Made by a program: the position numbers and the translations under genes
Shown here: positions 1 through 64,000 of the stretch, piece after piece
Layout of the letters: every line of letters begins with the position of its first letter
How positions within the stretch are numbered: the first letter of the stretch is position 1
Notes under the pieces: generated by a model
Told to the model about the DNA's origin: nothing
Database searches by the model: none
Seen by the model: only the letters and a program-made list of their open reading frames with translations
Source of the DNA: Calothrix sp. NIES-4105
Lineage (GTDB): Bacteria > Cyanobacteriota > Cyanobacteriia > Cyanobacteriales > Nostocaceae
Direction: 5' to 3'
DNA: 64,000 bases
NCBI RefSeq assembly: GCF_002368415.1
Contig: NZ_AP018290.1
Coordinates: forward strand, 3,113,614 to 3,177,613

Positions 1-436
1 CAACTGTTGAGCTTGTACAATTGACTTTTGTAAAGTATCACGAGCTTGATATAAAGCTACTTTCAGTATTTCTAGCTATGTAACTGATTCGTAAATGTAT
101 AAAAAATATTATTTTTAGTTAATTTCCTCCGTATTAGATTTATTTCTTTGACTTTGCTGCACCTAACATTTTAAAAAGCTAACCTTCATTTATATATATA
201 GGAGTCAATCTCATTAGATTATTCATTTAGTAGGACTTAAATAAATCTCACTTCGGTGACAAATTAGCCTGAACAGCTTGTCAGCTAAGAAATGTAGCAA
301 TTTATGAAAAAATGGAATGGAGTATTCGTGGAGACGCTTGCCTTATGCAATCCAATCTCTAACTCAAGGTTTATATAATATATAATCTGTTAAAGTTGAA
401 ATATTTAGGCGCCATTTTAGCAGGGAGCATATTTTA
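1..436. other. Left-edge region without an assignable gene
   Basis: No complete gene is visible here. Two short open frames touch the window edge. One is on the plus strand and ends with a TAA at about 79-81; the other is on the minus strand from about 82 leftwards. Either could be the end or start of a gene outside the window, and neither has a recognisable motif. The rest is AT-rich. A GGCGCC palindrome lies at about 409, and an AGGGAG ribosome binding site at 422-427 belongs to the next gene. Confidence 0.4.
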
Positions 437-1420
437 ATGAAGCGTCGCAAATTTTTGAACCGCGCGCTGTCTACCGTTGCAATTGTTGGAAGTAATAGCG
501 TAATTGCACAATCTATATCAGCGGTGAATGACCAAAGTATCATCGCACAGGCGCCGAATATCTTGACAGTGGATGAAGTACTAGCCCTCCCTAATGTGCC
601 TGGGGATCACCGCTTCTTTTATGGTTCAGACCCTGCCCAGTTCGGTGATCTTTATCTTCCGCAAAGCAAAGGTCCGCATCCTGTAGTACTCCTCCTTCAC
701 GGGGGCTGCTGGCGGGCACAATACAGCCTGACCCTTGTTGCACAAATGGCAGCGGCGTTGAGACAAGCGGGACTGGCTGTATGGAATTTGGAATACCGCC
801 GACTCGGCAATGGAGGTGGTTGGCCTACGACCTTTCAGGATGTGGCTATGGGGGCAGACTTTCTCCAGACACTCGCACCTCAATTCGCGCTAGACCTCAA
901 GCGCTTGGTAGCAGTTGGGCATTCTGCAGGGGGACATTTAGCGTTGTGGCTGGCGGGGCGCCATCGTCTTCCAGAGAACAACCCGCTTGGAGTGGGGCAA
1001 GGCGTGCGCGTTAACGGTGTCGTGTCCTTAGCTGGTATTCCTGACCTAATTACCGGAGTGCAGCAGAATATCTGTCGTGGGGCAATTCCCGAAATCGTTG
1101 GTGGACTTCCTGATCAGGCGCCGGATCGGTATAAGTTAGCTCAAGCGCGCGCGTTGCTGCCCTTGGGAGTTCCACAATGGCACCTAGTTGGTACTGAAGA
1201 TCAAATCGTGCCTGCGGCATATATCAAAGAATATGTGGAGGTAGCTCGTCAATATGACGAGGTGCATCTGAAGATATTGCCCAATGCCGGACATTTTGAG
1301 CTAATCGTTCCCACCACAACCGCATGGCCAGCAGTGCGACAGGCCGTATTAGACCTTGTAAGGCGGGATTCAAGGTATGAGTATTACTGGAACAAAAAAC
1401 CGAATTTTTACAATTTTTAG
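437..1420 (+). CDS. Exported alpha/beta hydrolase (esterase/kynurenine formamidase-like)
   Basis: This 327-residue protein is probably a secreted carboxylester or amide hydrolase. The N-terminus carries RRKFLNR followed by a hydrophobic stretch, which resembles a twin-arginine signal peptide, and a likely signal cleavage region lies near residues 25-38. The oxyanion-hole motif HGGCW is at residues 88-92, the nucleophile elbow GHSAGG has its serine at 163, an acid is probably in GTEDQ near 254, and the histidine is in NAGHFE at about 286. The complete triad argues for activity. The substrate cannot be told from sequence: the HGGxW type covers BD-FAE esterases and kynurenine formamidases. The ATG at 437 is preceded by AGGGAG. 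It is a single gene, convergent with the following cupin gene. Confidence 0.82.
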   Translation: MKRRKFLNRALSTVAIVGSNSVIAQSISAVNDQSIIAQAPNILTVDEVLALPNVPGDHRFFYGSDPAQFGDLYLPQSKGPHPVVLLLHGGCWRAQYSLTLVAQMAAALRQAGLAVWNLEYRRLGNGGGWPTTFQDVAMGADFLQTLAPQFALDLKRLVAVGHSAGGHLALWLAGRHRLPENNPLGVGQGVRVNGVVSLAGIPDLITGVQQNICRGAIPEIVGGLPDQAPDRYKLAQARALLPLGVPQWHLVGTEDQIVPAAYIKEYVEVARQYDEVHLKILPNAGHFELIVPTTTAWPAVRQAVLDLVRRDSRYEYYWNKKPNFYNF

Positions 1421-1448
1421 TATTGATTTTGTTGCAAATAATTAAATC

Positions 1449-1475
1449 CCCCCTTCCGCGCGTAAAAGAAGGGGG
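1449..1475. terminator. Inverted repeat between convergent genes
   Basis: CCCCCTTC and GAAGGGGG form an 8-bp GC-rich stem around an 11-base loop, between the convergent hydrolase and cupin genes. Its place suggests a bidirectional terminator, but no clear U-tract follows it. C-rich/G-rich hairpins of this kind also belong to dispersed cyanobacterial repeats. Confidence 0.45.
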
Positions 1476-1520
1476 CTAAGAGAAATAAAGCGTATCTTCA
1501 TATAGAAATGGTATCAGTAA

Positions 1521-1964
1521 TTACGGCGCCAATCGACTTAATACCTGCATATCTTCTTCGTCCAACTCTACAGGAATCCCGCTGCGAATAAGTTGAGAGA
1601 AATCTTCGTTTGGCACCATGATTGTTAAAGTATATAAACGTGTGGCGCCTGTATTTTTAATCATGTGAGTCCCTGTAGGGGGTATTAACAAACTATCACC
1701 TGTTTTGATAGAAACATCTTTGCCGTCGCAAATTGCTACGCCTTCTCCTTTTAGCACAAAAAACATTTCTACAGCCCACTGATGACGGTTCGGCGGAGTT
1801 TTGCCGCCAACATCAAAAATTTCTACGCAACAGGTTAAGGAAGTGTTAGCACTAGCTGTATCGAAAATAATTGCTAATCGGTTTGAATCTTCAGGACTAA
1901 TCCGATACACTTGATAGTCTTTAAGAGATCTAATTACAGGAATAACACAACTTTTGGCTTGCAT
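1521..1964 (-). CDS. Cupin-domain protein
   Basis: A small single-domain cupin of 147 residues. The first cupin motif is visible as GGKTPPNRHQW followed by E and later KGEG. The second is GDSLLIPPTGTHMIKN, which supplies the C-terminal histidine. The first motif has one histidine (RHQW) instead of the usual HxH, so the metal site may be altered or empty. Cupins of this size bind a metal and serve as dioxygenases, isomerases or sensors; nothing here selects one. It is a single minus-strand gene. An AT-rich leader of about 280 bp separates it from the next minus-strand gene upstream, so it probably has its own promoter. Confidence 0.75.
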   Translation of the reverse strand: MQAKSCVIPVIRSLKDYQVYRISPEDSNRLAIIFDTASANTSLTCCVEIFDVGGKTPPNRHQWAVEMFFVLKGEGVAICDGKDVSIKTGDSLLIPPTGTHMIKNTGATRLYTLTIMVPNEDFSQLIRSGIPVELDEEDMQVLSRLAP

Positions 1965-2152
1965 ATAAATATCTCCTATGTAAATTAAAATCTATAAACC
2001 TGTTTCTTTGCTTAAAAATAACTTACATTATTCAGATATTTATCTACCAAAAGTTTAATATAAACAAATCTGGTTTGTATGCAAGATCGTCGTTTTTATT
2101 ACAAGTTATCGACAAAGAAACAACGATGCTTTATTAAATTCTTATGGTTTTA

Positions 2153-2183
2153 GTCCCCCTGCTCCCTTAATAAGCCAGGGGGA
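2153..2183 (-). terminator. Hairpin downstream of the ScyD-hydrolase fusion gene
   Basis: TCCCCCTG and CAGGGGGA form an 8-bp stem with AT-rich sequence around it. It lies just past the 3' end of the minus-strand gene that ends at 2243. It is probably its terminator, or a copy of a dispersed C-rich hairpin. Confidence 0.4.
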
Positions 2184-2242
2184 TTTAATTATTTGCAACT
2201 TCATATTAAATTGGTATAACCTCTGCCCATCCTAAGTTTTCA

Positions 2243-4186
2243 TCATTTACCTCCTATTTGACTAATCACACTTACGTTTGAATCAAAGTCGCCACCTGTT
2301 TTATAGACATAATTAAAAGCATCTTGATCGTTGAGCAGATTGGCTCGCAAAAATAGCCCGCTCCAGCGACCGATGGCGCCTGTTGCCGTTTCTTGTTCAA
2401 GGGTTGGTCGATTTGGCTCACGGGTTAAATTATCTGTATTGGTTATGCCATAGTGATTTGTACCTTCAATTGCAATCAGCGCTTTCGGTGTATCTTGAAT
2501 TTTCACATAGGTTGATGCCACTTCACCAAAATCAGCAACACCGTCGAGCGTCCCTGCAATTAAGCCAACGGGAATATTTTGATTGTCGATTACGGGAAAT
2601 GTGCCACTATTGGCTTGTGTCTGGAAGTTGGTGCCGTAGAAGATGCCTGCTTTTAATTCAAGTGGTCGATTATAATCACCTTTAGAAACACCTGGGTCAT
2701 TGATATTTTGAATGGCGGCTAACCCAGCATATCCCCCAAACGAATGTCCTAAAAGTCCTAGCTTGTCGGTATCTACAATTTCAAAGATAGGGGAGTTAGC
2801 ATCGGTATCTTCCAGTTTGATTTGAGCTAGCACGTCCGAAACTTGCTGTTGATCTGCAAAAAGCCCTGTAATACTTTGCCCATTGCCGGTTAAAGTTCGT
2901 TCATTATTCGGAACAACCACGACAAATCCATAGCTCGCAACTTTTTCTGCATAGCTAGAATACTCTGCTTTATCGACCAAAGCACCTTGCAGCATTAGCG
3001 CGATTGGCAATTGATCAGGAGTTGCGTTTGGCAAAACTGGATAGTAAACATCTGCCGGATCACCATCGGCAGCAATTGTAGTTGTGTAACGTTTTACTTG
3101 GCTATAAATCGAATCGGGGTTAAAGGGGTTATCCTTCTTCAACCGCAGCACTTCGCCTTGTCCAGCAGTAAAGCCTTTGTTAGAAATATAAATGTCACCA
3201 TCAGTACCAATTTCTATACCTGTGGGATTAATTAGCTTATCATCCGCGAGCGTCGTGCGAGTTTTACCATCTGGAGACACATAAATCAAGGCGCCTGCGT
3301 CACTGCCATTCAAAATACCATCCGCGTCGTATTCTAGAACATATAAACCACCGGACTTGTCGAAGGCAATATCAGAAATATTCGTAAAACCACCTGCATA
3401 AACTTCGGGTTGACCATCAGTATTGATGCGATAAACTTGTGCTGTTCCTGTTTGAAAAGGAAAACCAGTCAATTCGCCAACATAAAGGGCGCCATCAGGG
3501 CCAACTGTTACCGAGGTGGGGACAGATTGCCGCACCACTGTTTTACCCGTGAGGGGATCAGTCGTGGTGCGAGCCGGAAAGACGGTTTCTAAATTTACTT
3601 CGCTGCCAAACGCGCGAACTCTTAGCAAATCATTGGCGCCTGCATCTAGGACATAAGCGTTATTGTCGTTAATGAGCAAGTCATAGAGGTTAGTGTTTAC
3701 CTCTCCTCCATCGGGGTTGTTGTTTTGTTCATAGGCGCCAAGATCCCTTAATCTCGTCCATGAACCACCATCATCAAAACTATCAATCCCGATCAACTGG
3801 CTAAAATCAGGAATTTGTAAAAGATTATCTCGATTAGCTGGATTACTGGCAAGACCGACGATTGCATAGGCGTTTCCATCAGCATCAAACTCAATGTCAT
3901 TGACACCTGCTGCATCTGACCCATTGGGTAATGCCAGCGATGGTAGTCCAGTGACGACTCGTTGGGCAACCCCATTTTTAATTCGGGTAATTGCACCTGT
4001 GGCACCGTAAGACAAAGAGGCGCCTGGTAAATTTGGAGACGGAATACTGGCGCCTGTTCCCCCTCGTCCTGCTTCCGCAACATAAAGGGCGTCATCAAGA
4101 CCAAAATTCAGCTTACGTGGACCGTCCAAACCAGATGCCAGCACCTCAATTTGCGATATCTGTGGCGTTTCTACTGTTTTAAACAT
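2243..4186 (-). CDS. ScyD/ScyE-family beta-propeller fused to a dienelactone-hydrolase-like domain
   Basis: A 647-residue two-domain protein. Residues from about 10 to 350 show the repeated DxxGNxY / GPDGALYVGE / DKSGGLYVLEY pattern of ScyD/ScyE-type NHL-like propellers, named after genes of the scytonemin cluster. Residues from about 360 to 640 form an alpha/beta hydrolase with LMLQGALV near the oxyanion region, the nucleophile elbow GHSFGGYAG, LIAGTLDGV for the acid and GTNHYGI for the histidine, so the triad looks complete. This half resembles PAF-acetylhydrolase, chlorophyllase and dienelactone hydrolase relatives. I see no clear signal peptide at the chosen ATG. No other scytonemin gene is nearby, so a role in that pathway is not supported. 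A Fur-box-like site lies about 100 bp upstream. Confidence 0.72.
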   Translation of the reverse strand: MFKTVETPQISQIEVLASGLDGPRKLNFGLDDALYVAEAGRGGTGASIPSPNLPGASLSYGATGAITRIKNGVAQRVVTGLPSLALPNGSDAAGVNDIEFDADGNAYAIVGLASNPANRDNLLQIPDFSQLIGIDSFDDGGSWTRLRDLGAYEQNNNPDGGEVNTNLYDLLINDNNAYVLDAGANDLLRVRAFGSEVNLETVFPARTTTDPLTGKTVVRQSVPTSVTVGPDGALYVGELTGFPFQTGTAQVYRINTDGQPEVYAGGFTNISDIAFDKSGGLYVLEYDADGILNGSDAGALIYVSPDGKTRTTLADDKLINPTGIEIGTDGDIYISNKGFTAGQGEVLRLKKDNPFNPDSIYSQVKRYTTTIAADGDPADVYYPVLPNATPDQLPIALMLQGALVDKAEYSSYAEKVASYGFVVVVPNNERTLTGNGQSITGLFADQQQVSDVLAQIKLEDTDANSPIFEIVDTDKLGLLGHSFGGYAGLAAIQNINDPGVSKGDYNRPLELKAGIFYGTNFQTQANSGTFPVIDNQNIPVGLIAGTLDGVADFGEVASTYVKIQDTPKALIAIEGTNHYGITNTDNLTREPNRPTLEQETATGAIGRWSGLFLRANLLNDQDAFNYVYKTGGDFDSNVSVISQIGGK

Positions 4187-4284
4187 GATTTTTCCTTTTA
4201 CTCATGCTCTCAGGGCGTTAGGTCTGTTTATATAATAGATACAGGTTTGATCAAATTATTCATTTATAAAATTGTTGCGTTTAT

Positions 4285-4303
4285 GATAATGATAATCAAT
4301 TAA
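4285..4303 (-). promoter_or_regulatory. Possible Fur box upstream of the propeller-hydrolase gene
   Basis: The sequence GATAATGATAATCAATTAA matches the classical 19-base Fur consensus GATAATGATAATCATTATC at about 15 positions, including the first 14 in a row. It lies about 100 bp upstream of the start at 4186 in a promoter-like AT-rich region. Control by iron is inferred only from this match. Confidence 0.35.
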
Positions 4304-4458
4304 GCATAGACGCTACTTTGGGCGGATATTGGAGATTCTCGTAAGAAATATAGCCTTCTGGGAATATTTTAGGCATGGAAATCTCGGCACTGCTGCGCGG
4401 CGCCTTGAAGATTAGTTAAATCACGGATTGTTTTAATTTAAAACTTAACTATGAAGAT

Positions 4459-4668
4459 TTAAACAATAACTGAAGCGTTAGCATCATCATACAAATTTAT
4501 TTCTGGTAACGCTGCTAAATCTTCTAGAGTTAGATTTAAGGAAGGCTTTTTATCTTGATATGTATAAGCGATTAGACCAGCAATAATATTGGCCATAAAA
4601 TTAGGAATACAACGATGCCTACTGAAGTGCTGGTTTCTCAGACTGTGCTTGAATTTTAATTCAAGCAT
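4459..4668 (-). pseudogene. C-terminal remnant of an IS transposase
   Basis: The 69-residue frame contains LIAYTYQDKKPSLNL preceded by RHRCIPNFMANIIAG. This resembles the C-terminal tail of a family of cyanobacterial DDE transposases, which I recall ending in a LIAYxxxPKKPSL-like sequence. The catalytic core is absent, so at most a 3' fragment of an insertion sequence is left. It lies directly downstream of devC, where devA would be expected, which suggests the insertion or a later deletion removed devA. The family assignment is from memory. Confidence 0.4.
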
Positions 4669-4680
4669 TGTTTAAAATAT

Positions 4681-5847
4681 TTAAAAAAGTTCAGCAGGTT
4701 CTGCCTTACGCAACCTACGAACAGCTACTAAACCAGAAATTATACACATTAATATTGTTAAACATAGTACTAGTAAAGCGCGGTCAGTTGTCATTACAAT
4801 CGGTAATGATGTTGCATTTTTAGTCAAATCATACACCCCTAATGTGAGAGCAAAACCAGGAATATAACCTAAAGTAGCTAAAATCATTGCTTCTTGCAAA
4901 ACAATAAACTCCAAATATATATTTCTAAATCCCATTGCTTTTAAAGTCGCATACTCTGATAAATGATTGCTAACATCAGAAAAAAGAATTTGATAAACAA
5001 TAACCGTACCAACAATAAATCCCATACTAACTCCTAAAGTAAAAATAAAACCAATTGATGTACTTGTCTGCCAATAAGTCTTTTCAAACTCAACAAAGTC
5101 TTGGTGAGTTAAAACTTTTACATCTTTTGGTAGGTTAGCCTGTATTTTTTTTAAAATATTTTGAGCATTGGCATTCGTTTTAAGTTTAATCAGCCCAATA
5201 TCAATTTCTCCTATTTTACGATACCTACTAAATAAGCGAAGAAAATTTAAGTCACTCATGATTATATTTCCATCTGCACCGAAAGAAGGACCTAATGTAA
5301 ATAAACCAACAACGTTAACTTTTTTACTTGATAGCTCAGTAGTAATGATTTGATGGCGCTCAAATTCAAGTGCGATAGGACCATATTCTTTACGCGAAGC
5401 TCTATCAAACAAAATATTTTCTTGAAGTTGTAATTTACTTAAGTTTGCAGCAACTTCTGGAAATTTAAAAACTGAATCCCCAGGTTGAAAAGCATAAACA
5501 TATATAGTTCTAAAATTTCCATTTACAGGATTTCTCCAATCTCCAAATTCAATATATACAGGACTTATAGATTCCACACCATCAATACCAAAAACTTGAT
5601 ATAAACGGCGCCAAGAAAAAGTTCTCATGTAGCTCAAAGACTTAGAGCGCGCACTAATCAAAACTAAATCAGCATTTAAACTCTGATGGAACTGGGTAGC
5701 ACTATCAAAAAGAGATGCTTGGAAACCCAACTGCATAAAAATAAGAATAACTGCAAAAGCAATTCCCGATAAAGCAATCAGTAAACGTCCTTTTTGGCGA
5801 GTCAGTTGCAGCCATGCTAAAGGTGTATTATAAAAAATCACTTTCAT
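4681..5847 (-). CDS. devC: DevC-type ABC exporter permease
   Basis: A 388-residue permease of the DevC/MacB-FtsX type. It has an N-terminal membrane segment after LAWLQLTRQKGRLL, a large periplasmic region of about 220 residues, and three C-terminal membrane segments, with SEYATLKAMGF before the second and RRLRKAEPAELF at the end, as in DevC. In Anabaena the DevBCA exporter with TolC moves heterocyst glycolipids; paralogues have other substrates. I chose the ATG at 5847 (MKVIFYN), two bases past the devB stop. An alternative start at 5859 would overlap devB. No Shine-Dalgarno sequence is clear for either. The ATPase gene devA is missing downstream, so this permease must use an ATPase from elsewhere or be idle. 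Confidence 0.88.
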   Translation of the reverse strand: MKVIFYNTPLAWLQLTRQKGRLLIALSGIAFAVILIFMQLGFQASLFDSATQFHQSLNADLVLISARSKSLSYMRTFSWRRLYQVFGIDGVESISPVYIEFGDWRNPVNGNFRTIYVYAFQPGDSVFKFPEVAANLSKLQLQENILFDRASRKEYGPIALEFERHQIITTELSSKKVNVVGLFTLGPSFGADGNIIMSDLNFLRLFSRYRKIGEIDIGLIKLKTNANAQNILKKIQANLPKDVKVLTHQDFVEFEKTYWQTSTSIGFIFTLGVSMGFIVGTVIVYQILFSDVSNHLSEYATLKAMGFRNIYLEFIVLQEAMILATLGYIPGFALTLGVYDLTKNATSLPIVMTTDRALLVLCLTILMCIISGLVAVRRLRKAEPAELF

Positions 5848-5848
5848 T

Positions 5849-7057
5849 TTAAATATCAATTACTACATTCACTTGCAAATTAGTAAAAGCTGAAGCCTTG
5901 CGGTTAGACTCTGGGTCTAAATGAATCTTTACCTCAACTATTCTACCATTTACGTCTGCTGTTGGGTCAGTACTTAAAACATCTTGCGGATTAACTTGTA
6001 AACCAATTTGAGCAACTTTACCATATAATTTACCTGAAAATACATTATTAGTAATAGTAGCAAATTGACCCACTTTGACTTTGCTCACATCTAATTCATA
6101 AACTTCTGCTATTACATTCATTCGGTCTGTTTGCCCTAAAGCAACAATCCCCTTAGTACCAACCGCCTCTCCTGGTCGAGTATGAATTTTTAAAATTTGT
6201 CCATTTATTGGCGCCCGAATATAAGCTTGTTCTAAATCAGCTTGAACTTTAGCAACATTTGCCTTAGCTCTGTCAATTTCAGCTTTAGCCGCTTGTACGT
6301 CGGTAGGACGAACCTCAGCCATTTTTTCTAAAGTTGCTTGGGCTGCTTTAATTTGTCGAGTGGTAGTTGCTTCAATCCGGTTGCGATTAGCTTTTGCCTC
6401 TAAAAGCTCTTCAGTAGCGCTTTTCATCGCTAGCTGTTTACTATCTAATTGAGAAGCTGCAACAGCACCATTTGTAAACAATTTGTTATAACGTTCATAT
6501 TCAGAAGAAGCTGTACGAAACTGTGCCTGTAAGCGCGCAATCGCTCTGTCAGTAGCTCTTAATTGTCCTTGCATTTCGGCGCCTAAGCCTTCAATTGTTG
6601 CTTTTTGAGCTTCAAGTTCTCCTGTTTTTGCTCCGGCTTTTACCTGAGCAAGACTAGCTTGAGCAACTTTAACTTGTTCAGTAGCCAGTTTTAGAGATGC
6701 TAGGAGATTTTGATAGTTATCTAAAATCGCAATTATTTGTCCTGTTTTAACTTTATCACCTTCATGGACTAAAAGTTTGGCAACTCGACTTCCTCCCAAT
6801 CCATTGAGTACGGTAGGAGTAGATAGGTAAATAACTTCTCCTTCTGGTCTTAAATGTCCTAAAGCAGAAACTGCCGTTTTTGGGGGAGTAGTCGTAACAG
6901 GACTAGTTGAGGAGGCTTGTGAATTACGTCGGAAGTGCAAGACATACACCAAAGTTACTCCAGTAAGCATAACACCTGTAAGGACAAAAGCAATGATAAT
7001 TGATACTCTTGTAGCCTTAAAAAATGATTTATTTTTTGAGTAAAATTCAGGCTTCAT
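5849..7057 (-). CDS. devB: DevB-type membrane fusion protein of an ABC exporter
   Basis: A 402-residue HlyD-family adaptor. It has a short cytoplasmic start, one membrane anchor (about residues 19-40), a Ser/Thr/Pro linker, a lipoyl-like half domain (VHEGDKVKTGQIIAILD), a long alpha-helical hairpin rich in Ala, Gln and Glu (about 115-285), then the second lipoyl half (APINGQILKIHTRPGEAVG) and a beta-barrel. It would link the inner-membrane DevC to a TolC-like outer-membrane protein. It is the first gene of a devBC operon, and the devC start follows its stop directly. The 590-bp region upstream probably holds the promoter. Confidence 0.9.
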   Translation of the reverse strand: MKPEFYSKNKSFFKATRVSIIIAFVLTGVMLTGVTLVYVLHFRRNSQASSTSPVTTTPPKTAVSALGHLRPEGEVIYLSTPTVLNGLGGSRVAKLLVHEGDKVKTGQIIAILDNYQNLLASLKLATEQVKVAQASLAQVKAGAKTGELEAQKATIEGLGAEMQGQLRATDRAIARLQAQFRTASSEYERYNKLFTNGAVAASQLDSKQLAMKSATEELLEAKANRNRIEATTTRQIKAAQATLEKMAEVRPTDVQAAKAEIDRAKANVAKVQADLEQAYIRAPINGQILKIHTRPGEAVGTKGIVALGQTDRMNVIAEVYELDVSKVKVGQFATITNNVFSGKLYGKVAQIGLQVNPQDVLSTDPTADVNGRIVEVKIHLDPESNRKASAFTNLQVNVVIDI

Positions 7058-7316
7058 AGCTTAGATTATATTAACTTGATAAAAAACAAATCCATTCTGG
7101 CGTATAGCTCTATGATTTGCCTGAACCATGAACTTGGAAATTTATACACACGGGCTTTAGGAAGAACGAGGTAGCAATACCCCTGACCTATCCGGCTCAG
7201 TCTTGTTGGTTTTATTGGAATAAGAGCCTATCTCTATCTAGCACAAAATGTAACATACTTTATCTACAAAGCTTTTTAAGGCACCAAATTCTTCACCTAT
7301 CACATAAAAAGGTGTC

Positions 7317-7347
7317 TTTGCTCAACTATAAGCCCAAGTTGAGCAAA
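7317..7347. repeat. Perfect inverted repeat in the devB-NRPS intergenic region
   Basis: TTTGCTCAACT and AGTTGAGCAAA form a perfect 11-bp stem with a 9-base loop. It lies in the 588-bp gap between divergent devB and the fatty-acyl-AMP ligase remnant. It could be a terminator left from a lost gene, an operator, or the end of a deleted element. I see nothing else certain in 7058-7645. Confidence 0.5.
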
Positions 7348-7645
7348 ATTTACAATTATTATTAATTTGTTGATAAGAACTTAACTTTAGTCGAGTGTTA
7401 GTATCGAAATGTCAAACCAAAATGTAATATTAAAACGAAAGCTCTTAAAAGATGTACTGAAACCATGAGTATTAAATACAACCTTAGCATTCAAGTATTT
7501 GACACCGTATTAACGCTTAAAAAGTTTTTGCAGCAGAATTAAATAAGTGAATAATTTGGTTGTGTTGAAACCTATAGTTAAATAGGAAGAAATTTTTCTA
7601 GCTTAACTTCCGTTGTTAATGCCGTTCATCCAATAACAAAGAGCA

Positions 7646-7897
7646 ATGAATGATACAAGGCATGAAATTTCAACTTATGCTTCTGTTGTGGCTGTTCCCG
7701 CTTATCCACCACGACCAAATCAGAATTTGTCAAGGTTGGAGGCAATAGTAAGGGATGCTCAAGCGACCTACGTGTTCACCACTGCAAAAATGTTGGATTC
7801 GATTAAGAGTTGCTCTGGAGACTTAAAAATTAATCAAGTAAATAAGAAGATAATAGCTGATACTCAAAATCAACCTGAACTTGTATTAAAAATATAA
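7646..7897 (+). pseudogene. Fatty-acyl-AMP ligase (FAAL) fragment
   Basis: The first half of this 83-residue frame contains VVAVPAYPPRPNQNLSRLE and DAQATYVFTTAKML. These match a conserved internal stretch of fatty-acyl-AMP ligases (typically near residues 80-140 of about 590). The upstream part, the ATP-binding core and the C-terminal domain are all missing, so this is a relic. FAALs usually load a fatty acid onto the first carrier protein of a lipopeptide or polyketide line. The position, 47 bp before an NRPS gene, suggests the cluster once began with a lipid-loading enzyme. Confidence 0.7.
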
Positions 7898-7944
7898 TAC
7901 TTGACTATTATATATAATTTACTAAAAGCAGTAGGTAAACTAAA

Positions 7945-10900
7945 ATGTCAGAAGAACTGGAATCAATTATTACTGAATTTGATAGTGATCAAGGAATACT
8001 AGAGTGGCTAGATAAGGCTTGTAAGATATTTAAAGAAAAAACAGCTATAGAGTGGAACGATAAGCAGATATCGTATGGCACTCTCGATAGTATGGCTAAC
8101 AGATTAACAAATTTCTTGATTGCCAACCAACTATCAAAGGGTTCAATTATTGCTTTGCTTATCGATGACAGGATTGAATTTATTGCATCTATTATTGGAA
8201 TATTAAGAGCGGGGTGCGTATTCGTACCACTTGATCCAAAGTTTCCTGATGGACGACTGTGTAAAATAATTGCGGATGTTTCTCCAGATTGCTTTATTAT
8301 TGAAGCTAAATTTAACTCTTTAGTCACTAAAATCAAAACTGATGATAATAAGACTAGCAAAATTATTCATCTTGCCGAAAATAGTGCTTTTAATAAGTTT
8401 GATGGAAATATAATCTCTATTAATCAATCACTGGCAAATTCTAGTACCGAAAGGCAGTTTGTTTCTGTTGATCCTAATGATATGTGTTACATCTACTATA
8501 CATCTGGTTCAACAGGAACACCGAAAGGAATTGCAGGACGATTAAAAGGTATTTCTCACTTTATAAGGTGGGAAATACAAACTTTTAATATTGCTCCAGA
8601 ATGGAAGTTTAGCCAATTTACAATGCCCACCTTTGATGCCTTTTTAAGAGATATATTTACTCCATTGTGTGTCGGAGGGACTATCTGTATTCCTCCAGAT
8701 AAGTCAACAACTATAAATTCAACGCTACTCATTGATTGGATTAATAGTAAGAAGATTAACTTGATTCACTGTGTACCGTCTTTGTTTGGGGTACTTGCTA
8801 GCGGGGATTTAAATCCTCATAAATTTAATTCACTCAAATATATTTTGATGGCAGGGGAGAGTCTGCCTGTATCTGATGTAAAAAAGTGGGTGCAAATATA
8901 TGATACTCGGATAAAACTGATTAATCTTTATGGCGCTACAGAAACTACTATGGTAAAATTTTATTATGAAATACAAAAATCTGATATAAATCGAGATTTT
9001 ATCCCTATTGGTAAACCCATAGAAGGGGCAGAGGCTATGGTATTAGATGAATATGGAAATGTCTGCTCTTGTGAGGTTTTTGGTGAACTTTATATTAATA
9101 CTCCCTATCAGACACTTGGGTATTACAATAATCCAGAATTGACTAAAAAAGTCTTTGTTAAGAACCCGTTTAGCGAAAATCCTAATGATACAATTTACAA
9201 GACAGGGGATTTGGCACGGTTGTTAAATGATGGAAACTATCAGTTTGGAGGCAGGAAAGATAATCAGGTAAAAATTAGAGGAATTCGAGTTGAATTGGAA
9301 GATATAGAAAATCAACTGCGGAATCATGACTTTGTTGAAAGTGCAATAGTTCTATTTAGAGAGGACGAACCAGGTGAGAGGCGCCTAGTGGCTTACATTG
9401 TTCCTAAGCAAAAAACAGCGCTTACAGTGAGCGATCTGAGGCACTTTATACAAGAGCGCTTGCCTGATTATATGGTGCCATCCGTCTTTGTGATACTAGA
9501 AACTTTTCCTCTAACTTCCAACGGGAAAGTAGACCGTCGTGCTTTACCCACACCAAATACATCTGGGAAAAGTCTCGAAGTTGATTTTGTCGTCCCTCAT
9601 ACTTCTACTCAAGAACTTATAGCCGCTATTTTTTCAGAAGTTCTAGGACTTGAGCAGGTAGGTATTTACGATAATTTCTTTGCACTAGGAGGACATTCCT
9701 TACTAGTCATCAAAGTAATTTCTCGCTTGCAGCAAACTTTTAACGTAGAGTTGTCCGTGCTTACCCTATTTGAAGCACCGACTGTAGTTGAATTGGGCAC
9801 TCGCATTGAAACAGTTTGTTCAACAACGCAAAAGTTGCCAGCTTTTTTAGAAACTCTAACACCAAATCTAGATCTGCTTGCGAAGTCACAAGAACCTAAA
9901 ATTCAGGCTGGCGCCTACCAACAAGCGTGGTGGGGAAAAGACAATGAATACCCTCTCTCTCCAGAACTTGAATTATTTTGGATATCCTCACAACTAACTT
10001 CAGGGAACACTTTTTCACCGAAATTTTCCATTCAGAACAGTTCAATCTGGGAGTGCGAGTTTAACCCAGTTTTATTCCAACGTGCATGTGACTTAGTGGT
10101 TGAACGCAATGAAATTCTACGAACTCGCTTAGTTCGCAAAGGCTTTTGGATTTTTCAACTACTAAGTAAGCTACTACCTGGTTCGCTAACTAATGTAGGA
10201 AGTCAATCAAAATTAAAGCGTCTCGAACAAGCAATCATAGCATTGCTAGCAAAACCTAACTCAGTCCCAGCTAAACTACTGCATCAATTGATATCTTTAA
10301 AAATCCAGGTGGAAACAGCTCTTGTACGGCAAAAGGTACTTCCACCTCAACCAGTACACTGGGACTACCATAATTATGAATCCGTTAGCAATGAGGCGGC
10401 GTTGCAGTGTCTAATTGGCGAAATCGCCATCAAAGAGGGTGAATATATCTTTAATTTGGAGATGGGGCCGCTTTTTCGTTGTGCTGTTATCAAAAACTGG
10501 AATAATACCCATACCGTTATCGTGACTGCTCATCATGGCTTTGTAGATTTTATTGGTGTACAGCAGGTCACAGATGAACTACACACAGTGTATCAGGCAC
10601 TTCTAAGAAATGAACTTAATTCACTGGCGCCCCGCCCTCAGTATTGTCATTACGCGACTCGCTTGGCATCATTGAAAAACAGCGATAGTTACAAGCTAGA
10701 TATCGAGTTTTGGCGAAAGCACTTTGCACAATGCAATCCGACTACGGTTGTTCCTTCACAACCGAACACGTATCACCGGGAAGATTTTAGGATTTGCAAA
10801 CCCATAGATCAGGAAACAGCTGCGCTGATTTACTCCTATTGTCAACAGATTAGTTTACCAGCCTCTGCATTTTTCCTGGCTGGATACTACTTATTTTTAT

Positions 10901-11445
10901 ACCGATTAACAGGTCAATCTCACCTCTATACGTTAGTTAATAATGGTATTCGTCCGGATTTAGAGAACGAAGAAACCATTGGTACATTTTTGCAAATATT
11001 TCCGCTGGCTGTGAATCTGAAAGAAACTTCTACCATAGCCGACCTAATTCAAGCTTCAGCCAAAAATATTTTTGCTTTTCTAGAACACAGAAAAGTTTCC
11101 TTACCCTGCCTTATCAGTCATGACATCCAGATTGCTGCAGCAACAATGAAGCAACCTGTGTGTTTATTCCAAGTTATACAAACCACACAAAAACTAAAAC
11201 AACTTCATCGCTCACCTCGTGGCGGCGTTGATGCTATTGACTGGGGATTTTCAATTTTGATTTATGGTTCTAACGAGTATCACGTTAATGTGACATACAA
11301 CACAGCTTTCTACAATCATGAATACGTCGAAAACTTGCTTGATGAATATAAAAATATTTTGGCATTTATGGCAAAAAAATCTCAAGATATAGTGTTGAAC
11401 ATCTTGAACAAAAGTTTTATAACACCACCTTTTGTTCAAAGTTGA
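7945..11445 (+). CDS. Nonribosomal peptide synthetase, adenylation-thiolation-condensation
   Basis: A 1166-residue single-module NRPS with an unusual A-T-C order. The adenylation domain (about 15-540) has YYTSGSTGTPKG at about 183-194, FDAFLRD (A4), LYGATETT (A5), YKTGDLARL (A7), GRKDNQVKIRGIRVELEDIE (A8) and LTSNGKVDRRALP (A10). The carrier motif LGGHSLL has its serine at 585. The condensation domain (about 650-1160) has HHGFVD at 863-868, so the second His and the Asp are kept, but Phe replaces the usual Gly that follows. The C domain also seems to contain an insert of about 80 residues before its HH motif. A hand alignment of pocket residues begins Asp-Ala, as for alpha-amino acids, but I cannot name the substrate. 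There is no thioesterase. It leads a four-gene set reading in one direction. Confidence 0.9.
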   Translation: MSEELESIITEFDSDQGILEWLDKACKIFKEKTAIEWNDKQISYGTLDSMANRLTNFLIANQLSKGSIIALLIDDRIEFIASIIGILRAGCVFVPLDPKFPDGRLCKIIADVSPDCFIIEAKFNSLVTKIKTDDNKTSKIIHLAENSAFNKFDGNIISINQSLANSSTERQFVSVDPNDMCYIYYTSGSTGTPKGIAGRLKGISHFIRWEIQTFNIAPEWKFSQFTMPTFDAFLRDIFTPLCVGGTICIPPDKSTTINSTLLIDWINSKKINLIHCVPSLFGVLASGDLNPHKFNSLKYILMAGESLPVSDVKKWVQIYDTRIKLINLYGATETTMVKFYYEIQKSDINRDFIPIGKPIEGAEAMVLDEYGNVCSCEVFGELYINTPYQTLGYYNNPELTKKVFVKNPFSENPNDTIYKTGDLARLLNDGNYQFGGRKDNQVKIRGIRVELEDIENQLRNHDFVESAIVLFREDEPGERRLVAYIVPKQKTALTVSDLRHFIQERLPDYMVPSVFVILETFPLTSNGKVDRRALPTPNTSGKSLEVDFVVPHTSTQELIAAIFSEVLGLEQVGIYDNFFALGGHSLLVIKVISRLQQTFNVELSVLTLFEAPTVVELGTRIETVCSTTQKLPAFLETLTPNLDLLAKSQEPKIQAGAYQQAWWGKDNEYPLSPELELFWISSQLTSGNTFSPKFSIQNSSIWECEFNPVLFQRACDLVVERNEILRTRLVRKGFWIFQLLSKLLPGSLTNVGSQSKLKRLEQAIIALLAKPNSVPAKLLHQLISLKIQVETALVRQKVLPPQPVHWDYHNYESVSNEAALQCLIGEIAIKEGEYIFNLEMGPLFRCAVIKNWNNTHTVIVTAHHGFVDFIGVQQVTDELHTVYQALLRNELNSLAPRPQYCHYATRLASLKNSDSYKLDIEFWRKHFAQCNPTTVVPSQPNTYHREDFRICKPIDQETAALIYSYCQQISLPASAFFLAGYYLFLYRLTGQSHLYTLVNNGIRPDLENEETIGTFLQIFPLAVNLKETSTIADLIQASAKNIFAFLEHRKVSLPCLISHDIQIAAATMKQPVCLFQVIQTTQKLKQLHRSPRGGVDAIDWGFSILIYGSNEYHVNVTYNTAFYNHEYVENLLDEYKNILAFMAKKSQDIVLNILNKSFITPPFVQS

Positions 11446-11501
11446 GAATAATCTTCTTGTTTGATTAATTACATTTAATGTAAATGGCATAGCATTGTAT
11501 T

Positions 11502-12593
11502 ATGACTATATTTATAACGGGAGCTACAGGATTTCTTGGCAGTTATCTGCTAAAGGCTTTGCTAGAACAACACCAACCCGTCGTGGCTTTAGTTCGTCCT
11601 CATAAAGTACCACCAATAGAACGAATAAAGGCAAGTTTAAGTTGCTGTGGTAGCTCCCATCATATTCAAGCTTTAGCTTCACAGCTTGTTAGATGTATCG
11701 AAGGAGATATTTCTCAGCAATACTTTGGATTATCACTACCTGAATTTAGGTCTTTAGCTGATAATATTTCTTCTGTTTGGCATTTAGCTGGAACAATTGA
11801 TTTAGGAGCCAACTCTCAAAGAACTGAAGCAACAAACTTACGTGGGATTAAACATATTTTAGAGTTTTTAAATTTCAATCCTACTGCTCAATTTTGTCAT
11901 GTTAGTACTACTTTTGTAGCTGGGAAACGAACAGGAACAATCTATGAAGAAGAACTTTTACATCACTTGGGATTTGAGAACCCTTACGAAGCTTCTAAAT
12001 ATCATGCAGAATTCTTAATCCGTTTTTGGGCAGAGCTGCATCAAAGACAAGTTACGATTTTCCGTCCCAGTATTATTACTGATACTCCAAGCTCGTCAAA
12101 AACTCACAGACATACCTTAGCGACTTTAGCTCATATCTGGACGATTGCATTATCTAAATTACCTAAACAGGTACTTGAGAAAGCTTCAGCTCGTCTCCCA
12201 GCTGATTCTAATGCATATCTGAATATAGTCCCTGTAAATTATGTGGTTCAGTCTATGATAACGATTGCACGACAGTCAATGCCCGCTTTGATTTCGACTT
12301 ATCATATCGTAAATCCAGTCGATGTTTCTTTGTTGACATTACTGGAAAGTTTTAGCCAATTACTTGGCGTATGGCTTTACCCTTATCCACATACGCTGAC
12401 TGATCCTTCTCCTATTGAAAAATTATTAGTGAAATCAGGACAAGCCTTTCTCCCCTATCTTTTCCAACGACGTCGTTTTGATGATTCCCAATTGCGAGTT
12501 GTTATTCCGCCAACCATACATTGTCCAGAAGTGACAAAGTTTTATCTCGTAGCCAGCATATCAGAGTTTGGCTCACGCTTGATCTATAACTAG
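11502..12593 (+). CDS. SDR-family thioester reductase-like protein
   Basis: A free-standing 363-residue extended short-chain dehydrogenase related to the terminal thioester reductase domains of NRPSs (NAD_binding_4). The nucleotide-binding motif GATGFLG is at residues 7-13. The catalytic Tyr and Lys are in YEASK (Tyr162, Lys166), and STT just before VAGKRTG supplies the active-site Ser/Thr. It starts 56 bp after the NRPS, so it likely acts on the NRPS product, perhaps releasing it as an aldehyde or alcohol or reducing an intermediate. It may bind NADPH (arginine in LVRPHK at the expected place). Alternatives are an epimerase-like tailoring enzyme or a fatty acyl reductase. Confidence 0.78.
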   Translation: MTIFITGATGFLGSYLLKALLEQHQPVVALVRPHKVPPIERIKASLSCCGSSHHIQALASQLVRCIEGDISQQYFGLSLPEFRSLADNISSVWHLAGTIDLGANSQRTEATNLRGIKHILEFLNFNPTAQFCHVSTTFVAGKRTGTIYEEELLHHLGFENPYEASKYHAEFLIRFWAELHQRQVTIFRPSIITDTPSSSKTHRHTLATLAHIWTIALSKLPKQVLEKASARLPADSNAYLNIVPVNYVVQSMITIARQSMPALISTYHIVNPVDVSLLTLLESFSQLLGVWLYPYPHTLTDPSPIEKLLVKSGQAFLPYLFQRRRFDDSQLRVVIPPTIHCPEVTKFYLVASISEFGSRLIYN

Positions 12594-12638
12594 AACTGCT
12601 TGAAGAGTACCATTATTTTTTAACGGAGGTAAACTATT

Positions 12639-13610
12639 ATGAAAATAGGAATTTTGGACTCAAGCAACAATTTACCTTTACTCGTAGAACCTGACACACA
12701 AGGCGAATGTTCTAATATTGATACTCTCCTATTATGGTACAAAGAGAACAGTCAATTTATAGAAAATAAGCTTCTGCTACACGGAGCAATTCTTTTTCGA
12801 GGCTTTAGTGTAAACACAATGTCTGTTTTTGAAAATTTTGTTAGAACTGTATCAGGTAATTTAGGAGATTATGTTGATGGAAATTCTCCACGTACAAAGC
12901 TAACTCAAGGTATTTATACTTCAACCGAATATCCTGCTGAATACTCTATTAGCTTGCATAATGAGTTGTCGTACTCTCATAAATGGCCAGATAGACTTTA
13001 TTTTTGCTGCATCAGTGCCCCTAGTAATGGTGGAGAAACCCCAATTGCTGATAGTCGTAAAATTCTAAAAAGTCTTAGCCCCAATATAGTAGAAGAATTT
13101 ACGAGTAAACAAGTAAGGTATATTCGTAATTTACATAGTGATTATGGATTGGGTGTATCATGGCAAGACACATTTGAAACTTCCAATAAATTATTAGTGG
13201 AAGATTTTTGTATAAAAAACAATATTGATTTTGAATGGAAAAAAAATGGTAGTTTGAGAATAAGCCATATTCGTCCTGCTATTGCAACTCATCCAAAAAC
13301 AGGTGAAGCAGTTTGGTTTAATCAAGCCGATCAATTTCATCCATCTACTCTTCCTGAAGATATATATAAAACTGTTATGTCCGTTTTTAAAGGAAGAGAA
13401 GAGGAACTTTCTCAAAATGCTCGTTTTGGTGATGATACTCCAATCAATCTTTCAATGCTAAATGAAATTAGAGAGACTGCTCGTAAACAAGCTGTTGTTT
13501 TTCGTTGGCAAGAGGGTGACGTATTAATTATAGATAATATGTTAGTTTGTCATGGACGAATGCCATTTGTTGGTTCACGAAAGGTTTTGGTTTCTATGTC
13601 ACACTTCTAA
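12639..13610 (+). CDS. TauD/TfdA-family Fe(II)/2-oxoglutarate oxygenase (SyrP-like)
   Basis: A 323-residue oxygenase. The iron-binding facial triad is seen as His107-x-Glu109 in LHNELSYSH and the distal His305 in VCHGRM. HxE instead of HxD is normal in the clavaminate synthase/SyrP branch. GGETPIADSRK and AVWFNQADQFH are further family signatures. Members hydroxylate amino acids, free or tethered to a carrier protein; SyrP acts on aspartyl-thioester. Together with the neighbouring NRPS this suggests beta-hydroxylation of the loaded residue, which is inference. A strong ribosome binding site, GGAGG at 12625-12629, lies 9 bases before the ATG. Confidence 0.85.
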   Translation: MKIGILDSSNNLPLLVEPDTQGECSNIDTLLLWYKENSQFIENKLLLHGAILFRGFSVNTMSVFENFVRTVSGNLGDYVDGNSPRTKLTQGIYTSTEYPAEYSISLHNELSYSHKWPDRLYFCCISAPSNGGETPIADSRKILKSLSPNIVEEFTSKQVRYIRNLHSDYGLGVSWQDTFETSNKLLVEDFCIKNNIDFEWKKNGSLRISHIRPAIATHPKTGEAVWFNQADQFHPSTLPEDIYKTVMSVFKGREEELSQNARFGDDTPINLSMLNEIRETARKQAVVFRWQEGDVLIIDNMLVCHGRMPFVGSRKVLVSMSHF

Positions 13611-13658
13611 TAGTTATGTTGTGACAACTTTTTCAAAACATAATTAATATTAAAACGT

Positions 13659-14363
13659 ATGAAAAACTTACTAGGAATATTGGGTGGAATGGGTCCATTA
13701 GCATCTGCGGAGTTCTTACGAACAATTTATGAGTTTAACATTGTAAAGCCTGAGCAAAAAGCGCCTGCCTGTATTTTATATTCTGAACCAAGATTTCCTG
13801 ACCGCACAGAAGCAATTTTGATGGGATCGGATGTTATGCTAATAAAACATTTGATAGAAGCATTTGAAAAATTTGAGAGCCTTGGTGTTAGTAAAATTGT
13901 AATAGCCTGTATAACAATTCATTACTTTCTACCTAAGATACCATTACATATGCAAGAAAAAGTTATTAATTTAATAGATGTAACTATAGAAGAAGTTTTA
14001 AATATAAAAGAAAAACATTTGTTACTATGCACTCATGGAACAATACAAGCAAAAATTTTTCAAACAAATAAAAAATGGAATTTTTTCAAAGATTATATAT
14101 TATTTCCTATAGAAGATGAACAAAATAAAATTCATAACCTTATTTATAAAATTAAAGAAGAAAATACTAAAAAAACTTTAATTGTTTATGAAAATTACCT
14201 TGAAACACTTAGCAATAAATACAAAATTAATAATTTTATAGCAGCTTGTACTGAGTTTCATATTGTAAACAAATATATGATGAACTCAGATAATTTTAAT
14301 AAAAAATATTCGATTATAGACCCACTTTTGCTAATAGCAAAAAACATTGATAAATTGATTTAA
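13659..14363 (+). CDS. Aspartate/glutamate racemase-family protein
   Basis: A 234-residue member of the cofactor-independent Asp/Glu racemase family. The N-terminal GILGGMGPLASAEF is diagnostic. The two catalytic cysteines are present, Cys84 in IACITIH and Cys197 in AACTEFH. The Asn that usually follows the first Cys (CNT) is Ile here, a possible change of specificity. It is much richer in AT and Lys than the flanking genes, which suggests separate transfer. As the last gene of the NRPS set it could supply a D-amino acid such as D-Asp to the adenylation domain. Substrate and role are inferred. Confidence 0.82.
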   Translation: MKNLLGILGGMGPLASAEFLRTIYEFNIVKPEQKAPACILYSEPRFPDRTEAILMGSDVMLIKHLIEAFEKFESLGVSKIVIACITIHYFLPKIPLHMQEKVINLIDVTIEEVLNIKEKHLLLCTHGTIQAKIFQTNKKWNFFKDYILFPIEDEQNKIHNLIYKIKEENTKKTLIVYENYLETLSNKYKINNFIAACTEFHIVNKYMMNSDNFNKKYSIIDPLLLIAKNIDKLI

Positions 14364-14472
14364 TATTAAATAGACATTTCCAAAAAATAATTAAACGCAG
14401 TGGCAACTTTTGCCGTTCGGTATGGCAGAAGGAATAAAACAGGTATACTTAAGCGACTGTAGAAGTACTCAT

Positions 14473-14844
14473 TTACAAGATGACACCACAGCGCCCAAAT
14501 AGCCGCTTTGGCTTGTACCACAAGACATTATATAATTTGACCCTTGTAAACTCCAGTAGTGAGGGAAATGTCCAGCCGAATAACATTACAGTGCCGTGCA
14601 TGGTGAACAGGGCATTGTACACGGTGCGGTCAACAAGGTCGGCTTGTGGAGTGAGTAGTTCACCCCTCATTATCATGGCGAAGATACCGCCGACTAGAAG
14701 AAAGATAAACGAGGTGACAAGGTATTGAATGCCTATTACCTTGTGGTCGGTACTAAAGCTAAAGTAAGTTTTCCAGGTTGTGGGAGGTAAATAGTGATGT
14801 TTTTCAATCACAATGTCCCTTGTTTCAATGTTGATGTCTGTCAT
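14473..14844 (-). pseudogene. ctaD: Truncated cytochrome c/quinol oxidase subunit I (ctaD stump)
   Basis: The first 95 or so residues match subunit I: TDHKVIGIQYLVTSFIFLLV forms the first membrane helix and YNALFTMHGTVMLFGW starts the second, with the haem-ligand region histidine. After FGWTFP the frame stops resembling the family and ends at 123 residues, against about 550 in a full protein. All other helices, the CuB ligands and subunit III are absent. The break lies near 14560, and the NRPS cluster ends 110 bp further on in the convergent direction. The gene follows ctaC by 5 bp, so it was part of that operon and cannot make a working oxidase. Confidence 0.85.
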
Positions 14845-14849
14845 AATAG

Positions 14850-15806
14850 TTAGCCTGAATAATTAACAACAGGAGGCTCCGCAGGTTCTATAGATTTCCA
14901 ACCTGTTTTGAAGGGACTATCTTTTGTAAGTGCATATTCGGTAGCAGCTTGGTTTATTGCAGGCGCCGGTTTTTGGTTTGCAGCTTGTTTTAGCCAGTTT
15001 TTGTAATTTTCGAGTGAATCTACAACAACGTTTGCGTTCATTGTGGCGAAGTATGTACCGCTAAATTGTGAGTCCATTAAACGGTATGTACCTTCGCGCG
15101 TTGGGGTAAATTCAAAGTCGATTTTGTTTTTGGGGATGATATCCTGTTTAACTCGGAAAGCTGGAACGAAAAAGCCGTGGAGTACATCGGATGATTCTAA
15201 AGCTAGATGAACTCGTTCGTTTACAGGTATATGTAGTTCTGTACTGGAAACATTTTTGTAGGGATAGTGAAACTCCCAAGCCCATTGTCTAGCTATAACG
15301 TTGATGGGTTTAGTTATATCAATGTCGGTTTCTGATTCTAGTGCTGGGGTTTCAGATTGTTTAGGTTGTCTGTTCCAAAGTCCATCCCAAGGCGCCGCTT
15401 GTGCTGACTCCATCCCCATTGGCATGTGGAGGTGGTGTTCCATTGGGCCACGAATTGACATTTGGTCATAGATTTGGTAACTATAACCAGCAATCCAAAT
15501 TACTAGTACAATTGGAATTGCTGTCCAAACAACCTCAAGCGTTATATTACCTTCAATTGGTGGGCCATCACTCGTGTCATGTTCTGGCGCGCGATGAAAA
15601 GCAACTGCATATAGGAAGGCGGCAGTTACGCCAAAGAAAATAAATGAAGCTAGTACTACAAGAAAACTGAATAAATCGTCAATAAGTTGCGCTTCGACTG
15701 TAGCTTGAGGTGGGAACCAAGAATAAGCTTGCTGTCCCATCCATAGACTTGCCGCAGTTACTGCAACCGCACCAACACTTAGTGCTGAAAGGTTCCTGAT
15801 GTTCAT
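14850..15806 (-). CDS. ctaC: Oxidase subunit II of ARTO type, without CuA site
   Basis: A 318-residue subunit II with a signal or anchor segment, two membrane helices (LFSFLVVLASFIFFGV and TLEVVWTAIPIVLVIWIAGY), and a C-terminal cupredoxin domain with ARQWAWEFHYP and VLHGFFVPAFRVKQDIIP. In CuA-bearing homologues a CxxxC/H segment follows; here it reads DSQFSGTYFATMNAN, so both cysteines and the histidine are replaced. Loss of CuA is the mark of the alternative respiratory terminal oxidase (ARTO, cox3-like) of cyanobacteria, thought to oxidise quinol. I prefer the ATG at 15806; the longer frame would start at a TTG. Its partner ctaD is broken, so the protein probably has no complex to join. 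Confidence 0.87.
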   Translation of the reverse strand: MNIRNLSALSVGAVAVTAASLWMGQQAYSWFPPQATVEAQLIDDLFSFLVVLASFIFFGVTAAFLYAVAFHRAPEHDTSDGPPIEGNITLEVVWTAIPIVLVIWIAGYSYQIYDQMSIRGPMEHHLHMPMGMESAQAAPWDGLWNRQPKQSETPALESETDIDITKPINVIARQWAWEFHYPYKNVSSTELHIPVNERVHLALESSDVLHGFFVPAFRVKQDIIPKNKIDFEFTPTREGTYRLMDSQFSGTYFATMNANVVVDSLENYKNWLKQAANQKPAPAINQAATEYALTKDSPFKTGWKSIEPAEPPVVNYSG

Positions 15807-15850
15807 GGTTAATGGCAATCGATTTTGCTTCGCATATGAATGGATTATTG

Positions 15851-16036
15851 TATGGGCAGGTTAACTGTATGAGCAGGTTAACTGTATGGGCAGGTTAACT
15901 GTATGGGCAGGTTAACTGTATGGCAGGTTAACTGTATGGGCAGGTTAACTGTATGGGCAGGTTAACTGTATGGGCAAGTTAACTGGATGGGCAGGTTAAC
16001 TGTATGGGCAGGTTAACTGTATGGGCAGGTTAACAG
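15851..16036. repeat. 17-bp tandem repeat, 11 copies
   Basis: Eleven head-to-tail copies of TATGGGCAGGTTAACTG fill the gap between ctaC and the DUF2231 genes. Eight copies keep the full 17 bases with zero or one change from the consensus in the core, one has a single-base deletion (15919-15934), and a few carry single substitutions (15868, 15969, 15986, 16020 copies). Each unit holds the palindrome GTTAAC. It is non-coding and lies in the untranslated part of the oxidase operon, so it could alter ctaC expression. High copy identity means recent expansion. Confidence 0.95.
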
Positions 16037-16076
16037 ATATCCTAAAACTGAATTGACAATTTAACTAAACCTGCCC

Positions 16077-16685
16077 TTACTTCAACAGCAACTTGTGAAT
16101 ATTTCCACCTAAACGCAATATCGAATCAGCGGTATTATGTACACCAAATTCTGCAGCAAGTTGGGCGCCTAATGTGCCGTGGAGATATAGAATAAACATA
16201 ATTGCTAAACCAGCAACTAAGTAACCCCACTGAACTTGACGGTCTTCGTCTTTACGCCACTTGAAACGTTGTAAACCTCTCCAAATGGTCATACCAACCA
16301 TAACAGCAAGTAGGAAAACACCACCAACTCCATGCCATAGCATAGTTTCCATTGCGTGGAGTCCCCAAGCGCTTGTTACATCCATATTTGGTTCTGCAAG
16401 CATCATTTCGTAGAAACCTGCTGCAACAGTGAAAAATGTAATAATGGATGAACCAAGCATGTTATACCAGCCAACATCAAAGAAGTTAGACTGCTTTGCT
16501 GGTAGTGCTAAAAATTTGAATATCGGTTGTTGATACGGAAAGAGTACACCAACAAAATCAAAGGTAATGCCGATTATAAACAAACCTAGCGTTAAATGTA
16601 CTAAATTTGGGTGGATCGGAATGATATACGGTAAACCGTTGGCGCCGAGGTGCGCGCGTAATTGTTCTATGAGTCCTGTTTCCAT
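16077..16685 (-). CDS. DUF2231 membrane protein, ARTO operon
   Basis: A 202-residue protein with about four membrane helices, including NLVHLTLGLFIIGITFDFVG, SSIITFFTVAAGFYEMML, GVGGVFLLAVMVGMTIW and YLVAGLAIMFILYLHGTLG. Histidines at or near the helix ends (HPNLVH, HAMETMLWHG, LHGTLG) resemble DUF2231 proteins, which have been suggested to bind haem. Its start overlaps the stop of the upstream DUF2231 gene by one base (TAATG), so the two are translationally coupled. As far as I recall, such genes precede ARTO-type oxidase genes in Nostoc relatives, and that fits here. Confidence 0.78.
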   Translation of the reverse strand: METGLIEQLRAHLGANGLPYIIPIHPNLVHLTLGLFIIGITFDFVGVLFPYQQPIFKFLALPAKQSNFFDVGWYNMLGSSIITFFTVAAGFYEMMLAEPNMDVTSAWGLHAMETMLWHGVGGVFLLAVMVGMTIWRGLQRFKWRKDEDRQVQWGYLVAGLAIMFILYLHGTLGAQLAAEFGVHNTADSILRLGGNIHKLLLK

Positions 16686-17182
16686 TACAGTAATCCTTCT
16701 TTAAGTGCTTCAACAACTGGAACTGTATGCAAGCCATATATCCAAACGAGTTCATCACCGAGGAAGACTTGCAGAAAGACTAAACTAGCAAGTATTAACC
16801 CTACACCTAAGTAAGGAACTGGCAGTTTCTCAGGGGTTTTTAAACGAATCACATATCGCCAACCTGTAATTGCGGCAATAATTCCAGATAGTGACCAACC
16901 AATTAGTGTGTGTACACTCAATACAGGTTGTGCCATATCATATGGATGTGCTAACCCTGCTTCAAACTGACCGAAAATGATTGCCACAAATACAGCAACA
17001 GTGGCAAGACACATATTCCACCAACTCACCTCGAACAAACGCGCGTTCTTAGTAAAGTAGCCAATAATGTCGCATACGAAAGCAAACAACACCATTGCAA
17101 TTACAAAGTGAACAATGATGGGGTGAATTGTGTCGGGGTAAGGTAAACCGTGGTCATTTAACTTTTGCAGAAACTCAAACAT
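16685..17182 (-). CDS. DUF2231 membrane protein, first gene of the ARTO operon
   Basis: A 165-residue paralogue of the following gene. PDTIHPIIVHFVIAMVLFAF gives the first helix with the HPxxVH motif typical of DUF2231. Three more helices follow (WWNMCLATVAVFVAIIFGQF, LIGWSLSGIIAAITGWRY, YLGVGLILASLVFLQVFLGD). Two paralogous four-helix units in a row suggest a heteromer. The start at 17182 is the most upstream in-frame ATG; the promoter is probably in the repeat-rich region beyond it. Function is unknown; a redox or haem role beside the oxidase is inferred. Confidence 0.78.
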   Translation of the reverse strand: MFEFLQKLNDHGLPYPDTIHPIIVHFVIAMVLFAFVCDIIGYFTKNARLFEVSWWNMCLATVAVFVAIIFGQFEAGLAHPYDMAQPVLSVHTLIGWSLSGIIAAITGWRYVIRLKTPEKLPVPYLGVGLILASLVFLQVFLGDELVWIYGLHTVPVVEALKEGLL

Positions 17183-17331
17183 AGTATTCTCCTGGGTGCA
17201 ACCTCTAAACTAAACAAAACTTAACAGTTACCTCAATTGTTAAGGAATTTTAGAATTAAAAAAGTTCAAATGGCGACTTTTATTAGTGATTTTTAATGTT
17301 CAGCGTGAGATTTTTTTGTTACAGATATGCA

Positions 17332-17360
17332 GTAGAGACGCGATTTAATCGCGTCTCTAC
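17332..17360. repeat. Dispersed hairpin GTAGAGACGCGA...TCGCGTCTCTAC, copy 1
   Basis: A 12-bp perfect stem with a 5-base loop. A second copy stands at 60103-60130. This hairpin is familiar as a dispersed repeat of many cyanobacterial genomes. The region 17183-18300 has no gene and carries this and two further repeat types; 17691-18300 shows only AT-rich sequence that includes the leader of the next gene. Confidence 0.8.
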
Positions 17361-17390
17361 AAGGATTTTAAGAAACGCACAATTAATGTT

Positions 17391-17430
17391 TGATCCCCCT
17401 AAATCCCCCTTAACAAGGGGGACTTTAAGA
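17391..17430. repeat. C-rich/G-rich hairpin repeat
   Basis: CCCCCTT-AAC-AAGGGGG forms a perfect 7-bp hairpin, preceded by a second CCCCCTAAAT unit. This pattern is a common dispersed cyanobacterial intergenic repeat. It could also end transcripts. Confidence 0.65.
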
Positions 17431-17537
17431 GGCTTTTTATACATCTTTATAAAATATTGAATATCTTTTTCATTCGCCCCCCGAACTCGCGCAGGGCGTG
17501 TACACATAAGTCTCTCAAAATTACTTTTCTTCTCTTT

Positions 17538-17648
17538 CTTTGTGTTCTTTGTGTCTTTGTGGTTCATTAAAAGGAAAAACCACTCTCGTCACGAAGGACA
17601 CAAAGGGAAGAAAAAAGGTAGTTATTCAAATATGTGTGTACACTGTAG
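17538..17648. repeat. CTTTGTG palindromic repeat, copy 1
   Basis: The left part has CTTTGTGTTCTTTGTGTC and TTTGTGGTTCATTAAAAGGA; the right part has the inverted GGACACAAAGG, then ATGTGTGTACACTGTAG. A second copy with the same parts in the same order is at 62746-62879, which shows that this is one mobile or amplified element. Confidence 0.75.
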
Positions 17649-18300
17649 CCTTCCACGCGGGGGTTGGGGGGATCAAAACCAATGCATTTAAAAAAGTAGC
17701 GACAATTACAAAACAAATAGACAAAACTTTGGAGTTTTTACTAATTGAACATCATCTCCTCCAATTGTTCTACGGCGCCAATCATAATAAATAACTCCAT
17801 GAATAGATGGCAATTACAACTTACTCATCTAATTATAGCTTTATATTTCCTTAAACATTATTAAAATATTGAAATTATGTGCTTCACTAATAACAATAAA
17901 AATTTGATAAATGTTCTTGACAAACTTATATCTTCCACCTCAAACAGTAACCGGGTTTCTACGTAAATGTCTACTCGTGAAAGCGATTCATCTATGACAA
18001 TTTTTGAACAACCTGCTATAGCAAATCAAAGCAATCTTAAAAATACGTGTTTACACGCAGAATAAGCATAAAATACTTTATTGTCTTTTCTTATAATTTG
18101 ATAAATAATATACCCAAACTTTACCCTAAGTAGCCTCATTGTTGCTTAAACTGAACATGTAGCCAAGGCTAATACATAAAGCTACAAATTTTCGTTGTGC
18201 TTTCAAGCAGTTGCATAGTCCAAACCGACTAAATCTAATTACAGTGTATCTATAAGATTTAAATCAGCATTTAAACCCCAAAATTTCTGGAGACTTAAAC

Positions 18301-19221
18301 GTGAATAACACTATCAAAAAACTTTTAATCGGCACCTCAATAGTTGTTGGTGCAAGTACTATCGCTTCAGTTCCAGCCCATGCTGCGAGTTTGACTGGCG
18401 CCAGTATCGGTGGCAGCAACGCTAGCGACTACTTTGTTTATGATGTCAACGCTAACAACCAAACTGTTAGAGTGCAGAATAATCAAGCGAATGTGCAAAA
18501 AGTTTTGGATGGTAACGCCGCTAACCCGACTGGAAACGTAGAGCTAGCAGCAAGCAGTGAAGCACAAGGTTTCGATTTCACTAAGAATACTACTTTAACA
18601 GGACAAATTGGTGGCAAAAATATTACCCTTAGCAGCTTGACGGCATCTGACTGGAGTAGCAACGTTGCTGGCGGACTGACTTTTGCTCAAAAATGGTTTA
18701 ATGAAGCTTTGACGGCAAACGGCTTTGGCAGTATTGTCGGCAGCAATAACATTCTAGCACAAGGAATATATAGTGCCGCCTTCAATAAGTTCAACACTGA
18801 TGGTGGGCGCCAAAGATTTAGCGACCCTAATATCTCCTATGTCAACCAAGATGATAGCACTGGTGAAATTAAGATTGGGCTGGCAGGTCACTTTGATGCT
18901 ACGTCTCTGTTATTTGCTGGTCTAACTCCTGAACAACTGGGACAGATAAATGCGTTTAGAGCCAAAACGGGTGCAATACAAGCAAGTGAAATTGTTAAGG
19001 TTTCCTATAATGGTGCATCCCAATTTCTCTACAGTTTCAATGCCACCCGGTCAGGTCTGCTTGCTACCGATGACGGTCAATCCCATAATGGCAACTATGA
19101 AGTTAAATTCCAGGGTGTGGTGCCAACACAAGCAGTACCAGAACCTTCAGTAATGCTGGGTATGTTCGGTGTTGCTGGTATCTTTGGAGTACGACGCAAG
19201 CTGAAAAAAGCACAAGCATAG
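18301..19221 (+). CDS. PEP-CTERM anchored secreted protein
   Basis: A 306-residue exported protein. The signal peptide is residues 1 to about 28, ending in VPAHAAS. The C-terminus has the PEP-CTERM sorting signal: VPEPSVM, a hydrophobic helix (LGMFGVAGIFGV) and the basic tail RRKLKKAQA. The middle is rich in Asn, Ser, Thr and Gly and contains no enzyme motif; it resembles a cyanobacterial PEP-CTERM family of unknown role. The start is a GTG with GGAG about 9 bases upstream. It would be moved to the cell surface and processed by an exosortase, linked to exopolysaccharide export, which fits the EPS locus nearby. The following 360 bp hold no gene. Confidence 0.85.
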   Translation: MNNTIKKLLIGTSIVVGASTIASVPAHAASLTGASIGGSNASDYFVYDVNANNQTVRVQNNQANVQKVLDGNAANPTGNVELAASSEAQGFDFTKNTTLTGQIGGKNITLSSLTASDWSSNVAGGLTFAQKWFNEALTANGFGSIVGSNNILAQGIYSAAFNKFNTDGGRQRFSDPNISYVNQDDSTGEIKIGLAGHFDATSLLFAGLTPEQLGQINAFRAKTGAIQASEIVKVSYNGASQFLYSFNATRSGLLATDDGQSHNGNYEVKFQGVVPTQAVPEPSVMLGMFGVAGIFGVRRKLKKAQA

Positions 19222-19583
19222 TTCGAGAGTTTTACTAACAACGAATGAAGATAGATGTAACGGGTAGGTTGGTTTGACAACAATTCTATTCGTTACATCT
19301 TTTATTTAAGCTTCCATAGATTGATGTTACATAAATAAGCTCGGCACCTCTTATTTTTTATATCAAAGAAGAATATTTAAAAAACTATAAGTAATTTTAC
19401 GAGTCTAATTTTGATAAAAGTAGTATACAAACATAATAGAGGCATATAGCATCTGAAGAACGAAGCTTTGCAATAAATAACTTTGCGCTCCGGAACATAG
19501 AATGCGATTAAACCTCTTTGTGTGCCTATTCTGCTTGATGATTTAAATTTTAAAAACAACTAATAAATAAGCTTTTTGCGTTT

Positions 19584-22500
19584 ATGACATCTAATTCGAT
19601 TAACAACACAAATTTTCAACCTTTAGATAACAGCTTCAATACTAATGTAAATTTACAAGCCTCACTTGCACGAACATCATTAGAAACACTGCGATATGCA
19701 TCATCACTAGCATTTATCGATGCGAGTGTAAGCCAGATTGATAGTTTGATTGCTGGGATGGCGCCTGGTACTGAGGTACATATATTAAAATCAAATAAAG
19801 ATGCAATAACTCAAATCACAGAGACTCTTTTAAATCGTCAAGGCATTTCCAACCTGCATATTATTTCACACGGTAGTGCAGGTAGTTTAGAATTTGCTTC
19901 AAGTTCGCTTAATGCTTATAACATCCGTAGCTATACTGAAAAATTACAGTCTTGGGGTAATGCATTAACTGAAAATGCAGATATTTTACTTTATGGATGT
20001 AATGTTGCAGAGAATGCACTTGGTAAAGCTTTTGTTGAGATAATGCGACAAGTGACAGGTGCCGATGTTGCAGCATCAGATGATTTAACAGGAAGTGGCG
20101 CCATAGGTGGTGACTGGGTACTTGAGTATAAAGCGGGTAGTATCGAAGCTCCAATAGCCTTTTCACTCGATAAAGTTGCAAATTACACCAGCACGCTTAA
20201 TATTTATTCTCCTAGCCTTGTTGGGAATATAAACCCCTTCAGCAACTCTTCTAATGCTGGCTCTAATCCGACAAACTTAGTAAACGTTAACGGTGTACTT
20301 TATTTTACTGCTGATGATGGTGTGAATGGTAGCGAGTTATGGCGCCTTAACCCAGGTAGTAATAATCCCGTTATGGTGCAAGATATCAATCCTACTCGTG
20401 GTTTTGGCTCGAATCCATCAAATTTAACTAGTATGTACGGTACGCTTTATTTTACTGCTGATGATGGAATCAGCGGGGTAGAATTGTGGCGCTTAGATGG
20501 GGGAGGTAATCCAGTTCTGGTTCGAGATATTAACGGCAATCAAAGCGTCAGCTCGAATCCGGCAAATTTCACAAAAGCTAACGGTAAATTTTATTTTACT
20601 GCAAATGATGGGCAAGGTAACAAGTTATGGCAAATGGATCAATTTGGATACCCGGTATTAGTTGAAGGCATAAACAATCTTTATAATCCGTCGAACTTGG
20701 GAAATGTCAACGGTGTACTCTACTTTAGCGCTTATGATGACAATTCTCAAGGCAGCACTTTGTGGCGATTAGATACATCAAATAACCCCTACCCGGTTCG
20801 TGTTGTAGGTAACATCAGTGAAGTTCCATATAATCCATCTAATTTTACAAACGTCAACGGTACACTCTATTTTACTGCTGGTAATGATCGTGTCCAATTG
20901 TGGAAGCTAAATACAGATGGGCAACCTGTTTTGGCTCAAAATAATTATACAAGCCCTACAACTAGTTATAATCTATCTAATTTAATCAACGTTAACGGTA
21001 CACTATACTTTACTGCTGATAGTGGTATGGGTATCAACGAATTAATGCGCCTCGACACTAACGGTAATTTTGTTCGCGTTGAGTATGCTCAAGATAGCTA
21101 CTATCAAGCATTGCCACCATTACCTGAACTTGCTAGCAATCCTGCAAATTTGACAAATATTAACGGTATACTCTATTTCACTGCTAGTAATAGATTTTCA
21201 GGCAATGAATTATGGCGCCTTGATGCATCGGGAAGAATAATTCAGATGCAAGATATTAACCAAGGTGCTGCCAGTTCAAATCCGTCAAATTTAACTAATA
21301 TCAATGGCAAACTTTATTTTACTGCTGATGATGGTAATCAAGGTACTGAATTGTGGTATTTTGACCCAAATAATAATATTATGCAGCAGGTTGAAGATAT
21401 TAATCCAGATTTTGGGGTTGGCTCAAATCCATCAAATATAACAAACGTCAACGGTACAATATACTTTACTGCTGATAATGGTAAAAATGGTACCGAGTTA
21501 TGGAGACTTGATGGTAGTGGCTACCCAATGCAAGTTCAAGATATTTCCACTACAGGCAACGTTAGTTCTAACCCGTCAAATATTACTGATGTTAACGGGA
21601 TAATATATTTTACCGCTGATAACGGTGTTCACGGTAATGAATTATGGCGCCTTGATTCAGGTGGTAACGCGGTTCTAGTTGAAAATATCCGTAATAAAGA
21701 TAGAGGCGGCTCAAATCCTTCAAATCTAGTTAACGTGAACGGAACACTTTATTTTACCGCTGATGATGGAGTTAATGGCAAGGAATTATGGAAAATAGAA
21801 GCAGGTGGTAAGCCAGTTCTAGTGAAAGATATTGTTGATGGTAAAGGGAGTTCTAATCCATCAAATTTGACCAATGTAAATGGTACGCTATACTTTACTG
21901 CCAATGATGAAATGGGCAGAGTCCAGCTATGGACAATTGATAGGTTCAATAATAATCCGTATGAACCAGTTCGCCTAATCGATATCGGCGCCTATGGAAC
22001 TTCTTCCAATCCATCAAACTTAATCAGTGTTAACGGCACGCTCTACTTTACTGCCAAAAATCAAAATAACGATATTAGATTGTGGTATGTTAACCCAGGT
22101 ATGTGGCCAAGCCAGGTTAGCGTTGGGCAATGGGATTATAACGCTTCAAATCCTTCAAATCTAATCACAGTTAACGATACGCTGTACTTCACCACTAATG
22201 ATGGAACTAGATTATGGCGACTTAATGGATTTAGCAACGCTGTCTCAGTTGATTTTTCCTACAGTAGCACTAACTTAAAAATATCAAATCTAGTTAACGT
22301 CAATGGAACACTCTTCTTTACTACTAATGACCCAAGAAATCTTACTGAATTATGGAAAATAGATTCCAGTTACTACAGTGGTTACGGTAGCCCGATGTCG
22401 GTTGGCATAATTAATGCTAGTGGTAATTATAATTATAATTATAATTATAATGCTCCTTCTCAAGCATCTAATTTTACAAATGTCAATGGGACGCTTTTCT

Positions 22501-25500
22501 TTACTGCTGATGATGGTAGAGGCGGAATAGGTCTATGGCAGTATACTAACAACAGCAACAGCACCTACATGGGTTTGAGACAAATTCAAAATATCAATTA
22601 CAAAGGTAGTAATCCTAACGTCTCGAATTTAACTTATTTTAACAATACTCTTTATTTCACCGCCGATAATGGTTTTAGCGGTGTGGAATTATATCGACTT
22701 GACACGAATGGTAATGCAGTCAACGTCCGAAATATTCGCGATGGTGGTAGTTCCAATCCATCTAATTTAGTAGTTCTTAACGGTGCCCTTTACTTTACAG
22801 CCGATGATGGTATTTATGGTAGGGAATTATGGCGCCTCGACAAGGCAGGCAATTTGTCTTTAGTTAGAGATATTCGCTTTAGCGGCGGTGCTGGTTCTAA
22901 CCCCTCAAACTTTACCAACGTTAACGGTACACTTTATTTTACTGCCAATGATGGAACCAGAGGTACTGAATTGTGGCACCTTGACACATTAGGAAACCCA
23001 GTAATCGTTCGAGATATCAACATGGGAGAGGCGCCTGCCAATCCATCAGATTTGATAAACATCAACGGTAAACTTTATTTTACTGCAGATGATGGTACTG
23101 GTAGACAACTGTGGGAAATTAGCCCTGGAGCCTATGAGCCAAACCGTATTTATTTAAACTACAACGGGGGAATGCCTACTGATCCATCAAACTTAATGGA
23201 TATTAACGGTACACTCTACTTTACAGCTAGTTCTGGAATAAATAGTAGACAACTGTGGCGAATTGTTCCTGGAAGCGCTCCCGTTCAACTTACAAACTTT
23301 AATAATTTTGATGGAGTTGGCTCAAATATATCTAATTTGATGGATGTTAACGGTACACTCTACTTTACCGCTGATGATTACACTGGAAGCGAATTATGGC
23401 GAATTGATGGCAATGGAAATTCAATCATACTGGATATTAATAATAGCCCAGTAGCTTCTAATCCATCGAATTTTACTAATGTTAACGGCACTCTTTATTT
23501 CACTGCAAATGAACAGTACGATAGCACTCAAATATGGCAAATTGGTACAGATGGAAACCCCGTTAGGATAACTAATACTTACGGTTTTTGGATTTCTAAT
23601 CCATCGAATTTGACTAATGTCAATGGTACTCTCTACTTTACAGGTGTTGGTTCTTCAGGTAGTAAATTATGGCATCTTGATCCAAATGGATATCCTATTT
23701 CGGTAGGAATTTCCTATAATATTAGCAGTGAATACTCTAATCCATCAAGTTTAACAGTTATCAACGGCATTCTTTACTTTACAGCTAATGATGGTTCTAA
23801 TAAAACCAAGTTGTGGCAAGTTGATGCAATGGGGAATGCAGTACAAGTTGGAGGCAATTATTACTACGGCACTTCTTATTCTAACCCCTCGAATTTGACA
23901 AATATCAACGGTGTACTCTATTTCACTGCTGAAAGTGATAATAGTCTGGGTAGCGTCGAATTATGGCGCCTAGAGACAAACGGCAATTTTAGTTACTTGC
24001 GAGAAATTCGTATCAAAGATTTCGGTGGTTCGCATCCAGGAGACTTAACAAATGTTAATGGTACGCTTTATTTTACTGCCGATGACGGTAAAACTGGTAA
24101 GGAACTGTGGAAAATTGATAATAATGCGATAAATCCAGTTCTAGTTAGAGATATTCGTGATGGCAGGGGTAGCTCAAATCCATCAAATTTAATAAATATC
24201 AACGGTACGTTATACTTTGGAGCCAATGATGGTATAAATGGCGCCGAGCTTTGGAAAGTTGTCGAGCCGAATAAGGTGCCAGTGTTAACAGGTACTGTTA
24301 GTAAATCAGGAGATGAAGACACCGTTATTACCTTCACCAGCACCGACTTTACTAGTAAATTCTCTGATGCTGATGGTGATAATCTCAAAGAAATTAGAAT
24401 TATCTCGATACCTCTTGGTGGTAAATTAAAGCTTGGCAATGCTACTGTTTTCAGCTATCAATCAATTGCAATTACCGACATTGCCAACCTTACATTTGTA
24501 CCTGATGCCGACTTTAATGGTACTGTCAGCTTCCAATGGGAGGGTTTCGACGGTAATTACTCTACCATGAATTATGCCGATGTAACTTTGACTATTAAAC
24601 CAGTCAACGACATTCCTATTATCGGTAACATCAGTAAATCTGGCGATGAAGATAGAATTATTTCTTTCACTACTGGTGACTTCGTTAGTAAATTTACTGA
24701 TTTTGAGAATGATACATTAACCAAAATTAAAATTACCTCACTCCCCAACGACGGTAAATTGAAGCTTGGTAACACCGATGTTACTCTCAACCAAGAAATT
24801 GCAGTTGCTGACATTGCTAATCTTGTATTTGCACCCAATGCTAACTTCAACGGCGCCGTTTCTTTCACTTGGAACGGTTTTGATGGTAGTTCATATGCGG
24901 CGACTAATGCAACTGTTAATATCAATATTAATTCAACCCCTGAATGGCAAATTGTTGCAGTTGAAGATTTTACAGGTGATGGTAAGCAAAATATTCTCCA
25001 ACGTGATTCTGAGACGGGTAATTATAGATTGTGGCGCCTTAACGCGAACAAAATTGGCGAAACCATTGCACTACCGAAAATGGACTCAAGTTGGAAAATA
25101 ACCAGTATTGCTAACTTCGATGGCAACAAGACCAAAGATATCTTCTGGCAATCAACAAACGGAGAAAATCAAATTTGGCGAATGAGTGCAAATGGCGCCC
25201 AAGTAATCAACCTCCCATCTATTAATCCAAACAACGTCACAATTCAGCACATTGGTGACTTCGACGGTGATGGGGATGCCGACATTTTACTTCGTGATAG
25301 TAGTAATGGAGAAATTAAAATATGGGAAGCAAACCCAACTAACTCTAATTTAATTCGTGAAGTCGTATTAGCGAGCGTTGCAGATAATAACATCCAGATT
25401 AAGCAAGTCTCTGATTTAGATGCTGATGGAGATTTAGATATTTTCTGGCACAACGACAAAACCGGGTACACTGCGATTTGGCAAATGACTGGGACGAATT

Positions 25501-26276
25501 TGTCACTCGGTGTCCAACTACCAACTGTTTCAGATACAAATACCAAAATTCAACTAATCGCTGATTTTGATAATGACACAGACATGGATATTCTTTGGTA
25601 CGATGGCACCACAGGATTAACAGCATTATGGGAAATGGATCGTATTAACTTAAAGCAAGGTATTGTTTTAGGTTATGTCAGTGACACTGATATCAAAATA
25701 AAGCATATTGCTGATTTTGATGGAGACAAAGATTTAGATATTCTCTGGTACAACGATAAAACAGGGTACACTGCGATTTGGGAAATCGACGGTGTTAACC
25801 TCAAAAAGGGCATAGTTTTAGCTTCTGCTATCGACACAAATACCAAGATTGAACGCATTGCTGATTTTGATGGTGATGGCGATTTGGATATCTTGTGGTA
25901 CAACGCACTAACAGGGTTGACTGCTTCTTGGCAGATGAATGGTGTAAATCTACAGCAAGGGATTACTCTAAGTTACGTAAGTGATACGAATACTAAAATC
26001 AAATCAATTGCCAATTTTGATGGTGTAAGCGACTTAGATATTTTCTGGCATAACGAAACAACTGGGTTTACCACAATCTGGAATATGAATGGCGCCAACT
26101 TACAGCAAGGGTTCGTTTTACCAAAAATAGAAACTGGCTTTAAGGTTCATATAGTAGGTGATTTTAACGGTGATGGGAAGTTGGATGTTGTTTGGTACAA
26201 TTCAACTACTAGCGCGACAAAAGTATGGTTGACCGATGGTGTTGGTCTTCTCGAAGACATCTTACTCCCTAGCTAA
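19584..26276 (+). CDS. Giant DUF4347 surface protein with 28 ELW repeats and VCBS repeats
   Basis: A 2230-residue repeat protein. Residues from about 45 to 210 are a DUF4347 domain (SLAFIDASV, NLHIISHGSAG, ADILLYGCNVA). Residues from about 225 to 1560 hold 28 repeats of about 48 residues whose core is NPSNLTNVNGTLYFTADDG followed by ELWRLD. Two cadherin-like repeats follow, each beginning GDED (about 1575-1785), and then nine FG-GAP/VCBS-type units of the form DFDGDGDLDILWYN (about 1790-2225). Asp-rich loops suggest calcium binding. It has no classical signal peptide, and DUF4347 proteins are usually taken to leave by type I secretion. A role in adhesion or the outer layer is inferred. Most of the last repeats are shared almost unchanged with the next gene. 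Confidence 0.9.
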   Translation: MTSNSINNTNFQPLDNSFNTNVNLQASLARTSLETLRYASSLAFIDASVSQIDSLIAGMAPGTEVHILKSNKDAITQITETLLNRQGISNLHIISHGSAGSLEFASSSLNAYNIRSYTEKLQSWGNALTENADILLYGCNVAENALGKAFVEIMRQVTGADVAASDDLTGSGAIGGDWVLEYKAGSIEAPIAFSLDKVANYTSTLNIYSPSLVGNINPFSNSSNAGSNPTNLVNVNGVLYFTADDGVNGSELWRLNPGSNNPVMVQDINPTRGFGSNPSNLTSMYGTLYFTADDGISGVELWRLDGGGNPVLVRDINGNQSVSSNPANFTKANGKFYFTANDGQGNKLWQMDQFGYPVLVEGINNLYNPSNLGNVNGVLYFSAYDDNSQGSTLWRLDTSNNPYPVRVVGNISEVPYNPSNFTNVNGTLYFTAGNDRVQLWKLNTDGQPVLAQNNYTSPTTSYNLSNLINVNGTLYFTADSGMGINELMRLDTNGNFVRVEYAQDSYYQALPPLPELASNPANLTNINGILYFTASNRFSGNELWRLDASGRIIQMQDINQGAASSNPSNLTNINGKLYFTADDGNQGTELWYFDPNNNIMQQVEDINPDFGVGSNPSNITNVNGTIYFTADNGKNGTELWRLDGSGYPMQVQDISTTGNVSSNPSNITDVNGIIYFTADNGVHGNELWRLDSGGNAVLVENIRNKDRGGSNPSNLVNVNGTLYFTADDGVNGKELWKIEAGGKPVLVKDIVDGKGSSNPSNLTNVNGTLYFTANDEMGRVQLWTIDRFNNNPYEPVRLIDIGAYGTSSNPSNLISVNGTLYFTAKNQNNDIRLWYVNPGMWPSQVSVGQWDYNASNPSNLITVNDTLYFTTNDGTRLWRLNGFSNAVSVDFSYSSTNLKISNLVNVNGTLFFTTNDPRNLTELWKIDSSYYSGYGSPMSVGIINASGNYNYNYNYNAPSQASNFTNVNGTLFFTADDGRGGIGLWQYTNNSNSTYMGLRQIQNINYKGSNPNVSNLTYFNNTLYFTADNGFSGVELYRLDTNGNAVNVRNIRDGGSSNPSNLVVLNGALYFTADDGIYGRELWRLDKAGNLSLVRDIRFSGGAGSNPSNFTNVNGTLYFTANDGTRGTELWHLDTLGNPVIVRDINMGEAPANPSDLININGKLYFTADDGTGRQLWEISPGAYEPNRIYLNYNGGMPTDPSNLMDINGTLYFTASSGINSRQLWRIVPGSAPVQLTNFNNFDGVGSNISNLMDVNGTLYFTADDYTGSELWRIDGNGNSIILDINNSPVASNPSNFTNVNGTLYFTANEQYDSTQIWQIGTDGNPVRITNTYGFWISNPSNLTNVNGTLYFTGVGSSGSKLWHLDPNGYPISVGISYNISSEYSNPSSLTVINGILYFTANDGSNKTKLWQVDAMGNAVQVGGNYYYGTSYSNPSNLTNINGVLYFTAESDNSLGSVELWRLETNGNFSYLREIRIKDFGGSHPGDLTNVNGTLYFTADDGKTGKELWKIDNNAINPVLVRDIRDGRGSSNPSNLININGTLYFGANDGINGAELWKVVEPNKVPVLTGTVSKSGDEDTVITFTSTDFTSKFSDADGDNLKEIRIISIPLGGKLKLGNATVFSYQSIAITDIANLTFVPDADFNGTVSFQWEGFDGNYSTMNYADVTLTIKPVNDIPIIGNISKSGDEDRIISFTTGDFVSKFTDFENDTLTKIKITSLPNDGKLKLGNTDVTLNQEIAVADIANLVFAPNANFNGAVSFTWNGFDGSSYAATNATVNININSTPEWQIVAVEDFTGDGKQNILQRDSETGNYRLWRLNANKIGETIALPKMDSSWKITSIANFDGNKTKDIFWQSTNGENQIWRMSANGAQVINLPSINPNNVTIQHIGDFDGDGDADILLRDSSNGEIKIWEANPTNSNLIREVVLASVADNNIQIKQVSDLDADGDLDIFWHNDKTGYTAIWQMTGTNLSLGVQLPTVSDTNTKIQLIADFDNDTDMDILWYDGTTGLTALWEMDRINLKQGIVLGYVSDTDIKIKHIADFDGDKDLDILWYNDKTGYTAIWEIDGVNLKKGIVLASAIDTNTKIERIADFDGDGDLDILWYNALTGLTASWQMNGVNLQQGITLSYVSDTNTKIKSIANFDGVSDLDIFWHNETTGFTTIWNMNGANLQQGFVLPKIETGFKVHIVGDFNGDGKLDVVWYNSTTSATKVWLTDGVGLLEDILLPS
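22424..22450 (+). repeat. Hexanucleotide repeat AATTAT within coding sequence
   Basis: Four and a half copies of AATTAT encode an Asn-Tyr run in repeat 16 of the giant protein. It is divisible by three, so expansion or contraction keeps the frame and changes one loop in length. Confidence 0.85.
25281..26131 (+). repeat. 851-bp near-identical segment, copy 1
   Basis: This stretch matches 29164-30014 with about four base differences that I could find. It encodes six VCBS-type repeats in the first giant gene. The flanks diverge sharply at both ends, which looks like gene conversion or segmental exchange between the two neighbouring genes. Confidence 0.93.
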
Positions 26277-26466
26277 ATAAAAATCGGCGCCCTCAAGGGT
26301 GTCACGCAAACAGTGAGCAACAAAAAGATTTAAGTAATTATAAGTAATTTCACTAAGCATAAATTGGTCAAATTTAGCATACAACCGATATATAGCTAGC
26401 CTCTTGATGCTAGCGGTTTGTAAAGCCTAGATAGTATTGATCAACCATTATAAGAATCAGCCTTTT

Positions 26467-29400
26467 ATGCCGTATAACTCTTCGACTAATAAAACCAATT
26501 TCCAATTTTTCGATCAAACATTAAATAGTAGTACTTATTTACCAAGCTCCGAAACATCAATTTCACCTCCTGACTTATCGTCATATACAGCAAACTCCTC
26601 ATCATTACTATTTATTGACGCAAGCGTTAGTAACTACGAAAGTTTATTAGCAGGAGTGGCGCCACTCACTGAGGTGCATGTTCTTAACCCAGTAAAAGAC
26701 GCTGTTGCTCAAATAACCGATATATTATTAGGGCGCCAAGATATTTCGAGTTTGCAAATTATTTCGCATGGTAATGTTGGTAGCTTAGATTTTGCCTCAA
26801 GCTTTCTCAATATAAATAATATTCGTAGTTATACTACTGAACTCCAGACATGGGGTAAGGCACTAACAGCAGATGCGGATATTTTGCTGTATGGCTGTAA
26901 TGTTGCAGCAGGAGAAAATGGAGCTAATTTTATTCAGCAGTTGAGTCTACTAACAGGCGCCGATGTAGCAGCTTCTAATGATTTAACAGGGGACAGCAAC
27001 AAAGGTGGTAATTGGGTATTAGAAACTAGTACAGGTTTAATTGAATCATCAGCATTGCAATTAGAAGCAATGGCAAATTATGATTTTGTATTGGATAGCC
27101 CTGTTGCAATTATCAATGAATTTTCTCAAGGTAGCACTGGCGCCAAAGAATGGGTTGAGATTTTAGTTGTTCAAGACGATTTCAATCTGCAAAATTATCG
27201 TTTAGTTGACGGAAGTAATTCTAATTCCTTAAATATACAGCTATCTGGTGCTGGTTTTAATGGACTGAAAGCAGGAACTTTAATCGTACTTTACAACGGT
27301 GGCGATATTGATAGCGCTGTAACTCCAGATTTAAACTATGATCCTACAAAGGGTGATTATTCGCTACAAATCTCATCTTTGAACAGTACTGGTAATTTTG
27401 CTGTTACTCGCAATAACGGTTGGGGTCAGGGTACGGGAGAAGCTTTTAACAACGATAGCGGTACTGATGTTCCAAGGTTGTTAGATGTTACAGGAAATGA
27501 AATTTATAAATTTCCCAAGGCTCAAACTCCAGCAGGTTTTCAATTGTTATCAGTGTCACCATTGAGAGCTTTGCCAGGACGCGCGACAGCTTTTATTGGT
27601 GATACAGCAATAGGAGCAACACAAGCAACTAATTGGTCTGCTGATTATTACTCTGCTGCTGGAAATCCTGGTTTAGCAAATGGTGATAAAAATACCGCTT
27701 GGATAAATTCACTACGCGGTAATATTTCTCCTACCTTTAATAATTCTACAAATTTAACGCTTCCAAGTATTTATGAAGATGCACCCTTAACAGATAATAA
27801 GGGAGTTTTCATTTCTGACTTAATTAAAGGTCAAACTTCGGACATTAACAACAATATTCAAGGAATTGCTGTAACTGATGTAATTGGAAGCGGTAATTGG
27901 CAATATTCGCTAGATGGTGGTGGTAACTGGAGCAGTTTTGGTAAGGTGTCAGACACTTCTGCAACAGTACTAACAGGTTTAGTATCTCTTTATAATGGCG
28001 CAGTATCAAATACCACACCTGAGAATCAAAGCTGGCTCCAGTATGCAGCATCACCACCAATTCAAGGTCTTGCTATTGGTGGAACTCAAATTGTTAATAG
28101 TGGTGCCACTAATTTAACTACTACACAATCTGGTTCAGCAGGTTACAGTAATTACAGTGGTGGTTTTCCAAACTTACTTAACCCTGCATTTCCAACTTTA
28201 GACCGTAATCAGGGCTTTACCCTCAGCTTTGACGTTAAAATCAACAGTGAAACTCATGCCAGCGACAATACTAGAGCAGGATTTAGCGTAATTTTAGTTA
28301 CTAGTGATAAAACTAAAGCAATTGAGCTTGGTTTTTGGCAAGATAGAATTTTCTCACAAAATCCGACTTTCACAGGCAGTACAGAGAGCGTAGTTCGCAA
28401 TACTACAGCACTCACTCGTTATGACTTGAAAGTTCAAGGTGATAGATATGAGTTATTTGCTCCAGGTGAAACAACGCCAATTTTAACGGGGTTGCTGCGA
28501 GACTATACTGCATTCGACCACACAACAGCAGGTTCATTTAGTACTCCTTTGCCGTATGACCCATATGAACAAGCAAATTTTGTTTTCTTAGGTGACAATA
28601 CAAGTAGAGCATCGGCGAATATAAATTTGGCACGAGTGGAACTCTTAACCAATACCAAAATTCGTTTTGCTCCTAGTCCCAATACTGATGGTAACGCAGC
28701 AATTGAGTTCCGCGCGTGGGATGGAGCTGATGGTGCAACAACTGGAACAGGAGTGAACACTACTTCTTCTAATGCATTTAGCAGTGCGGCTAAGATGGCT
28801 AGCATTACAGTTATTCCAACTGCGGAATGGCAAATTGTTGCGGTTGATAATTTTATAAGCGCTAGTAAACAAAGTATTCTACAGCGTAATGAAACAGGCG
28901 CCTATCGTGTAGTGAATCTAAATTATGATAGTATACCTCAAACTATTACGCTACCAACAATGAGTTCATTATGGCAAATAGCTAGTATTGCTGATTTTAC
29001 TGGTGACAAAATCAAAGATATTTTTTGGCGTAACTCAACAACAGGTGAAAATGAAATTTGGCGAATGAGTGTTAATGGCGCCCAAGTTGTGAATTTGCCA
29101 ACTATCGACCCAAATAACGTTACAATTCAATACATCGGTGACTTTGAAGGTGATGGGGATGCTGACATTTTACTTCGTGATAGTAGTAATGGAGAAATTA
29201 AAATATGGGAAGCAAACCCAACTAACCCTAATTTAATTCGTGAAGTCGTTTTAGCGAGCGTTGCAGATAATAACATCCAAATTAAGCAAGTCTCTGATTT
29301 AGATGCTGATGGAGATTTAGATATTTTCTGGCACAACGACAAAACCGGGTACACTGCGATTTGGCAAATGACTGGGACGAATTTGTCACTCGGTGTCCAA

Positions 29401-30162
29401 CTACCAACTGTTTCAGATACAAATACCAAAATTCAACTAATCGCTGATTTTGATAATGACACAGACATGGATATTCTTTGGTACGATGGCACCACAGGAT
29501 TAACAGCATTATGGGAAATGGATCGTATTAACTTAAAGCAAGGTATTGTTTTAGGTTATGTCAGTGACACTGATATCAAAATAAAGCATATTGCTGATTT
29601 TGATGGAGACAAAGATTTAGATATTCTCTGGTACAACGATAAAACAGGGTACACTGCGATTTGGGAAATCGACGGTGTTAACCTCAAAAAGGGCATAGTT
29701 TTAGCTTCTGCTATCGACACAAATACCAAGATTGAACGCATTGCTGATTTTGATGGTGATGGCGATTTGGATATCTTGTGGTACAACGCACTAACAGGGT
29801 TGACTGCTTCTTGGCAGATGAATGGTGTAAATCTACAGCAAGGGATTACTCTAAGTTACGTAAGTGATACGAATACTAAAATCAAATCAATTGCCAATTT
29901 TGATGGTGTAAGCGACTTAGATATTTTCTGGCATAACGAAACAACTGGGTTTACCACAATCTGGAATATGAATGGCACCAACTTACAGCAAGGGTTCGTT
30001 TTACCAAAAATAGACGTTGACTTTAAAGTGAATGCAGTTGGTGATTTAAATGGTGACGGAAAGCCAGATATTGTTTGGCATAATTCTAGTAACAGTGTTG
30101 CCAAGATATGGCTGATTGATGGTACCAGCGTTTTAGGAGAGGAGATTTTGATGCCCATCTAA
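26467..30162 (+). CDS. DUF4347 surface protein with lamin-tail-like and VCBS repeats
   Basis: A 1231-residue paralogue of the preceding giant protein. I start it at the ATG at 26467 (MPYNSSTNKTNFQF), which parallels the start of the neighbour; a TTG at 26437 would add ten residues. DUF4347 covers about 40-210 (LLFIDASV, LQIISHGNVG, ADILLYGCNVA). Next comes a region starting AIINEFSQGSTGAKEWVEIL, typical of lamin-tail domains (about 220-400), and then a stretch resembling cadherin-like and lectin-like beta folds (about 420-790). Nine VCBS-type units end the protein. It lacks the ELW repeats, so the pair share both ends but not the middle. It is followed by a good terminator. Confidence 0.88.
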   Translation: MPYNSSTNKTNFQFFDQTLNSSTYLPSSETSISPPDLSSYTANSSSLLFIDASVSNYESLLAGVAPLTEVHVLNPVKDAVAQITDILLGRQDISSLQIISHGNVGSLDFASSFLNINNIRSYTTELQTWGKALTADADILLYGCNVAAGENGANFIQQLSLLTGADVAASNDLTGDSNKGGNWVLETSTGLIESSALQLEAMANYDFVLDSPVAIINEFSQGSTGAKEWVEILVVQDDFNLQNYRLVDGSNSNSLNIQLSGAGFNGLKAGTLIVLYNGGDIDSAVTPDLNYDPTKGDYSLQISSLNSTGNFAVTRNNGWGQGTGEAFNNDSGTDVPRLLDVTGNEIYKFPKAQTPAGFQLLSVSPLRALPGRATAFIGDTAIGATQATNWSADYYSAAGNPGLANGDKNTAWINSLRGNISPTFNNSTNLTLPSIYEDAPLTDNKGVFISDLIKGQTSDINNNIQGIAVTDVIGSGNWQYSLDGGGNWSSFGKVSDTSATVLTGLVSLYNGAVSNTTPENQSWLQYAASPPIQGLAIGGTQIVNSGATNLTTTQSGSAGYSNYSGGFPNLLNPAFPTLDRNQGFTLSFDVKINSETHASDNTRAGFSVILVTSDKTKAIELGFWQDRIFSQNPTFTGSTESVVRNTTALTRYDLKVQGDRYELFAPGETTPILTGLLRDYTAFDHTTAGSFSTPLPYDPYEQANFVFLGDNTSRASANINLARVELLTNTKIRFAPSPNTDGNAAIEFRAWDGADGATTGTGVNTTSSNAFSSAAKMASITVIPTAEWQIVAVDNFISASKQSILQRNETGAYRVVNLNYDSIPQTITLPTMSSLWQIASIADFTGDKIKDIFWRNSTTGENEIWRMSVNGAQVVNLPTIDPNNVTIQYIGDFEGDGDADILLRDSSNGEIKIWEANPTNPNLIREVVLASVADNNIQIKQVSDLDADGDLDIFWHNDKTGYTAIWQMTGTNLSLGVQLPTVSDTNTKIQLIADFDNDTDMDILWYDGTTGLTALWEMDRINLKQGIVLGYVSDTDIKIKHIADFDGDKDLDILWYNDKTGYTAIWEIDGVNLKKGIVLASAIDTNTKIERIADFDGDGDLDILWYNALTGLTASWQMNGVNLQQGITLSYVSDTNTKIKSIANFDGVSDLDIFWHNETTGFTTIWNMNGTNLQQGFVLPKIDVDFKVNAVGDLNGDGKPDIVWHNSSNSVAKIWLIDGTSVLGEEILMPI
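29164..30014 (+). repeat. 851-bp near-identical segment, copy 2
   Basis: Partner of 25281-26131, offset by 3883 bp. One of the few differences turns GGCGCC (copy 1) into GGCACC (copy 2). Confidence 0.93.
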
Positions 30163-30185
30163 ACTTTTAGTTTTTTGATTATGTC

Positions 30186-30218
30186 TAAAAAGCAGACCCT
30201 AACGGGGCTGTTTTTTTG
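30186..30218 (+). terminator. Rho-independent terminator after the DUF4347 pair
   Basis: CAGACCC and GGGGCTG form a stem with one mismatch around a four-base loop, followed by seven T bases, 24 bp past the stop codon. The next 265 bp up to the flippase start hold no gene and probably contain its promoter. Confidence 0.75.
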
Positions 30219-30483
30219 CTTTTTACTGTTTATCTGAAAGATTCTCGAAGAACACTTGAACACTTAATATGATTGGGACATCTAAGTACTATTACGCATA
30301 TAATAATTAGATTGTAAAAAAATTCAGTGTTTACTCGGTGTGTACTGCTTACTTAAGAACACAAAATTAATTAGTAACTTTAGTAGAGCTTGAGGGTCTT
30401 TGAAACATAGTAATTCAAAATATTTATTTCAGCTTACTATTCAATCCTCCTAATGGTGGTAATTGATAACGGGGAGTATCTCG

Positions 30484-31956
30484 GTGAAAAACAGTTTGCT
30501 CAAAAATGGTTTCTACAACACAGTAGCTGGAGCAGTCCGAATTGGGTTGGCTGTACTCACAATTCCCATATTAATTCGCCTGATTGGAGTTGAGGAGTAT
30601 GGGTTGTGGACTTTGGCTTCTTCGGTAGTGGCACTAGTTGCTTTAGCTGAAGCTGGTCTTTCTACTGCAACAACTGTATTTGTTTCCCAGGACTTAGCAA
30701 AAGAAGATGTTGATGGTCTATCGCAGACATTAACAGTCACCTTTACTGGTATGCTAATATTAGCAACCCTAGCAGCTATTATTCTTTACATAGTAGCAAA
30801 TAGTCTTGTAGATTTCTTCCCTAAGCTGCAACTAGAACAACGTTTGGCAGTTGTAAAAGCGCTACAATTAGCTGCGCTGGTTGTCTGGGCGCGATTACTT
30901 CAGCAAGTAGTCTTTGGTGTAGAGCAAGCCTATCAAAAATATGCGGTCATGAACCTGCTAGTAATGCTCCAGTCACTGTTAAGTAACTTGGGTTCGCTAA
31001 TAGTAGCATGGCTCGGAGGTCGGACAGTTGAACTGATGCAGTGTCAAGTCGTTATAAATTTTTTAGTTTTGGCTGCTCATATATCCGTAATATGGTTACT
31101 AGTTCGTGACGTAAAACTGCGTTTAAGATGGAGTCGCAGCAAGGGATTCGCGATTGCCCGCTACAGCATAATAACCTGGCTCGCTACTCTCGGAGGAGCT
31201 TTGTTTACACAAGCTGATCGTTTGATTGTAGGAGGTTTGCTGGGCACTAATGTACTCGGAGTTTATGCAGCTATTACCAATATTACCTCGCAAATTAATA
31301 TATTCTCAGCCTTACCCGTACAACCTCTATTACCTGCTATTAGCAGTCAGATAGCAGTGAAACAAGATATTGACCAAGTAGTTCTCCAAGGACAAGTCAA
31401 GCAGGCGCTTCAAATCAATAGCTTAGTTGCGCTAGGTATGGGAGCTATATTATGTACGTTTGCACCTGCCATTTTGCGCTTAATGCTAGGAGGCGAGATT
31501 TCCGATCAAACTGTACTGGCATTTTACATTGCTATTGTAATTTACGCGCTATACTCTGTTAACGCAGTAGGATTTTATATTCTTTTTGGGGTAAATGCAG
31601 TTAATATATGCATGGCCGTTCAACTATTTAGTGGTATAAATTCACTTTTTTTAATTGCTGTAGGAGCAAATAGTTTTGGTTTAATAGGAGCTATCTTAGG
31701 TAATGCTGGATATCTTGGAATCTGGTTACTAACTTACTTTGGAATGAAGAAATTACATATTTATACACCTTTGTGGCTAGGATGGATAAAGTTTCCGCTA
31801 GTATGGTTTTTTGTAATATTTTTAACAAGTATTACTAACATTAATCAAGCGCTGCTTAAAGTATTTATATTGACAATACAAATCTTGATCTTGTTTGTTT
31901 GGTTTATTCTTGCTCAACCAAATTATTTTAAACTTTTAATTCAGAACAATGATTAA
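30484..31956 (+). CDS. Wzx-like polysaccharide flippase
   Basis: A 490-residue integral membrane protein of the MOP superfamily with about 12-14 helices. It starts with KNSLLKNGFYNTVAGAVR and LIRLIGVEEYGLWTLASSV, typical for O-antigen and teichoic-acid flippases, and has FTQADRLIVGGLLG in the middle. It would move lipid-linked repeat units across the inner membrane. I start it at the GTG at 30484, because GGGGAG stands 8 bases upstream; the TTG at 30463 would add seven residues. It leads the plus-strand exopolysaccharide operon. GGCGCC is absent from the whole stretch 29.1-34.8 kb. Confidence 0.83.
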   Translation: MKNSLLKNGFYNTVAGAVRIGLAVLTIPILIRLIGVEEYGLWTLASSVVALVALAEAGLSTATTVFVSQDLAKEDVDGLSQTLTVTFTGMLILATLAAIILYIVANSLVDFFPKLQLEQRLAVVKALQLAALVVWARLLQQVVFGVEQAYQKYAVMNLLVMLQSLLSNLGSLIVAWLGGRTVELMQCQVVINFLVLAAHISVIWLLVRDVKLRLRWSRSKGFAIARYSIITWLATLGGALFTQADRLIVGGLLGTNVLGVYAAITNITSQINIFSALPVQPLLPAISSQIAVKQDIDQVVLQGQVKQALQINSLVALGMGAILCTFAPAILRLMLGGEISDQTVLAFYIAIVIYALYSVNAVGFYILFGVNAVNICMAVQLFSGINSLFLIAVGANSFGLIGAILGNAGYLGIWLLTYFGMKKLHIYTPLWLGWIKFPLVWFFVIFLTSITNINQALLKVFILTIQILILFVWFILAQPNYFKLLIQNND

Positions 31957-32158
31957 CATGAATCAAATTATAGTGAGGATTAAAAATAGAATTTATTACC
32001 AGATTTGGCAAGTTTTATGCCTAATTAAACCTCAAGCAATTATTTCATTTAAATTCATTGATGGATTAACTTTTGAATATCCACTTAAAAGTGTTGTTGG
32101 TCAAGGCTTATTTATCAATAATTTTGAGAAATCTGAAGCTGAATTTGTACGTAACTAA
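31949..32158 (+). pseudogene. FkbM methyltransferase N-terminal fragment
   Basis: The 69-residue frame contains GLTFEYPLKSVVGQGLF and NNFEKSEAEFVRN. This is the segment that normally stands just before the SAM-binding motif of one FkbM subfamily. It stops there, and a different, complete FkbM gene begins 25 bp further on. The fragment overlaps the flippase end by 8 bp. It seems to be the remnant of a deleted gene. Confidence 0.6.
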
Positions 32159-32183
32159 TTTTTTTAGTAAATCAATTAAAACA

Positions 32184-32936
32184 ATGGCTAAATTAAATAA
32201 TTTTATTAATCGCTTTAGTTTTTTATTAAATTGTATTGAAAAACCAGAGCTTTTTAAAATCCGCAAAAACGGTGGTATTCCTGATACATTTATCAAACTA
32301 GACAAACCTTGGTTGCACGCACTAAATATTGCTACAGTACTTGATATCGGTGCAAATATTGGTCAGTTTGCGACTACTATCAATACTGTGCTTCCAAAAG
32401 CACAAATTTATGCATTTGAACCACTGCCAGATTGTTTTCAAGAGTTGCAAGCTCGTATGAGTAATTGTAAAAATTTTACTGCTTTCAATGTTGCTTTAGG
32501 AGATCAATCAGGAATTCTCAAATTTGAAAGGAATGATTTTTCGCTATCATCGTCTTTTCTTAAGATGACAAACATACATAAAAAAGCTTTTCCCAAAACT
32601 CAACATAGTCAATCTGTTGAGGTAAAGGTTGAGAAACTTGATAGCATAGTTAAAAACCTTTCTATCGTAGACCATCTAATGATAAAGATAGATGTACAAG
32701 GTTATGAAGATAAAGTGTTAAAAGGTGGAGAAGAAACTATCAAACGAGCTAAATTAGTTATCACAGAAACGTCATTTGAAAGTTTATATGAAGGACAACC
32801 TCTTTTTAATGAGATTTATCACAAATTTATCGAATTAGGTTTTACGTATGCAGGTTCATTTGAACAACTTTGCAATCCATCTAATGGGAGAATTTTGCAA
32901 GCTGATAGTATATTCATTAACTCTTATTATAAATAA
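32184..32936 (+). CDS. FkbM-family methyltransferase
   Basis: A 250-residue class I SAM methyltransferase. VLDIGANIGQFA is motif I, YAFEPLPDC is motif II with the ribose-binding Glu, and HLMIKIDVQGYEDKVLKGG is the characteristic FkbM C-terminal motif. I chose the ATG at 32184 (MAKLNNF); the longer open frame back to 32073 overlaps the fragment before it and has no family-like sequence. FkbM enzymes in EPS loci O-methylate sugars. It stands between flippase and glycosyltransferase genes and is co-transcribed by spacing. Confidence 0.82.
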   Translation: MAKLNNFINRFSFLLNCIEKPELFKIRKNGGIPDTFIKLDKPWLHALNIATVLDIGANIGQFATTINTVLPKAQIYAFEPLPDCFQELQARMSNCKNFTAFNVALGDQSGILKFERNDFSLSSSFLKMTNIHKKAFPKTQHSQSVEVKVEKLDSIVKNLSIVDHLMIKIDVQGYEDKVLKGGEETIKRAKLVITETSFESLYEGQPLFNEIYHKFIELGFTYAGSFEQLCNPSNGRILQADSIFINSYYK

Positions 32937-32944
32937 TATTTTCT

Positions 32945-33979
32945 ATGACAATATCTGTTCACTTTGATAATATTATCTACACTCTACAAAAAAAGGGAGG
33001 TGCTTCATTATATTGGCAGGAGTTAACTTCGCGAGTAGCGAAGAATACTTCATTTAAAGTTAAGGTAACTAAAGGTCAAAAAATTAATCGATTTTTGCCT
33101 GTTTTCTCTACAAGTGATATATTTCACTCTAGTCATTTTCGTACAGTAATATCAAAAAAAACAAAACTAGTGTCTACAATTCACGATTTAAATTATGAAA
33201 TGGGGCTAACAAAATCTTCCAAACTGGGTACTATTTCTAATATATGGCAGCGTCAGAATGCAATAGAAAAAGCTGATGCAATCATATGTGTTTCTCACAG
33301 TACAAAAAAAGATATGTTAAAGTTTTATCCGAAAGCAATACATCAACCAATTTCTGTTATTTATCTAGGTGTTTCCTTTGGCTCTGAAAGCAAATTAAAT
33401 ATAAATGTTTCGGAAAGATTACAAAATATATCTTTGTGTCTATCAAAATTTGCTTTGTATGTAGGTGTAAGAGAAGGATATAAAAATTTTAACAGTGCTT
33501 TATTGGGATTCGCTAAATCACAGATTGCAAAAGAAGGATATTATTTGGTATGTACTGGTTCCAAGTTTAATAGCGAAGAAGAACAGTTAATCAATAAATT
33601 AAATCTAAAAGACAAAATATTAGTGTTAGATTATGCTACACAAAGCGAATTAGTTTATTTATATCAAAATGCTTTTGCTTTAATCTATACGTCTACGTAT
33701 GAAGGATTTGGCTTGCCACCTTTAGAAGCAATGAGTTGTGGTTGTCCTGTAATCGCATCTAACACTTCTTCTATTCCAGAGGTGGTTGGCGATGCTGGTA
33801 TTCTACTTGACAATACACAAGATTATGCGTCTGTCGCTAAATCTTTAGATAGTTTACTCAACGATTTTATTAGGAATGAATATGTATGTAAGGGATTAAG
33901 GAAAGCAAAACATTTTACATGGGAGGAGGCGGCGCGCAAGCATATGAAAGTTTATGAAAGTATTTTAGATAAAAGATAA
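32945..33979 (+). CDS. Glycosyltransferase family 4
   Basis: A 344-residue GT-B retaining glycosyltransferase. The C-terminal donor-binding signature is [19 protein letters not shown] with the EX7E pattern, followed by [19 protein letters not shown]. The N-terminal half has STIHDLNYE and [10 protein letters not shown], as in mannosyltransferase-like GT4 enzymes. It transfers a sugar from a nucleotide donor onto the lipid-linked repeat unit at the inner face of the membrane. Donor and linkage are unknown. It begins 8 bp after the FkbM stop. Confidence 0.87.
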
Positions 33980-34019
33980 TTTATCACAGCATATTTTTAG
34001 AAAAGGAAAATTGAATTAT

Positions 34020-34745
34020 ATGCTGATACTAATAACTATTATTACAGTTGTATTTAATGGTGCAAAAGATATAGAGAAAACTATACTATCCGTGATCAAA
34101 CAAAAAAGAGTTAGACCAAACTTAACTATAGAATATATTGTTATTGACGGTTGTTCTAACGATGGCTTAATTGATATTATAGGTAAGTACGATAGTCACA
34201 TAACTAAATGGATTAGCGAGCCAGACCGAGGAATATATGATGCCATGAACAAAGGTTTAAGCCTAGCGCAAGAAAGCTATATATTGTTCCTTGGTGCTGG
34301 AGATGAAATTATTTCTCTTCCAGATGAAAGTTTATTTATAGATAAAAATATTGCAATATTTGGTGATGTTATAATGGCAAATAAATTATTTAAATCAAAT
34401 ATTTCAAAAGGGTTAAAGATGGGAAATTCATTACATCATCAAGCTTTGTTGATTCACAAATCGGTAATACCAACTAGTGGATTTAACTTAAACTATAAGG
34501 TTTATGCTGATTATGACCTCAATATCAGACTTTTCAATGAAGGTGTGAAGTTTATCAGGTCTAACAAAATGCTAAGTAAACAACTACAGGGTGGTTTGTC
34601 GAGTAAAACTCACGCATTAGAGTTGGTAGATGTTATTAAAAATAACTTTGGTCTTTACTGGGCTTCTCGAATGCTTATTTATTGTTTAGCTGTTCAACTG
34701 AAGCAGATACTACTGATGGAGAATATCACCGTCAGATGGAACTGA
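34020..34745 (+). CDS. Glycosyltransferase family 2
   Basis: A 241-residue GT-A enzyme. ITVVFNGAKDIEKTILSV, IEYIVIDGCSNDG and SEPDRGIYDAMNKGL are typical of a WcaA/PGL-type GT2 subgroup, and LGAGDEI is in the place of the metal-binding DXD. The C-terminal segment after YADYDLNIRL is amphipathic. I chose the ATG at 34020; a TTG at 34011 lies nearer to the AAGGAAAA stretch and cannot be excluded. It probably adds one sugar of the EPS repeat unit. Confidence 0.83.
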   Translation: MLILITIITVVFNGAKDIEKTILSVIKQKRVRPNLTIEYIVIDGCSNDGLIDIIGKYDSHITKWISEPDRGIYDAMNKGLSLAQESYILFLGAGDEIISLPDESLFIDKNIAIFGDVIMANKLFKSNISKGLKMGNSLHHQALLIHKSVIPTSGFNLNYKVYADYDLNIRLFNEGVKFIRSNKMLSKQLQGGLSSKTHALELVDVIKNNFGLYWASRMLIYCLAVQLKQILLMENITVRWN

Positions 34746-34863
34746 ACTGGAATAGGCGATTTATACACCTAATTATAGGCGCCTAACTTTGGAACACTGC
34801 TTCCGAACTTAACGCGCGAATCCTAAGTATATTAATTTTTATCAAACAAATGAAGTCTCTAAT

Positions 34864-35823
34864 ATGAATAGTCCTCTAGTATATATCATTATTTTAAATT
34901 GGAATGGATACAAAGACACTACAACCTGCTTAGAAAGTATATTGCAGCTTGAATATTATAATTATAAAGTTGTAATTTGTGATAACGACTCAAGTGATAA
35001 TAGTGTTTCTAAAATCATAAAGTGGTCAAAGCATAAATCTATTAAAATAGATTATTTAGAGTATGCTCAAGGCTTAGAAAAAGCATTAAAAAACCACAAA
35101 CACAGTAATATATTACTAATTCAAACAGGTAAGAATTTAGGATTTGCTGGTGGTAATAATATAGGAATTAGATATGCATTGCTGGATGAACATTGTCAAT
35201 ATGTGTGGATTTTAAACAATGACACTATCGTTGATAGTAAGTCTTTAAAATCGCTAGTCATTAGAACAGAACAAGACAAAGATATTGGGATTTGCGGTTC
35301 GAGACTGCTTGATTATCATGATTTAAGCAAAGTTCAAGCGTGGGGTGGAGCAAAATACAATGTTTGGAGTGGGACTGTAAAACACATAGGATATGGTAAA
35401 TCAGCTCAAGAGCATCCAGATATTGAAATGATTGAGAAAAGTATGACTTATGTAATAGGTGCATCTATGTTAGTATCTCGTAATTTTCTAGAAAAAATCG
35501 GGCTGATGAATGAAAAGTACTTTCTTTACTATGAGGAGATAGATTGGGCAACGAGAGCAAAAGGATATTATAAAATGGCATATGCTCATGACAGTATTGT
35601 CTATCACAAAGAAGGAGGAAGCACAGATGGTAGACGAGATAGCTGTAGCTATATTGCAGATTATCACGCAAAAAAAAGTCGTTTAATATTCACAAAAACT
35701 TATTATCCATTAAGTTTACCTATTATATATATTCGGATGTTTGGAGCAATATTTAATCGTATAATCAAAAGGCAATATAATCGGGTATTTATGATTTTAA
35801 GATTAATGCTAACAACGAATTAG
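34864..35823 (+). CDS. Glycosyltransferase family 2, rhamnosyltransferase-like
   Basis: A 319-residue GT2. VYIIILNWNGYKDTTTCLES is the N-terminal signature, VVICDNDSSDNS binds the nucleotide, GKNLGFAGGNNIGIRYAL and WILNNDT hold the DXD-like acid, and FLYYEEIDWATRAKGYY is the acceptor-side motif. This group includes rhamnosyl- and N-acetylglucosaminyltransferases. A rhamnose-type donor would fit the dTDP-rhamnose 4-epimerase-like gene at 37150. It has a 118-bp spacer before it that holds a GGCGCC site. Confidence 0.85.
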   Translation: MNSPLVYIIILNWNGYKDTTTCLESILQLEYYNYKVVICDNDSSDNSVSKIIKWSKHKSIKIDYLEYAQGLEKALKNHKHSNILLIQTGKNLGFAGGNNIGIRYALLDEHCQYVWILNNDTIVDSKSLKSLVIRTEQDKDIGICGSRLLDYHDLSKVQAWGGAKYNVWSGTVKHIGYGKSAQEHPDIEMIEKSMTYVIGASMLVSRNFLEKIGLMNEKYFLYYEEIDWATRAKGYYKMAYAHDSIVYHKEGGSTDGRRDSCSYIADYHAKKSRLIFTKTYYPLSLPIIYIRMFGAIFNRIIKRQYNRVFMILRLMLTTN

Positions 35824-35904
35824 AATTATTTGCCAAATTTGTTGGATGTTTTTTTAAGTATGTGAAAGCGTAAGTTTATTTGAAATATCTATCTTTGAAA
35901 TATT

Positions 35905-37119
35905 ATGATTAACCCTTATTATGTATATATATTTGGATTTTCTATCCCTTTATTATTATATTCGTTAAACTGGTCTACTCTTTATCCTGAACTCAGCTTT
36001 TCATTAATATTATTTATATTGCTTACATTTGCCATAGCTTTTTGTTTTAGAACTGTAGTTAAAAGACACAGGATATTGTCATATACAAAAATAAGTTATA
36101 ACTCTAATATTTTCAAAATTAGTATATTAAATTGCTTCTTATGGTCTGCGAACATGGCTTACAATCGCATGATTCCTTTATTATATATTTTAAGAGGTGA
36201 TAGTTTTTTTTATACGGATTTTACCGGAATCCCCACTTTACATGTCTTTATAATGACATTTCAATCTTTTTTCTGTACTTACTTATTTCATATGTTTCTC
36301 TCTACTAAATCTATTAAGGTTTTGTGCTTTTATATTATTAACCTTTGTCCATTCCTTTTAATATTTAGTAGAGGAGGTTTTCTCGTAGTTATAATTGCTA
36401 GCACTTTTGTATATCTTGCTTCAAAGCAAGAGCAAATATTTACATTTAATTTTTACAAAATATTGATGCTGAAAATTTTACCAGTATTATTCTCTTTTAT
36501 CTTTATATTCGGTGTTTTAGGTAACCTTAGAAACACAAGTCAATTAGGAGGTGGAAATGTTGAAGCTGGTAATAACTTGATATATCAATTTGCTGAAGTT
36601 ACACCTGATTTTGTTAGATTAGGGATTCCTTCAGAATTTTTATGGGTTTATCTCTACAGCTCTTCACCTTTAGCAAATTTACAACAAAATATGAATAATG
36701 AGAAAAATATAATCATTAATTTAGATACTATCAGCGGATTTATAATTGATGAATTAATGCCAGATTTTGTTTCTAAAAGACTACAAAGCATTTTCGGATT
36801 AGAAAGAAGAGAGGTCACACTCATATCTAAAGCATGGACTACTACAACAGTGTATTCTGGTAGCTACTTTCATTTGTCTTGGCTAGGATTGATAATAATG
36901 GCTTGTTTTATCATGTTCTTTCCACTACTTTATATTTCACTTTTTTCACCATATAATTATAACAATTTTCATGTTTCCGCTATTGCAACGTTAAATACCT
37001 TGTACTTTTTCCTCTTATTCGATAATATGTTTTATGTTAGTGCAATGAGCTTTCAGCTTGTATACCCTTTGATTGCATCAAAAATATTTCACAAAAAGAA
37101 TAAACAAATTAAACCCTAA
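35905..37119 (+). CDS. Wzy-like repeat-unit polymerase
   Basis: A 404-residue membrane protein with about ten helices and poor overall similarity, as usual for Wzy proteins. Helix-rich ends flank a large loop (about residues 210-300) that contains LGNLRNTSQLGGG and ends near SKAWTTTTVYSG. This arrangement resembles the O-antigen/oligosaccharide repeat-unit polymerase family. It would join repeat units at the periplasmic face. The call rests on topology and position among EPS genes, because no catalytic motif is defined. Confidence 0.68.
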   Translation: MINPYYVYIFGFSIPLLLYSLNWSTLYPELSFSLILFILLTFAIAFCFRTVVKRHRILSYTKISYNSNIFKISILNCFLWSANMAYNRMIPLLYILRGDSFFYTDFTGIPTLHVFIMTFQSFFCTYLFHMFLSTKSIKVLCFYIINLCPFLLIFSRGGFLVVIIASTFVYLASKQEQIFTFNFYKILMLKILPVLFSFIFIFGVLGNLRNTSQLGGGNVEAGNNLIYQFAEVTPDFVRLGIPSEFLWVYLYSSSPLANLQQNMNNEKNIIINLDTISGFIIDELMPDFVSKRLQSIFGLERREVTLISKAWTTTTVYSGSYFHLSWLGLIIMACFIMFFPLLYISLFSPYNYNNFHVSAIATLNTLYFFLLFDNMFYVSAMSFQLVYPLIASKIFHKKNKQIKP

Positions 37120-37149
37120 GTGTAAATCTATTCAAAGTGTAGGACATAA

Positions 37150-38271
37150 ATGACAAGAATTTTAATTTCAGGCGGTGCTGGATTTATCGGGCGCCACGTA
37201 ACACAACTATTGATCAGTAAATCTCACGAAGTAGTTTGGTTAGATAATCTAGATACCCAGATTCATGGAGAATATGAAGACATCCATAACATTAGACTTC
37301 ATGAGCAGGTTAAACTAATCGTTGGCAGTGTATGCGAAAAGGAAGCTTGGCGCCAAGCGATAGATGGAGTAGATGCAATTGTCCACTTTGCCGCTCAAAC
37401 TGGCACAGGTCAATCTATGTATCAAATTGCCCGGTACACAGATGAAAACATTGGTGGCACAGGAGTGATGTGGGATGTTCTCGCCAATGAAACCCACCAA
37501 GTTAAAAAGGTTCTTATTGCTTCCTCTCGGGCAATCTATGGAGAAGGTGCATATCGTTGTATCAGCAAATGTGGAAATGTAGTACCATTACCCCGTAGCA
37601 AAGCTCAACTCGTGCGGCATCAATGGTCACCCGTTTGTCCAAAATGTGGTGCAGATGTTGAGCCTATTGCAACACCTGAAGATAGCACTCCTCAGCCAGC
37701 CTCGCTCTATGCCATAACGAAACTCGCTCAAGAGCAAATGTCTCTGACAATGGGGAAAGCATTAGGTATTTCGACAATTGCACTACGTTTTCAGAATGTT
37801 TTCGGTTCTGGTCAATCACTACGCAATCCTTACACTGGAATTATTTCTATTTTCAGCAATCAGATGCGCCAAAATCTTCCCATTAACATCTACGAGGATG
37901 GAGAAGAAACCAGAGACTTTATTCTAGTTAATGATGTTGCTAAAATTTGTGAGTTGGCTCTTTCGAGCGATTACGAAGCTTTAGTACTTAATGTTGGCAG
38001 TGGACTAGCAACAAAAGTTATTGATTTAGCCTACAACTTAAAGTACTTGTGGAACAGTGACAGTAGCATCGAAATTACTGGAGATTCTCGTGTAGGTGAC
38101 ATTAGACATAATTGGGCTGACCTTCGAGTTCTTCACAAAGTATTTCCAGATTGGCAACCAACTCCCTTAGAAGTTGGACTCGAAAAGTTTGTTGCATGGG
38201 CTGCAACTCAGGAAATCTATGAAGACAAATCAAAAATAGCTGCACAGGAATTAAAACAAAGAAATTTATGA
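37150..38271 (+). CDS. NAD-dependent epimerase, dTDP-L-rhamnose 4-epimerase-like
   Basis: A 373-residue extended SDR. GGAGFIGRHV binds NAD, DNLD is at the end of strand 2, IASSRAIYGEG holds the active-site Ser, and YAITKLAQEQ the Tyr-Lys pair. Between them lies a cysteine-bearing insert (YRCISKC, then CPKCGADVEPIATPED), a feature I know from the WbiB/Tll group of dTDP-L-rhamnose 4-epimerases that make 6-deoxy-L-talose. The product would be a rare deoxysugar donor, but other sugars are possible. Its stop overlaps the next start by four bases (ATGA). Confidence 0.78.
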   Translation: MTRILISGGAGFIGRHVTQLLISKSHEVVWLDNLDTQIHGEYEDIHNIRLHEQVKLIVGSVCEKEAWRQAIDGVDAIVHFAAQTGTGQSMYQIARYTDENIGGTGVMWDVLANETHQVKKVLIASSRAIYGEGAYRCISKCGNVVPLPRSKAQLVRHQWSPVCPKCGADVEPIATPEDSTPQPASLYAITKLAQEQMSLTMGKALGISTIALRFQNVFGSGQSLRNPYTGIISIFSNQMRQNLPINIYEDGEETRDFILVNDVAKICELALSSDYEALVLNVGSGLATKVIDLAYNLKYLWNSDSSIEITGDSRVGDIRHNWADLRVLHKVFPDWQPTPLEVGLEKFVAWAATQEIYEDKSKIAAQELKQRNL

Positions 38272-38819
38272 TTATTAATAAAGTTCTTCTCAGTGACCTA
38301 GAGAGACAATACTACTATGATGGTAATAAAGACAGATTGCCAACCTTTTTTGGTGTAATTAAAAGAAGTTTTAATCCTCGATTTACTCCAGTCCTGCTGT
38401 GGAGAATTTCTCATCATTTATATGTTTTAGGTTTAACACCTATCGCTAAATTGATTTCACTTTTGAATTTTATCATTTTTGGTATTGAAATAGGGTTGCG
38501 CTGTGAAATTGGTGAGGGACTATATCTACCTCATACCGTTGGAACTGTTATTGGCGCCAATAAAATCGGACGTAACGTTGTTATTTTTCAGGGCGTAACT
38601 CTAGGAGCAAAAGAAATCGACATCGGTTATCAGGCAGATAAAAGACCTTTGATTGGCGACCATGTAGTAATAGGGTCTGGTGCAAAGGTATTAGGTGGTA
38701 TCCAGATTGGGAATAATGTAATAATTGGTGCCAATGCTGTAGTAACAAAATCTCTACCAGATAATGTTGTTGCCGTCGGTATCCCAGCCCGCATTATTAG
38801 AACTAATAATCAAGAATAG
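38268..38819 (+). CDS. Left-handed beta-helix acetyltransferase (CysE/WcaB type)
   Basis: A 183-residue hexapeptide-repeat transferase. The beta-helix is visible from IGLRCEIGEGLYLPHTVG through VIGANKIGRNVVIFQGVTLG to VIGSGAKVLGGIQIGNNVIIG, with the catalytic His in LPHTVG. The N-terminal helical part is shorter than in true serine acetyltransferases, and the locus points to O-acetylation of a sugar. It is translationally coupled to the epimerase gene. Serine acetyltransferase remains an alternative. Confidence 0.8.
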   Translation: MIINKVLLSDLERQYYYDGNKDRLPTFFGVIKRSFNPRFTPVLLWRISHHLYVLGLTPIAKLISLLNFIIFGIEIGLRCEIGEGLYLPHTVGTVIGANKIGRNVVIFQGVTLGAKEIDIGYQADKRPLIGDHVVIGSGAKVLGGIQIGNNVIIGANAVVTKSLPDNVVAVGIPARIIRTNNQE

Positions 38820-38877
38820 GCAAAAATTAACAACTTTCACTAAAACGATACTTATATTTTATAAGCTAGCTTGAAGT

Positions 38878-39882
38878 ATGGAATCAACTTTTCTAAAAGG
38901 AAAATCTATTTTATTAATCTCTCCTAAATTTTTTGGATATGAGCTAGCTGTTGAAAAAAAGCTCTCACAATTAGGCGCCGATGTTACTTTTGTCGATGAC
39001 AGACCAAATAATGGATTACTTGACAAAGGTTTGATTAGAATCGATAAAAGGTTATTAAAAATTAAAATAGATAAATATTATGCAAAAATAAGTAGTTATA
39101 TCGCTCATAAAGAATTTGATATTATTTTTCTATTAAATCCCGAAGCTTTGCCAATCTCATTTTTACAAACGTGCAAGTCACGCTGGGAAAATGCTTTGTG
39201 CGTCATGTACATGTGGGATTCTATCAATAATCGTAAACATACATTAGAGTTTGTCCCATTCTGTAATAGGGTATTCACATTTGATATGGATGATGCAGCA
39301 CGATTTAATTTTTTCTTTAAACCATTATTTTATTTAGATGATTACTTATCCATTCGTCAGGGCAAACACGCCATCAAATATGATATATCCTTCATGGGTA
39401 CTCTTCACTCAGATAGATATGCTATCGCTAAAGAAGTCAAAGACTGGTGCAGTCAACAAGGACTTAGGTGTTTCTTTTACTTTTTTATGCAAAGCCAAGT
39501 TCTCTACTACTTTAATAAGTTAAGGGGAAAAGGCATTTCTTTAGCAAAATCAAAAGTTTCATTTGCAAAGTTGAGTACTTCTGAAGTTGTTGAAATAGTC
39601 GCATCATCTAGAGTCATTTTAGACATTCAACACCCCAAGCAGACTGGACTAACAATGCGTACTCTTGAGACGCTAGGAGCTGGCAAGAAGTTAATTACTA
39701 CTAATGATAAAGTGCAAGAGTATGACTTTTATCAAAGAGAGAATGTGGCAATTATCAATCGGTTTAATCCTACCCATAATCTTGACTTATCTTTTTTCCT
39801 TAACAGCACTAAGGAAGTTCCAAAACAAGTGATTATGAAGTACTATATTGGAAGTTGGCTGCTAGATATACTAAAATCGTAA
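38878..39882 (+). CDS. Putative GT-B glycosyltransferase, CgeB-like
   Basis: A 334-residue protein. The N-terminus KSILLISPKFFGYELAVEKK and ADVTFVDDRP resembles the Rossmann start of GT-B enzymes. The C-terminal part has DISFMGTLHSDRY and IQHPKQTGLTMRTLETLGAG, which mimics the donor-binding region of CgeB/spore-glycosylation-type transferases. In many genomes it is annotated only as an LPS biosynthesis protein. It closes the plus-strand EPS gene block. A hairpin follows. Confidence 0.62.
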   Translation: MESTFLKGKSILLISPKFFGYELAVEKKLSQLGADVTFVDDRPNNGLLDKGLIRIDKRLLKIKIDKYYAKISSYIAHKEFDIIFLLNPEALPISFLQTCKSRWENALCVMYMWDSINNRKHTLEFVPFCNRVFTFDMDDAARFNFFFKPLFYLDDYLSIRQGKHAIKYDISFMGTLHSDRYAIAKEVKDWCSQQGLRCFFYFFMQSQVLYYFNKLRGKGISLAKSKVSFAKLSTSEVVEIVASSRVILDIQHPKQTGLTMRTLETLGAGKKLITTNDKVQEYDFYQRENVAIINRFNPTHNLDLSFFLNSTKEVPKQVIMKYYIGSWLLDILKS

Positions 39883-39949
39883 GGTATAATATAATTTTTT
39901 AGAGGATATTTTAAAATTTTTATTTAATACGTATTCTTTGGTTTAATCC

Positions 39950-39974
39950 CCCTACCCCCGAAATTGCGGTAGGG
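39950..39974. terminator. Hairpin between convergent EPS genes
   Basis: CCCTACC and GGTAGGG form a 7-bp stem, extendable with one mismatch, in the gap between the convergent genes that end at 39882 and 40090. It is a plausible bidirectional terminator. Confidence 0.5.
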
Positions 39975-40089
39975 CTGATTCATTCCCTATAACTCGTAAA
40001 ACTACAAGTTACAAAAATTATTAAAAGTTATATTAATCGATTTTCACACAAAGTTTAAGCTCAAGTGTATTGACACACAAATCTCAGGA

Positions 40090-40875
40090 TCACCAGTACG
40101 GAACGCTTTGTTTTTTAAAGAAAATAATTACACCATCTGTATTTGTTATTCCACTAGAATGACGACTAAAATGAACATAAGTATGATGACAATCATTCTT
40201 TTGCAATAGCTGAAATAGTTGACCTAAATCATATTCGTTCATTTGCATAATAGGATAATTAAATGGTCGCTTTAATATTAAGTTAAGAAAGCTATTAAAT
40301 AAAGGAACTGATTTACGTGCCCAATACAATACTTTTAGGACTTTTGAGCTATTACGATTGTATGTGAAATGTAGAACACCTACACCATTATATTCTAACA
40401 AATTAATTAGTTTTTGAACTATTAGCTTACCTCGATTGGGAGGAATATGTTGAAAAACTATATAAGAGTGTATAAAATTAAATTTTCCTGATAGTTTTGA
40501 CAGAGAATCATCGGATTTAATAAATTCTACATTTGATAAGCCTTTGATCTGAGAATTGTGTTCTGCTTCTTTTAACATAGCATCTGATACATCAACACCT
40601 GTAACAAAATCACATATTGAAGCTAGTGGTATAACCGACCGTCCAACCCCACAACCAAAATCTAAAGCTTTATTAGGCTTGAAATCTGGCACTAGATGCT
40701 CATGAATTATTTTCATGACTCTATCTATGTGATTTTTCCCGGATTCAAAAAACTTTACTTTCGCATCATAATTAAGATTTTTTTGTTTAAAATCTTCAGA
40801 TGTAATCACTCCAAAATATGGATTTGTTTTTCCAAAGTAATCCCAACTTTTATCAGAATTATCAATTATTTGCAT
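40090..40875 (-). CDS. Class I SAM-dependent methyltransferase
   Basis: A 261-residue methyltransferase. LDFGCGVGRSVIPLA is motif I, TGVDVSDAML supplies the acid that binds the ribose of SAM, and FIHSYIVFQHIPP is motif IV. The N-terminal WDYFGKTNPYFGVIT is shared with several sugar-locus methyltransferases. The target is unknown; by position, a sugar of the EPS or a lipid carrier. The gene is on the minus strand and separate. The 200 bp upstream is AT-rich with no gene. Confidence 0.78.
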   Translation of the reverse strand: MQIIDNSDKSWDYFGKTNPYFGVITSEDFKQKNLNYDAKVKFFESGKNHIDRVMKIIHEHLVPDFKPNKALDFGCGVGRSVIPLASICDFVTGVDVSDAMLKEAEHNSQIKGLSNVEFIKSDDSLSKLSGKFNFIHSYIVFQHIPPNRGKLIVQKLINLLEYNGVGVLHFTYNRNSSKVLKVLYWARKSVPLFNSFLNLILKRPFNYPIMQMNEYDLGQLFQLLQKNDCHHTYVHFSRHSSGITNTDGVIIFFKKQSVPYW

Positions 40876-41076
40876 AATTAGCTCCTTAAAAATATAATTG
40901 CTGTTCAGTACTTAAATATAATAATTTTACCTTATAAATAAAAAATGTGTGTTTATACTGAACTTTGCGTTAATGAATGAGTTTATTAAGTAAATCTACT
41001 AGACTTGCATTATTTACAGTAAATATATTCTTGCATTCTACTTGAGTAGTGGTTTAGTTTTCAAGCCTTTAACGGT

Positions 41077-41313
41077 GCTAGAGAAAATTATTTGATTAAC
41101 ACCAAATGTTTCATATACTCAGAGTAAGCTAGGAGTATTGCGGGTGTTATTTGCGTCTAGTCGAGCAGTATTACCACAGACTCTGGAGCAATTAGACTTG
41201 CAGCAAAATGTAAGACTGCACTAAATTTGTAGCGCCCGAATTTATATAAGCGTTCAATATCAGCTAAGTCGCCAATAATAAGTTCACCATATAATACAGC
41301 AAATGCATTCCCT
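41077..41313 (-). pseudogene. galE fragment (degenerate internal copy)
   Basis: About 237 bp align without large gaps to 42853-43092 inside the intact galE on the same strand. Shared stretches include ACTGCACTAAATT and AGTTCACCATATAATACAGC. The copy has many substitutions and some frame-breaking changes, and both gene ends are missing. It is an old partial duplication of galE with one methyltransferase gene between it and its parent. Confidence 0.88.
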
Positions 41314-41363
41314 AGCTATTTATGAAGCAATAATTAGCCAAAAATCATCCAAACAACAGAGTA

Positions 41364-42098
41364 CTATATTGGTTTCATCAACCAAAAATGCCCACATCGT
41401 ATAGATTTTATATGCAGGAATACATTCCATGCTACTGGGATAGACCATTTATCGTCATCAGAGTATTTGATTAACTCTAAATCTGTTTTGTTTAATGTGG
41501 AAATCCATTGATTTTTAGACAGAAAGCAAACTCCAACACCTGCTGTATTGGCACCCATTTTTTTTGTAATTCCGGCAATTGCACTATTAGATGTTAAATT
41601 ATATACAAGTGCGCTTGGTAAACCATCTAAAATTAAGCCATCGTACATATTTTCATAAATCGAGATTCTACCATGTTCACTGAGAAGAGGTATGGCAGAA
41701 TTTAAAGCTGAAAGTATATTACTTTTAGATTCGGCATATGAGCTGCCAACAAGGTGATGTAGCAACCAGTTAAAGAAAATAATATCATATTTTTCCTTTA
41801 ATAAGCTGAGGCTTTCAACAGAATCACAAATTAAGGCTTTTTTCGAGTTAAATTTATTTTTGTTGATGAGAAGTTCTGAATTATCAAGAACTGTTCCTTC
41901 AGAGCTTGGATAATTTGATAGCAATTTGTCGGCAAATAAACCATTGCCACCTCCAATATCCAGAAACCTAAATTTACCATTGGAAAAATCTCTATCAATA
42001 TTTTCTTGGATAATTTCCCAGCGCTTATCGTTTATATATTCGGTATTAAAGGTTTCTAGCTGTGAATTATCAAGTGTTTTCAATGTTGAAAATTGCAT
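41364..42098 (-). CDS. Class I SAM-dependent methyltransferase-like protein
   Basis: A 244-residue protein. FLDIGGGNGLFADKLLSNYP is motif I, TVLDNSELLINKN matches motif II, and YDIIFFNWLLHHLVG is motif IV. The C-terminal part (SIYENMYDGLI and further) is typical of O-methyltransferase-like folds. It stands between galE and a galE relic, 22 bp after the galE stop, so it may be transcribed with galE. Its substrate is unknown; EPS sugar methylation is inferred. Confidence 0.74.
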   Translation of the reverse strand: MQFSTLKTLDNSQLETFNTEYINDKRWEIIQENIDRDFSNGKFRFLDIGGGNGLFADKLLSNYPSSEGTVLDNSELLINKNKFNSKKALICDSVESLSLLKEKYDIIFFNWLLHHLVGSSYAESKSNILSALNSAIPLLSEHGRISIYENMYDGLILDGLPSALVYNLTSNSAIAGITKKMGANTAGVGVCFLSKNQWISTLNKTDLELIKYSDDDKWSIPVAWNVFLHIKSIRCGHFWLMKPI

Positions 42099-42120
42099 AA
42101 GAAAGATGCTCTTTGAATTT

Positions 42121-43203
42121 TTAGTATTTACGAACCAGTGCTTTTATTTCTTTGTATTGATCATTTATTTGTTTGTGACGCAATCGTTGTGCGATTTTAT
42201 CTACTGAAGTATGTTTCGCAATATTACTATCACGTCTAATTTCCCAGAATAAAGCGCTACTTACTATCACATCCAAATCATCGTAAGAAGGCGCCCATCC
42301 CAATACTTCTCTAATCTTCTTCCCACTAGCAGTTACACAAGCAGGGTCACCTGGGCGCCGTTCGCATTCAAGTACAGCAAAATCTACTCCAGAAATAGCC
42401 TTTACACATTCAATTACTTCACGCACGCTGTAACCATAACCATATCCACAATTTAAAACAACGTTTGAATTACCTGCTTCCAAATACTGCAATGCGGCAA
42501 TATGTGCTGAGGCAAGGTCTTCAACATGAATATAGTCACGTACTCCAGTACCATCAGGTGTAGGAAAATTAGTACCGAATATCCTAACACCTCGTTTGCG
42601 TCCGAGTGCAGCATCACATGCCGCGCGTATTAAGTGTGTGGCGTTTGGGTTCATTTGCCCAATTCTTCCCAAAGGGTCGGCGCCTGCAACATTAAAATAC
42701 CGCAGTATAACATAGCGCAAGTTAGAAGCTCGACTTTGGTCTTGAATTAACCATTCACTCATCAACTTTGAGCGTCCGTAGGGGTTAATAGGAAGAGTAG
42801 AAGTTTCTTCAGTAACTGGGTTTTGCTGGGGTTCACCGTATACAGCAGCAGTACTAGAAAAAATTATTTGGTTAACACCGAATGTCTCGCATACTTGGAG
42901 TAGTGAGAGTGTGTTGCGTGTATTATTAGCATAATAGTCAAGCGGGTTTATTACTGATTCTGGGACAATTAAACTAGCTGCAAAATGCAAGACTGCACTA
43001 AATTGGTAGCGCGCGAATGTTTTATATAAACGTTCGATATCAGCCAAATCGGCAGTAATGAGTTCACCATATAATACAGCAGAAGCATTACCCGTTGAGC
43101 AGTTATCATAAACTACTACGTCATAACCCGCTTCACCAAGTTGACGAACAACATGTGAACCAATATAACCTGCTCCACCTGTAACTAATACCCTTTTTTG
43201 CAT
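42121..43203 (-). CDS. galE: UDP-glucose 4-epimerase
   Basis: A 360-residue extended SDR that interconverts UDP-glucose and UDP-galactose. GGAGYIGSHVVRQL binds NAD, VYDNCSTGN is strand 2, FSSTAAVYGEP holds the catalytic Ser/Thr, and YGRSKLMSEW the Tyr-Lys pair. RYFNVAGADP and GTGVRDYIHVEDLA are GalE signatures. The C-terminus is some 20-30 residues longer than usual. The start codon follows the stop of the upstream sugar-phosphate transferase without a gap, so both are one transcript and supply UDP-galactose for the EPS. Confidence 0.93.
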   Translation of the reverse strand: MQKRVLVTGGAGYIGSHVVRQLGEAGYDVVVYDNCSTGNASAVLYGELITADLADIERLYKTFARYQFSAVLHFAASLIVPESVINPLDYYANNTRNTLSLLQVCETFGVNQIIFSSTAAVYGEPQQNPVTEETSTLPINPYGRSKLMSEWLIQDQSRASNLRYVILRYFNVAGADPLGRIGQMNPNATHLIRAACDAALGRKRGVRIFGTNFPTPDGTGVRDYIHVEDLASAHIAALQYLEAGNSNVVLNCGYGYGYSVREVIECVKAISGVDFAVLECERRPGDPACVTASGKKIREVLGWAPSYDDLDVIVSSALFWEIRRDSNIAKHTSVDKIAQRLRHKQINDQYKEIKALVRKY

Positions 43204-44394
43204 TTATCTGCCCTTACCTAATAACACAACACGAATAGTTTTGAGTGCAATTACTAAATCCAAAGTAAGTGAGTAATGTTTGATGTAATACAAATCGTAT
43301 GATAACTTTTCACGCGCGTCCAGAACCGATGCACCATAAGGATACATAACTTGTGCCCAACCTGTAATTCCCGGCTTGACGCTATAGCGCATTTTGTAGT
43401 AAGGAATGATTTCAGTCAGTTTGACATCAAACTCCGGTCGTTCAGGACGCGGACCAATCAAGCTCATTTCACCATTCAATACATTCACTAGCTGCGGTAA
43501 TTCATCAATTCGAGTTAGTCGTAACCATTTTCCTACACTCGTAACGCGCTGGTCATCTTCCATAGCCCATTGGGCGCCTTTTAGTTCTGCATCTTGATAC
43601 ATCGAACGGAATTTATAAACACGGAAAGTTTGACCATTATATCCACTGCGTACCTGCGAATATAGTAATGAACCTGGACTGTTCAATTTAACAGCAATAC
43701 CCGCTAACACCATGACTGGGAACAGAACGACTAAAAGCACACTAGCTGCAATAACATCGACTACTCGCTTACAACATTGATAAAATTGGCTTGAATTCAA
43801 CTTAAATCCTTTAGCCAAAACAAACCAATTATCATTAAGTAAATTTAGTGGCACCTTATACCATATTTTTTCGTAAGCGTCAGGTGATTCATACAGGGAA
43901 GGCGCCTGTGTTGCAACTGCCACACCAGGTAAAAGGCGCGAACTCTTTATATATATAACAGCTAGAAATCGAGTTAAAATTGCCCAAAGCGGAAATATAC
44001 CCAAGCTTGCAAGTAAAATACCTTGATAAGGAAGCCAGTTTGCTTCCCTAATGTTTGATAGGTAAATGAATGCGGCACCAACTGCGCTAACTGTAATTAA
44101 ACTAATAATAAATCGAAATCGTGTCCAAACAACTGCAACTTGTAATTGCCAATTATAGACATCAAATATATATAGCCCAGTAAACCCTGATAACACTATT
44201 CCAGAAGCTAACGGATTGAACTGTTGAATTAACTGCGGTAGAGGCGCCCTAAACTGCATCCACAGCACAAATCCAACACTAATAAACACACCCGCTAAAT
44301 CCGCTACAAGTATAAGTACCGCCAAAGTCGGTGATACCGCGAATTGCGTAGGTAATGTCAAGTTTTTTTGGATATGAGTGGTATTAGTTGACAT
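43204..44394 (-). CDS. Polyprenyl-phosphate sugar-1-phosphate transferase (WcaJ/WbaP-like)
   Basis: A 396-residue membrane enzyme that starts the EPS repeat unit by moving a sugar phosphate onto undecaprenyl phosphate. There are about four N-terminal helices, a short linker, a fifth hydrophobic segment (VVDVIAASVLLVVLFPVM) and the catalytic domain with VYKFRSMYQDAE, RLTRIDELPQLVNVL, MSLIGPRPERPEF and KPGITGWAQV. The N-terminal part seems to lack the CoA-binding Rossmann region of larger relatives. It is divergent from the Wzc-like kinase gene, with a 239-bp shared promoter region between them. Confidence 0.9.
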   Translation of the reverse strand: MSTNTTHIQKNLTLPTQFAVSPTLAVLILVADLAGVFISVGFVLWMQFRAPLPQLIQQFNPLASGIVLSGFTGLYIFDVYNWQLQVAVVWTRFRFIISLITVSAVGAAFIYLSNIREANWLPYQGILLASLGIFPLWAILTRFLAVIYIKSSRLLPGVAVATQAPSLYESPDAYEKIWYKVPLNLLNDNWFVLAKGFKLNSSQFYQCCKRVVDVIAASVLLVVLFPVMVLAGIAVKLNSPGSLLYSQVRSGYNGQTFRVYKFRSMYQDAELKGAQWAMEDDQRVTSVGKWLRLTRIDELPQLVNVLNGEMSLIGPRPERPEFDVKLTEIIPYYKMRYSVKPGITGWAQVMYPYGASVLDAREKLSYDLYYIKHYSLTLDLVIALKTIRVVLLGKGR

Positions 44395-44633
44395 TGTACT
44401 GATATTTAATCGTCGTTAATACCTAGAGTTCCCAATTTTTTGCAAAAATCACACATGAAATATACATCTAACATAATTTACCAAAATACTTTCTTTTTAT
44501 CTTCAAAAAAAATATTACCTACTGTCAGTGTTTAACACCTCAGCAGCTTTACTTCCGCAAATATACTGATGTCGAATACACAAATACTGAAATATATTGA
44601 CCTCAAATTTAAATTTATTATCGCTATTTTCCT

Positions 44634-46790
44634 ATGCAAGTAAATGCTGAAAACGATTCAATAAATTTTCGACAAGCTTGGCGAATCATGAAACGCCGTT
44701 GGCTTGCAGTAACTGTTGTTCTTAGTTCTGTAGTTGGAATTACAGGAGCAGTAACGTTTTCACAAACACCTATATACGAAGCTGAAGGAAAATTACTATT
44801 TAATAGAGCCAATTTATATTCGTCGCTGACAGGAATTACCGAATCACAAAATATAGATGTTCCAGGCATAAACTCAACTAATCCTCTAGAAACGCAAGCT
44901 GAAATCATTCGCTCTCAACCTCTGGTTCAAAAAACGATTGATACTTTAGAACTTAGAAATAACAACGGACAACCTCTAACAGTCGAAGAATTCTCCCAAA
45001 AACTAAAGGTTGCAGGAGTTAAAGGAACCGACGTACTAGAAGTTAGCTACCGTAGTCCTGATGCTAAACAAGCTGCTAATATTGTCAATACTTTAATCAA
45101 AAACTACCTCGAAAACGATATTCGCACAAACCGGACAGAAGCAGTTGCCGCGCGGGAGTTTATTAGCAAGCAATTACCTGAAGTCGAAACAAAAGTTCGT
45201 TCAGCAGAATATGGACTGCGCCAATTCAAAGAGAAAAACCGGGTAGTAGAACTGCAAGAAGAAGCTAAAACTTCAATTAAGAATCAAAGTGATTTAGCCG
45301 ACCAGATTATAAAATCCGAAGCACAGTTAGTAGACATTAGCTCACAAATTCAAGCGCTGCAAAATCAGCTTAGTCTAAATTCGCGTCAAGCTGTTGCCCT
45401 TAATACTCTTAGTCAATCAACTGCTGTTCAGCCACTACTTAACGAATTTCGCTCCTCCCAGGATAAACTAGCAGTCGAAAGAACGCGCTACAGCGACGAA
45501 CATCCAATAATCATTGATTTAGCCAACAAAATCCAAGTGCTGCGACAGCAATTACAACTTCGCATCGTACAAATCTTAGGCTCAACACAAGCTCTCAACG
45601 AGCGCGATTTACAAATTGACCCACTCAAACAAAATTTAATTGCCGAACTTGTCAAGCTAGAAGTTGAAAGAACAGGTTTATCAAATCGTGTTTCGACTTT
45701 AGGAAACGCTTTTACTCTATATAAACAGCGTGCTGGTATACTTCCACGTCTTGAGCAAAACCAGCGTCAACTCGAACGTAACTTACAAGTCGCGCGTCAA
45801 ACTTACGAACAACTCTTAAGAAGATACCAAGAAGTACAAGTTATCGAAAACAAAACCGTTGGTAACGCGCGTATAGTATCTGAGGCTCAAGTTACGAACC
45901 GTCCCGTATCTCCCAAACTATACCTGAATTTAGCATTAGGTGGATTTTTAGGTATTATACTAGCCGTCGGCGCCGCACTAATGTCAGAAGCATTAGATGG
46001 TTCAGTGAGAACGCTCTCTGAAGCACAAGAACTACTTGGTTATTCATTACTTGGTACCATTCCCCGTCTTTCGATAACTCGTCCCCACAGAAATCGCGAC
46101 ATCTCAACTTTACCAATTCGTGATAACCCGTGGTCACCTGCGAGTGCAGCATTTGAAAAACTCCAATCAACGCTCGAATATACACTTCCCGACCAAGTTC
46201 TCAAAAGTATTGTCATTACCAGTGCTGTACCAAATGAAGGTAAATCTTTCGTCAGTGCCAACTTAGCACTAGCAATGGCTCAACTTGGGCGCCGAGTATT
46301 AATCATCGACGCTGATATGCGGTGTTCGCGTCAGCACGAAATATGGAAAGTTGAAAACTCGCAAGGGTTAAACGAAATACTAGAAGGTACAATCGACTTA
46401 CAAACTGCCGAACGCAAAGTTTCAAATAACGTGTATCTCCTAACTGCTGGAGTTACCCCTTCAAACCCCTTTGCCATACTTGGTTCTCCGCAAATGAACG
46501 ACCTAATGGCAACCGCACAACAAGAATATGACTTTGTAATCATTGATACCCCACCCGTCATTTATGCCGCCGATGCCTTAGTTCTAGGAAAACTAGTCGA
46601 TGGCGCCTTAGTAGTAGTTCGTCCAGGCGCCGCAAACTCAGCAATTTCCCAAGAAATGAAAACATTGCTCAAACAATCAAATCAGCGTGTACTTGGAATG
46701 GTTGTGAATGATGTCACTGATGAGAGTGATTCTTATTATGGGTATGGGGTACACAAGGGTTATTATAGATTGCCAACAGTAGCTAAGTAG
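44634..46790 (+). CDS. Wzc-like polysaccharide co-polymerase and tyrosine autokinase
   Basis: A 718-residue two-part BY-kinase. The N-terminal Wzz domain follows the first helix (WLAVTVVLSSVVGITGAV). A long coiled-coil region with a GNVR-like segment runs to about 420. The second helix is LALGGFLGIILAVGAALM. The kinase domain has Walker A in VPNEGKSFVSANLALA, Walker A' in VLIIDADMR, and DFVIIDTPPVI as Walker B. The C-terminal tail (SYYGYGVHKGYY) is the tyrosine cluster for autophosphorylation. It controls chain length and export of the EPS. Its TAG stop lies in the first bases of a dispersed repeat (46787-46865). Confidence 0.92.
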   Translation: MQVNAENDSINFRQAWRIMKRRWLAVTVVLSSVVGITGAVTFSQTPIYEAEGKLLFNRANLYSSLTGITESQNIDVPGINSTNPLETQAEIIRSQPLVQKTIDTLELRNNNGQPLTVEEFSQKLKVAGVKGTDVLEVSYRSPDAKQAANIVNTLIKNYLENDIRTNRTEAVAAREFISKQLPEVETKVRSAEYGLRQFKEKNRVVELQEEAKTSIKNQSDLADQIIKSEAQLVDISSQIQALQNQLSLNSRQAVALNTLSQSTAVQPLLNEFRSSQDKLAVERTRYSDEHPIIIDLANKIQVLRQQLQLRIVQILGSTQALNERDLQIDPLKQNLIAELVKLEVERTGLSNRVSTLGNAFTLYKQRAGILPRLEQNQRQLERNLQVARQTYEQLLRRYQEVQVIENKTVGNARIVSEAQVTNRPVSPKLYLNLALGGFLGIILAVGAALMSEALDGSVRTLSEAQELLGYSLLGTIPRLSITRPHRNRDISTLPIRDNPWSPASAAFEKLQSTLEYTLPDQVLKSIVITSAVPNEGKSFVSANLALAMAQLGRRVLIIDADMRCSRQHEIWKVENSQGLNEILEGTIDLQTAERKVSNNVYLLTAGVTPSNPFAILGSPQMNDLMATAQQEYDFVIIDTPPVIYAADALVLGKLVDGALVVVRPGAANSAISQEMKTLLKQSNQRVLGMVVNDVTDESDSYYGYGVHKGYYRLPTVAK

Positions 46791-46865
46791 GTTGGGGAGC
46801 CACTGCGCCCTTACGGGTTTCCCGGCAATCGCGCAAGTGGCGTCTTCTGGAACGGAACCCAACAA
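46787..46865. repeat. GTAGGTTGGG...AACCCAACA repeat, copy 1
   Basis: The element starts GTAGGTTGGGGAGCCACT, contains AAGTGGCGT in the middle, and ends AACCCAACA. The inverted relation of GTTGGG and CCCAAC marks its ends. A related copy in reverse is at 60165-60244, and a short internal-deleted form is at 62444-62468. The first copy overlaps the wzc-like stop codon. Confidence 0.75.
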
Positions 46866-46927
46866 ATGCTTTTGTAAGAACGGGGCACTATTGGCGCTGC
46901 AATGTCAGTTTAATAGTTATTCTATTT

Positions 46928-47785
46928 TTAGTTAAATAAAGTGACTAAGAAATTAAGAATTGGTTTCCAAAACATACCTGTCAGCACATATGGCGCATAT
47001 TTAAACAGCGGCAAGGCTTGTTGATTATACTGTTTGAGTGGTGGTATAGACTCTAACAAGAAAGGCACTATACAAGTGAGCGCGTAGGCAGTCACTAAGG
47101 CTGTAGCTGTGCTAAATTTTGGAGACGTACTAGATAAAGGACTGTGATAAATACCTATTAAGATACACACTATTATTAGTAATTGGTTGCATAAGAACAG
47201 CGTTTTGAGTGGAAGTAAATATAAAAGGTTGGGGGCTTTATTTTCTTTTTTCTGACGCATCCCCAATAATACAGCCCACGTCGCAGCACCAACTATACCG
47301 TCATCTTTGAGTCCGTAGGTTCTTTGAAACCGTTTGACCGCGCTTTCTGTTTTTCTGTCAAAGTTACCATTTGGTTCTTTATTTAAAAACCCTTCTTTGT
47401 AGAGGATTGTTTGCAGTTCATGGACTGCTGCTTGAGATTCAGGAGGAAGATTTTTTGAACCGCGCGTCAGCTTTGGATAAAATAAGCAAGCCCATGTCAA
47501 TGGTCCAACTATTCCATCCACATAAATATTATTGCTGTTTTGGTATATTTTGACTGCCTCTTCTGTTTCTATGTCAAATTTACCAGTCACATTTGTGAGA
47601 AAACCTAAGCCCTGTAACTTTAATTGCAGTTCATTGATAGCTTCCTGAACGTATGCGGGCGTAAAATTACGGTAAAGTACAGGACGCTGAGTAAATAAGT
47701 AAACTTGCTTCTCTCCTGGAAAATATGGTTTATATCCTTTGGAGACAAAAAATAAGTTGAGTGAGCGCAGGAATTTATTAAACAT
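46928..47785 (-). CDS. Double peptidoglycan-binding-domain membrane protein
   Basis: A 285-residue protein with two PG_binding_1 repeats (about 45-105 and 118-175): LQLKLQGLGFL ... GKFDIETEEAVKIYQ ... VDGIVGPLTWACL, then LQTILYKEGFL ... NFDRKTESAVKRFQ ... DDGIVGAATWAVLL. Three hydrophobic segments follow (LFLCNQLLIIVCILIGIY, ALVTAYALTCIVPFLL and the C-terminal VLTGMFWKPILNFLVTLF). No lytic enzyme domain is attached. It probably tethers to the cell wall; exact role unknown. It is convergent with the Wzc-like gene and divergent from the NB-ARC gene. Confidence 0.8.
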   Translation of the reverse strand: MFNKFLRSLNLFFVSKGYKPYFPGEKQVYLFTQRPVLYRNFTPAYVQEAINELQLKLQGLGFLTNVTGKFDIETEEAVKIYQNSNNIYVDGIVGPLTWACLFYPKLTRGSKNLPPESQAAVHELQTILYKEGFLNKEPNGNFDRKTESAVKRFQRTYGLKDDGIVGAATWAVLLGMRQKKENKAPNLLYLLPLKTLFLCNQLLIIVCILIGIYHSPLSSTSPKFSTATALVTAYALTCIVPFLLESIPPLKQYNQQALPLFKYAPYVLTGMFWKPILNFLVTLFN

Positions 47786-48016
47786 TTAGTTCTCCTTTAA
47801 TTTGTGGAGATAAACTGTGAATGCTACCTAAAGAGCGATTATTTATATACTCTTCATCAAAGCAGCGCTTGGAATGTATGTATGGTAGTCAATAAACTAC
47901 GACCTTCCAATTAACATTGTTAATAAAATGTTAATAATCTGTATAAAATTTGTTAGTGGATTGTTCGTTAAAATGTTTCTATAGTAAATTAATTATAGTT
48001 ATACGGGGTTATTTAT

Positions 48017-50341
48017 ATGCCTAAACGGTCTGATGACGGAAATGGCTCAAAAGCCTGGGAGCGAAAGGTTTTGAGAGAGTGGGACATCGACCGTTTACTT
48101 ACAGATTTGGAGATTAGAATTCAAAAACGCTACAGACAAAATACTAGAAAAGATTTATTGATAGGTTTGTTGTGTGGGTATAGTTTAAAGCATATTAGTA
48201 AGGATTTACATAAAGATAATGCCGTAGTTAGGACGAACGTTAGCAGTATATATAGAGACATAGAGACTTTAACAGGCGAAGCACACAAAAGCGTTAAAGC
48301 TTGTAATTTAGTTCATATATTGGAGAAATATGGTTATCGCGTGGGTTCAACTGTTATGGGTGACTCTAACCGTGATATTACTCACAATCTGCCGGCGCCA
48401 ACTTACACCGAGTTTATAGGTCGCGAAGCAGAAATGAAACTGTTGTTGCAGCGTCTTTCTCCCGAACATGCGGCTCATATTATTACTGTCGATGGAATTG
48501 GTGGTGTTGGTAAAACAGCATTGGTGCTAGAGACTGCTTATCTATGTTTGAATGCTAGTCGAAGGTGTCTTTCTGGCTTGCCTAAATTCAATGCGATTAT
48601 TTTTACTTCTGCAAAACAACAAGAGCTTATTCCTAAAGGACTCGTGCTACGACAGCAGGGACAGCGCAACTTACGCGACATTTTTAGAGAAATAGCTCAT
48701 ACTCTTGACGAACCTGCAATTGTCCAATCTCCTCCAAACGACCAATTCGATAGGGTTCGGCAAACGCTAGCTAAACAACGAACACTACTAATTGTGGATA
48801 ATATGGAGACGATTGAGGAAAGCGAGAAAGTTATCGCTTTTTTGTATGATTTACCCGCGCATGTTAAGGTTTTAATTACGACGCGCGAGCGCATTGCTTT
48901 GCTTCCTATCAGTCTGCGGCATTTACCTCAAGATGATGGTTTGCAACTAATTCAACAACAAGCTTTAGAAAAAGGTATAAATATAAACCAAGAGGATTCA
49001 AAGCTTCTTTACCAACGCACTGGTGGAATTCCCCTAGCTATTGTTTATGCTATTGGACAAGCATGTAGCGGTTACTCGCTCAATTCAGTATTAGGGCGCC
49101 TTGCATCTTCAACAGGAGATGTAGCTCGGTTTTGCTTTGAGCAATCAGTGCAAGGCATAAAAGAACACCCAGCACACAATTTATTAATATCACTAGCGAT
49201 TTTTCCCGACCCCCCAATTTTAGAAGCTGTGGCAGAAGTCGCAGGGCTAACAGCATTTTCTGATAGTGTAAATGATGGCTTGGCGCGCTTGCAACAACTC
49301 TCGTTGGTTACTCTTAACCAAAGTACAGGACGCTATGAAATGCTTTCGCTGACCCGTGAGTATGCTTTTGCAGAACTAGCTGCAAACCCAAAATTTGAGC
49401 GTGAGGCACGACTGCGTTGGGTAAACTGGTACTTGGATTTTGCCAGTAGTTACGCAGGAGAAGATTGGGAAAAATGGGTAAATTACAACAAACTAGGAGA
49501 CGAAGAAGGAAATTTACGCGCGGTACTCAACTGGTGCAAACATCAAGACCGTTATGAAAAAGTTCGGGATTTATGGTTATTATTGAGTCACTATGTAAAT
49601 CTCTATGCTTATTGGGATGATCGTCTTGATTGGTTAGAATGGTTAATTCAGCAATCTGAACGACGGGGTGAATGGTCATCTTTTGTACAATTTGTAATTC
49701 GTAAAAGCTGGCTATTGATTCGGTTATGTGATGACAAAAGTTTGAAAGAAGCAGAGGAAATATTACAGCGAACATGGGTTTTACATAACTATGTAGACTT
49801 TTATGTTCAAGCGGACTTAGCCGAGAGTATGGTCAGGTTAAAAATTAGACAAAAAAACCATGAAGAAGCACGTGACTGGCTAGTAACTGAACAGGAATTG
49901 GTAGTTAAAGCAGAATTGAAACCGCAAAAACACATCCGCTATTTTATCCCCGTTCTCTATCATGAAGCTGAAATTTGTTATCAAAAGGGTGATTACACTA
50001 AAGCAAAAATACTTTTTGAAGAAGTCATGGAAAGTGCCGAAGAAATTCGCTGGTATAGAGTCATCAATTCTGCACAGAATTGGCTAGCTGATATTGCTAT
50101 TGAGTTAAACAAACGCGATGAAGCGCAACAGCTATTAATCAAAGGTTTAACTGTAGCTGAAAGCAGTAAAAACAAACGTCGTCTAGCTCGTTACCAACGT
50201 TCTCTTGCTCATTGGGAACAAAAGTGGGGATGTCAAGAAAAAGCGCGCGAATTAGCAACTCAAGCAATGAATAATTTTCAGTATCTAGGGATGATGCGAG
50301 ATGTTGAGAGAATGCAATCTTTAATGATGAATTTTGATTGA
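48017..50341 (+). CDS. NB-ARC STAND protein with vMAP-like N-terminal HTH
   Basis: A 774-residue NLR-like protein. Residues from about 15 to 95 (RKDLLIGLLCGYSLKHISKD, then NVSSIYRDIETL) match the helix-turn-helix of vWA-MoxR-associated (vMAP) N-terminal domains. The NB-ARC part starts near 130 (PTYTEFIGREAEM) with the P-loop GIGGVGKT at about 160-167, Walker B in LLIVDNME, the arginine sensor in LITTRERI, and a GLPL-like TGGIPLAI. The C-terminal 300 residues are helical TPR-like repeats. Such proteins act as sensors in bacterial conflict systems. No effector gene of the usual vMAP set adjoins it, so its partner is unclear. Confidence 0.85.
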   Translation: MPKRSDDGNGSKAWERKVLREWDIDRLLTDLEIRIQKRYRQNTRKDLLIGLLCGYSLKHISKDLHKDNAVVRTNVSSIYRDIETLTGEAHKSVKACNLVHILEKYGYRVGSTVMGDSNRDITHNLPAPTYTEFIGREAEMKLLLQRLSPEHAAHIITVDGIGGVGKTALVLETAYLCLNASRRCLSGLPKFNAIIFTSAKQQELIPKGLVLRQQGQRNLRDIFREIAHTLDEPAIVQSPPNDQFDRVRQTLAKQRTLLIVDNMETIEESEKVIAFLYDLPAHVKVLITTRERIALLPISLRHLPQDDGLQLIQQQALEKGININQEDSKLLYQRTGGIPLAIVYAIGQACSGYSLNSVLGRLASSTGDVARFCFEQSVQGIKEHPAHNLLISLAIFPDPPILEAVAEVAGLTAFSDSVNDGLARLQQLSLVTLNQSTGRYEMLSLTREYAFAELAANPKFEREARLRWVNWYLDFASSYAGEDWEKWVNYNKLGDEEGNLRAVLNWCKHQDRYEKVRDLWLLLSHYVNLYAYWDDRLDWLEWLIQQSERRGEWSSFVQFVIRKSWLLIRLCDDKSLKEAEEILQRTWVLHNYVDFYVQADLAESMVRLKIRQKNHEEARDWLVTEQELVVKAELKPQKHIRYFIPVLYHEAEICYQKGDYTKAKILFEEVMESAEEIRWYRVINSAQNWLADIAIELNKRDEAQQLLIKGLTVAESSKNKRRLARYQRSLAHWEQKWGCQEKARELATQAMNNFQYLGMMRDVERMQSLMMNFD

Positions 50342-50370
50342 ACCACTATATAAAGATGATAGCATTCCGC

Positions 50371-51564
50371 TCATCCATGATTAATCAGCGGATTTCCAAC
50401 TTCAAAATAATCTTCCATCCATAAAGAACCTAAAGTAGCTCCTTCTTCAATAAATTCTTTAATACCCCGCATATCAGAGGTTCTTTTTGCTTGGGTGAAA
50501 CCATTTTCATCTCGATAAAGTACCCATAGTTCTTCAGGTTTAAGATTATCGACAAAAAAGGGAGAATGAGTTGTAATCATTAATTGGCTGTTTGCTGAAG
50601 CCGCGCGACATTCTTCTGTTAATTCTGGTAGTAAACGCGGATGTAAATGATTTTCTGGTTCTTCGATACCAATAAGTGGTGATGGTTCTGGGTCATATAG
50701 TACTGTTAAATATGCCAGCATTTTTAGTGTACCATCGGAAGCATATTTAGCAAGAATTGGTTGCTGAAAAGGAGCGTCTTTAATTTGCAGTGAAAGGCGC
50801 CCATCTTGCATAATTTCTGCATCAACTCTTTCAAGACGTGGAACGCGGCTAGATAGACTATTCAGAATATGCTGTAAACGCTCTGGATGTTCTTCTTTAA
50901 GATAATGGATAACGTTAGGTAAATTATCTCCTGTTGGTGATAATCTTTCCTGTAATTCTGATGAAGGAAGTAACTTTGTATTGTCTGCACTCAGGTAGGA
51001 AAGATACCAACCACTAATAAAGCTACGTAATGCACCAACACGGGGGTATTTGGCAAATTGTCCTAAGCTACTAACTGCTAGGAGTTCTTTTGAGTTTAAC
51101 TGCTCAAATATAAGCTCGCTATGCTCCCAAGGATTTTCCCCCATTATTACCTTTCCTGCTCCTTGTTGAAAGTCAAGAAATTTAAAAGGTTTACCGTCCC
51201 CTATTTTCCACTGTAACCACTCTTGCGCGACATAAGGACCTTTGGATGTTTCGTCAATAGCTAAATGATAAGTAATAATTGGTAAATATGGCTTTTCTTG
51301 GTACTTTAACTCAATTATAATAGCATCAGTGGCGCCGCGCGTCCGTAGTTCTCGAAAACGTCCACGTTTGTCCCAAGCTTGTCGCAAGCCTACTGTAAAA
51401 CATTCAGATAAAAAAGCCAATACGTCAAGAATAGTTGATTTACCGCTGCCATTGGGTCCTAAAAAAACGGTTAAAGGCGTAATTCCTTCTAATTCTAGGT
51501 CATGCAGCGCACGATAGTTTTTTACTCTCAGATATTCAATACGCGGGGTTACATGTTTAGCCAT
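50371..51564 (-). CDS. AAA family (ABC/OLD-like) ATPase
   Basis: A 397-residue ABC-type ATPase of the AAA_21/AAA_15 group. Walker A is FLGPNGSGKSTILDVLAF, the signature-like segment is YASDGTLKMLAYL, Walker B is PLIGIEEPENHLHP, and the H-loop is LMITTHSPFFVDNL. The short central region lacks an SMC-like coiled coil. Relatives pair with a TOPRIM-like or DUF4276 protein in defence loci, but here the downstream neighbour is the convergent NB-ARC gene, so no partner is visible. It is convergent with that gene, 29 bp apart. Confidence 0.8.
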   Translation of the reverse strand: MAKHVTPRIEYLRVKNYRALHDLELEGITPLTVFLGPNGSGKSTILDVLAFLSECFTVGLRQAWDKRGRFRELRTRGATDAIIIELKYQEKPYLPIITYHLAIDETSKGPYVAQEWLQWKIGDGKPFKFLDFQQGAGKVIMGENPWEHSELIFEQLNSKELLAVSSLGQFAKYPRVGALRSFISGWYLSYLSADNTKLLPSSELQERLSPTGDNLPNVIHYLKEEHPERLQHILNSLSSRVPRLERVDAEIMQDGRLSLQIKDAPFQQPILAKYASDGTLKMLAYLTVLYDPEPSPLIGIEEPENHLHPRLLPELTEECRAASANSQLMITTHSPFFVDNLKPEELWVLYRDENGFTQAKRTSDMRGIKEFIEEGATLGSLWMEDYFEVGNPLINHG

Positions 51565-51905
51565 GAGTCAACGAGATTGGGCTTATCTCACATTAATACA
51601 TATTTTAATGTAGAGTGCGAATCGCGATACTGAGAGCGCCATGAATCAGAATGCTCCCGTGAGATAGACACTTTCAAACGGCACAAGTGTCAACCACCCA
51701 AAGGTATAAAGATAGCGCAGCAGTAGGGGCACTGATAATCTTTATATAACTTTTTCGGTATCAAATATGTTTTATTTATAGCGTAATTCTGCTATATTAC
51801 TATTGTCGTTTTGCCGAGGAATAGCTTTTAGTTAGTAGTTAATAAAATTACTACACATAAAAACTAAAGTTGATTATAGTTAGTTAAAAAATTATTTATT
51901 AAATA
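51565..51905. other. Intergenic region before the Trypco-trypsin-TIR module
   Basis: These 341 bp between divergent genes have no open frame with recognisable sequence. The right half is AT-rich and should contain the promoter of the module that begins at 51906. The last GGCGCC before the long site-free stretch is just to the left, at about 51330. Confidence 0.5.
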
Positions 51906-52292
51906 ATGGCACGCAAATTAATAGAACTAGACGCAGGGGATGGCAGCACTATTTTAGTAGCTGTAGAAGTACCAGAAACTTCAGTAGGGCGCGTATCAGC
52001 TCCTGGTGATGCTCCTATAGAGAAAGTGGACAAGAGTTTCAGCGCTGTTAAAGATTTGATTATACACGGATGTCGTCCAATTACTCAGGCTTTTCGCGCT
52101 TTACAGAGAGAATCGCAACCTGTGAGCGCTGAAGTTGAGTTTGGGATAAATTTTACTGTAAAGGGTTCAGTTTACGTGGTGGAGTCAACCGGACAAGCTT
52201 CATTAAAGGTGAAAATAACTTGGAATTTAGCACTAGGAATGAATAGTTTGTCACTGCCGCAAGCTTCCCAGTCGGAAGATACGAGTTCGTAG
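51906..52292 (+). CDS. Trypco1-type (CU044_2847-family) small protein
   Basis: A 128-residue single-domain protein. LIELDAGDGSTILVAVEVPE, SFSAVKDLIIHGCRPITQAF and EVEFGINFTVKGSVYVVES match the small trypsin-co-occurring domain family (Trypco1, CU044_2847-like), which is found next to trypsin-like proteases in conflict systems. It lies 58 bp before a trypsin-TIR gene, as expected. It has no signal or membrane segment. Its biochemical role is unknown; it may be the substrate or regulator of the protease, which is inference. Confidence 0.8.
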   Translation: MARKLIELDAGDGSTILVAVEVPETSVGRVSAPGDAPIEKVDKSFSAVKDLIIHGCRPITQAFRALQRESQPVSAEVEFGINFTVKGSVYVVESTGQASLKVKITWNLALGMNSLSLPQASQSEDTSS

Positions 52293-52350
52293 TACTGAGT
52301 ATTTAAGTGTAAGTGTTTACAAACGTTCGTTGTGTAAATAGTCAATTTTT

Positions 52351-54501
52351 ATGGCTTGGAATTTAGTAAAGGCTTGTACTGTGTCAATTTCTACCCCTGA
52401 TGGTAATATTCGGGGTACAGGTTTTTTCGTCTCATCTGAGGGACATTTGCTGACCTGCGCTCATGTCGTTGAAGATACTGGTGGTTGGGAACAGATGCGG
52501 GTAAATGGGCAAACGGTTGAGTTGATTTACTTGGGGAATTGTAACTGCGACGATTTTGCAATACTGAAATTGCCTGGTTATCGAGGTGCTGCGGTTCCAC
52601 TATCTTTGGAATTTGAGCCGATGGATAGGTTTTTATCAATTGGCTACGGACGTTCGGATTTTCCTCAAGGTGCATCAGTTGACGGCACTATTACCGACAT
52701 TAACCCCCAAGTACAGTTTAGCAATTTACCAATGTTGCGATTGCGAGTTAAAGCTAATTCGCAACAGGTGCAAGGAGGTTACAGTGGTTCACCTGTTTTT
52801 GATGCGGAAAGCCAGGGAGTAGTTGGAATAATTACTGCTCACGATGAAACCGAAGGAGCATTAGCTTTACCGCTTTCAACTGTTGCAGAAAAATGGTGTG
52901 AATTTTCCAAATTTATGGATATTAAGCCAATTGTACCAATCCTTGAAGCCAGCGATTGCAGAAGAGTTTTTATCAGCTACCGCAGCGAAGACCCAGATAT
53001 GAGCCTTGCCCAAAATTTCTATGAAGGCATCAAAGCGGCTGGACATCAAGCCTTTATCGCAGGAGAAAGTATTCGTTTGGGAGAAAACTGGGCACAGCGT
53101 ATTGATAGAGAATTGGAACGGTGCGATTACTTTTTGTTGTTACTATCATCCAAATCGGCAGCAAGCGAGATGGTGACGGAAGAGGTACGACGGGCAAAGC
53201 AGTTGCAAGATTTACGTCCTGAACACAAGCCTGTAATTTTGCCTATTCGCGTTAACTTTCCTCTAACTTCGCCACTAAATTATGATTTGCGGGGTTACTT
53301 AAACCAAATCCAGCAACGTGAATGGAAGTCACCTGCTGACACATCCAAAATTTTGCAAGAAGTATTAATGCTATTAGCCGAAAATAGCAGGGACACGGTA
53401 AACGTTGCCCATATAGAAGAATCGATAACAGCATTGCCTGCCGTAGAAACTAAAGACAATCCTCCGTTACCCGTTGCAGAACCCGAATTACCAGAAGGAC
53501 AAGTAGATTTAGCTTCGGCTTTTTATGTTGAACGTCCTCCAAATGAGGAACGCTGTTACGAAGCAATCGTTAAACCAGGTTCGCTGATTCGCATCAAAGC
53601 ACCTCGGCAAATGGGTAAAACCTCCCTAATGGCAAGAATTCTTCATCATGCTTCACAAAAAGGTTATCTCACTGTACCATTGAGCTTCCAACTAGCAGAT
53701 GGTAAGGTATTTGCAGACTTAGACCAATTTTTACGCTGGTTTTGCGCTAGTATCGGGCGTAGGCTGAGATTACCTAACAAATTAGTAGATTTTTGGGATG
53801 AGATATTTGGGAGTAAAGATAATTGCACCGCTTACTTTGAAGAATATCTCCTGGCAGAAATTAATCAACCTCTTGTTTTGGGTTTGGATGAAGTCGATTT
53901 AGTGTTTCAGCATCCCAAAGTTGCTGCTGACTTTTTTGGATTGTTACGTGCTTGGCATGAAGAAGGCAAAAATCGTGATATCTGGAAGAAACTGCGGTTG
54001 GTTGTAGTGCATTCGACCGAAGTATATATGCCGATGAATATTAATCAATCGCCTTTTAATGTTGGTTTGCCAATTGAGTTACCTGAATTGGATACTGAGC
54101 AGGTACTTGATTTAGCGCAACGACACGGACTTAATTGGAGTTTTACAGAAGTTAAGCAATTAATGGCGATGGTGGGAGGACATCCATTTTTAGTACGGGT
54201 GGCAATGTATCGTATTGCAAGGCTGGATACAACTCTGGATCTACTTTTGCAGACAGCACCGACCGAAGCAGGACTTTATGGTGACCACCTACGACGGCAT
54301 TTGTGGAATTTAGAACAACGTCCAGAGTTAGCAACTGCTTTTAAAAGGGTTGTTACAGAAATTACCCCGATTAAGTTAAATCCGATAGAATGCTTTCAGT
54401 TACTTAGCATGGGCATGGTGCATTTACAAGGAAATGATGTAACGCCGCGCTGTAATTTATACCGTCAATATTTTAAAGAACGCATTGCGTCTACAAAGTA
54501 G
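52351..54501 (+). CDS. Trypsin-like protease - TIR - AAA_35 fusion protein
   Basis: A 716-residue three-domain protein. Residues 1-195 are a trypsin-like protease with His38 (LLTCAHVVE), Asp68 (DDFAILKL) and Ser145 (GGYSGSPV), so the triad is complete. Residues from about 204 to 340 are a TIR domain: RRVFISYRSED, FIAGESIRLGENW, FLLLLSSKSAASEMVTEEV; a Glu of the last segment is in the place of the NADase catalytic Glu. Residues from about 390 to 710 are an AAA_35-type ATPase with P-loop PRQMGKTSLM and a Walker B-like VLGLDEVDLVF. It thus joins protease, probable NAD-consuming effector and switch in one chain. It is followed after 20 bp by a second AAA_35 gene. Confidence 0.88.
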   Translation: MAWNLVKACTVSISTPDGNIRGTGFFVSSEGHLLTCAHVVEDTGGWEQMRVNGQTVELIYLGNCNCDDFAILKLPGYRGAAVPLSLEFEPMDRFLSIGYGRSDFPQGASVDGTITDINPQVQFSNLPMLRLRVKANSQQVQGGYSGSPVFDAESQGVVGIITAHDETEGALALPLSTVAEKWCEFSKFMDIKPIVPILEASDCRRVFISYRSEDPDMSLAQNFYEGIKAAGHQAFIAGESIRLGENWAQRIDRELERCDYFLLLLSSKSAASEMVTEEVRRAKQLQDLRPEHKPVILPIRVNFPLTSPLNYDLRGYLNQIQQREWKSPADTSKILQEVLMLLAENSRDTVNVAHIEESITALPAVETKDNPPLPVAEPELPEGQVDLASAFYVERPPNEERCYEAIVKPGSLIRIKAPRQMGKTSLMARILHHASQKGYLTVPLSFQLADGKVFADLDQFLRWFCASIGRRLRLPNKLVDFWDEIFGSKDNCTAYFEEYLLAEINQPLVLGLDEVDLVFQHPKVAADFFGLLRAWHEEGKNRDIWKKLRLVVVHSTEVYMPMNINQSPFNVGLPIELPELDTEQVLDLAQRHGLNWSFTEVKQLMAMVGGHPFLVRVAMYRIARLDTTLDLLLQTAPTEAGLYGDHLRRHLWNLEQRPELATAFKRVVTEITPIKLNPIECFQLLSMGMVHLQGNDVTPRCNLYRQYFKERIASTK

Positions 54502-54521
54502 TCTTGCCTGGAGGTTGTTTG

Positions 54522-57500
54522 ATGAATACTATACATAATCAAGCTTACGAATATCAAGTTGGCGGAAGTTTACCTGTTAATGCCCCTAGTTATGTCAAGC
54601 GTCAAGCAGATGATGACCTATGCTTGGCATTGAAAAATGGAGAGTTTTGTTATGTGTTAAATTCGCGGCAGATGGGTAAGTCGAGTTTACGAGTGCAAAC
54701 GATGCAACGGTTGCAAAATGAAGGTGTTGCTTGTGCAGCAATAGATTTAACTAGGATTGGTAGTCAGGATCTTACCTCTGAACAGTGGTATGCGGGTATA
54801 GTGCGGAGTTTGGTAAGTAGTTTTGAACTTAGAGACAAGTTAAATTTACCAACTTGGTGGCGGGAACACAATTATCTTTCTCCTTTACAACGACTCAGCG
54901 TTTTTCTTGAAGAAGTTCTTTTAACTCACGTTTTAAAGCAAATAATTATTTTTATTGATGAAATTGATAGTATCCTTAGCCTCAATTTTTCAATTGATGA
55001 TTTTTTTGCATTAGTTAGGTCGTTTTATGACAAACGTTCTGATAATCCTACATTGAAACGTCTTACTTTTTGCTTACTTGGGGTTGCTACTCCATCAGAT
55101 TTAATAAAAGATAAAAAACGCACACCATTTAATATCGGTAAAGCAATTGAATTAAGCGGTTTTGAATTACAAGAAGCAGAACCACTAGCAAAGGGATTAG
55201 AGAATATAGTTGAGAATCCTCAGCAAGTATTACAAGAAGTTTTGAAATGGACTGGTGGACAACCCTTTCTCACCCAAAAAGTTTGTAGACTAATCCTTAG
55301 CAATCAAGAAAAGCTAAGTATAGGACTATTAGTGCGATCACAAATTATTAAAAATTGGGAATCACAAGATGAGCCGGAGCATTTGAGAACTATACGCAAT
55401 AGAATTTTAAGTGATGAGGAAGGTGTTGGTCTGCGACTAGGGTTATATCAACAAATTTTGGCAGAAGAGGCGATAGAGGCTGATGATAGTCAAGAACAGA
55501 TGGAACTGAGGCTTACAGGGTTAGTTGTTAGAAGACAGGGTAAGCTGTCGGTTTACAACCGAATTTATAGAAATGTGTTTAACCAGAGGTGGCTTAAAAA
55601 AGCATTAGCTAATCAGCGTCCAGAATTCTATCATCAAGCCATAACAGCTTGGTCAAAGTCTAAATATCAAGATTCCTCATGTTTGTTGCGCGGAAACTTA
55701 CTAAAGGAAGCCCAGAATTGGGCAACAGGTAAAAACTTGAGTCGTGAGGATAGCAAATTTTTAACTGCTAGTTCAGCGTTTGAGACGCAAGAATATGAGA
55801 AGCGCCTTAAAACACATAACTTTAATTTTAAAAATGGTGAAGCTTCCTCAGTCACGGAACTGATTACTTTGTGTGATCAATATCCTGAAGAAGCTCAAGA
55901 ATACTTATTCATTAATTATTTGGAAGATTGGCTGAAAAGAGAAGGAAAAAATGATTTAGCAATTTTGTCGCGTAAGATTGTCAGTTCTTACCAGACTGAA
56001 AAGCGGAGAGGTTTGGAGATGTTTGTACGAGGAATGTGCGAATCTATAGAACAAGACCCATATCCAAAAATATTTTTTGAACCGAATGAAATAGACTTTG
56101 GCGAGATGCCAGTTGGATATCAAAAGAGTTTTCACTTAAAGATTACAAATCAAGGACGTGGTTTTGCATGGGGAGATGTTATACCTAATGGTAATATTCC
56201 GGGTATAAAGGTTTATAATAAATTTGATTCTCATAGTAAAATATTTGATATAGATTTGGATACTTTTGAGCTTTATCCTGGTAATTATTATGGTTATATA
56301 GAAATTATATTAGGAAATATAAATCAAAAACTTAGATTTTATATAAAATATATAGTAGTAGCATTAAAAGTCGGTATTGAACCATCTCAATTAAATTTAG
56401 GAAGGATTGCACATGGTAGCCACTCTATTCCTAAATTGCTAAAAGTAACTATTGAACCTTCTGATGCAAAGATTAAAGCATTTGCTTCAACCCATAACAC
56501 TTATTTACAAGTCGCACCATCTAATTTTGAAAGCTCCTCATTAGAACTATCTTTAACTATAGATACAACATCGCTAGAAGCAGGTTTATATCGGGATAGA
56601 ATCTACCTAAAAATTAATAATAGTCAATTCCAAGTACCCGTTTCTTTTAGAAAACCATTTCGATGGGATGTAATTTATAAATGGACTACTATAATAAGTA
56701 TTCCGATCGGATTATTTATGTACTGCATCCGCTACGTTTTAGATAAAATTATATCAGTGGGTTTAAATGATAATTGGGTTTTGTCATACCCACCTGAAAT
56801 TAGTAAAGCTTCCTTTTTAAAACCAATTTATCCTCTTAATATATTTGATACACCAGATGTTCAATTGGCATATTCAATATTAGGATTAGTAATACTTTTT
56901 GTAGTTTATCTAATAATAAGAATTACACATCGCTATGATTTGGACAATTTTAAAGAACAATTAAGAATCAAAGTAGAGCTATTTTTAAATTCAATAAATG
57001 AACTAAAACAACATCAAAATAATCAAAATAATACACATACTTACATAACAAATACGCATCAACCTAGATATATTTACAACAGATATAATCAAACAAATCA
57101 AATAATAACACTTATTTTTATTATTGCAATTATATTACTTTTGTTAATTGTATGGTTTATCGTTGGCTTTATTATTAGTTTTGTAATAAATACTTTCGCA
57201 TGGGTCGGTTCGAGCTTTATTCTTATTCTTGATTCAATAGTATATCCATTTACTATTATTGGCATAAAAAAACCAGCGGTTGCATGGCTTATATTAGGTT
57301 GTTTAACTGGTGGAGTTTTAGGACTAACTCAGGCACTCAAATACTTACAACAATATTCTTATTTATCAAAAATATATAAATTTACTATTGCCATAGTCTT
57401 AATACTATCGTTAATTACTTCTATAATACTTAAGCCTCAACACAATACAGATTTTTTTCCGAACACCCTGGTTCAGGATGATTTCAAATCTCCATCAAAT

Positions 57501-58022
57501 AATTGGAATATATCCTCTTCCGCCAAAATAAAAAATGGAGGACTATTCTATAATGAAACAAAAAAGAATAATGTCAGTACATCTATATGGAGTGGCAACA
57601 ACAATATAATTGCTAACTTCGATTTTTCTGCAAGTACAAAAAAAGTAAATGGTTCCGATGATTTACAATTCGGTTTAATTGCTAGATATAACCGTCAAAC
57701 TCAATCTAATGGAGATAATTTTTATTACTTGCTTATTCAAGGAAATGGAGAGTTTGCAATGGGAAAGCTCTCTGCAAGTAATAAGTGGGAGGATAAAGTT
57801 GGTTGGCGTAAGTCTAATGTTATTAATAAAGGTAATAGCATTAATAGACTGAGAATCGTGTGCTATGAGCGAAAAGTCATTGGTTGGATTAATGATCAAA
57901 GAGTCGGAATATTTGAAGATGACTCACTTACTTCTGGGCAAATTGGATTTATATCAGCGCGAGGCGAGGGTGATTCAGTCGCTGTATATTTTGATAATGT
58001 AATTGTTAAGACAAAGTTCTAA
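54522..58022 (+). CDS. Membrane AAA_35 protein with beta-sandwich and LamG-like domains
   Basis: A 1166-residue protein. I start it at the ATG at 54522, seven bases after GGAGG (54510-54514). Residues from about 10 to 390 are AAA_35: YVKRQADDDL, P-loop NSRQMGKSSLR, Walker B IIIFIDEIDSIL, GGQPFLTQKVCRL. After a helical linker come two Ig/ASPM-like beta-sandwich units (FEPNEIDFGEMPVGYQKSF; IEPSQLNLGRIAHGS), then at least five membrane helices (about 725-970). The extracytoplasmic C-terminus (DDFKSPSNNW ... DNVIVK) resembles the 3-keto-disaccharide hydrolase/LamG fold. The ATPase would be cytoplasmic and the lectin-like end outside. Overall architecture is unfamiliar to me. Base use is AT-rich without GGCGCC. 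Confidence 0.82.
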   Translation: MNTIHNQAYEYQVGGSLPVNAPSYVKRQADDDLCLALKNGEFCYVLNSRQMGKSSLRVQTMQRLQNEGVACAAIDLTRIGSQDLTSEQWYAGIVRSLVSSFELRDKLNLPTWWREHNYLSPLQRLSVFLEEVLLTHVLKQIIIFIDEIDSILSLNFSIDDFFALVRSFYDKRSDNPTLKRLTFCLLGVATPSDLIKDKKRTPFNIGKAIELSGFELQEAEPLAKGLENIVENPQQVLQEVLKWTGGQPFLTQKVCRLILSNQEKLSIGLLVRSQIIKNWESQDEPEHLRTIRNRILSDEEGVGLRLGLYQQILAEEAIEADDSQEQMELRLTGLVVRRQGKLSVYNRIYRNVFNQRWLKKALANQRPEFYHQAITAWSKSKYQDSSCLLRGNLLKEAQNWATGKNLSREDSKFLTASSAFETQEYEKRLKTHNFNFKNGEASSVTELITLCDQYPEEAQEYLFINYLEDWLKREGKNDLAILSRKIVSSYQTEKRRGLEMFVRGMCESIEQDPYPKIFFEPNEIDFGEMPVGYQKSFHLKITNQGRGFAWGDVIPNGNIPGIKVYNKFDSHSKIFDIDLDTFELYPGNYYGYIEIILGNINQKLRFYIKYIVVALKVGIEPSQLNLGRIAHGSHSIPKLLKVTIEPSDAKIKAFASTHNTYLQVAPSNFESSSLELSLTIDTTSLEAGLYRDRIYLKINNSQFQVPVSFRKPFRWDVIYKWTTIISIPIGLFMYCIRYVLDKIISVGLNDNWVLSYPPEISKASFLKPIYPLNIFDTPDVQLAYSILGLVILFVVYLIIRITHRYDLDNFKEQLRIKVELFLNSINELKQHQNNQNNTHTYITNTHQPRYIYNRYNQTNQIITLIFIIAIILLLLIVWFIVGFIISFVINTFAWVGSSFILILDSIVYPFTIIGIKKPAVAWLILGCLTGGVLGLTQALKYLQQYSYLSKIYKFTIAIVLILSLITSIILKPQHNTDFFPNTLVQDDFKSPSNNWNISSSAKIKNGGLFYNETKKNNVSTSIWSGNNNIIANFDFSASTKKVNGSDDLQFGLIARYNRQTQSNGDNFYYLLIQGNGEFAMGKLSASNKWEDKVGWRKSNVINKGNSINRLRIVCYERKVIGWINDQRVGIFEDDSLTSGQIGFISARGEGDSVAVYFDNVIVKTKF

Positions 58023-58181
58023 TAGCAGAGAGATGGTATCCGCGCTCAAAATAAAATATCAGGTACTAAATATAAAATTTTTGAGATACCAAAGTGTTAT
58101 ACTGCACTCGTACTTCCGGCTGTAATGATTTGCAGTGTGAATATAAATTTGTTTCAACTTACCTTCTTTGTAATCTTTATC

Positions 58182-58824
58182 CTAACCGGATTCAACAGCA
58201 AACCACTGCTGCATTTGGTTACATAGCTTTTGAAAAGCTGAATCTTGACATCCTTTAATGGAAACTCGACTAGTTATCTGACGATAAATAGCTGATGAGC
58301 GAGGAGTCTTAGACATTTTTAAAGTATCTTCCACTGCTTTTTTTGGGTCAGAAGGTTTAAGTTCGTCAGTATTCCATAAACCTTTTTGAGCTAACCAGCT
58401 TCGCATTGATATGTTTTTTTGCTGAAATCGAAATGCTTTTTCTACGACTGGAGAATCCTGTAATATCCAAGCTTCTAGTTCTGGATTAATAACTATTACA
58501 ACAAAATTATTCTCATCCCAGCCAGTTGCGCGCACATTTTTTACAATATTATCTTCAATAGCTTCTATTCCTGGCGAACCGTCCCAAGCATTATCCAGAA
58601 CTATAACTGCATAAAGATGTGTTCGTTGATAAGAGCGGAGAAATTCATGCGCGCGTGTGTAGACTCCGCTCTTCGTTTCCCATTTCATCGACAATAATAT
58701 CCTGCTGCGGGTCGAAATCAAACTGTCGAATACCCAGACTAAAATGAAAACCGTCTCTTGTCAAAAAACCTATAAATGTAGCTTCCATGTTTTTATCTGC
58801 TAACAGGAAAATACAATCTCTCAT
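58182..58824 (-). pseudogene. TOPRIM/DUF4276-like protein gene split by a frameshift
   Basis: Two overlapping frames belong together. The first starts with the ATG at 58824, overlaps the ATPase stop by ATGA, reads MRDCIFLLADKNMEATFIGF and DIIVDEMGNE, and ends at 58645. The second, open from 58721 to 58182, continues with SGVYTRAHEFLRSYQ, then VIVLDNAWDGSPG and INPELEAWILQDSPVVE. A single extra base near 58660-58670 would explain the shift. The DxD-like and ELEAW motifs resemble DUF4276/TOPRIM nucleases that accompany ABC-type ATPases in defence loci. It may be a true mutation, an assembly error or recoding; the region has no +1 signal that I recognise. Confidence 0.75.
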
Positions 58825-60035
58825 CCTAGTACCCCCGCAGCAAATAGGGAACCAAGGTCAATTTTACCTTGCCAATCTTGAAGACATGGGTGTATTGAAC
58901 CTGGTATTGCTTCAACACCTTTTTCTTTACTGGAGCGCATGACAATTACTGATTCTAAATCTGTATGTGCTAATACTATAGGAGAATGAGTAGATACCCA
59001 AACTTGAGAATCGTAAACTGAACTTAAAGATTGTAATACTACTTCAATAGCTCTGGGATGAATGCCGTTTTCTGGTTCTTCTATAAAAATTAAACTCGAT
59101 TGTTGGGATAAATAAGGCAAAATAGTCAAAGCTAAAATATGCAGCGTTCCGTAAGATAAACCCGAAGAAGTAACAGTGTGATTGCCTGTATATTTTAGTT
59201 GTAGGTATGCGTGATAATCTTCTTCTCGTTGTAAAGCTTTAATTCCTATTAAATTAGGTAAAGCCATTTTAATATGCTCTACCCAAGAATCAAATAAATC
59301 TGGTTCTTGCTGCTGTAAATTTAAAACTAACCAAGGTAAATTTGCTGCATCTGAGCGTAAAGTTTTTGGTTGACCAGGTGGACAAGCGCGACGTAAAAGT
59401 GCCCAACTAGGTTCATAACGCATTACGTTTCTTTCTAATAAATTTCTAAACCATAGTGCTAGAGAGAATTTCTCAGAATCGCGCGGTACATTCGATAATG
59501 CTAATTCTTGTGGTTCTAATCTTAATATGATGTTATCGTTATCGTTTTCAGCATTGAGAATTGTGACTCCATCTAGTCCACGTTTAATAATTGTTGAGAC
59601 ATGAAGATTTTCTTCTGTGTAAGTAGATTTTGAAAAAATATACAATAATTCTTCCGTATGAAGCTCAATATTGCTAATAATATGAAAATTTATTTCATAC
59701 CGCACGTGACTAGGACGTTGTTGGTTAAGGGTATGTAGCGAGTTAGCAATTATACTTTCAGGCAAATTAGCTTCTATTGCAAATCCAAAATTATTTCCTT
59801 GCTGGTAATGCACCAACTCCTGCAAAGAAAGCGCTCTTGGACTTCCTGCGATAGAAGGAGATTCTAAAAAAGCAGGAATTAATCCTTTAGATAGAATTTC
59901 AGCTAGTAATAAAGGAATATCTAATAGCGTACTTTTACCTGTACCATTGGCGCCTGCTAATACGTTGTATTGACCTACTGTTATATCAAGTCGGTTAAAA
60001 CAACGATAATTAAAAGCTTCTATCCGAGAAATCAT
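58821..60035 (-). CDS. AAA family (ABC/OLD-like) ATPase paired with TOPRIM-like gene
   Basis: A 404-residue ATPase. Walker A is LAGANGTGKSTLLDIPLL, the signature-like stretch is TSSGLSYGTLHILAL, Walker B is LIFIEEPENGIHP, and the H-loop WVSTHSPIVLAH. Only a short insert separates the lobes. It is a distant relative of the ATPase at 50371. The next gene starts inside its stop codon, which shows translational coupling with the TOPRIM-like partner, the same logic as in ATPase-nuclease defence pairs such as PARIS (AriA/AriB), though not that family. With the partner frameshifted the system may be inactive. Confidence 0.84.
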   Translation of the reverse strand: MISRIEAFNYRCFNRLDITVGQYNVLAGANGTGKSTLLDIPLLLAEILSKGLIPAFLESPSIAGSPRALSLQELVHYQQGNNFGFAIEANLPESIIANSLHTLNQQRPSHVRYEINFHIISNIELHTEELLYIFSKSTYTEENLHVSTIIKRGLDGVTILNAENDNDNIILRLEPQELALSNVPRDSEKFSLALWFRNLLERNVMRYEPSWALLRRACPPGQPKTLRSDAANLPWLVLNLQQQEPDLFDSWVEHIKMALPNLIGIKALQREEDYHAYLQLKYTGNHTVTSSGLSYGTLHILALTILPYLSQQSSLIFIEEPENGIHPRAIEVVLQSLSSVYDSQVWVSTHSPIVLAHTDLESVIVMRSSKEKGVEAIPGSIHPCLQDWQGKIDLGSLFAAGVLG

Positions 60036-60102
60036 ATATTGATTTAGGGAAGTCTCAATAATTATATAGCAAGCGTAAAACGTTTGTAAAATTTGTACGT
60101 TT

Positions 60103-60130
60103 GTAGAGACGCAAAATTTCGCGTCTCTAC
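60103..60130. repeat. Dispersed hairpin GTAGAGACGC...GCGTCTCTAC, copy 2
   Basis: Ten-base perfect stem around an 8-base loop. It is the second copy of the repeat at 17332-17360 and lies upstream of the ATPase gene. Confidence 0.8.
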
Positions 60131-60164
60131 AGGGTTATAATTTTTACAATTTTACCTGGTTTTG

Positions 60165-60244
60165 TGTTGGGTTTCGCAAAGCCTCCAACGCCACTTTCCT
60201 CACCGTTCCCCACCCCCGCACGGAAGTGGCTCCCCAACCTACAC
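60165..60244. repeat. GTAGGTTGGG...AACCCAACA repeat, copy 2 (reverse)
   Basis: Read in reverse it starts GTAGGTTGGGGAGCCACTT, has AAGTGGCGTTGG in the middle and ends AACCCAACAC, matching the element at 46787-46865. It lies just after the 3' end of the subtilisin-family gene. Confidence 0.75.
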
Positions 60245-60273
60245 GCTAATAAACCATCCGTTACATCCGTTTA

Positions 60274-62301
60274 TCATCCGTTGCCAGATATTCGTACAAC
60301 TAAAGCATATGATTGAGGTTGGGTGATGCGATACGCGCGCACTATAATTTCAACTGTGGAAGCAGGTATATCATTCCAGATAACTTGTTCAACGTTGTTA
60401 TTCCTATCAAATTCTGTGGATGATGGCGCCATATTTCCATGTCGTTCTTGTCCATCAGATGTTTTTACAATTAAGTCTAAGTCATTTTGAAGTGCTTCTC
60501 CAGGGTAATCAGTCCATACTAAGGTTACTTTTAGTAACGAGTCACAATCTTTAATTTCAACTTCAATTTTTTCCTCTTCAAGTGTATCAAGAGCCGTGTT
60601 TTCATCTTTGAAAATAACTCGCTCGTTCTCACCTCTCGGCGCCACTGTTGCAGCTAAGTCAACTCTACCAAATCCTTCGGCAAAGTTAGGTATCTCTCCT
60701 GCTTCTGAGGGTACATATTGACCTGAGATATCTTTGGCGCCGTTAATAAGCATTGCTTTGATTAAAGCTGCACTAGGAGAATTATAACTTTCTTTCTTTT
60801 GGAAATACTCTCTAACTACCGCTGCACAACCTGCAACTAATGGTGTTGCCATGCTAGTACCGGATAAAAAGGCATAAAGGGGGTCTGTGGATGTGCCGTA
60901 AAATGGTTTTATAGCAGCTTCTCGTGAAGCAGTAGATAATATTACAGTACCAGGCGCCACAATATCTGGTTTAATACGATCGCCTTGAGTTGGACCTCGA
61001 CTACTAAAAGCTGCCATTCCTTCTGGGTTATTACACCAACCATCTGAAGCTATAGGTTCGGCACGATAGCGACCGAGAGTACTATATGGTTTTGATAGCT
61101 CAGGTCTATTATTTTCTGTGGCGCCAACTGTAATACAATTTTTCGCGGCGCCGGGTGAGGCAATAGAACCATTGTCAATAACTCCATTTACATCTCTATC
61201 ACGACCATCGTTACCAGCGGCAAAGCAGATAACCATGTCTCGATGTTCCCAGGCGAACTGGTCTACTTCTTGGCAATTTACATTATATTTGCCTGCGGTA
61301 GGGGCACCCCAAGAATTAGTATGAACGCGGGCGCCATCGTTTTCGTAAGGCACTTTAAATAAATTATTTAAATCTTCAGGTATACCTCCTAAACCTCCTT
61401 TGGGGTCTAAAAGAGATTGTAAAACAAGCTTTGCTTTAGGCGCCGCTCCTCTAATGGCGCCACCCATACTTTCTGAATAACCATCACCTAGCACCGAACC
61501 TGTAACGTGAGTACCATGTCCGTCAGGGTCAGAAGCTATTGCTTTTCCCAATGCGTAAAGCTTGAGTACTCTACCTGTAAAAGCGGGATGAACATCTTCG
61601 GTGGAACCTTTATCAAAACCACTGTCAGCTACCGCAACAATTTGCCCTTCACCTTCAAACTGGGCAATGCTGTGTGTTTTATCTGCATTCAATATAGTTA
61701 AAGCCACATTGTTAAAAAGTTCTGGCGGTACGTGTTCTTCAATATGTCGTACCTCATCTATTTTTGCCAAATCTTCTAAATACTGTGCTTGCACCGAAAG
61801 CCTAATTGAGTTACGCGCGAATTGTAAATCATCAACATTAATTTTAGCCGCACTACTCAGGCGCCTTTTCAGGTCGTCATTAATTTCAACATTATTATGA
61901 AATACAATATCAACTTCCTTCGGTTGCCGTGATATCGTTTTATCTAACTCACCAAGTTCAAGTAAATTAGTTCTTCTAGGGTCAATAGTACCAGGACGTA
62001 AACTAGGTGCAACTTTAAAACCTTCCAAATATATATTTGCCCATTGCACAAATGGTAAATTCCGAATAGCATCCAAATCAGCAGGTTCGTAACGACAGAT
62101 GTAAGCGTTTTCTGGAACGTATTCAAGAATAGAGGCGCCCCGGTCTGCTAGTTGACTTTTTTGCTCGCGCGTTAGCGGTTGAGTTGCTTGGATTATTATA
62201 TAGTTAGAGGTGGAACTATCTGGACTAATAAGACTGGCATATCCCATTGCATTGCTTTGCGCTGGGTCAATCGATATGCCATTGATAGTGATTTTCGTCA
62301 T
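60274..62301 (-). CDS. S8 (subtilisin-family) serine protease
   Basis: A 675-residue subtilase. The catalytic residues are in VAVADSGFD (Asp, about 225), DGHGTHVTGSV (His, about 266) and LSGTSMATPLVAG (Ser, about 487), and the oxyanion Asn is in CFAAGNDGRD. A prodomain-like N-terminal region of about 200 residues comes first, and a C-terminal beta domain with LVWTDYPGEALQNDLDLIV is typical of KP-43-like enzymes. There is no signal peptide, so it may work inside the cell or leave by another route. I prefer the ATG at 62301, which has GAGG five bases upstream, over the GTG at 62307. GGCGCC sites are dense here, unlike in the neighbouring conflict genes. Confidence 0.88.
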   Translation of the reverse strand: MTKITINGISIDPAQSNAMGYASLISPDSSTSNYIIIQATQPLTREQKSQLADRGASILEYVPENAYICRYEPADLDAIRNLPFVQWANIYLEGFKVAPSLRPGTIDPRRTNLLELGELDKTISRQPKEVDIVFHNNVEINDDLKRRLSSAAKINVDDLQFARNSIRLSVQAQYLEDLAKIDEVRHIEEHVPPELFNNVALTILNADKTHSIAQFEGEGQIVAVADSGFDKGSTEDVHPAFTGRVLKLYALGKAIASDPDGHGTHVTGSVLGDGYSESMGGAIRGAAPKAKLVLQSLLDPKGGLGGIPEDLNNLFKVPYENDGARVHTNSWGAPTAGKYNVNCQEVDQFAWEHRDMVICFAAGNDGRDRDVNGVIDNGSIASPGAAKNCITVGATENNRPELSKPYSTLGRYRAEPIASDGWCNNPEGMAAFSSRGPTQGDRIKPDIVAPGTVILSTASREAAIKPFYGTSTDPLYAFLSGTSMATPLVAGCAAVVREYFQKKESYNSPSAALIKAMLINGAKDISGQYVPSEAGEIPNFAEGFGRVDLAATVAPRGENERVIFKDENTALDTLEEEKIEVEIKDCDSLLKVTLVWTDYPGEALQNDLDLIVKTSDGQERHGNMAPSSTEFDRNNNVEQVIWNDIPASTVEIIVRAYRITQPQSYALVVRISGNG

Positions 62302-62443
62302 AGACACCTCATTCTGACTGCAAAAGCTAGCAAGCGTATTCTAGCTTGACGTATAAATTTTATTACTTACTTTTTATAGTTGTATTGTTTGTAAGAAAAC
62401 GTAAAAAACGGTATTTGATTATATAGCTATTAATACGAAATGC

Positions 62444-62468
62444 GTAGGTTGGGTGGAGGAACCCAACA
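62444..62468. repeat. Short form of the GTAGGTTGGG repeat, copy 3
   Basis: GTAGGTTGGG, seven bases, then ACCCAACA. It has both ends of the family but lacks the interior. It lies in the 666-bp gene-free stretch 62302-62967. Confidence 0.65.
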
Positions 62469-62544
62469 TTTGCAAGACAAAAGTCGTGTAACGCGAGCGT
62501 ATTTTTTTACCACAGAGGCGCAGAGTACACAGAGGGAAGAGTTA

Positions 62545-62670
62545 TTAATAGTCAAGTTCAAATAACCTGTTTAGTAGATAGTACAAATCATCTAAATTAA
62601 ATTCTCCTTCGTTTTCAGATTTTCCATCAGTCTTTAAATATTCAAATGCATTCTCTGCTGGCGCCGGCAT
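62545..62670 (-). other. Possible small protein, maybe the 3' part of a frameshifted gene
   Basis: A 41-residue frame starts MPAPAENAFEYLKTDG and ends LYYLLNRLFELDY. Just upstream, another frame (about 62731 to 62640) reads VNFEEIEEVKKTVEQW. Joining the two by one frameshift would give an acidic, helical protein of about 70 residues. The upstream end runs straight into the CTTTGTG repeat, so the true start may be lost. I do not recognise the family. Confidence 0.25.
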
Positions 62671-62745
62671 TGACTTCTGTTTTACGCCATTGCTCCACAG
62701 TTTTTTTAACTTCTTCTATTTCCTCAAAATTAACTTTTCCCTCTT

Positions 62746-62879
62746 CCTTTGTGTCCTTTGTGACCTTTGTGGTTCATAAAAGGAACAAACCACATAATCC
62801 GGAGGATTTCCCGCAGGGTAGACACAAAGGACACAAAGAGAGGATAAGAGAAAAATAAAAAGATGTGTGTACACGGTAG
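62746..62879. repeat. CTTTGTG palindromic repeat, copy 2
   Basis: It shares with 17538-17648 the left part (CTTTGTGTCCTTTGTGACC, TTTGTGGTTCATAAAAGGA), the inverted right part (GGACACAAAG) and the end GATGTGTGTACACGGTAG. The centre differs in length and sequence. Confidence 0.75.
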
Positions 62880-62967
62880 TTCCCTACGAGAGGGAAAGGG
62901 GAGAAGATTTAAAACCGTTAATTGTCAAGTGTTGGAAACCCTGAGATGGCAATCAATTAATGTCATG

Positions 62968-63642
62968 TTATGCGGAGGTTTTTTTCTGCAAGCGCCGTTT
63001 CATGGCGGCGCCAAAACCAAAAGCAGCAAGAGAACCAAAAACAGTTAAGGGTTCAGGAACGGGTTCGTAATTTCCGTTTCTTAACGCAAGTCGTGATGAG
63101 CCAGTAGTATCATTTACATCAATAACACCAATACCAACCGTATAATTACCACCAGTATTAAAAGTATAGGAGAAAGGAGTACCGCTAGTTAAATTCAAGA
63201 TTGAATTACCAATGGCTACAAAAGCACGGTCTGCATTCACAGTATCGTAGGTTAAAAAGTCCCAATCAAAGCTGAACACATCCCCAGCTTGCACACCTGT
63301 AAAGATAGTTTTAATTACAGAACCTTCTGTCGCATCTACACCAAGACTTCCAGGAGCAATACCGATAAAAGTTTCTAAGTCATCAATGAAAAAATTTGGG
63401 TTGTTACCGGAAACGTTATAGTTGGCGCCACCATCATCGCTACCATCAGAGAATGCGTTAGTTAGTGTAGCTTGATTTAGAGAGGTGGTAAAATCACCAG
63501 AGCCTGTCCAATTGCTGAAATTAACACTGGCTGCAAATGCAGGAGAAGCGATCATTGTGCTACTAGCTGCAAATATGCTGTAAGTAATAGCCTTTTTTTT
63601 GAAGCGTTTTAGCAATGATTTGAAAGATGTTTTAGCTGACAT
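62968..63642 (-). CDS. PEP-CTERM anchored secreted protein
   Basis: A 224-residue exported protein. The signal peptide ends near ASPAFAAS (about residue 38), after a basic start (KRFKKK). The mature part begins VNFSNWTGSGDF and resembles a beta-sandwich with SFDWDFLTYD and YTVGIGVIDVND. The C-terminal sorting signal is VPEPLTVFGSLAAFGFG followed by the basic MKRRLQKK. Function unknown; anchoring by exosortase at the surface is inferred. It stands alone, 89 bp past the end of the next upstream gene on the same strand. Confidence 0.86.
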   Translation of the reverse strand: MSAKTSFKSLLKRFKKKAITYSIFAASSTMIASPAFAASVNFSNWTGSGDFTTSLNQATLTNAFSDGSDDGGANYNVSGNNPNFFIDDLETFIGIAPGSLGVDATEGSVIKTIFTGVQAGDVFSFDWDFLTYDTVNADRAFVAIGNSILNLTSGTPFSYTFNTGGNYTVGIGVIDVNDTTGSSRLALRNGNYEPVPEPLTVFGSLAAFGFGAAMKRRLQKKTSA

Positions 63643-63731
63643 AGAAACTCCGTTAGTTTTAGTGAGTGTTTTTAAAGAATTTGGTAGATGCCAGCTTGTT
63701 TGAAGGACAGGCAGTTAGCTATCCTACGTGA

Positions 63732-64000
63732 TTAAAATACAAAATTGTTGGGATTATTTAAGGCGCCACCACTGGCAACGTTTACGGTGATGAAAGGTCG
63801 GAAAATGTCTCTACCTGTAAGACCATCTGCATCTACTTCCACACCAAAGTTATTGCTAACACTACCCTGTACAACTCTGACGTAACCATCGGTAAAAGCA
63901 TTAGTACCGCTATAACCACCACTTACCAAGCTATCAAGTAATTGGGTAAACACTATTTTGTCAAAGCCAACCTCGAAGTCTGTGATGGTGTCACCTCTGT
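63732..64000 (-). CDS. C-terminus of a type I-secreted protein (partial)
   Basis: The frame is open from the window edge to the stop at 63732. A GTG at 63953 is only an internal codon, because the sequence upstream continues RGDTITDFEVGFDKIVFTQL without a break. GDxITDFxxGxDKIxL is the C-terminal targeting region of many cyanobacterial calcium-binding proteins exported by type I secretion. The visible part is 89 residues; the rest lies beyond 64000. Possibly linked to surface proteins such as the DUF4347 pair. Confidence 0.72.
   Translation of the reverse strand, partial: RGDTITDFEVGFDKIVFTQLLDSLVSGGYSGTNAFTDGYVRVVQGSVSNNFGVEVDADGLTGRDIFRPFITVNVASGGALNNPNNFVF

What the first reader, a model, noticed from the sequence alone, without database searches (positions are those of the whole stretch)
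51906..58022. Trypco1 - trypsin/TIR/AAA_35 - membrane AAA_35 module: candidate little-described conflict system
Three same-strand genes with short gaps (58 and 20 bp). The second gene joins a complete trypsin triad, a TIR domain with a plausible catalytic Glu and an AAA_35 ATPase. The third has another AAA_35 domain, two Ig-like units, at least five membrane helices and a LamG-like outer domain. Trypco and TIR-STAND proteins are known from predicted conflict systems; the coupling to a membrane ATPase with an outside lectin-like domain is not one I recognise. Hypothesis: surface sensing or membrane disturbance activates the ATPases, followed by proteolysis and NAD depletion.
Basis: partly seen in the sequence, partly recalled or inferred. 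Interest (0 to 1): 0.75.

Follow-up and report, generated by a model that had tools for sequence, protein, structure and literature searches.

The report
Paired ATPases with swappable sensors, effectors
A cyanobacterium carries two neighbouring ATPase genes, one joined to likely cell-damaging enzymes and one to a probable membrane sensor, and relatives keep the two ATPases while exchanging the sensor and effector ends, much as plants do with paired immune receptors.

Summary
Gene 1 is Trypco1. Gene 2 is trypsin-TIR-AAA_35, catalytic residues conserved. Gene 3 is a second AAA_35 with Ig-like (ASH/HYDIN-type) units, membrane helices and a possibly lectin-like end.

The locus is one case of a wider rule that I found in no paper of the held library. 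Cyanobacterial AAA_35 domains form two classes, A and B (100% support), often side by side: in five genomes 33 of 45 A matches have a B within 5 kb; random placement gives about 1. Two proteins, probably three, join B and A. In this genome A and B co-diversify (14 pairs, r=0.75, p=0.0001). A carries outputs (TIR, trypsin, CHAT, GGDEF, HTH); B mostly sensor or repeat domains (WD40, CHASE2, GUN4, GAF, periplasmic- and peptidoglycan-binding, this type).

Among trypsin-TIR relatives A's ATPase stays 73-87% identical while B's C-terminal half is of another type in 6 of 11. One chromosomal slot, ureC to a hybrid kinase, holds different effector-sensor combinations in different species. The AAA_35 model resembles STAND/ORC ATPases.

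Best reading: sensor ATPase B switches executor ATPase A, like plant paired NLRs; here TIR and protease would harm the cell. Sensing, NAD loss and phage defence are untested.

The parts
51906..52292 (+). Trypco1 gene (128 aa), probable partner or regulator of the trypsin domain
   Evidence: PF19493 68 bits, cut-off 24.6; in the named set present at 19 of 19 loci with the cassette's trypsin (2 of them fragments without A) and 0 of 14 without it, two loci set aside
52351..54501 (+). Component A: trypsin-TIR-AAA_35 executor, 716 aa
   Evidence: Pfam; no hydropathic helix; ATPase domain 73-87% identical in 11 named relatives
52414..52830 (+). Trypsin-like peptidase domain, triad H38, D67/D68, S145
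   Evidence: Trypsin_2; invariant in 8 of 8
52966..53319 (+). TIR domain, likely catalytic E277 (E278 beside it)
   Evidence: TIR_2; invariant in 8 of 8; assignment of E277 by motif spacing, recalled
53476..54498 (+). AAA_35 class A ATPase domain, Walker A K423, Walker B D513/E514, C-terminal winged-helix-like part
   Evidence: PF14516 510.9 bits; model pLDDT 88.7; Foldseek to STAND/ORC ATPases
54522..58022 (+). Component B: sensor-side AAA_35 protein, 1166 aa
   Evidence: GGAGG before the ATG; PF14516 123 bits
54564..55583 (+). AAA_35 class B ATPase domain, Walker A K53, Walker B D146/E147
   Evidence: K, D and E in 86 of 86 class B domains aligned
56034..56696 (+). Two Ig-like (ASH/HYDIN-type) units
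   Evidence: Pfam below cut-off; Foldseek to ciliary central-apparatus proteins E 4.8e-5, poor model
56670..57431 (+). Membrane region, 5 or 6 helices
   Evidence: hydropathy; helices in the model
57474..58019 (+). Possibly lectin-like (jelly-roll type) C-terminal domain, probably outside
   Evidence: PF06439 below cut-off; weak galectin matches; related domain on a protein with a kinase domain in the same genome; sidedness by positive-inside reading only

Best explanation
The locus is a two-ATPase receptor. Component B (gene 3) is the sensor. Its variable C-terminal half, here Ig-like units, membrane helices and a lectin-like end, detects a ligand or damage at the envelope, and its strict AAA_35 ATPase changes state. 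B then engages the AAA_35 ATPase of component A (gene 2), probably in a mixed oligomer, and this switches A's N-terminal trypsin and TIR domains on. Trypco1 (gene 1) serves the trypsin, as inhibitor, substrate or adaptor. The likely outcome is NAD+ cleavage and proteolysis that stop or kill the cell, a form of abortive immunity. Shown here by sequence: the two classes, their adjacency, usual order, co-diversification, natural fusions, the division of outputs and mostly sensor-like domains, the replacement of B's C-terminal half, and the STAND/ORC-like fold predicted for A. Inferred: physical contact, direction of signal, ligand, NADase and protease activity, and the immune role.
For: Two classes: 55 A and 55 B domains split on one branch with 100 support. 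Adjacency: 16 of 21 A in this genome have a B within 5 kb, random placement 0.73, at most 5 in 2000 trials; 17 of 24 A matches in four more genomes, random 0.36, at most 4 in 1000. In 69 pairs within 5 kb, 58 are on one strand and A is upstream in 55 of 58. Co-diversification: Mantel r 0.75, p 0.0001, for 14 pairs of one genome, so not species history. B and A in one frame in L186 and L192 and, with a partial A match, in G251. Outputs on 68 A outside the gene 3 family: GGDEF 10, TIR 8, CHAT 5, HTH_26 6, HTH_3 5, cyclase 2, LuxR 2, kinase 1. On B: WD40 in 46 of 64 parts; CHASE2, GUN4, GAF/PAS, TPR; periplasmic- and peptidoglycan-binding. Replacement: six loci with A domains 81-87% and B ATPases 66-70% identical to the window's have a best match to B's C-terminal half that ends by residue 55-68 of it. 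Fold: archaeal ATPases, ORC2, Avs3, plant NLRs.
Against: No activity, ligand or phage phenotype is shown for any member. Pairing is common, not universal: 7 of 20 B loci had no A in the stretch (in one of them, L161, the B itself had lost its AAA_35), 17 of 39 A loci had no B (some cut by contig ends), and 17 of 33 class B matches in this genome lack an A within 5 kb. Many A proteins carry HTH or GGDEF, so the module is not immune as such. Some B proteins carry enzyme domains (HisKA-HATPase, trypsin, protein kinase), so 'B is always a sensor' is too simple. Sensor labels are partly inherited on the A tree (13 changes against 17.4 in shuffles). Random placement is a weak control where genes cluster. 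Co-diversification could also come from duplication of the pair as a unit. The side of the membrane on which the C-terminal end lies is uncertain. My A and B profiles were built from the same loci.
Confidence: 0.7

Rival explanations
1. General signalling module without an immune role: AAA_35 A/B pairs are cyanobacterial environmental switches, and the trypsin-TIR version answers envelope or nutrient stress rather than phage.
For: Non-family A proteins carry GGDEF (10 of 68), cyclase (2) and DNA-binding domains; B carries CHASE2, GUN4, GAF/PAS and periplasmic-binding domains.
Against: TIR, CHAT and trypsin outputs, Trypco1, defence-like neighbours, decaying copies and replacement at one slot fit conflict better for this subfamily.
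Confidence: 0.35
2. Independent neighbours: the Trypco1-trypsin-TIR gene is a known type of conflict ATPase, and gene 3 is only a passenger in the operon.
For: Trypco1 beside trypsin is known from other systems (PMC7159879 passages); B genes without A exist.
Against: A before B in 55 of 58 same-strand pairs, Mantel r 0.75 in one genome, B-A fusions.
Confidence: 0.1
3. A decaying mobile cassette: the slot and its variants reflect insertion and erosion with little function.
For: Broken, fused or partial copies (L238, L245, L247, L248, L249, L251); Trypco1 remnant in the ureC slot of this genome.
Against: Open frames and invariant catalytic residues in the window and 7 others aligned; A domain 73-87% identical in 11 named relatives.
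Confidence: 0.08

Closest known systems
nSTAND2 two-gene system (Kaur et al. 2021, PMC8195603; passages seen)
   Same: Two adjacent genes, each with a STAND-type NTPase; predicted hetero-multimer; variable domains on one partner
   Different: There one NTPase is eroded and carries the effector. Here both Walker motifs are intact in the window, B is strict, the effector sits on A and mostly sensor-like domains on B; no nSTAND family was reported for genes 2 and 3 at E up to 0.1
VMAP/iSTAND MoxR-vWA ternary conflict systems with Trypco1-trypsin (Kaur et al. 2020, PMC7159879; passages seen)
   Same: Trypco1 beside trypsin; TIR domains; multicellular bacteria
   Different: No MoxR, vWA or VMAP among the ten proteins scanned; the core is a pair of AAA_35 ATPases
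Avs (AVAST) STAND defence proteins
   Same: STAND ATPase between effector and sensor; Avs3 and Avs4 are Foldseek matches
   Different: One polypeptide there, two here; the sensor side here is often membrane-linked. Avs biology recalled
Plant paired NLRs such as RPS4/RRS1 (recalled; a review seen only as a search listing)
   Same: Genetically linked executor (TIR) and sensor with exchangeable integrated domain; plant NLR cores are Foldseek matches
   Different: No shared descent of the pairing is claimed; membrane sensors and a protease here
MNS-clade STAND, 'Npun2340/2341 family' (named in a passage of PMC8195603)
   Same: Possibly the same ATPase family under another name; the name suggests a Nostoc source (recalled)
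   Different: I could not check the identity of Npun2340/2341

Membership tests
Trypco1 (PF19493) | Profile match over the curated cut-off, beside a trypsin gene | tested here: met
   68 bits against 24.6; present at 19 of 19 loci with the cassette's trypsin and 0 of 14 without it in the named set, L251 and L252 set aside; L235 has an unrelated trypsin gene about 7 kb away without Trypco1
AAA_35 (PF14516) | Profile match over the cut-off | tested here: met
   510.9 and 123 bits against 27
STAND/ORC-type ATPase | P-loop ATPase fold with a C-terminal winged helix, structural match to members | tested here: met
   predicted model of the class A domain and Foldseek hits 2qen, 2fna, ORC2, Avs3, RPP1, ROQ1; the winged helix is my reading of the secondary structure; the class B domain was not modelled
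NAD-cleaving TIR | Catalytic glutamate | tested here: met
   E277/E278 invariant in 8 of 8; position by recalled motif
NAD-cleaving TIR | NADase activity | not testable with these tools
   needs an assay
nSTAND2 two-gene system | One partner with eroded NTP-binding motifs that bears the effector | tested here: not met
   Walker A K 90/90 (A) and 86/86 (B); Walker B D and E 86/86 in B, 70/90 and 67/90 in A, intact in the window
MoxR-vWA ternary system | MoxR, vWA and VMAP/iSTAND genes nearby | tested here: not met
   none among the 10 proteins from 44634 to 62307 scanned
Thoeris ThsB | PF08937 over its cut-off | tested here: not met
   14.6 bits against 21.2; NCBIfam ThcB4 37.3 against 220
Paired NLR (as a mechanism) | Linked sensor and executor ATPases acting as one receptor | tested here: inconclusive
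   linkage, order, co-diversification and fusions seen; joint action not testable

The most novel reading that the evidence does not exclude
Cyanobacteria run a large family of paired STAND-like receptors, about 21 A and 33 B matches in this genome alone, that are the bacterial counterpart of plant paired NLRs: a fixed ATPase pair in which B integrates almost any sensor and A almost any output, with sensor and effector ends exchanged at a fixed chromosomal slot as an evolving recognition locus. The trypsin-TIR versions are abortive immune receptors that watch the envelope.
Probability: 0.45. Interest if true: 0.9.

Novelty: new variant of a known kind. Interest (0 to 1): 0.75.

Why it matters
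If true, bacteria evolved a sensor/executor division of labour between two linked STAND-like ATPases similar to plant paired NLRs, with a slot where natural sensor exchanges can be read directly. That gives a testable system for how a sensor ATPase licenses an executor ATPase, and a rule for predicting what many uncharacterised cyanobacterial WD40 and 'AAA-like domain' proteins do. It also places envelope sensing beside TIR and protease outputs.

Tried and rejected
Rejected: gene 3 as a lone oddity. One search, drawn across the order, gave near-full matches to its C-part only in the own genome and one other of 243, across the taxonomic family, gave matches in 23 of 217. Rejected: a MoxR-vWA system, Thoeris, a phage origin (PHROGs gave two weak hits for gene 2 and none for genes 1 and 3). 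A first scan of genome contigs with the gene 3 C-part found nothing. Sequence search of solved structures with the class A domain gave nothing firm (best ORC2, E 0.12); the profile search was dominated by the GGDEF domains of some members. The gene 3 C-part model is poor (pLDDT 61.5). Promoter and terminator scans were not above shuffles. Paper searches gave no account of AAA_35 pairs; AAA_35 as a whole word appears in 5 papers, one of them cyanobacterial, on sigma factors (one passage seen). 'Npun2340/2341' may be an older name for this ATPase and was not resolved.

Rows dropped: one search used 54 of the 61 matches (7 under 50 bits left out; one of the 33 'B' is a fragment near an A gene). 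One search used 56 of the 69 matches (13 fragments or weak rows left out; the 24 A include a partial and a 206-bit match). The B sample began at the rows that match the start of the C-part. In the A sample the second-best A was taken for G251 and G033. One search holds 77 genomes whose flanks I paired by eye from the printed rows; others may be missed.
Full report
What is there. Three same-strand genes lie at 51906-52292, 52351-54501 and 54522-58022, with gaps of 58 and 20 bp and a GGAGG motif before the third start. Pfam places Trypco1 in gene 1; trypsin, TIR and a strong AAA_35 in gene 2; and a weaker but certain AAA_35 in gene 3. Gene 3 continues with two Ig-like units of ASH/HYDIN type (Foldseek to ciliary central-apparatus proteins, on a poor model), five or six membrane helices and a possibly lectin-like end. 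That end has no LamG hit; PF06439 is below cut-off. Three lysines lie just before the last helix and one just after it (sequence), which favours the end being outside; this is a reading of the sequence only.

The family of gene 3. The ASH-TM-lectin part of gene 3 has matches (E up to 1e-10) in 23 of 217 genomes of the taxonomic family, the own genome included. I fetched the surroundings of the other 22. In 19 of 22 an AAA_35 gene of the strong class lies directly upstream on the same strand; one contig ends there, one has only a remnant, and one is a deletion fusion. In some of the 19 a frame is split (A in L145; B in L141, L147, L149). The upstream gene carries trypsin-TIR, TIR alone, trypsin alone, CHAT-TIR or unassigned N-termini. 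The lectin-like end is present in only some.

A general rule. This genome has 61 AAA_35 matches: 21 score 388-514 bits (class A), and I took 33 between 50 and 135 bits as class B, one of which is a fragment; 7 weaker rows were left out. Of the 21 A, 16 have a B within 5 kb; random placement gives 0.73 on average and at most 5 in 2000 trials. Only one pair of A genes lies that close together (same list). In four further genomes 17 of 24 A matches have a B within 5 kb, random 0.36 (56 of the 69 matches used). A sample of 20 B loci from 20 genomes, taken in the listing order among rows that match the start of the C-part, without regard to A (own genome and two short contigs skipped), held an A in 13. 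A sample of one A from each of 39 genomes (the best, but the second-best in two) held a separate B in the stretch in 20, and in two more the sampled A is fused behind a B, 22 of 39 in all; some stretches were cut by contig ends. AAA_35 was over its cut-off in 41 of 117 genomes drawn from the phylum and in none of 14 control genomes; the two matching genomes outside the window's class had best E-values near 0.001, so the 41 apparently all lie in that class.

Two classes that co-diversify. A tree of 55 A and 55 B domains separates them on one branch with full support. Of 69 pairs within 5 kb, 58 are on one strand and A is upstream in 55 of these 58. The distances of A and B domains correlate in 14 pairs of this single genome (Mantel r 0.75, p 0.0001) and in 35 pairs from the samples (r 0.73); the first cannot come from species history. 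Natural proteins with B then A in one frame occur in L186 and L192, and G251 shows a B and a partial A match in one 1288-residue frame.

Division of labour. In 68 A proteins outside the gene 3 family the extra domains were GGDEF (10), TIR (8), CHAT (5), HTH_26 (6), HTH_3 (5), cyclase (2), LuxR-type (2), kinase (1) and sigma-70 region 4 (1). In 64 non-ATPase parts of B proteins WD40 occurs in 46; among others scanned are CHASE2, GUN4, GAF/PAS and TPR, and two (L186, L188) have a kinase-AAA_16-GAF front part. Not every B extra is a plain sensor: HisKA-HATPase and trypsin also occur.

Replacement of the sensor. A scan of named genomes with the trypsin-TIR-AAA_35 gene gave 35 loci. Twenty-six had an A and a B that I could compare; nine were left out: two A genes at contig ends, one split A without B, one split A with a partial B, one deletion fusion and four fragments. 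Eleven of the 26 have trypsin-TIR. With the window, these 12 carry six ASH-TM types (two with the lectin-like end), three peptidoglycan-binding, one WD40, one trypsin and one unassigned membrane type. The A domains of the 11 are 73-87% identical to the window's and the B ATPases 64-70%. In the six loci outside the ASH-TM type the best match to the window's C-terminal half ends by residue 55-68 of it. On the A tree the ASH-TM label needs at least 4 changes and peptidoglycan-binding 3; all labels together need 13, fewer than in shuffles (17.4), so the sensors are partly inherited.

One slot, many combinations. In many Nostocaceae the cassette lies between ureC and a hybrid response-regulator kinase (family name from the titles). 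Twelve of 35 named loci show both flanks; nine of these have a comparable pair, with three effector types (trypsin-TIR, TIR, trypsin) and sensors of unassigned membrane, peptidoglycan-binding, ASH-TM, histidine-kinase, WD40 and periplasmic-binding type. For 77 genomes whose two flanks I paired by eye from the printed rows, the gap runs from 66 to 13,527 bp, under 700 bp in 14 and over 4,500 bp in 27. I opened 20 of those 27 (six of the rest were already in hand and one, G027, was not opened): 10 held A and B (in L254 the frames are broken), 2 B alone, 1 Trypco1 with another trypsin protein, and 7 neither. Periplasmic-binding, histidine-kinase, peptidoglycan-binding and ASH-TM sensors each occur with at least two effector types at the slot. 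The window's own copy is not in this slot; the slot of this genome holds a Trypco1 remnant 79-83% identical to gene 1, and no A or B was found there by tblastn.

Fold and motifs. The class A domain of gene 2 models well (pLDDT 88.7). Its nearest solved folds are archaeal ATPases and ORC2, with Avs3 and the plant NLRs RPP1 and ROQ1 close behind, that is, the ORC/STAND branch. The Walker A lysine is kept in 90 of 90 A and 86 of 86 B domains; Walker B D and E in 86 of 86 B, but 70 and 67 of 90 A. [quoted passage not shown]

How it most likely works. B senses with its exchangeable half and, as a strict ATPase, switches A; A's TIR and trypsin then act, with Trypco1 tied to the trypsin (19 of 19 loci with the cassette's trypsin, two of them fragments; 0 of 14 without it; L251 and L252 set aside). 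Contact between A and B, direction, ligand, enzyme activity and immune role are inferred. Defence-like neighbours in the window and the TIR/trypsin outputs favour conflict; GGDEF and HTH outputs elsewhere show that the pair is a general module.

Known ground. Trypco1 with trypsin and the conflict systems of multicellular bacteria are described (PMC7159879 and PMC10907252, passages). A two-gene STAND system with one eroded partner is described as nSTAND2 (PMC8195603, passages). I found no account of AAA_35 pairs in searches; most subscription papers are not in the library, and an older name, Npun2340/2341, may cover the ATPase.

On recounting I corrected, among others, the number of replaced-sensor loci (six, not five), the account, and the kinase match of L092 (over its cut-off); the odds did not change.

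Noticed in passing
window 58182-60035 (-): A MAD4-MAD3 pair, both over NCBIfam cut-offs (203.7 against 160; 506.3 against 420); the rest of a MADS system was not looked for.
   Followed up: no
window 50371-51564 (-): ATPase close to PADLOC HEC-01A (545.7 bits), just upstream of the cassette on the other strand.
   Followed up: no
window 48017-50341 (+): NB-ARC-TPR protein with a short N-terminal extension without a Pfam hit, next to the defence-like genes.
   Followed up: no
window 60274-62307 (-): S8 peptidase with weak similarity to anti-phage IetS models.
   Followed up: no
L092 6194-8986 (-), own genome: A protein with a kinase domain (PF00069 43.4 bits, cut-off 31.7) and a C-terminal domain related to gene 3's end: the same kind of domain on another receptor-like protein.
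   Followed up: partly
L186 9446-11662, L192 9493-11748: Single proteins with class B then class A AAA_35 domains.
   Followed up: partly
L186 14510-19900, L188 12472-18624, L208 3671-9454: Very long proteins (1796-2050 aa) with a class B AAA_35 at the C-terminus; the front parts of L186 and L188 carry kinase, AAA_16 and GAF domains, the reverse of the usual order.
   Followed up: no
class A proteins with long C-terminal extensions: 10 of 11 have lost the Walker B DE pair, unlike those with long N-terminal extensions, of which 27 of 33 keep it.
   Followed up: no
ureC to hybrid-kinase gene, Nostocaceae: A variable slot of 66 to 13,527 bp that also holds unrelated large ORFs and a different Trypco1-trypsin protein (L266).
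   Followed up: partly
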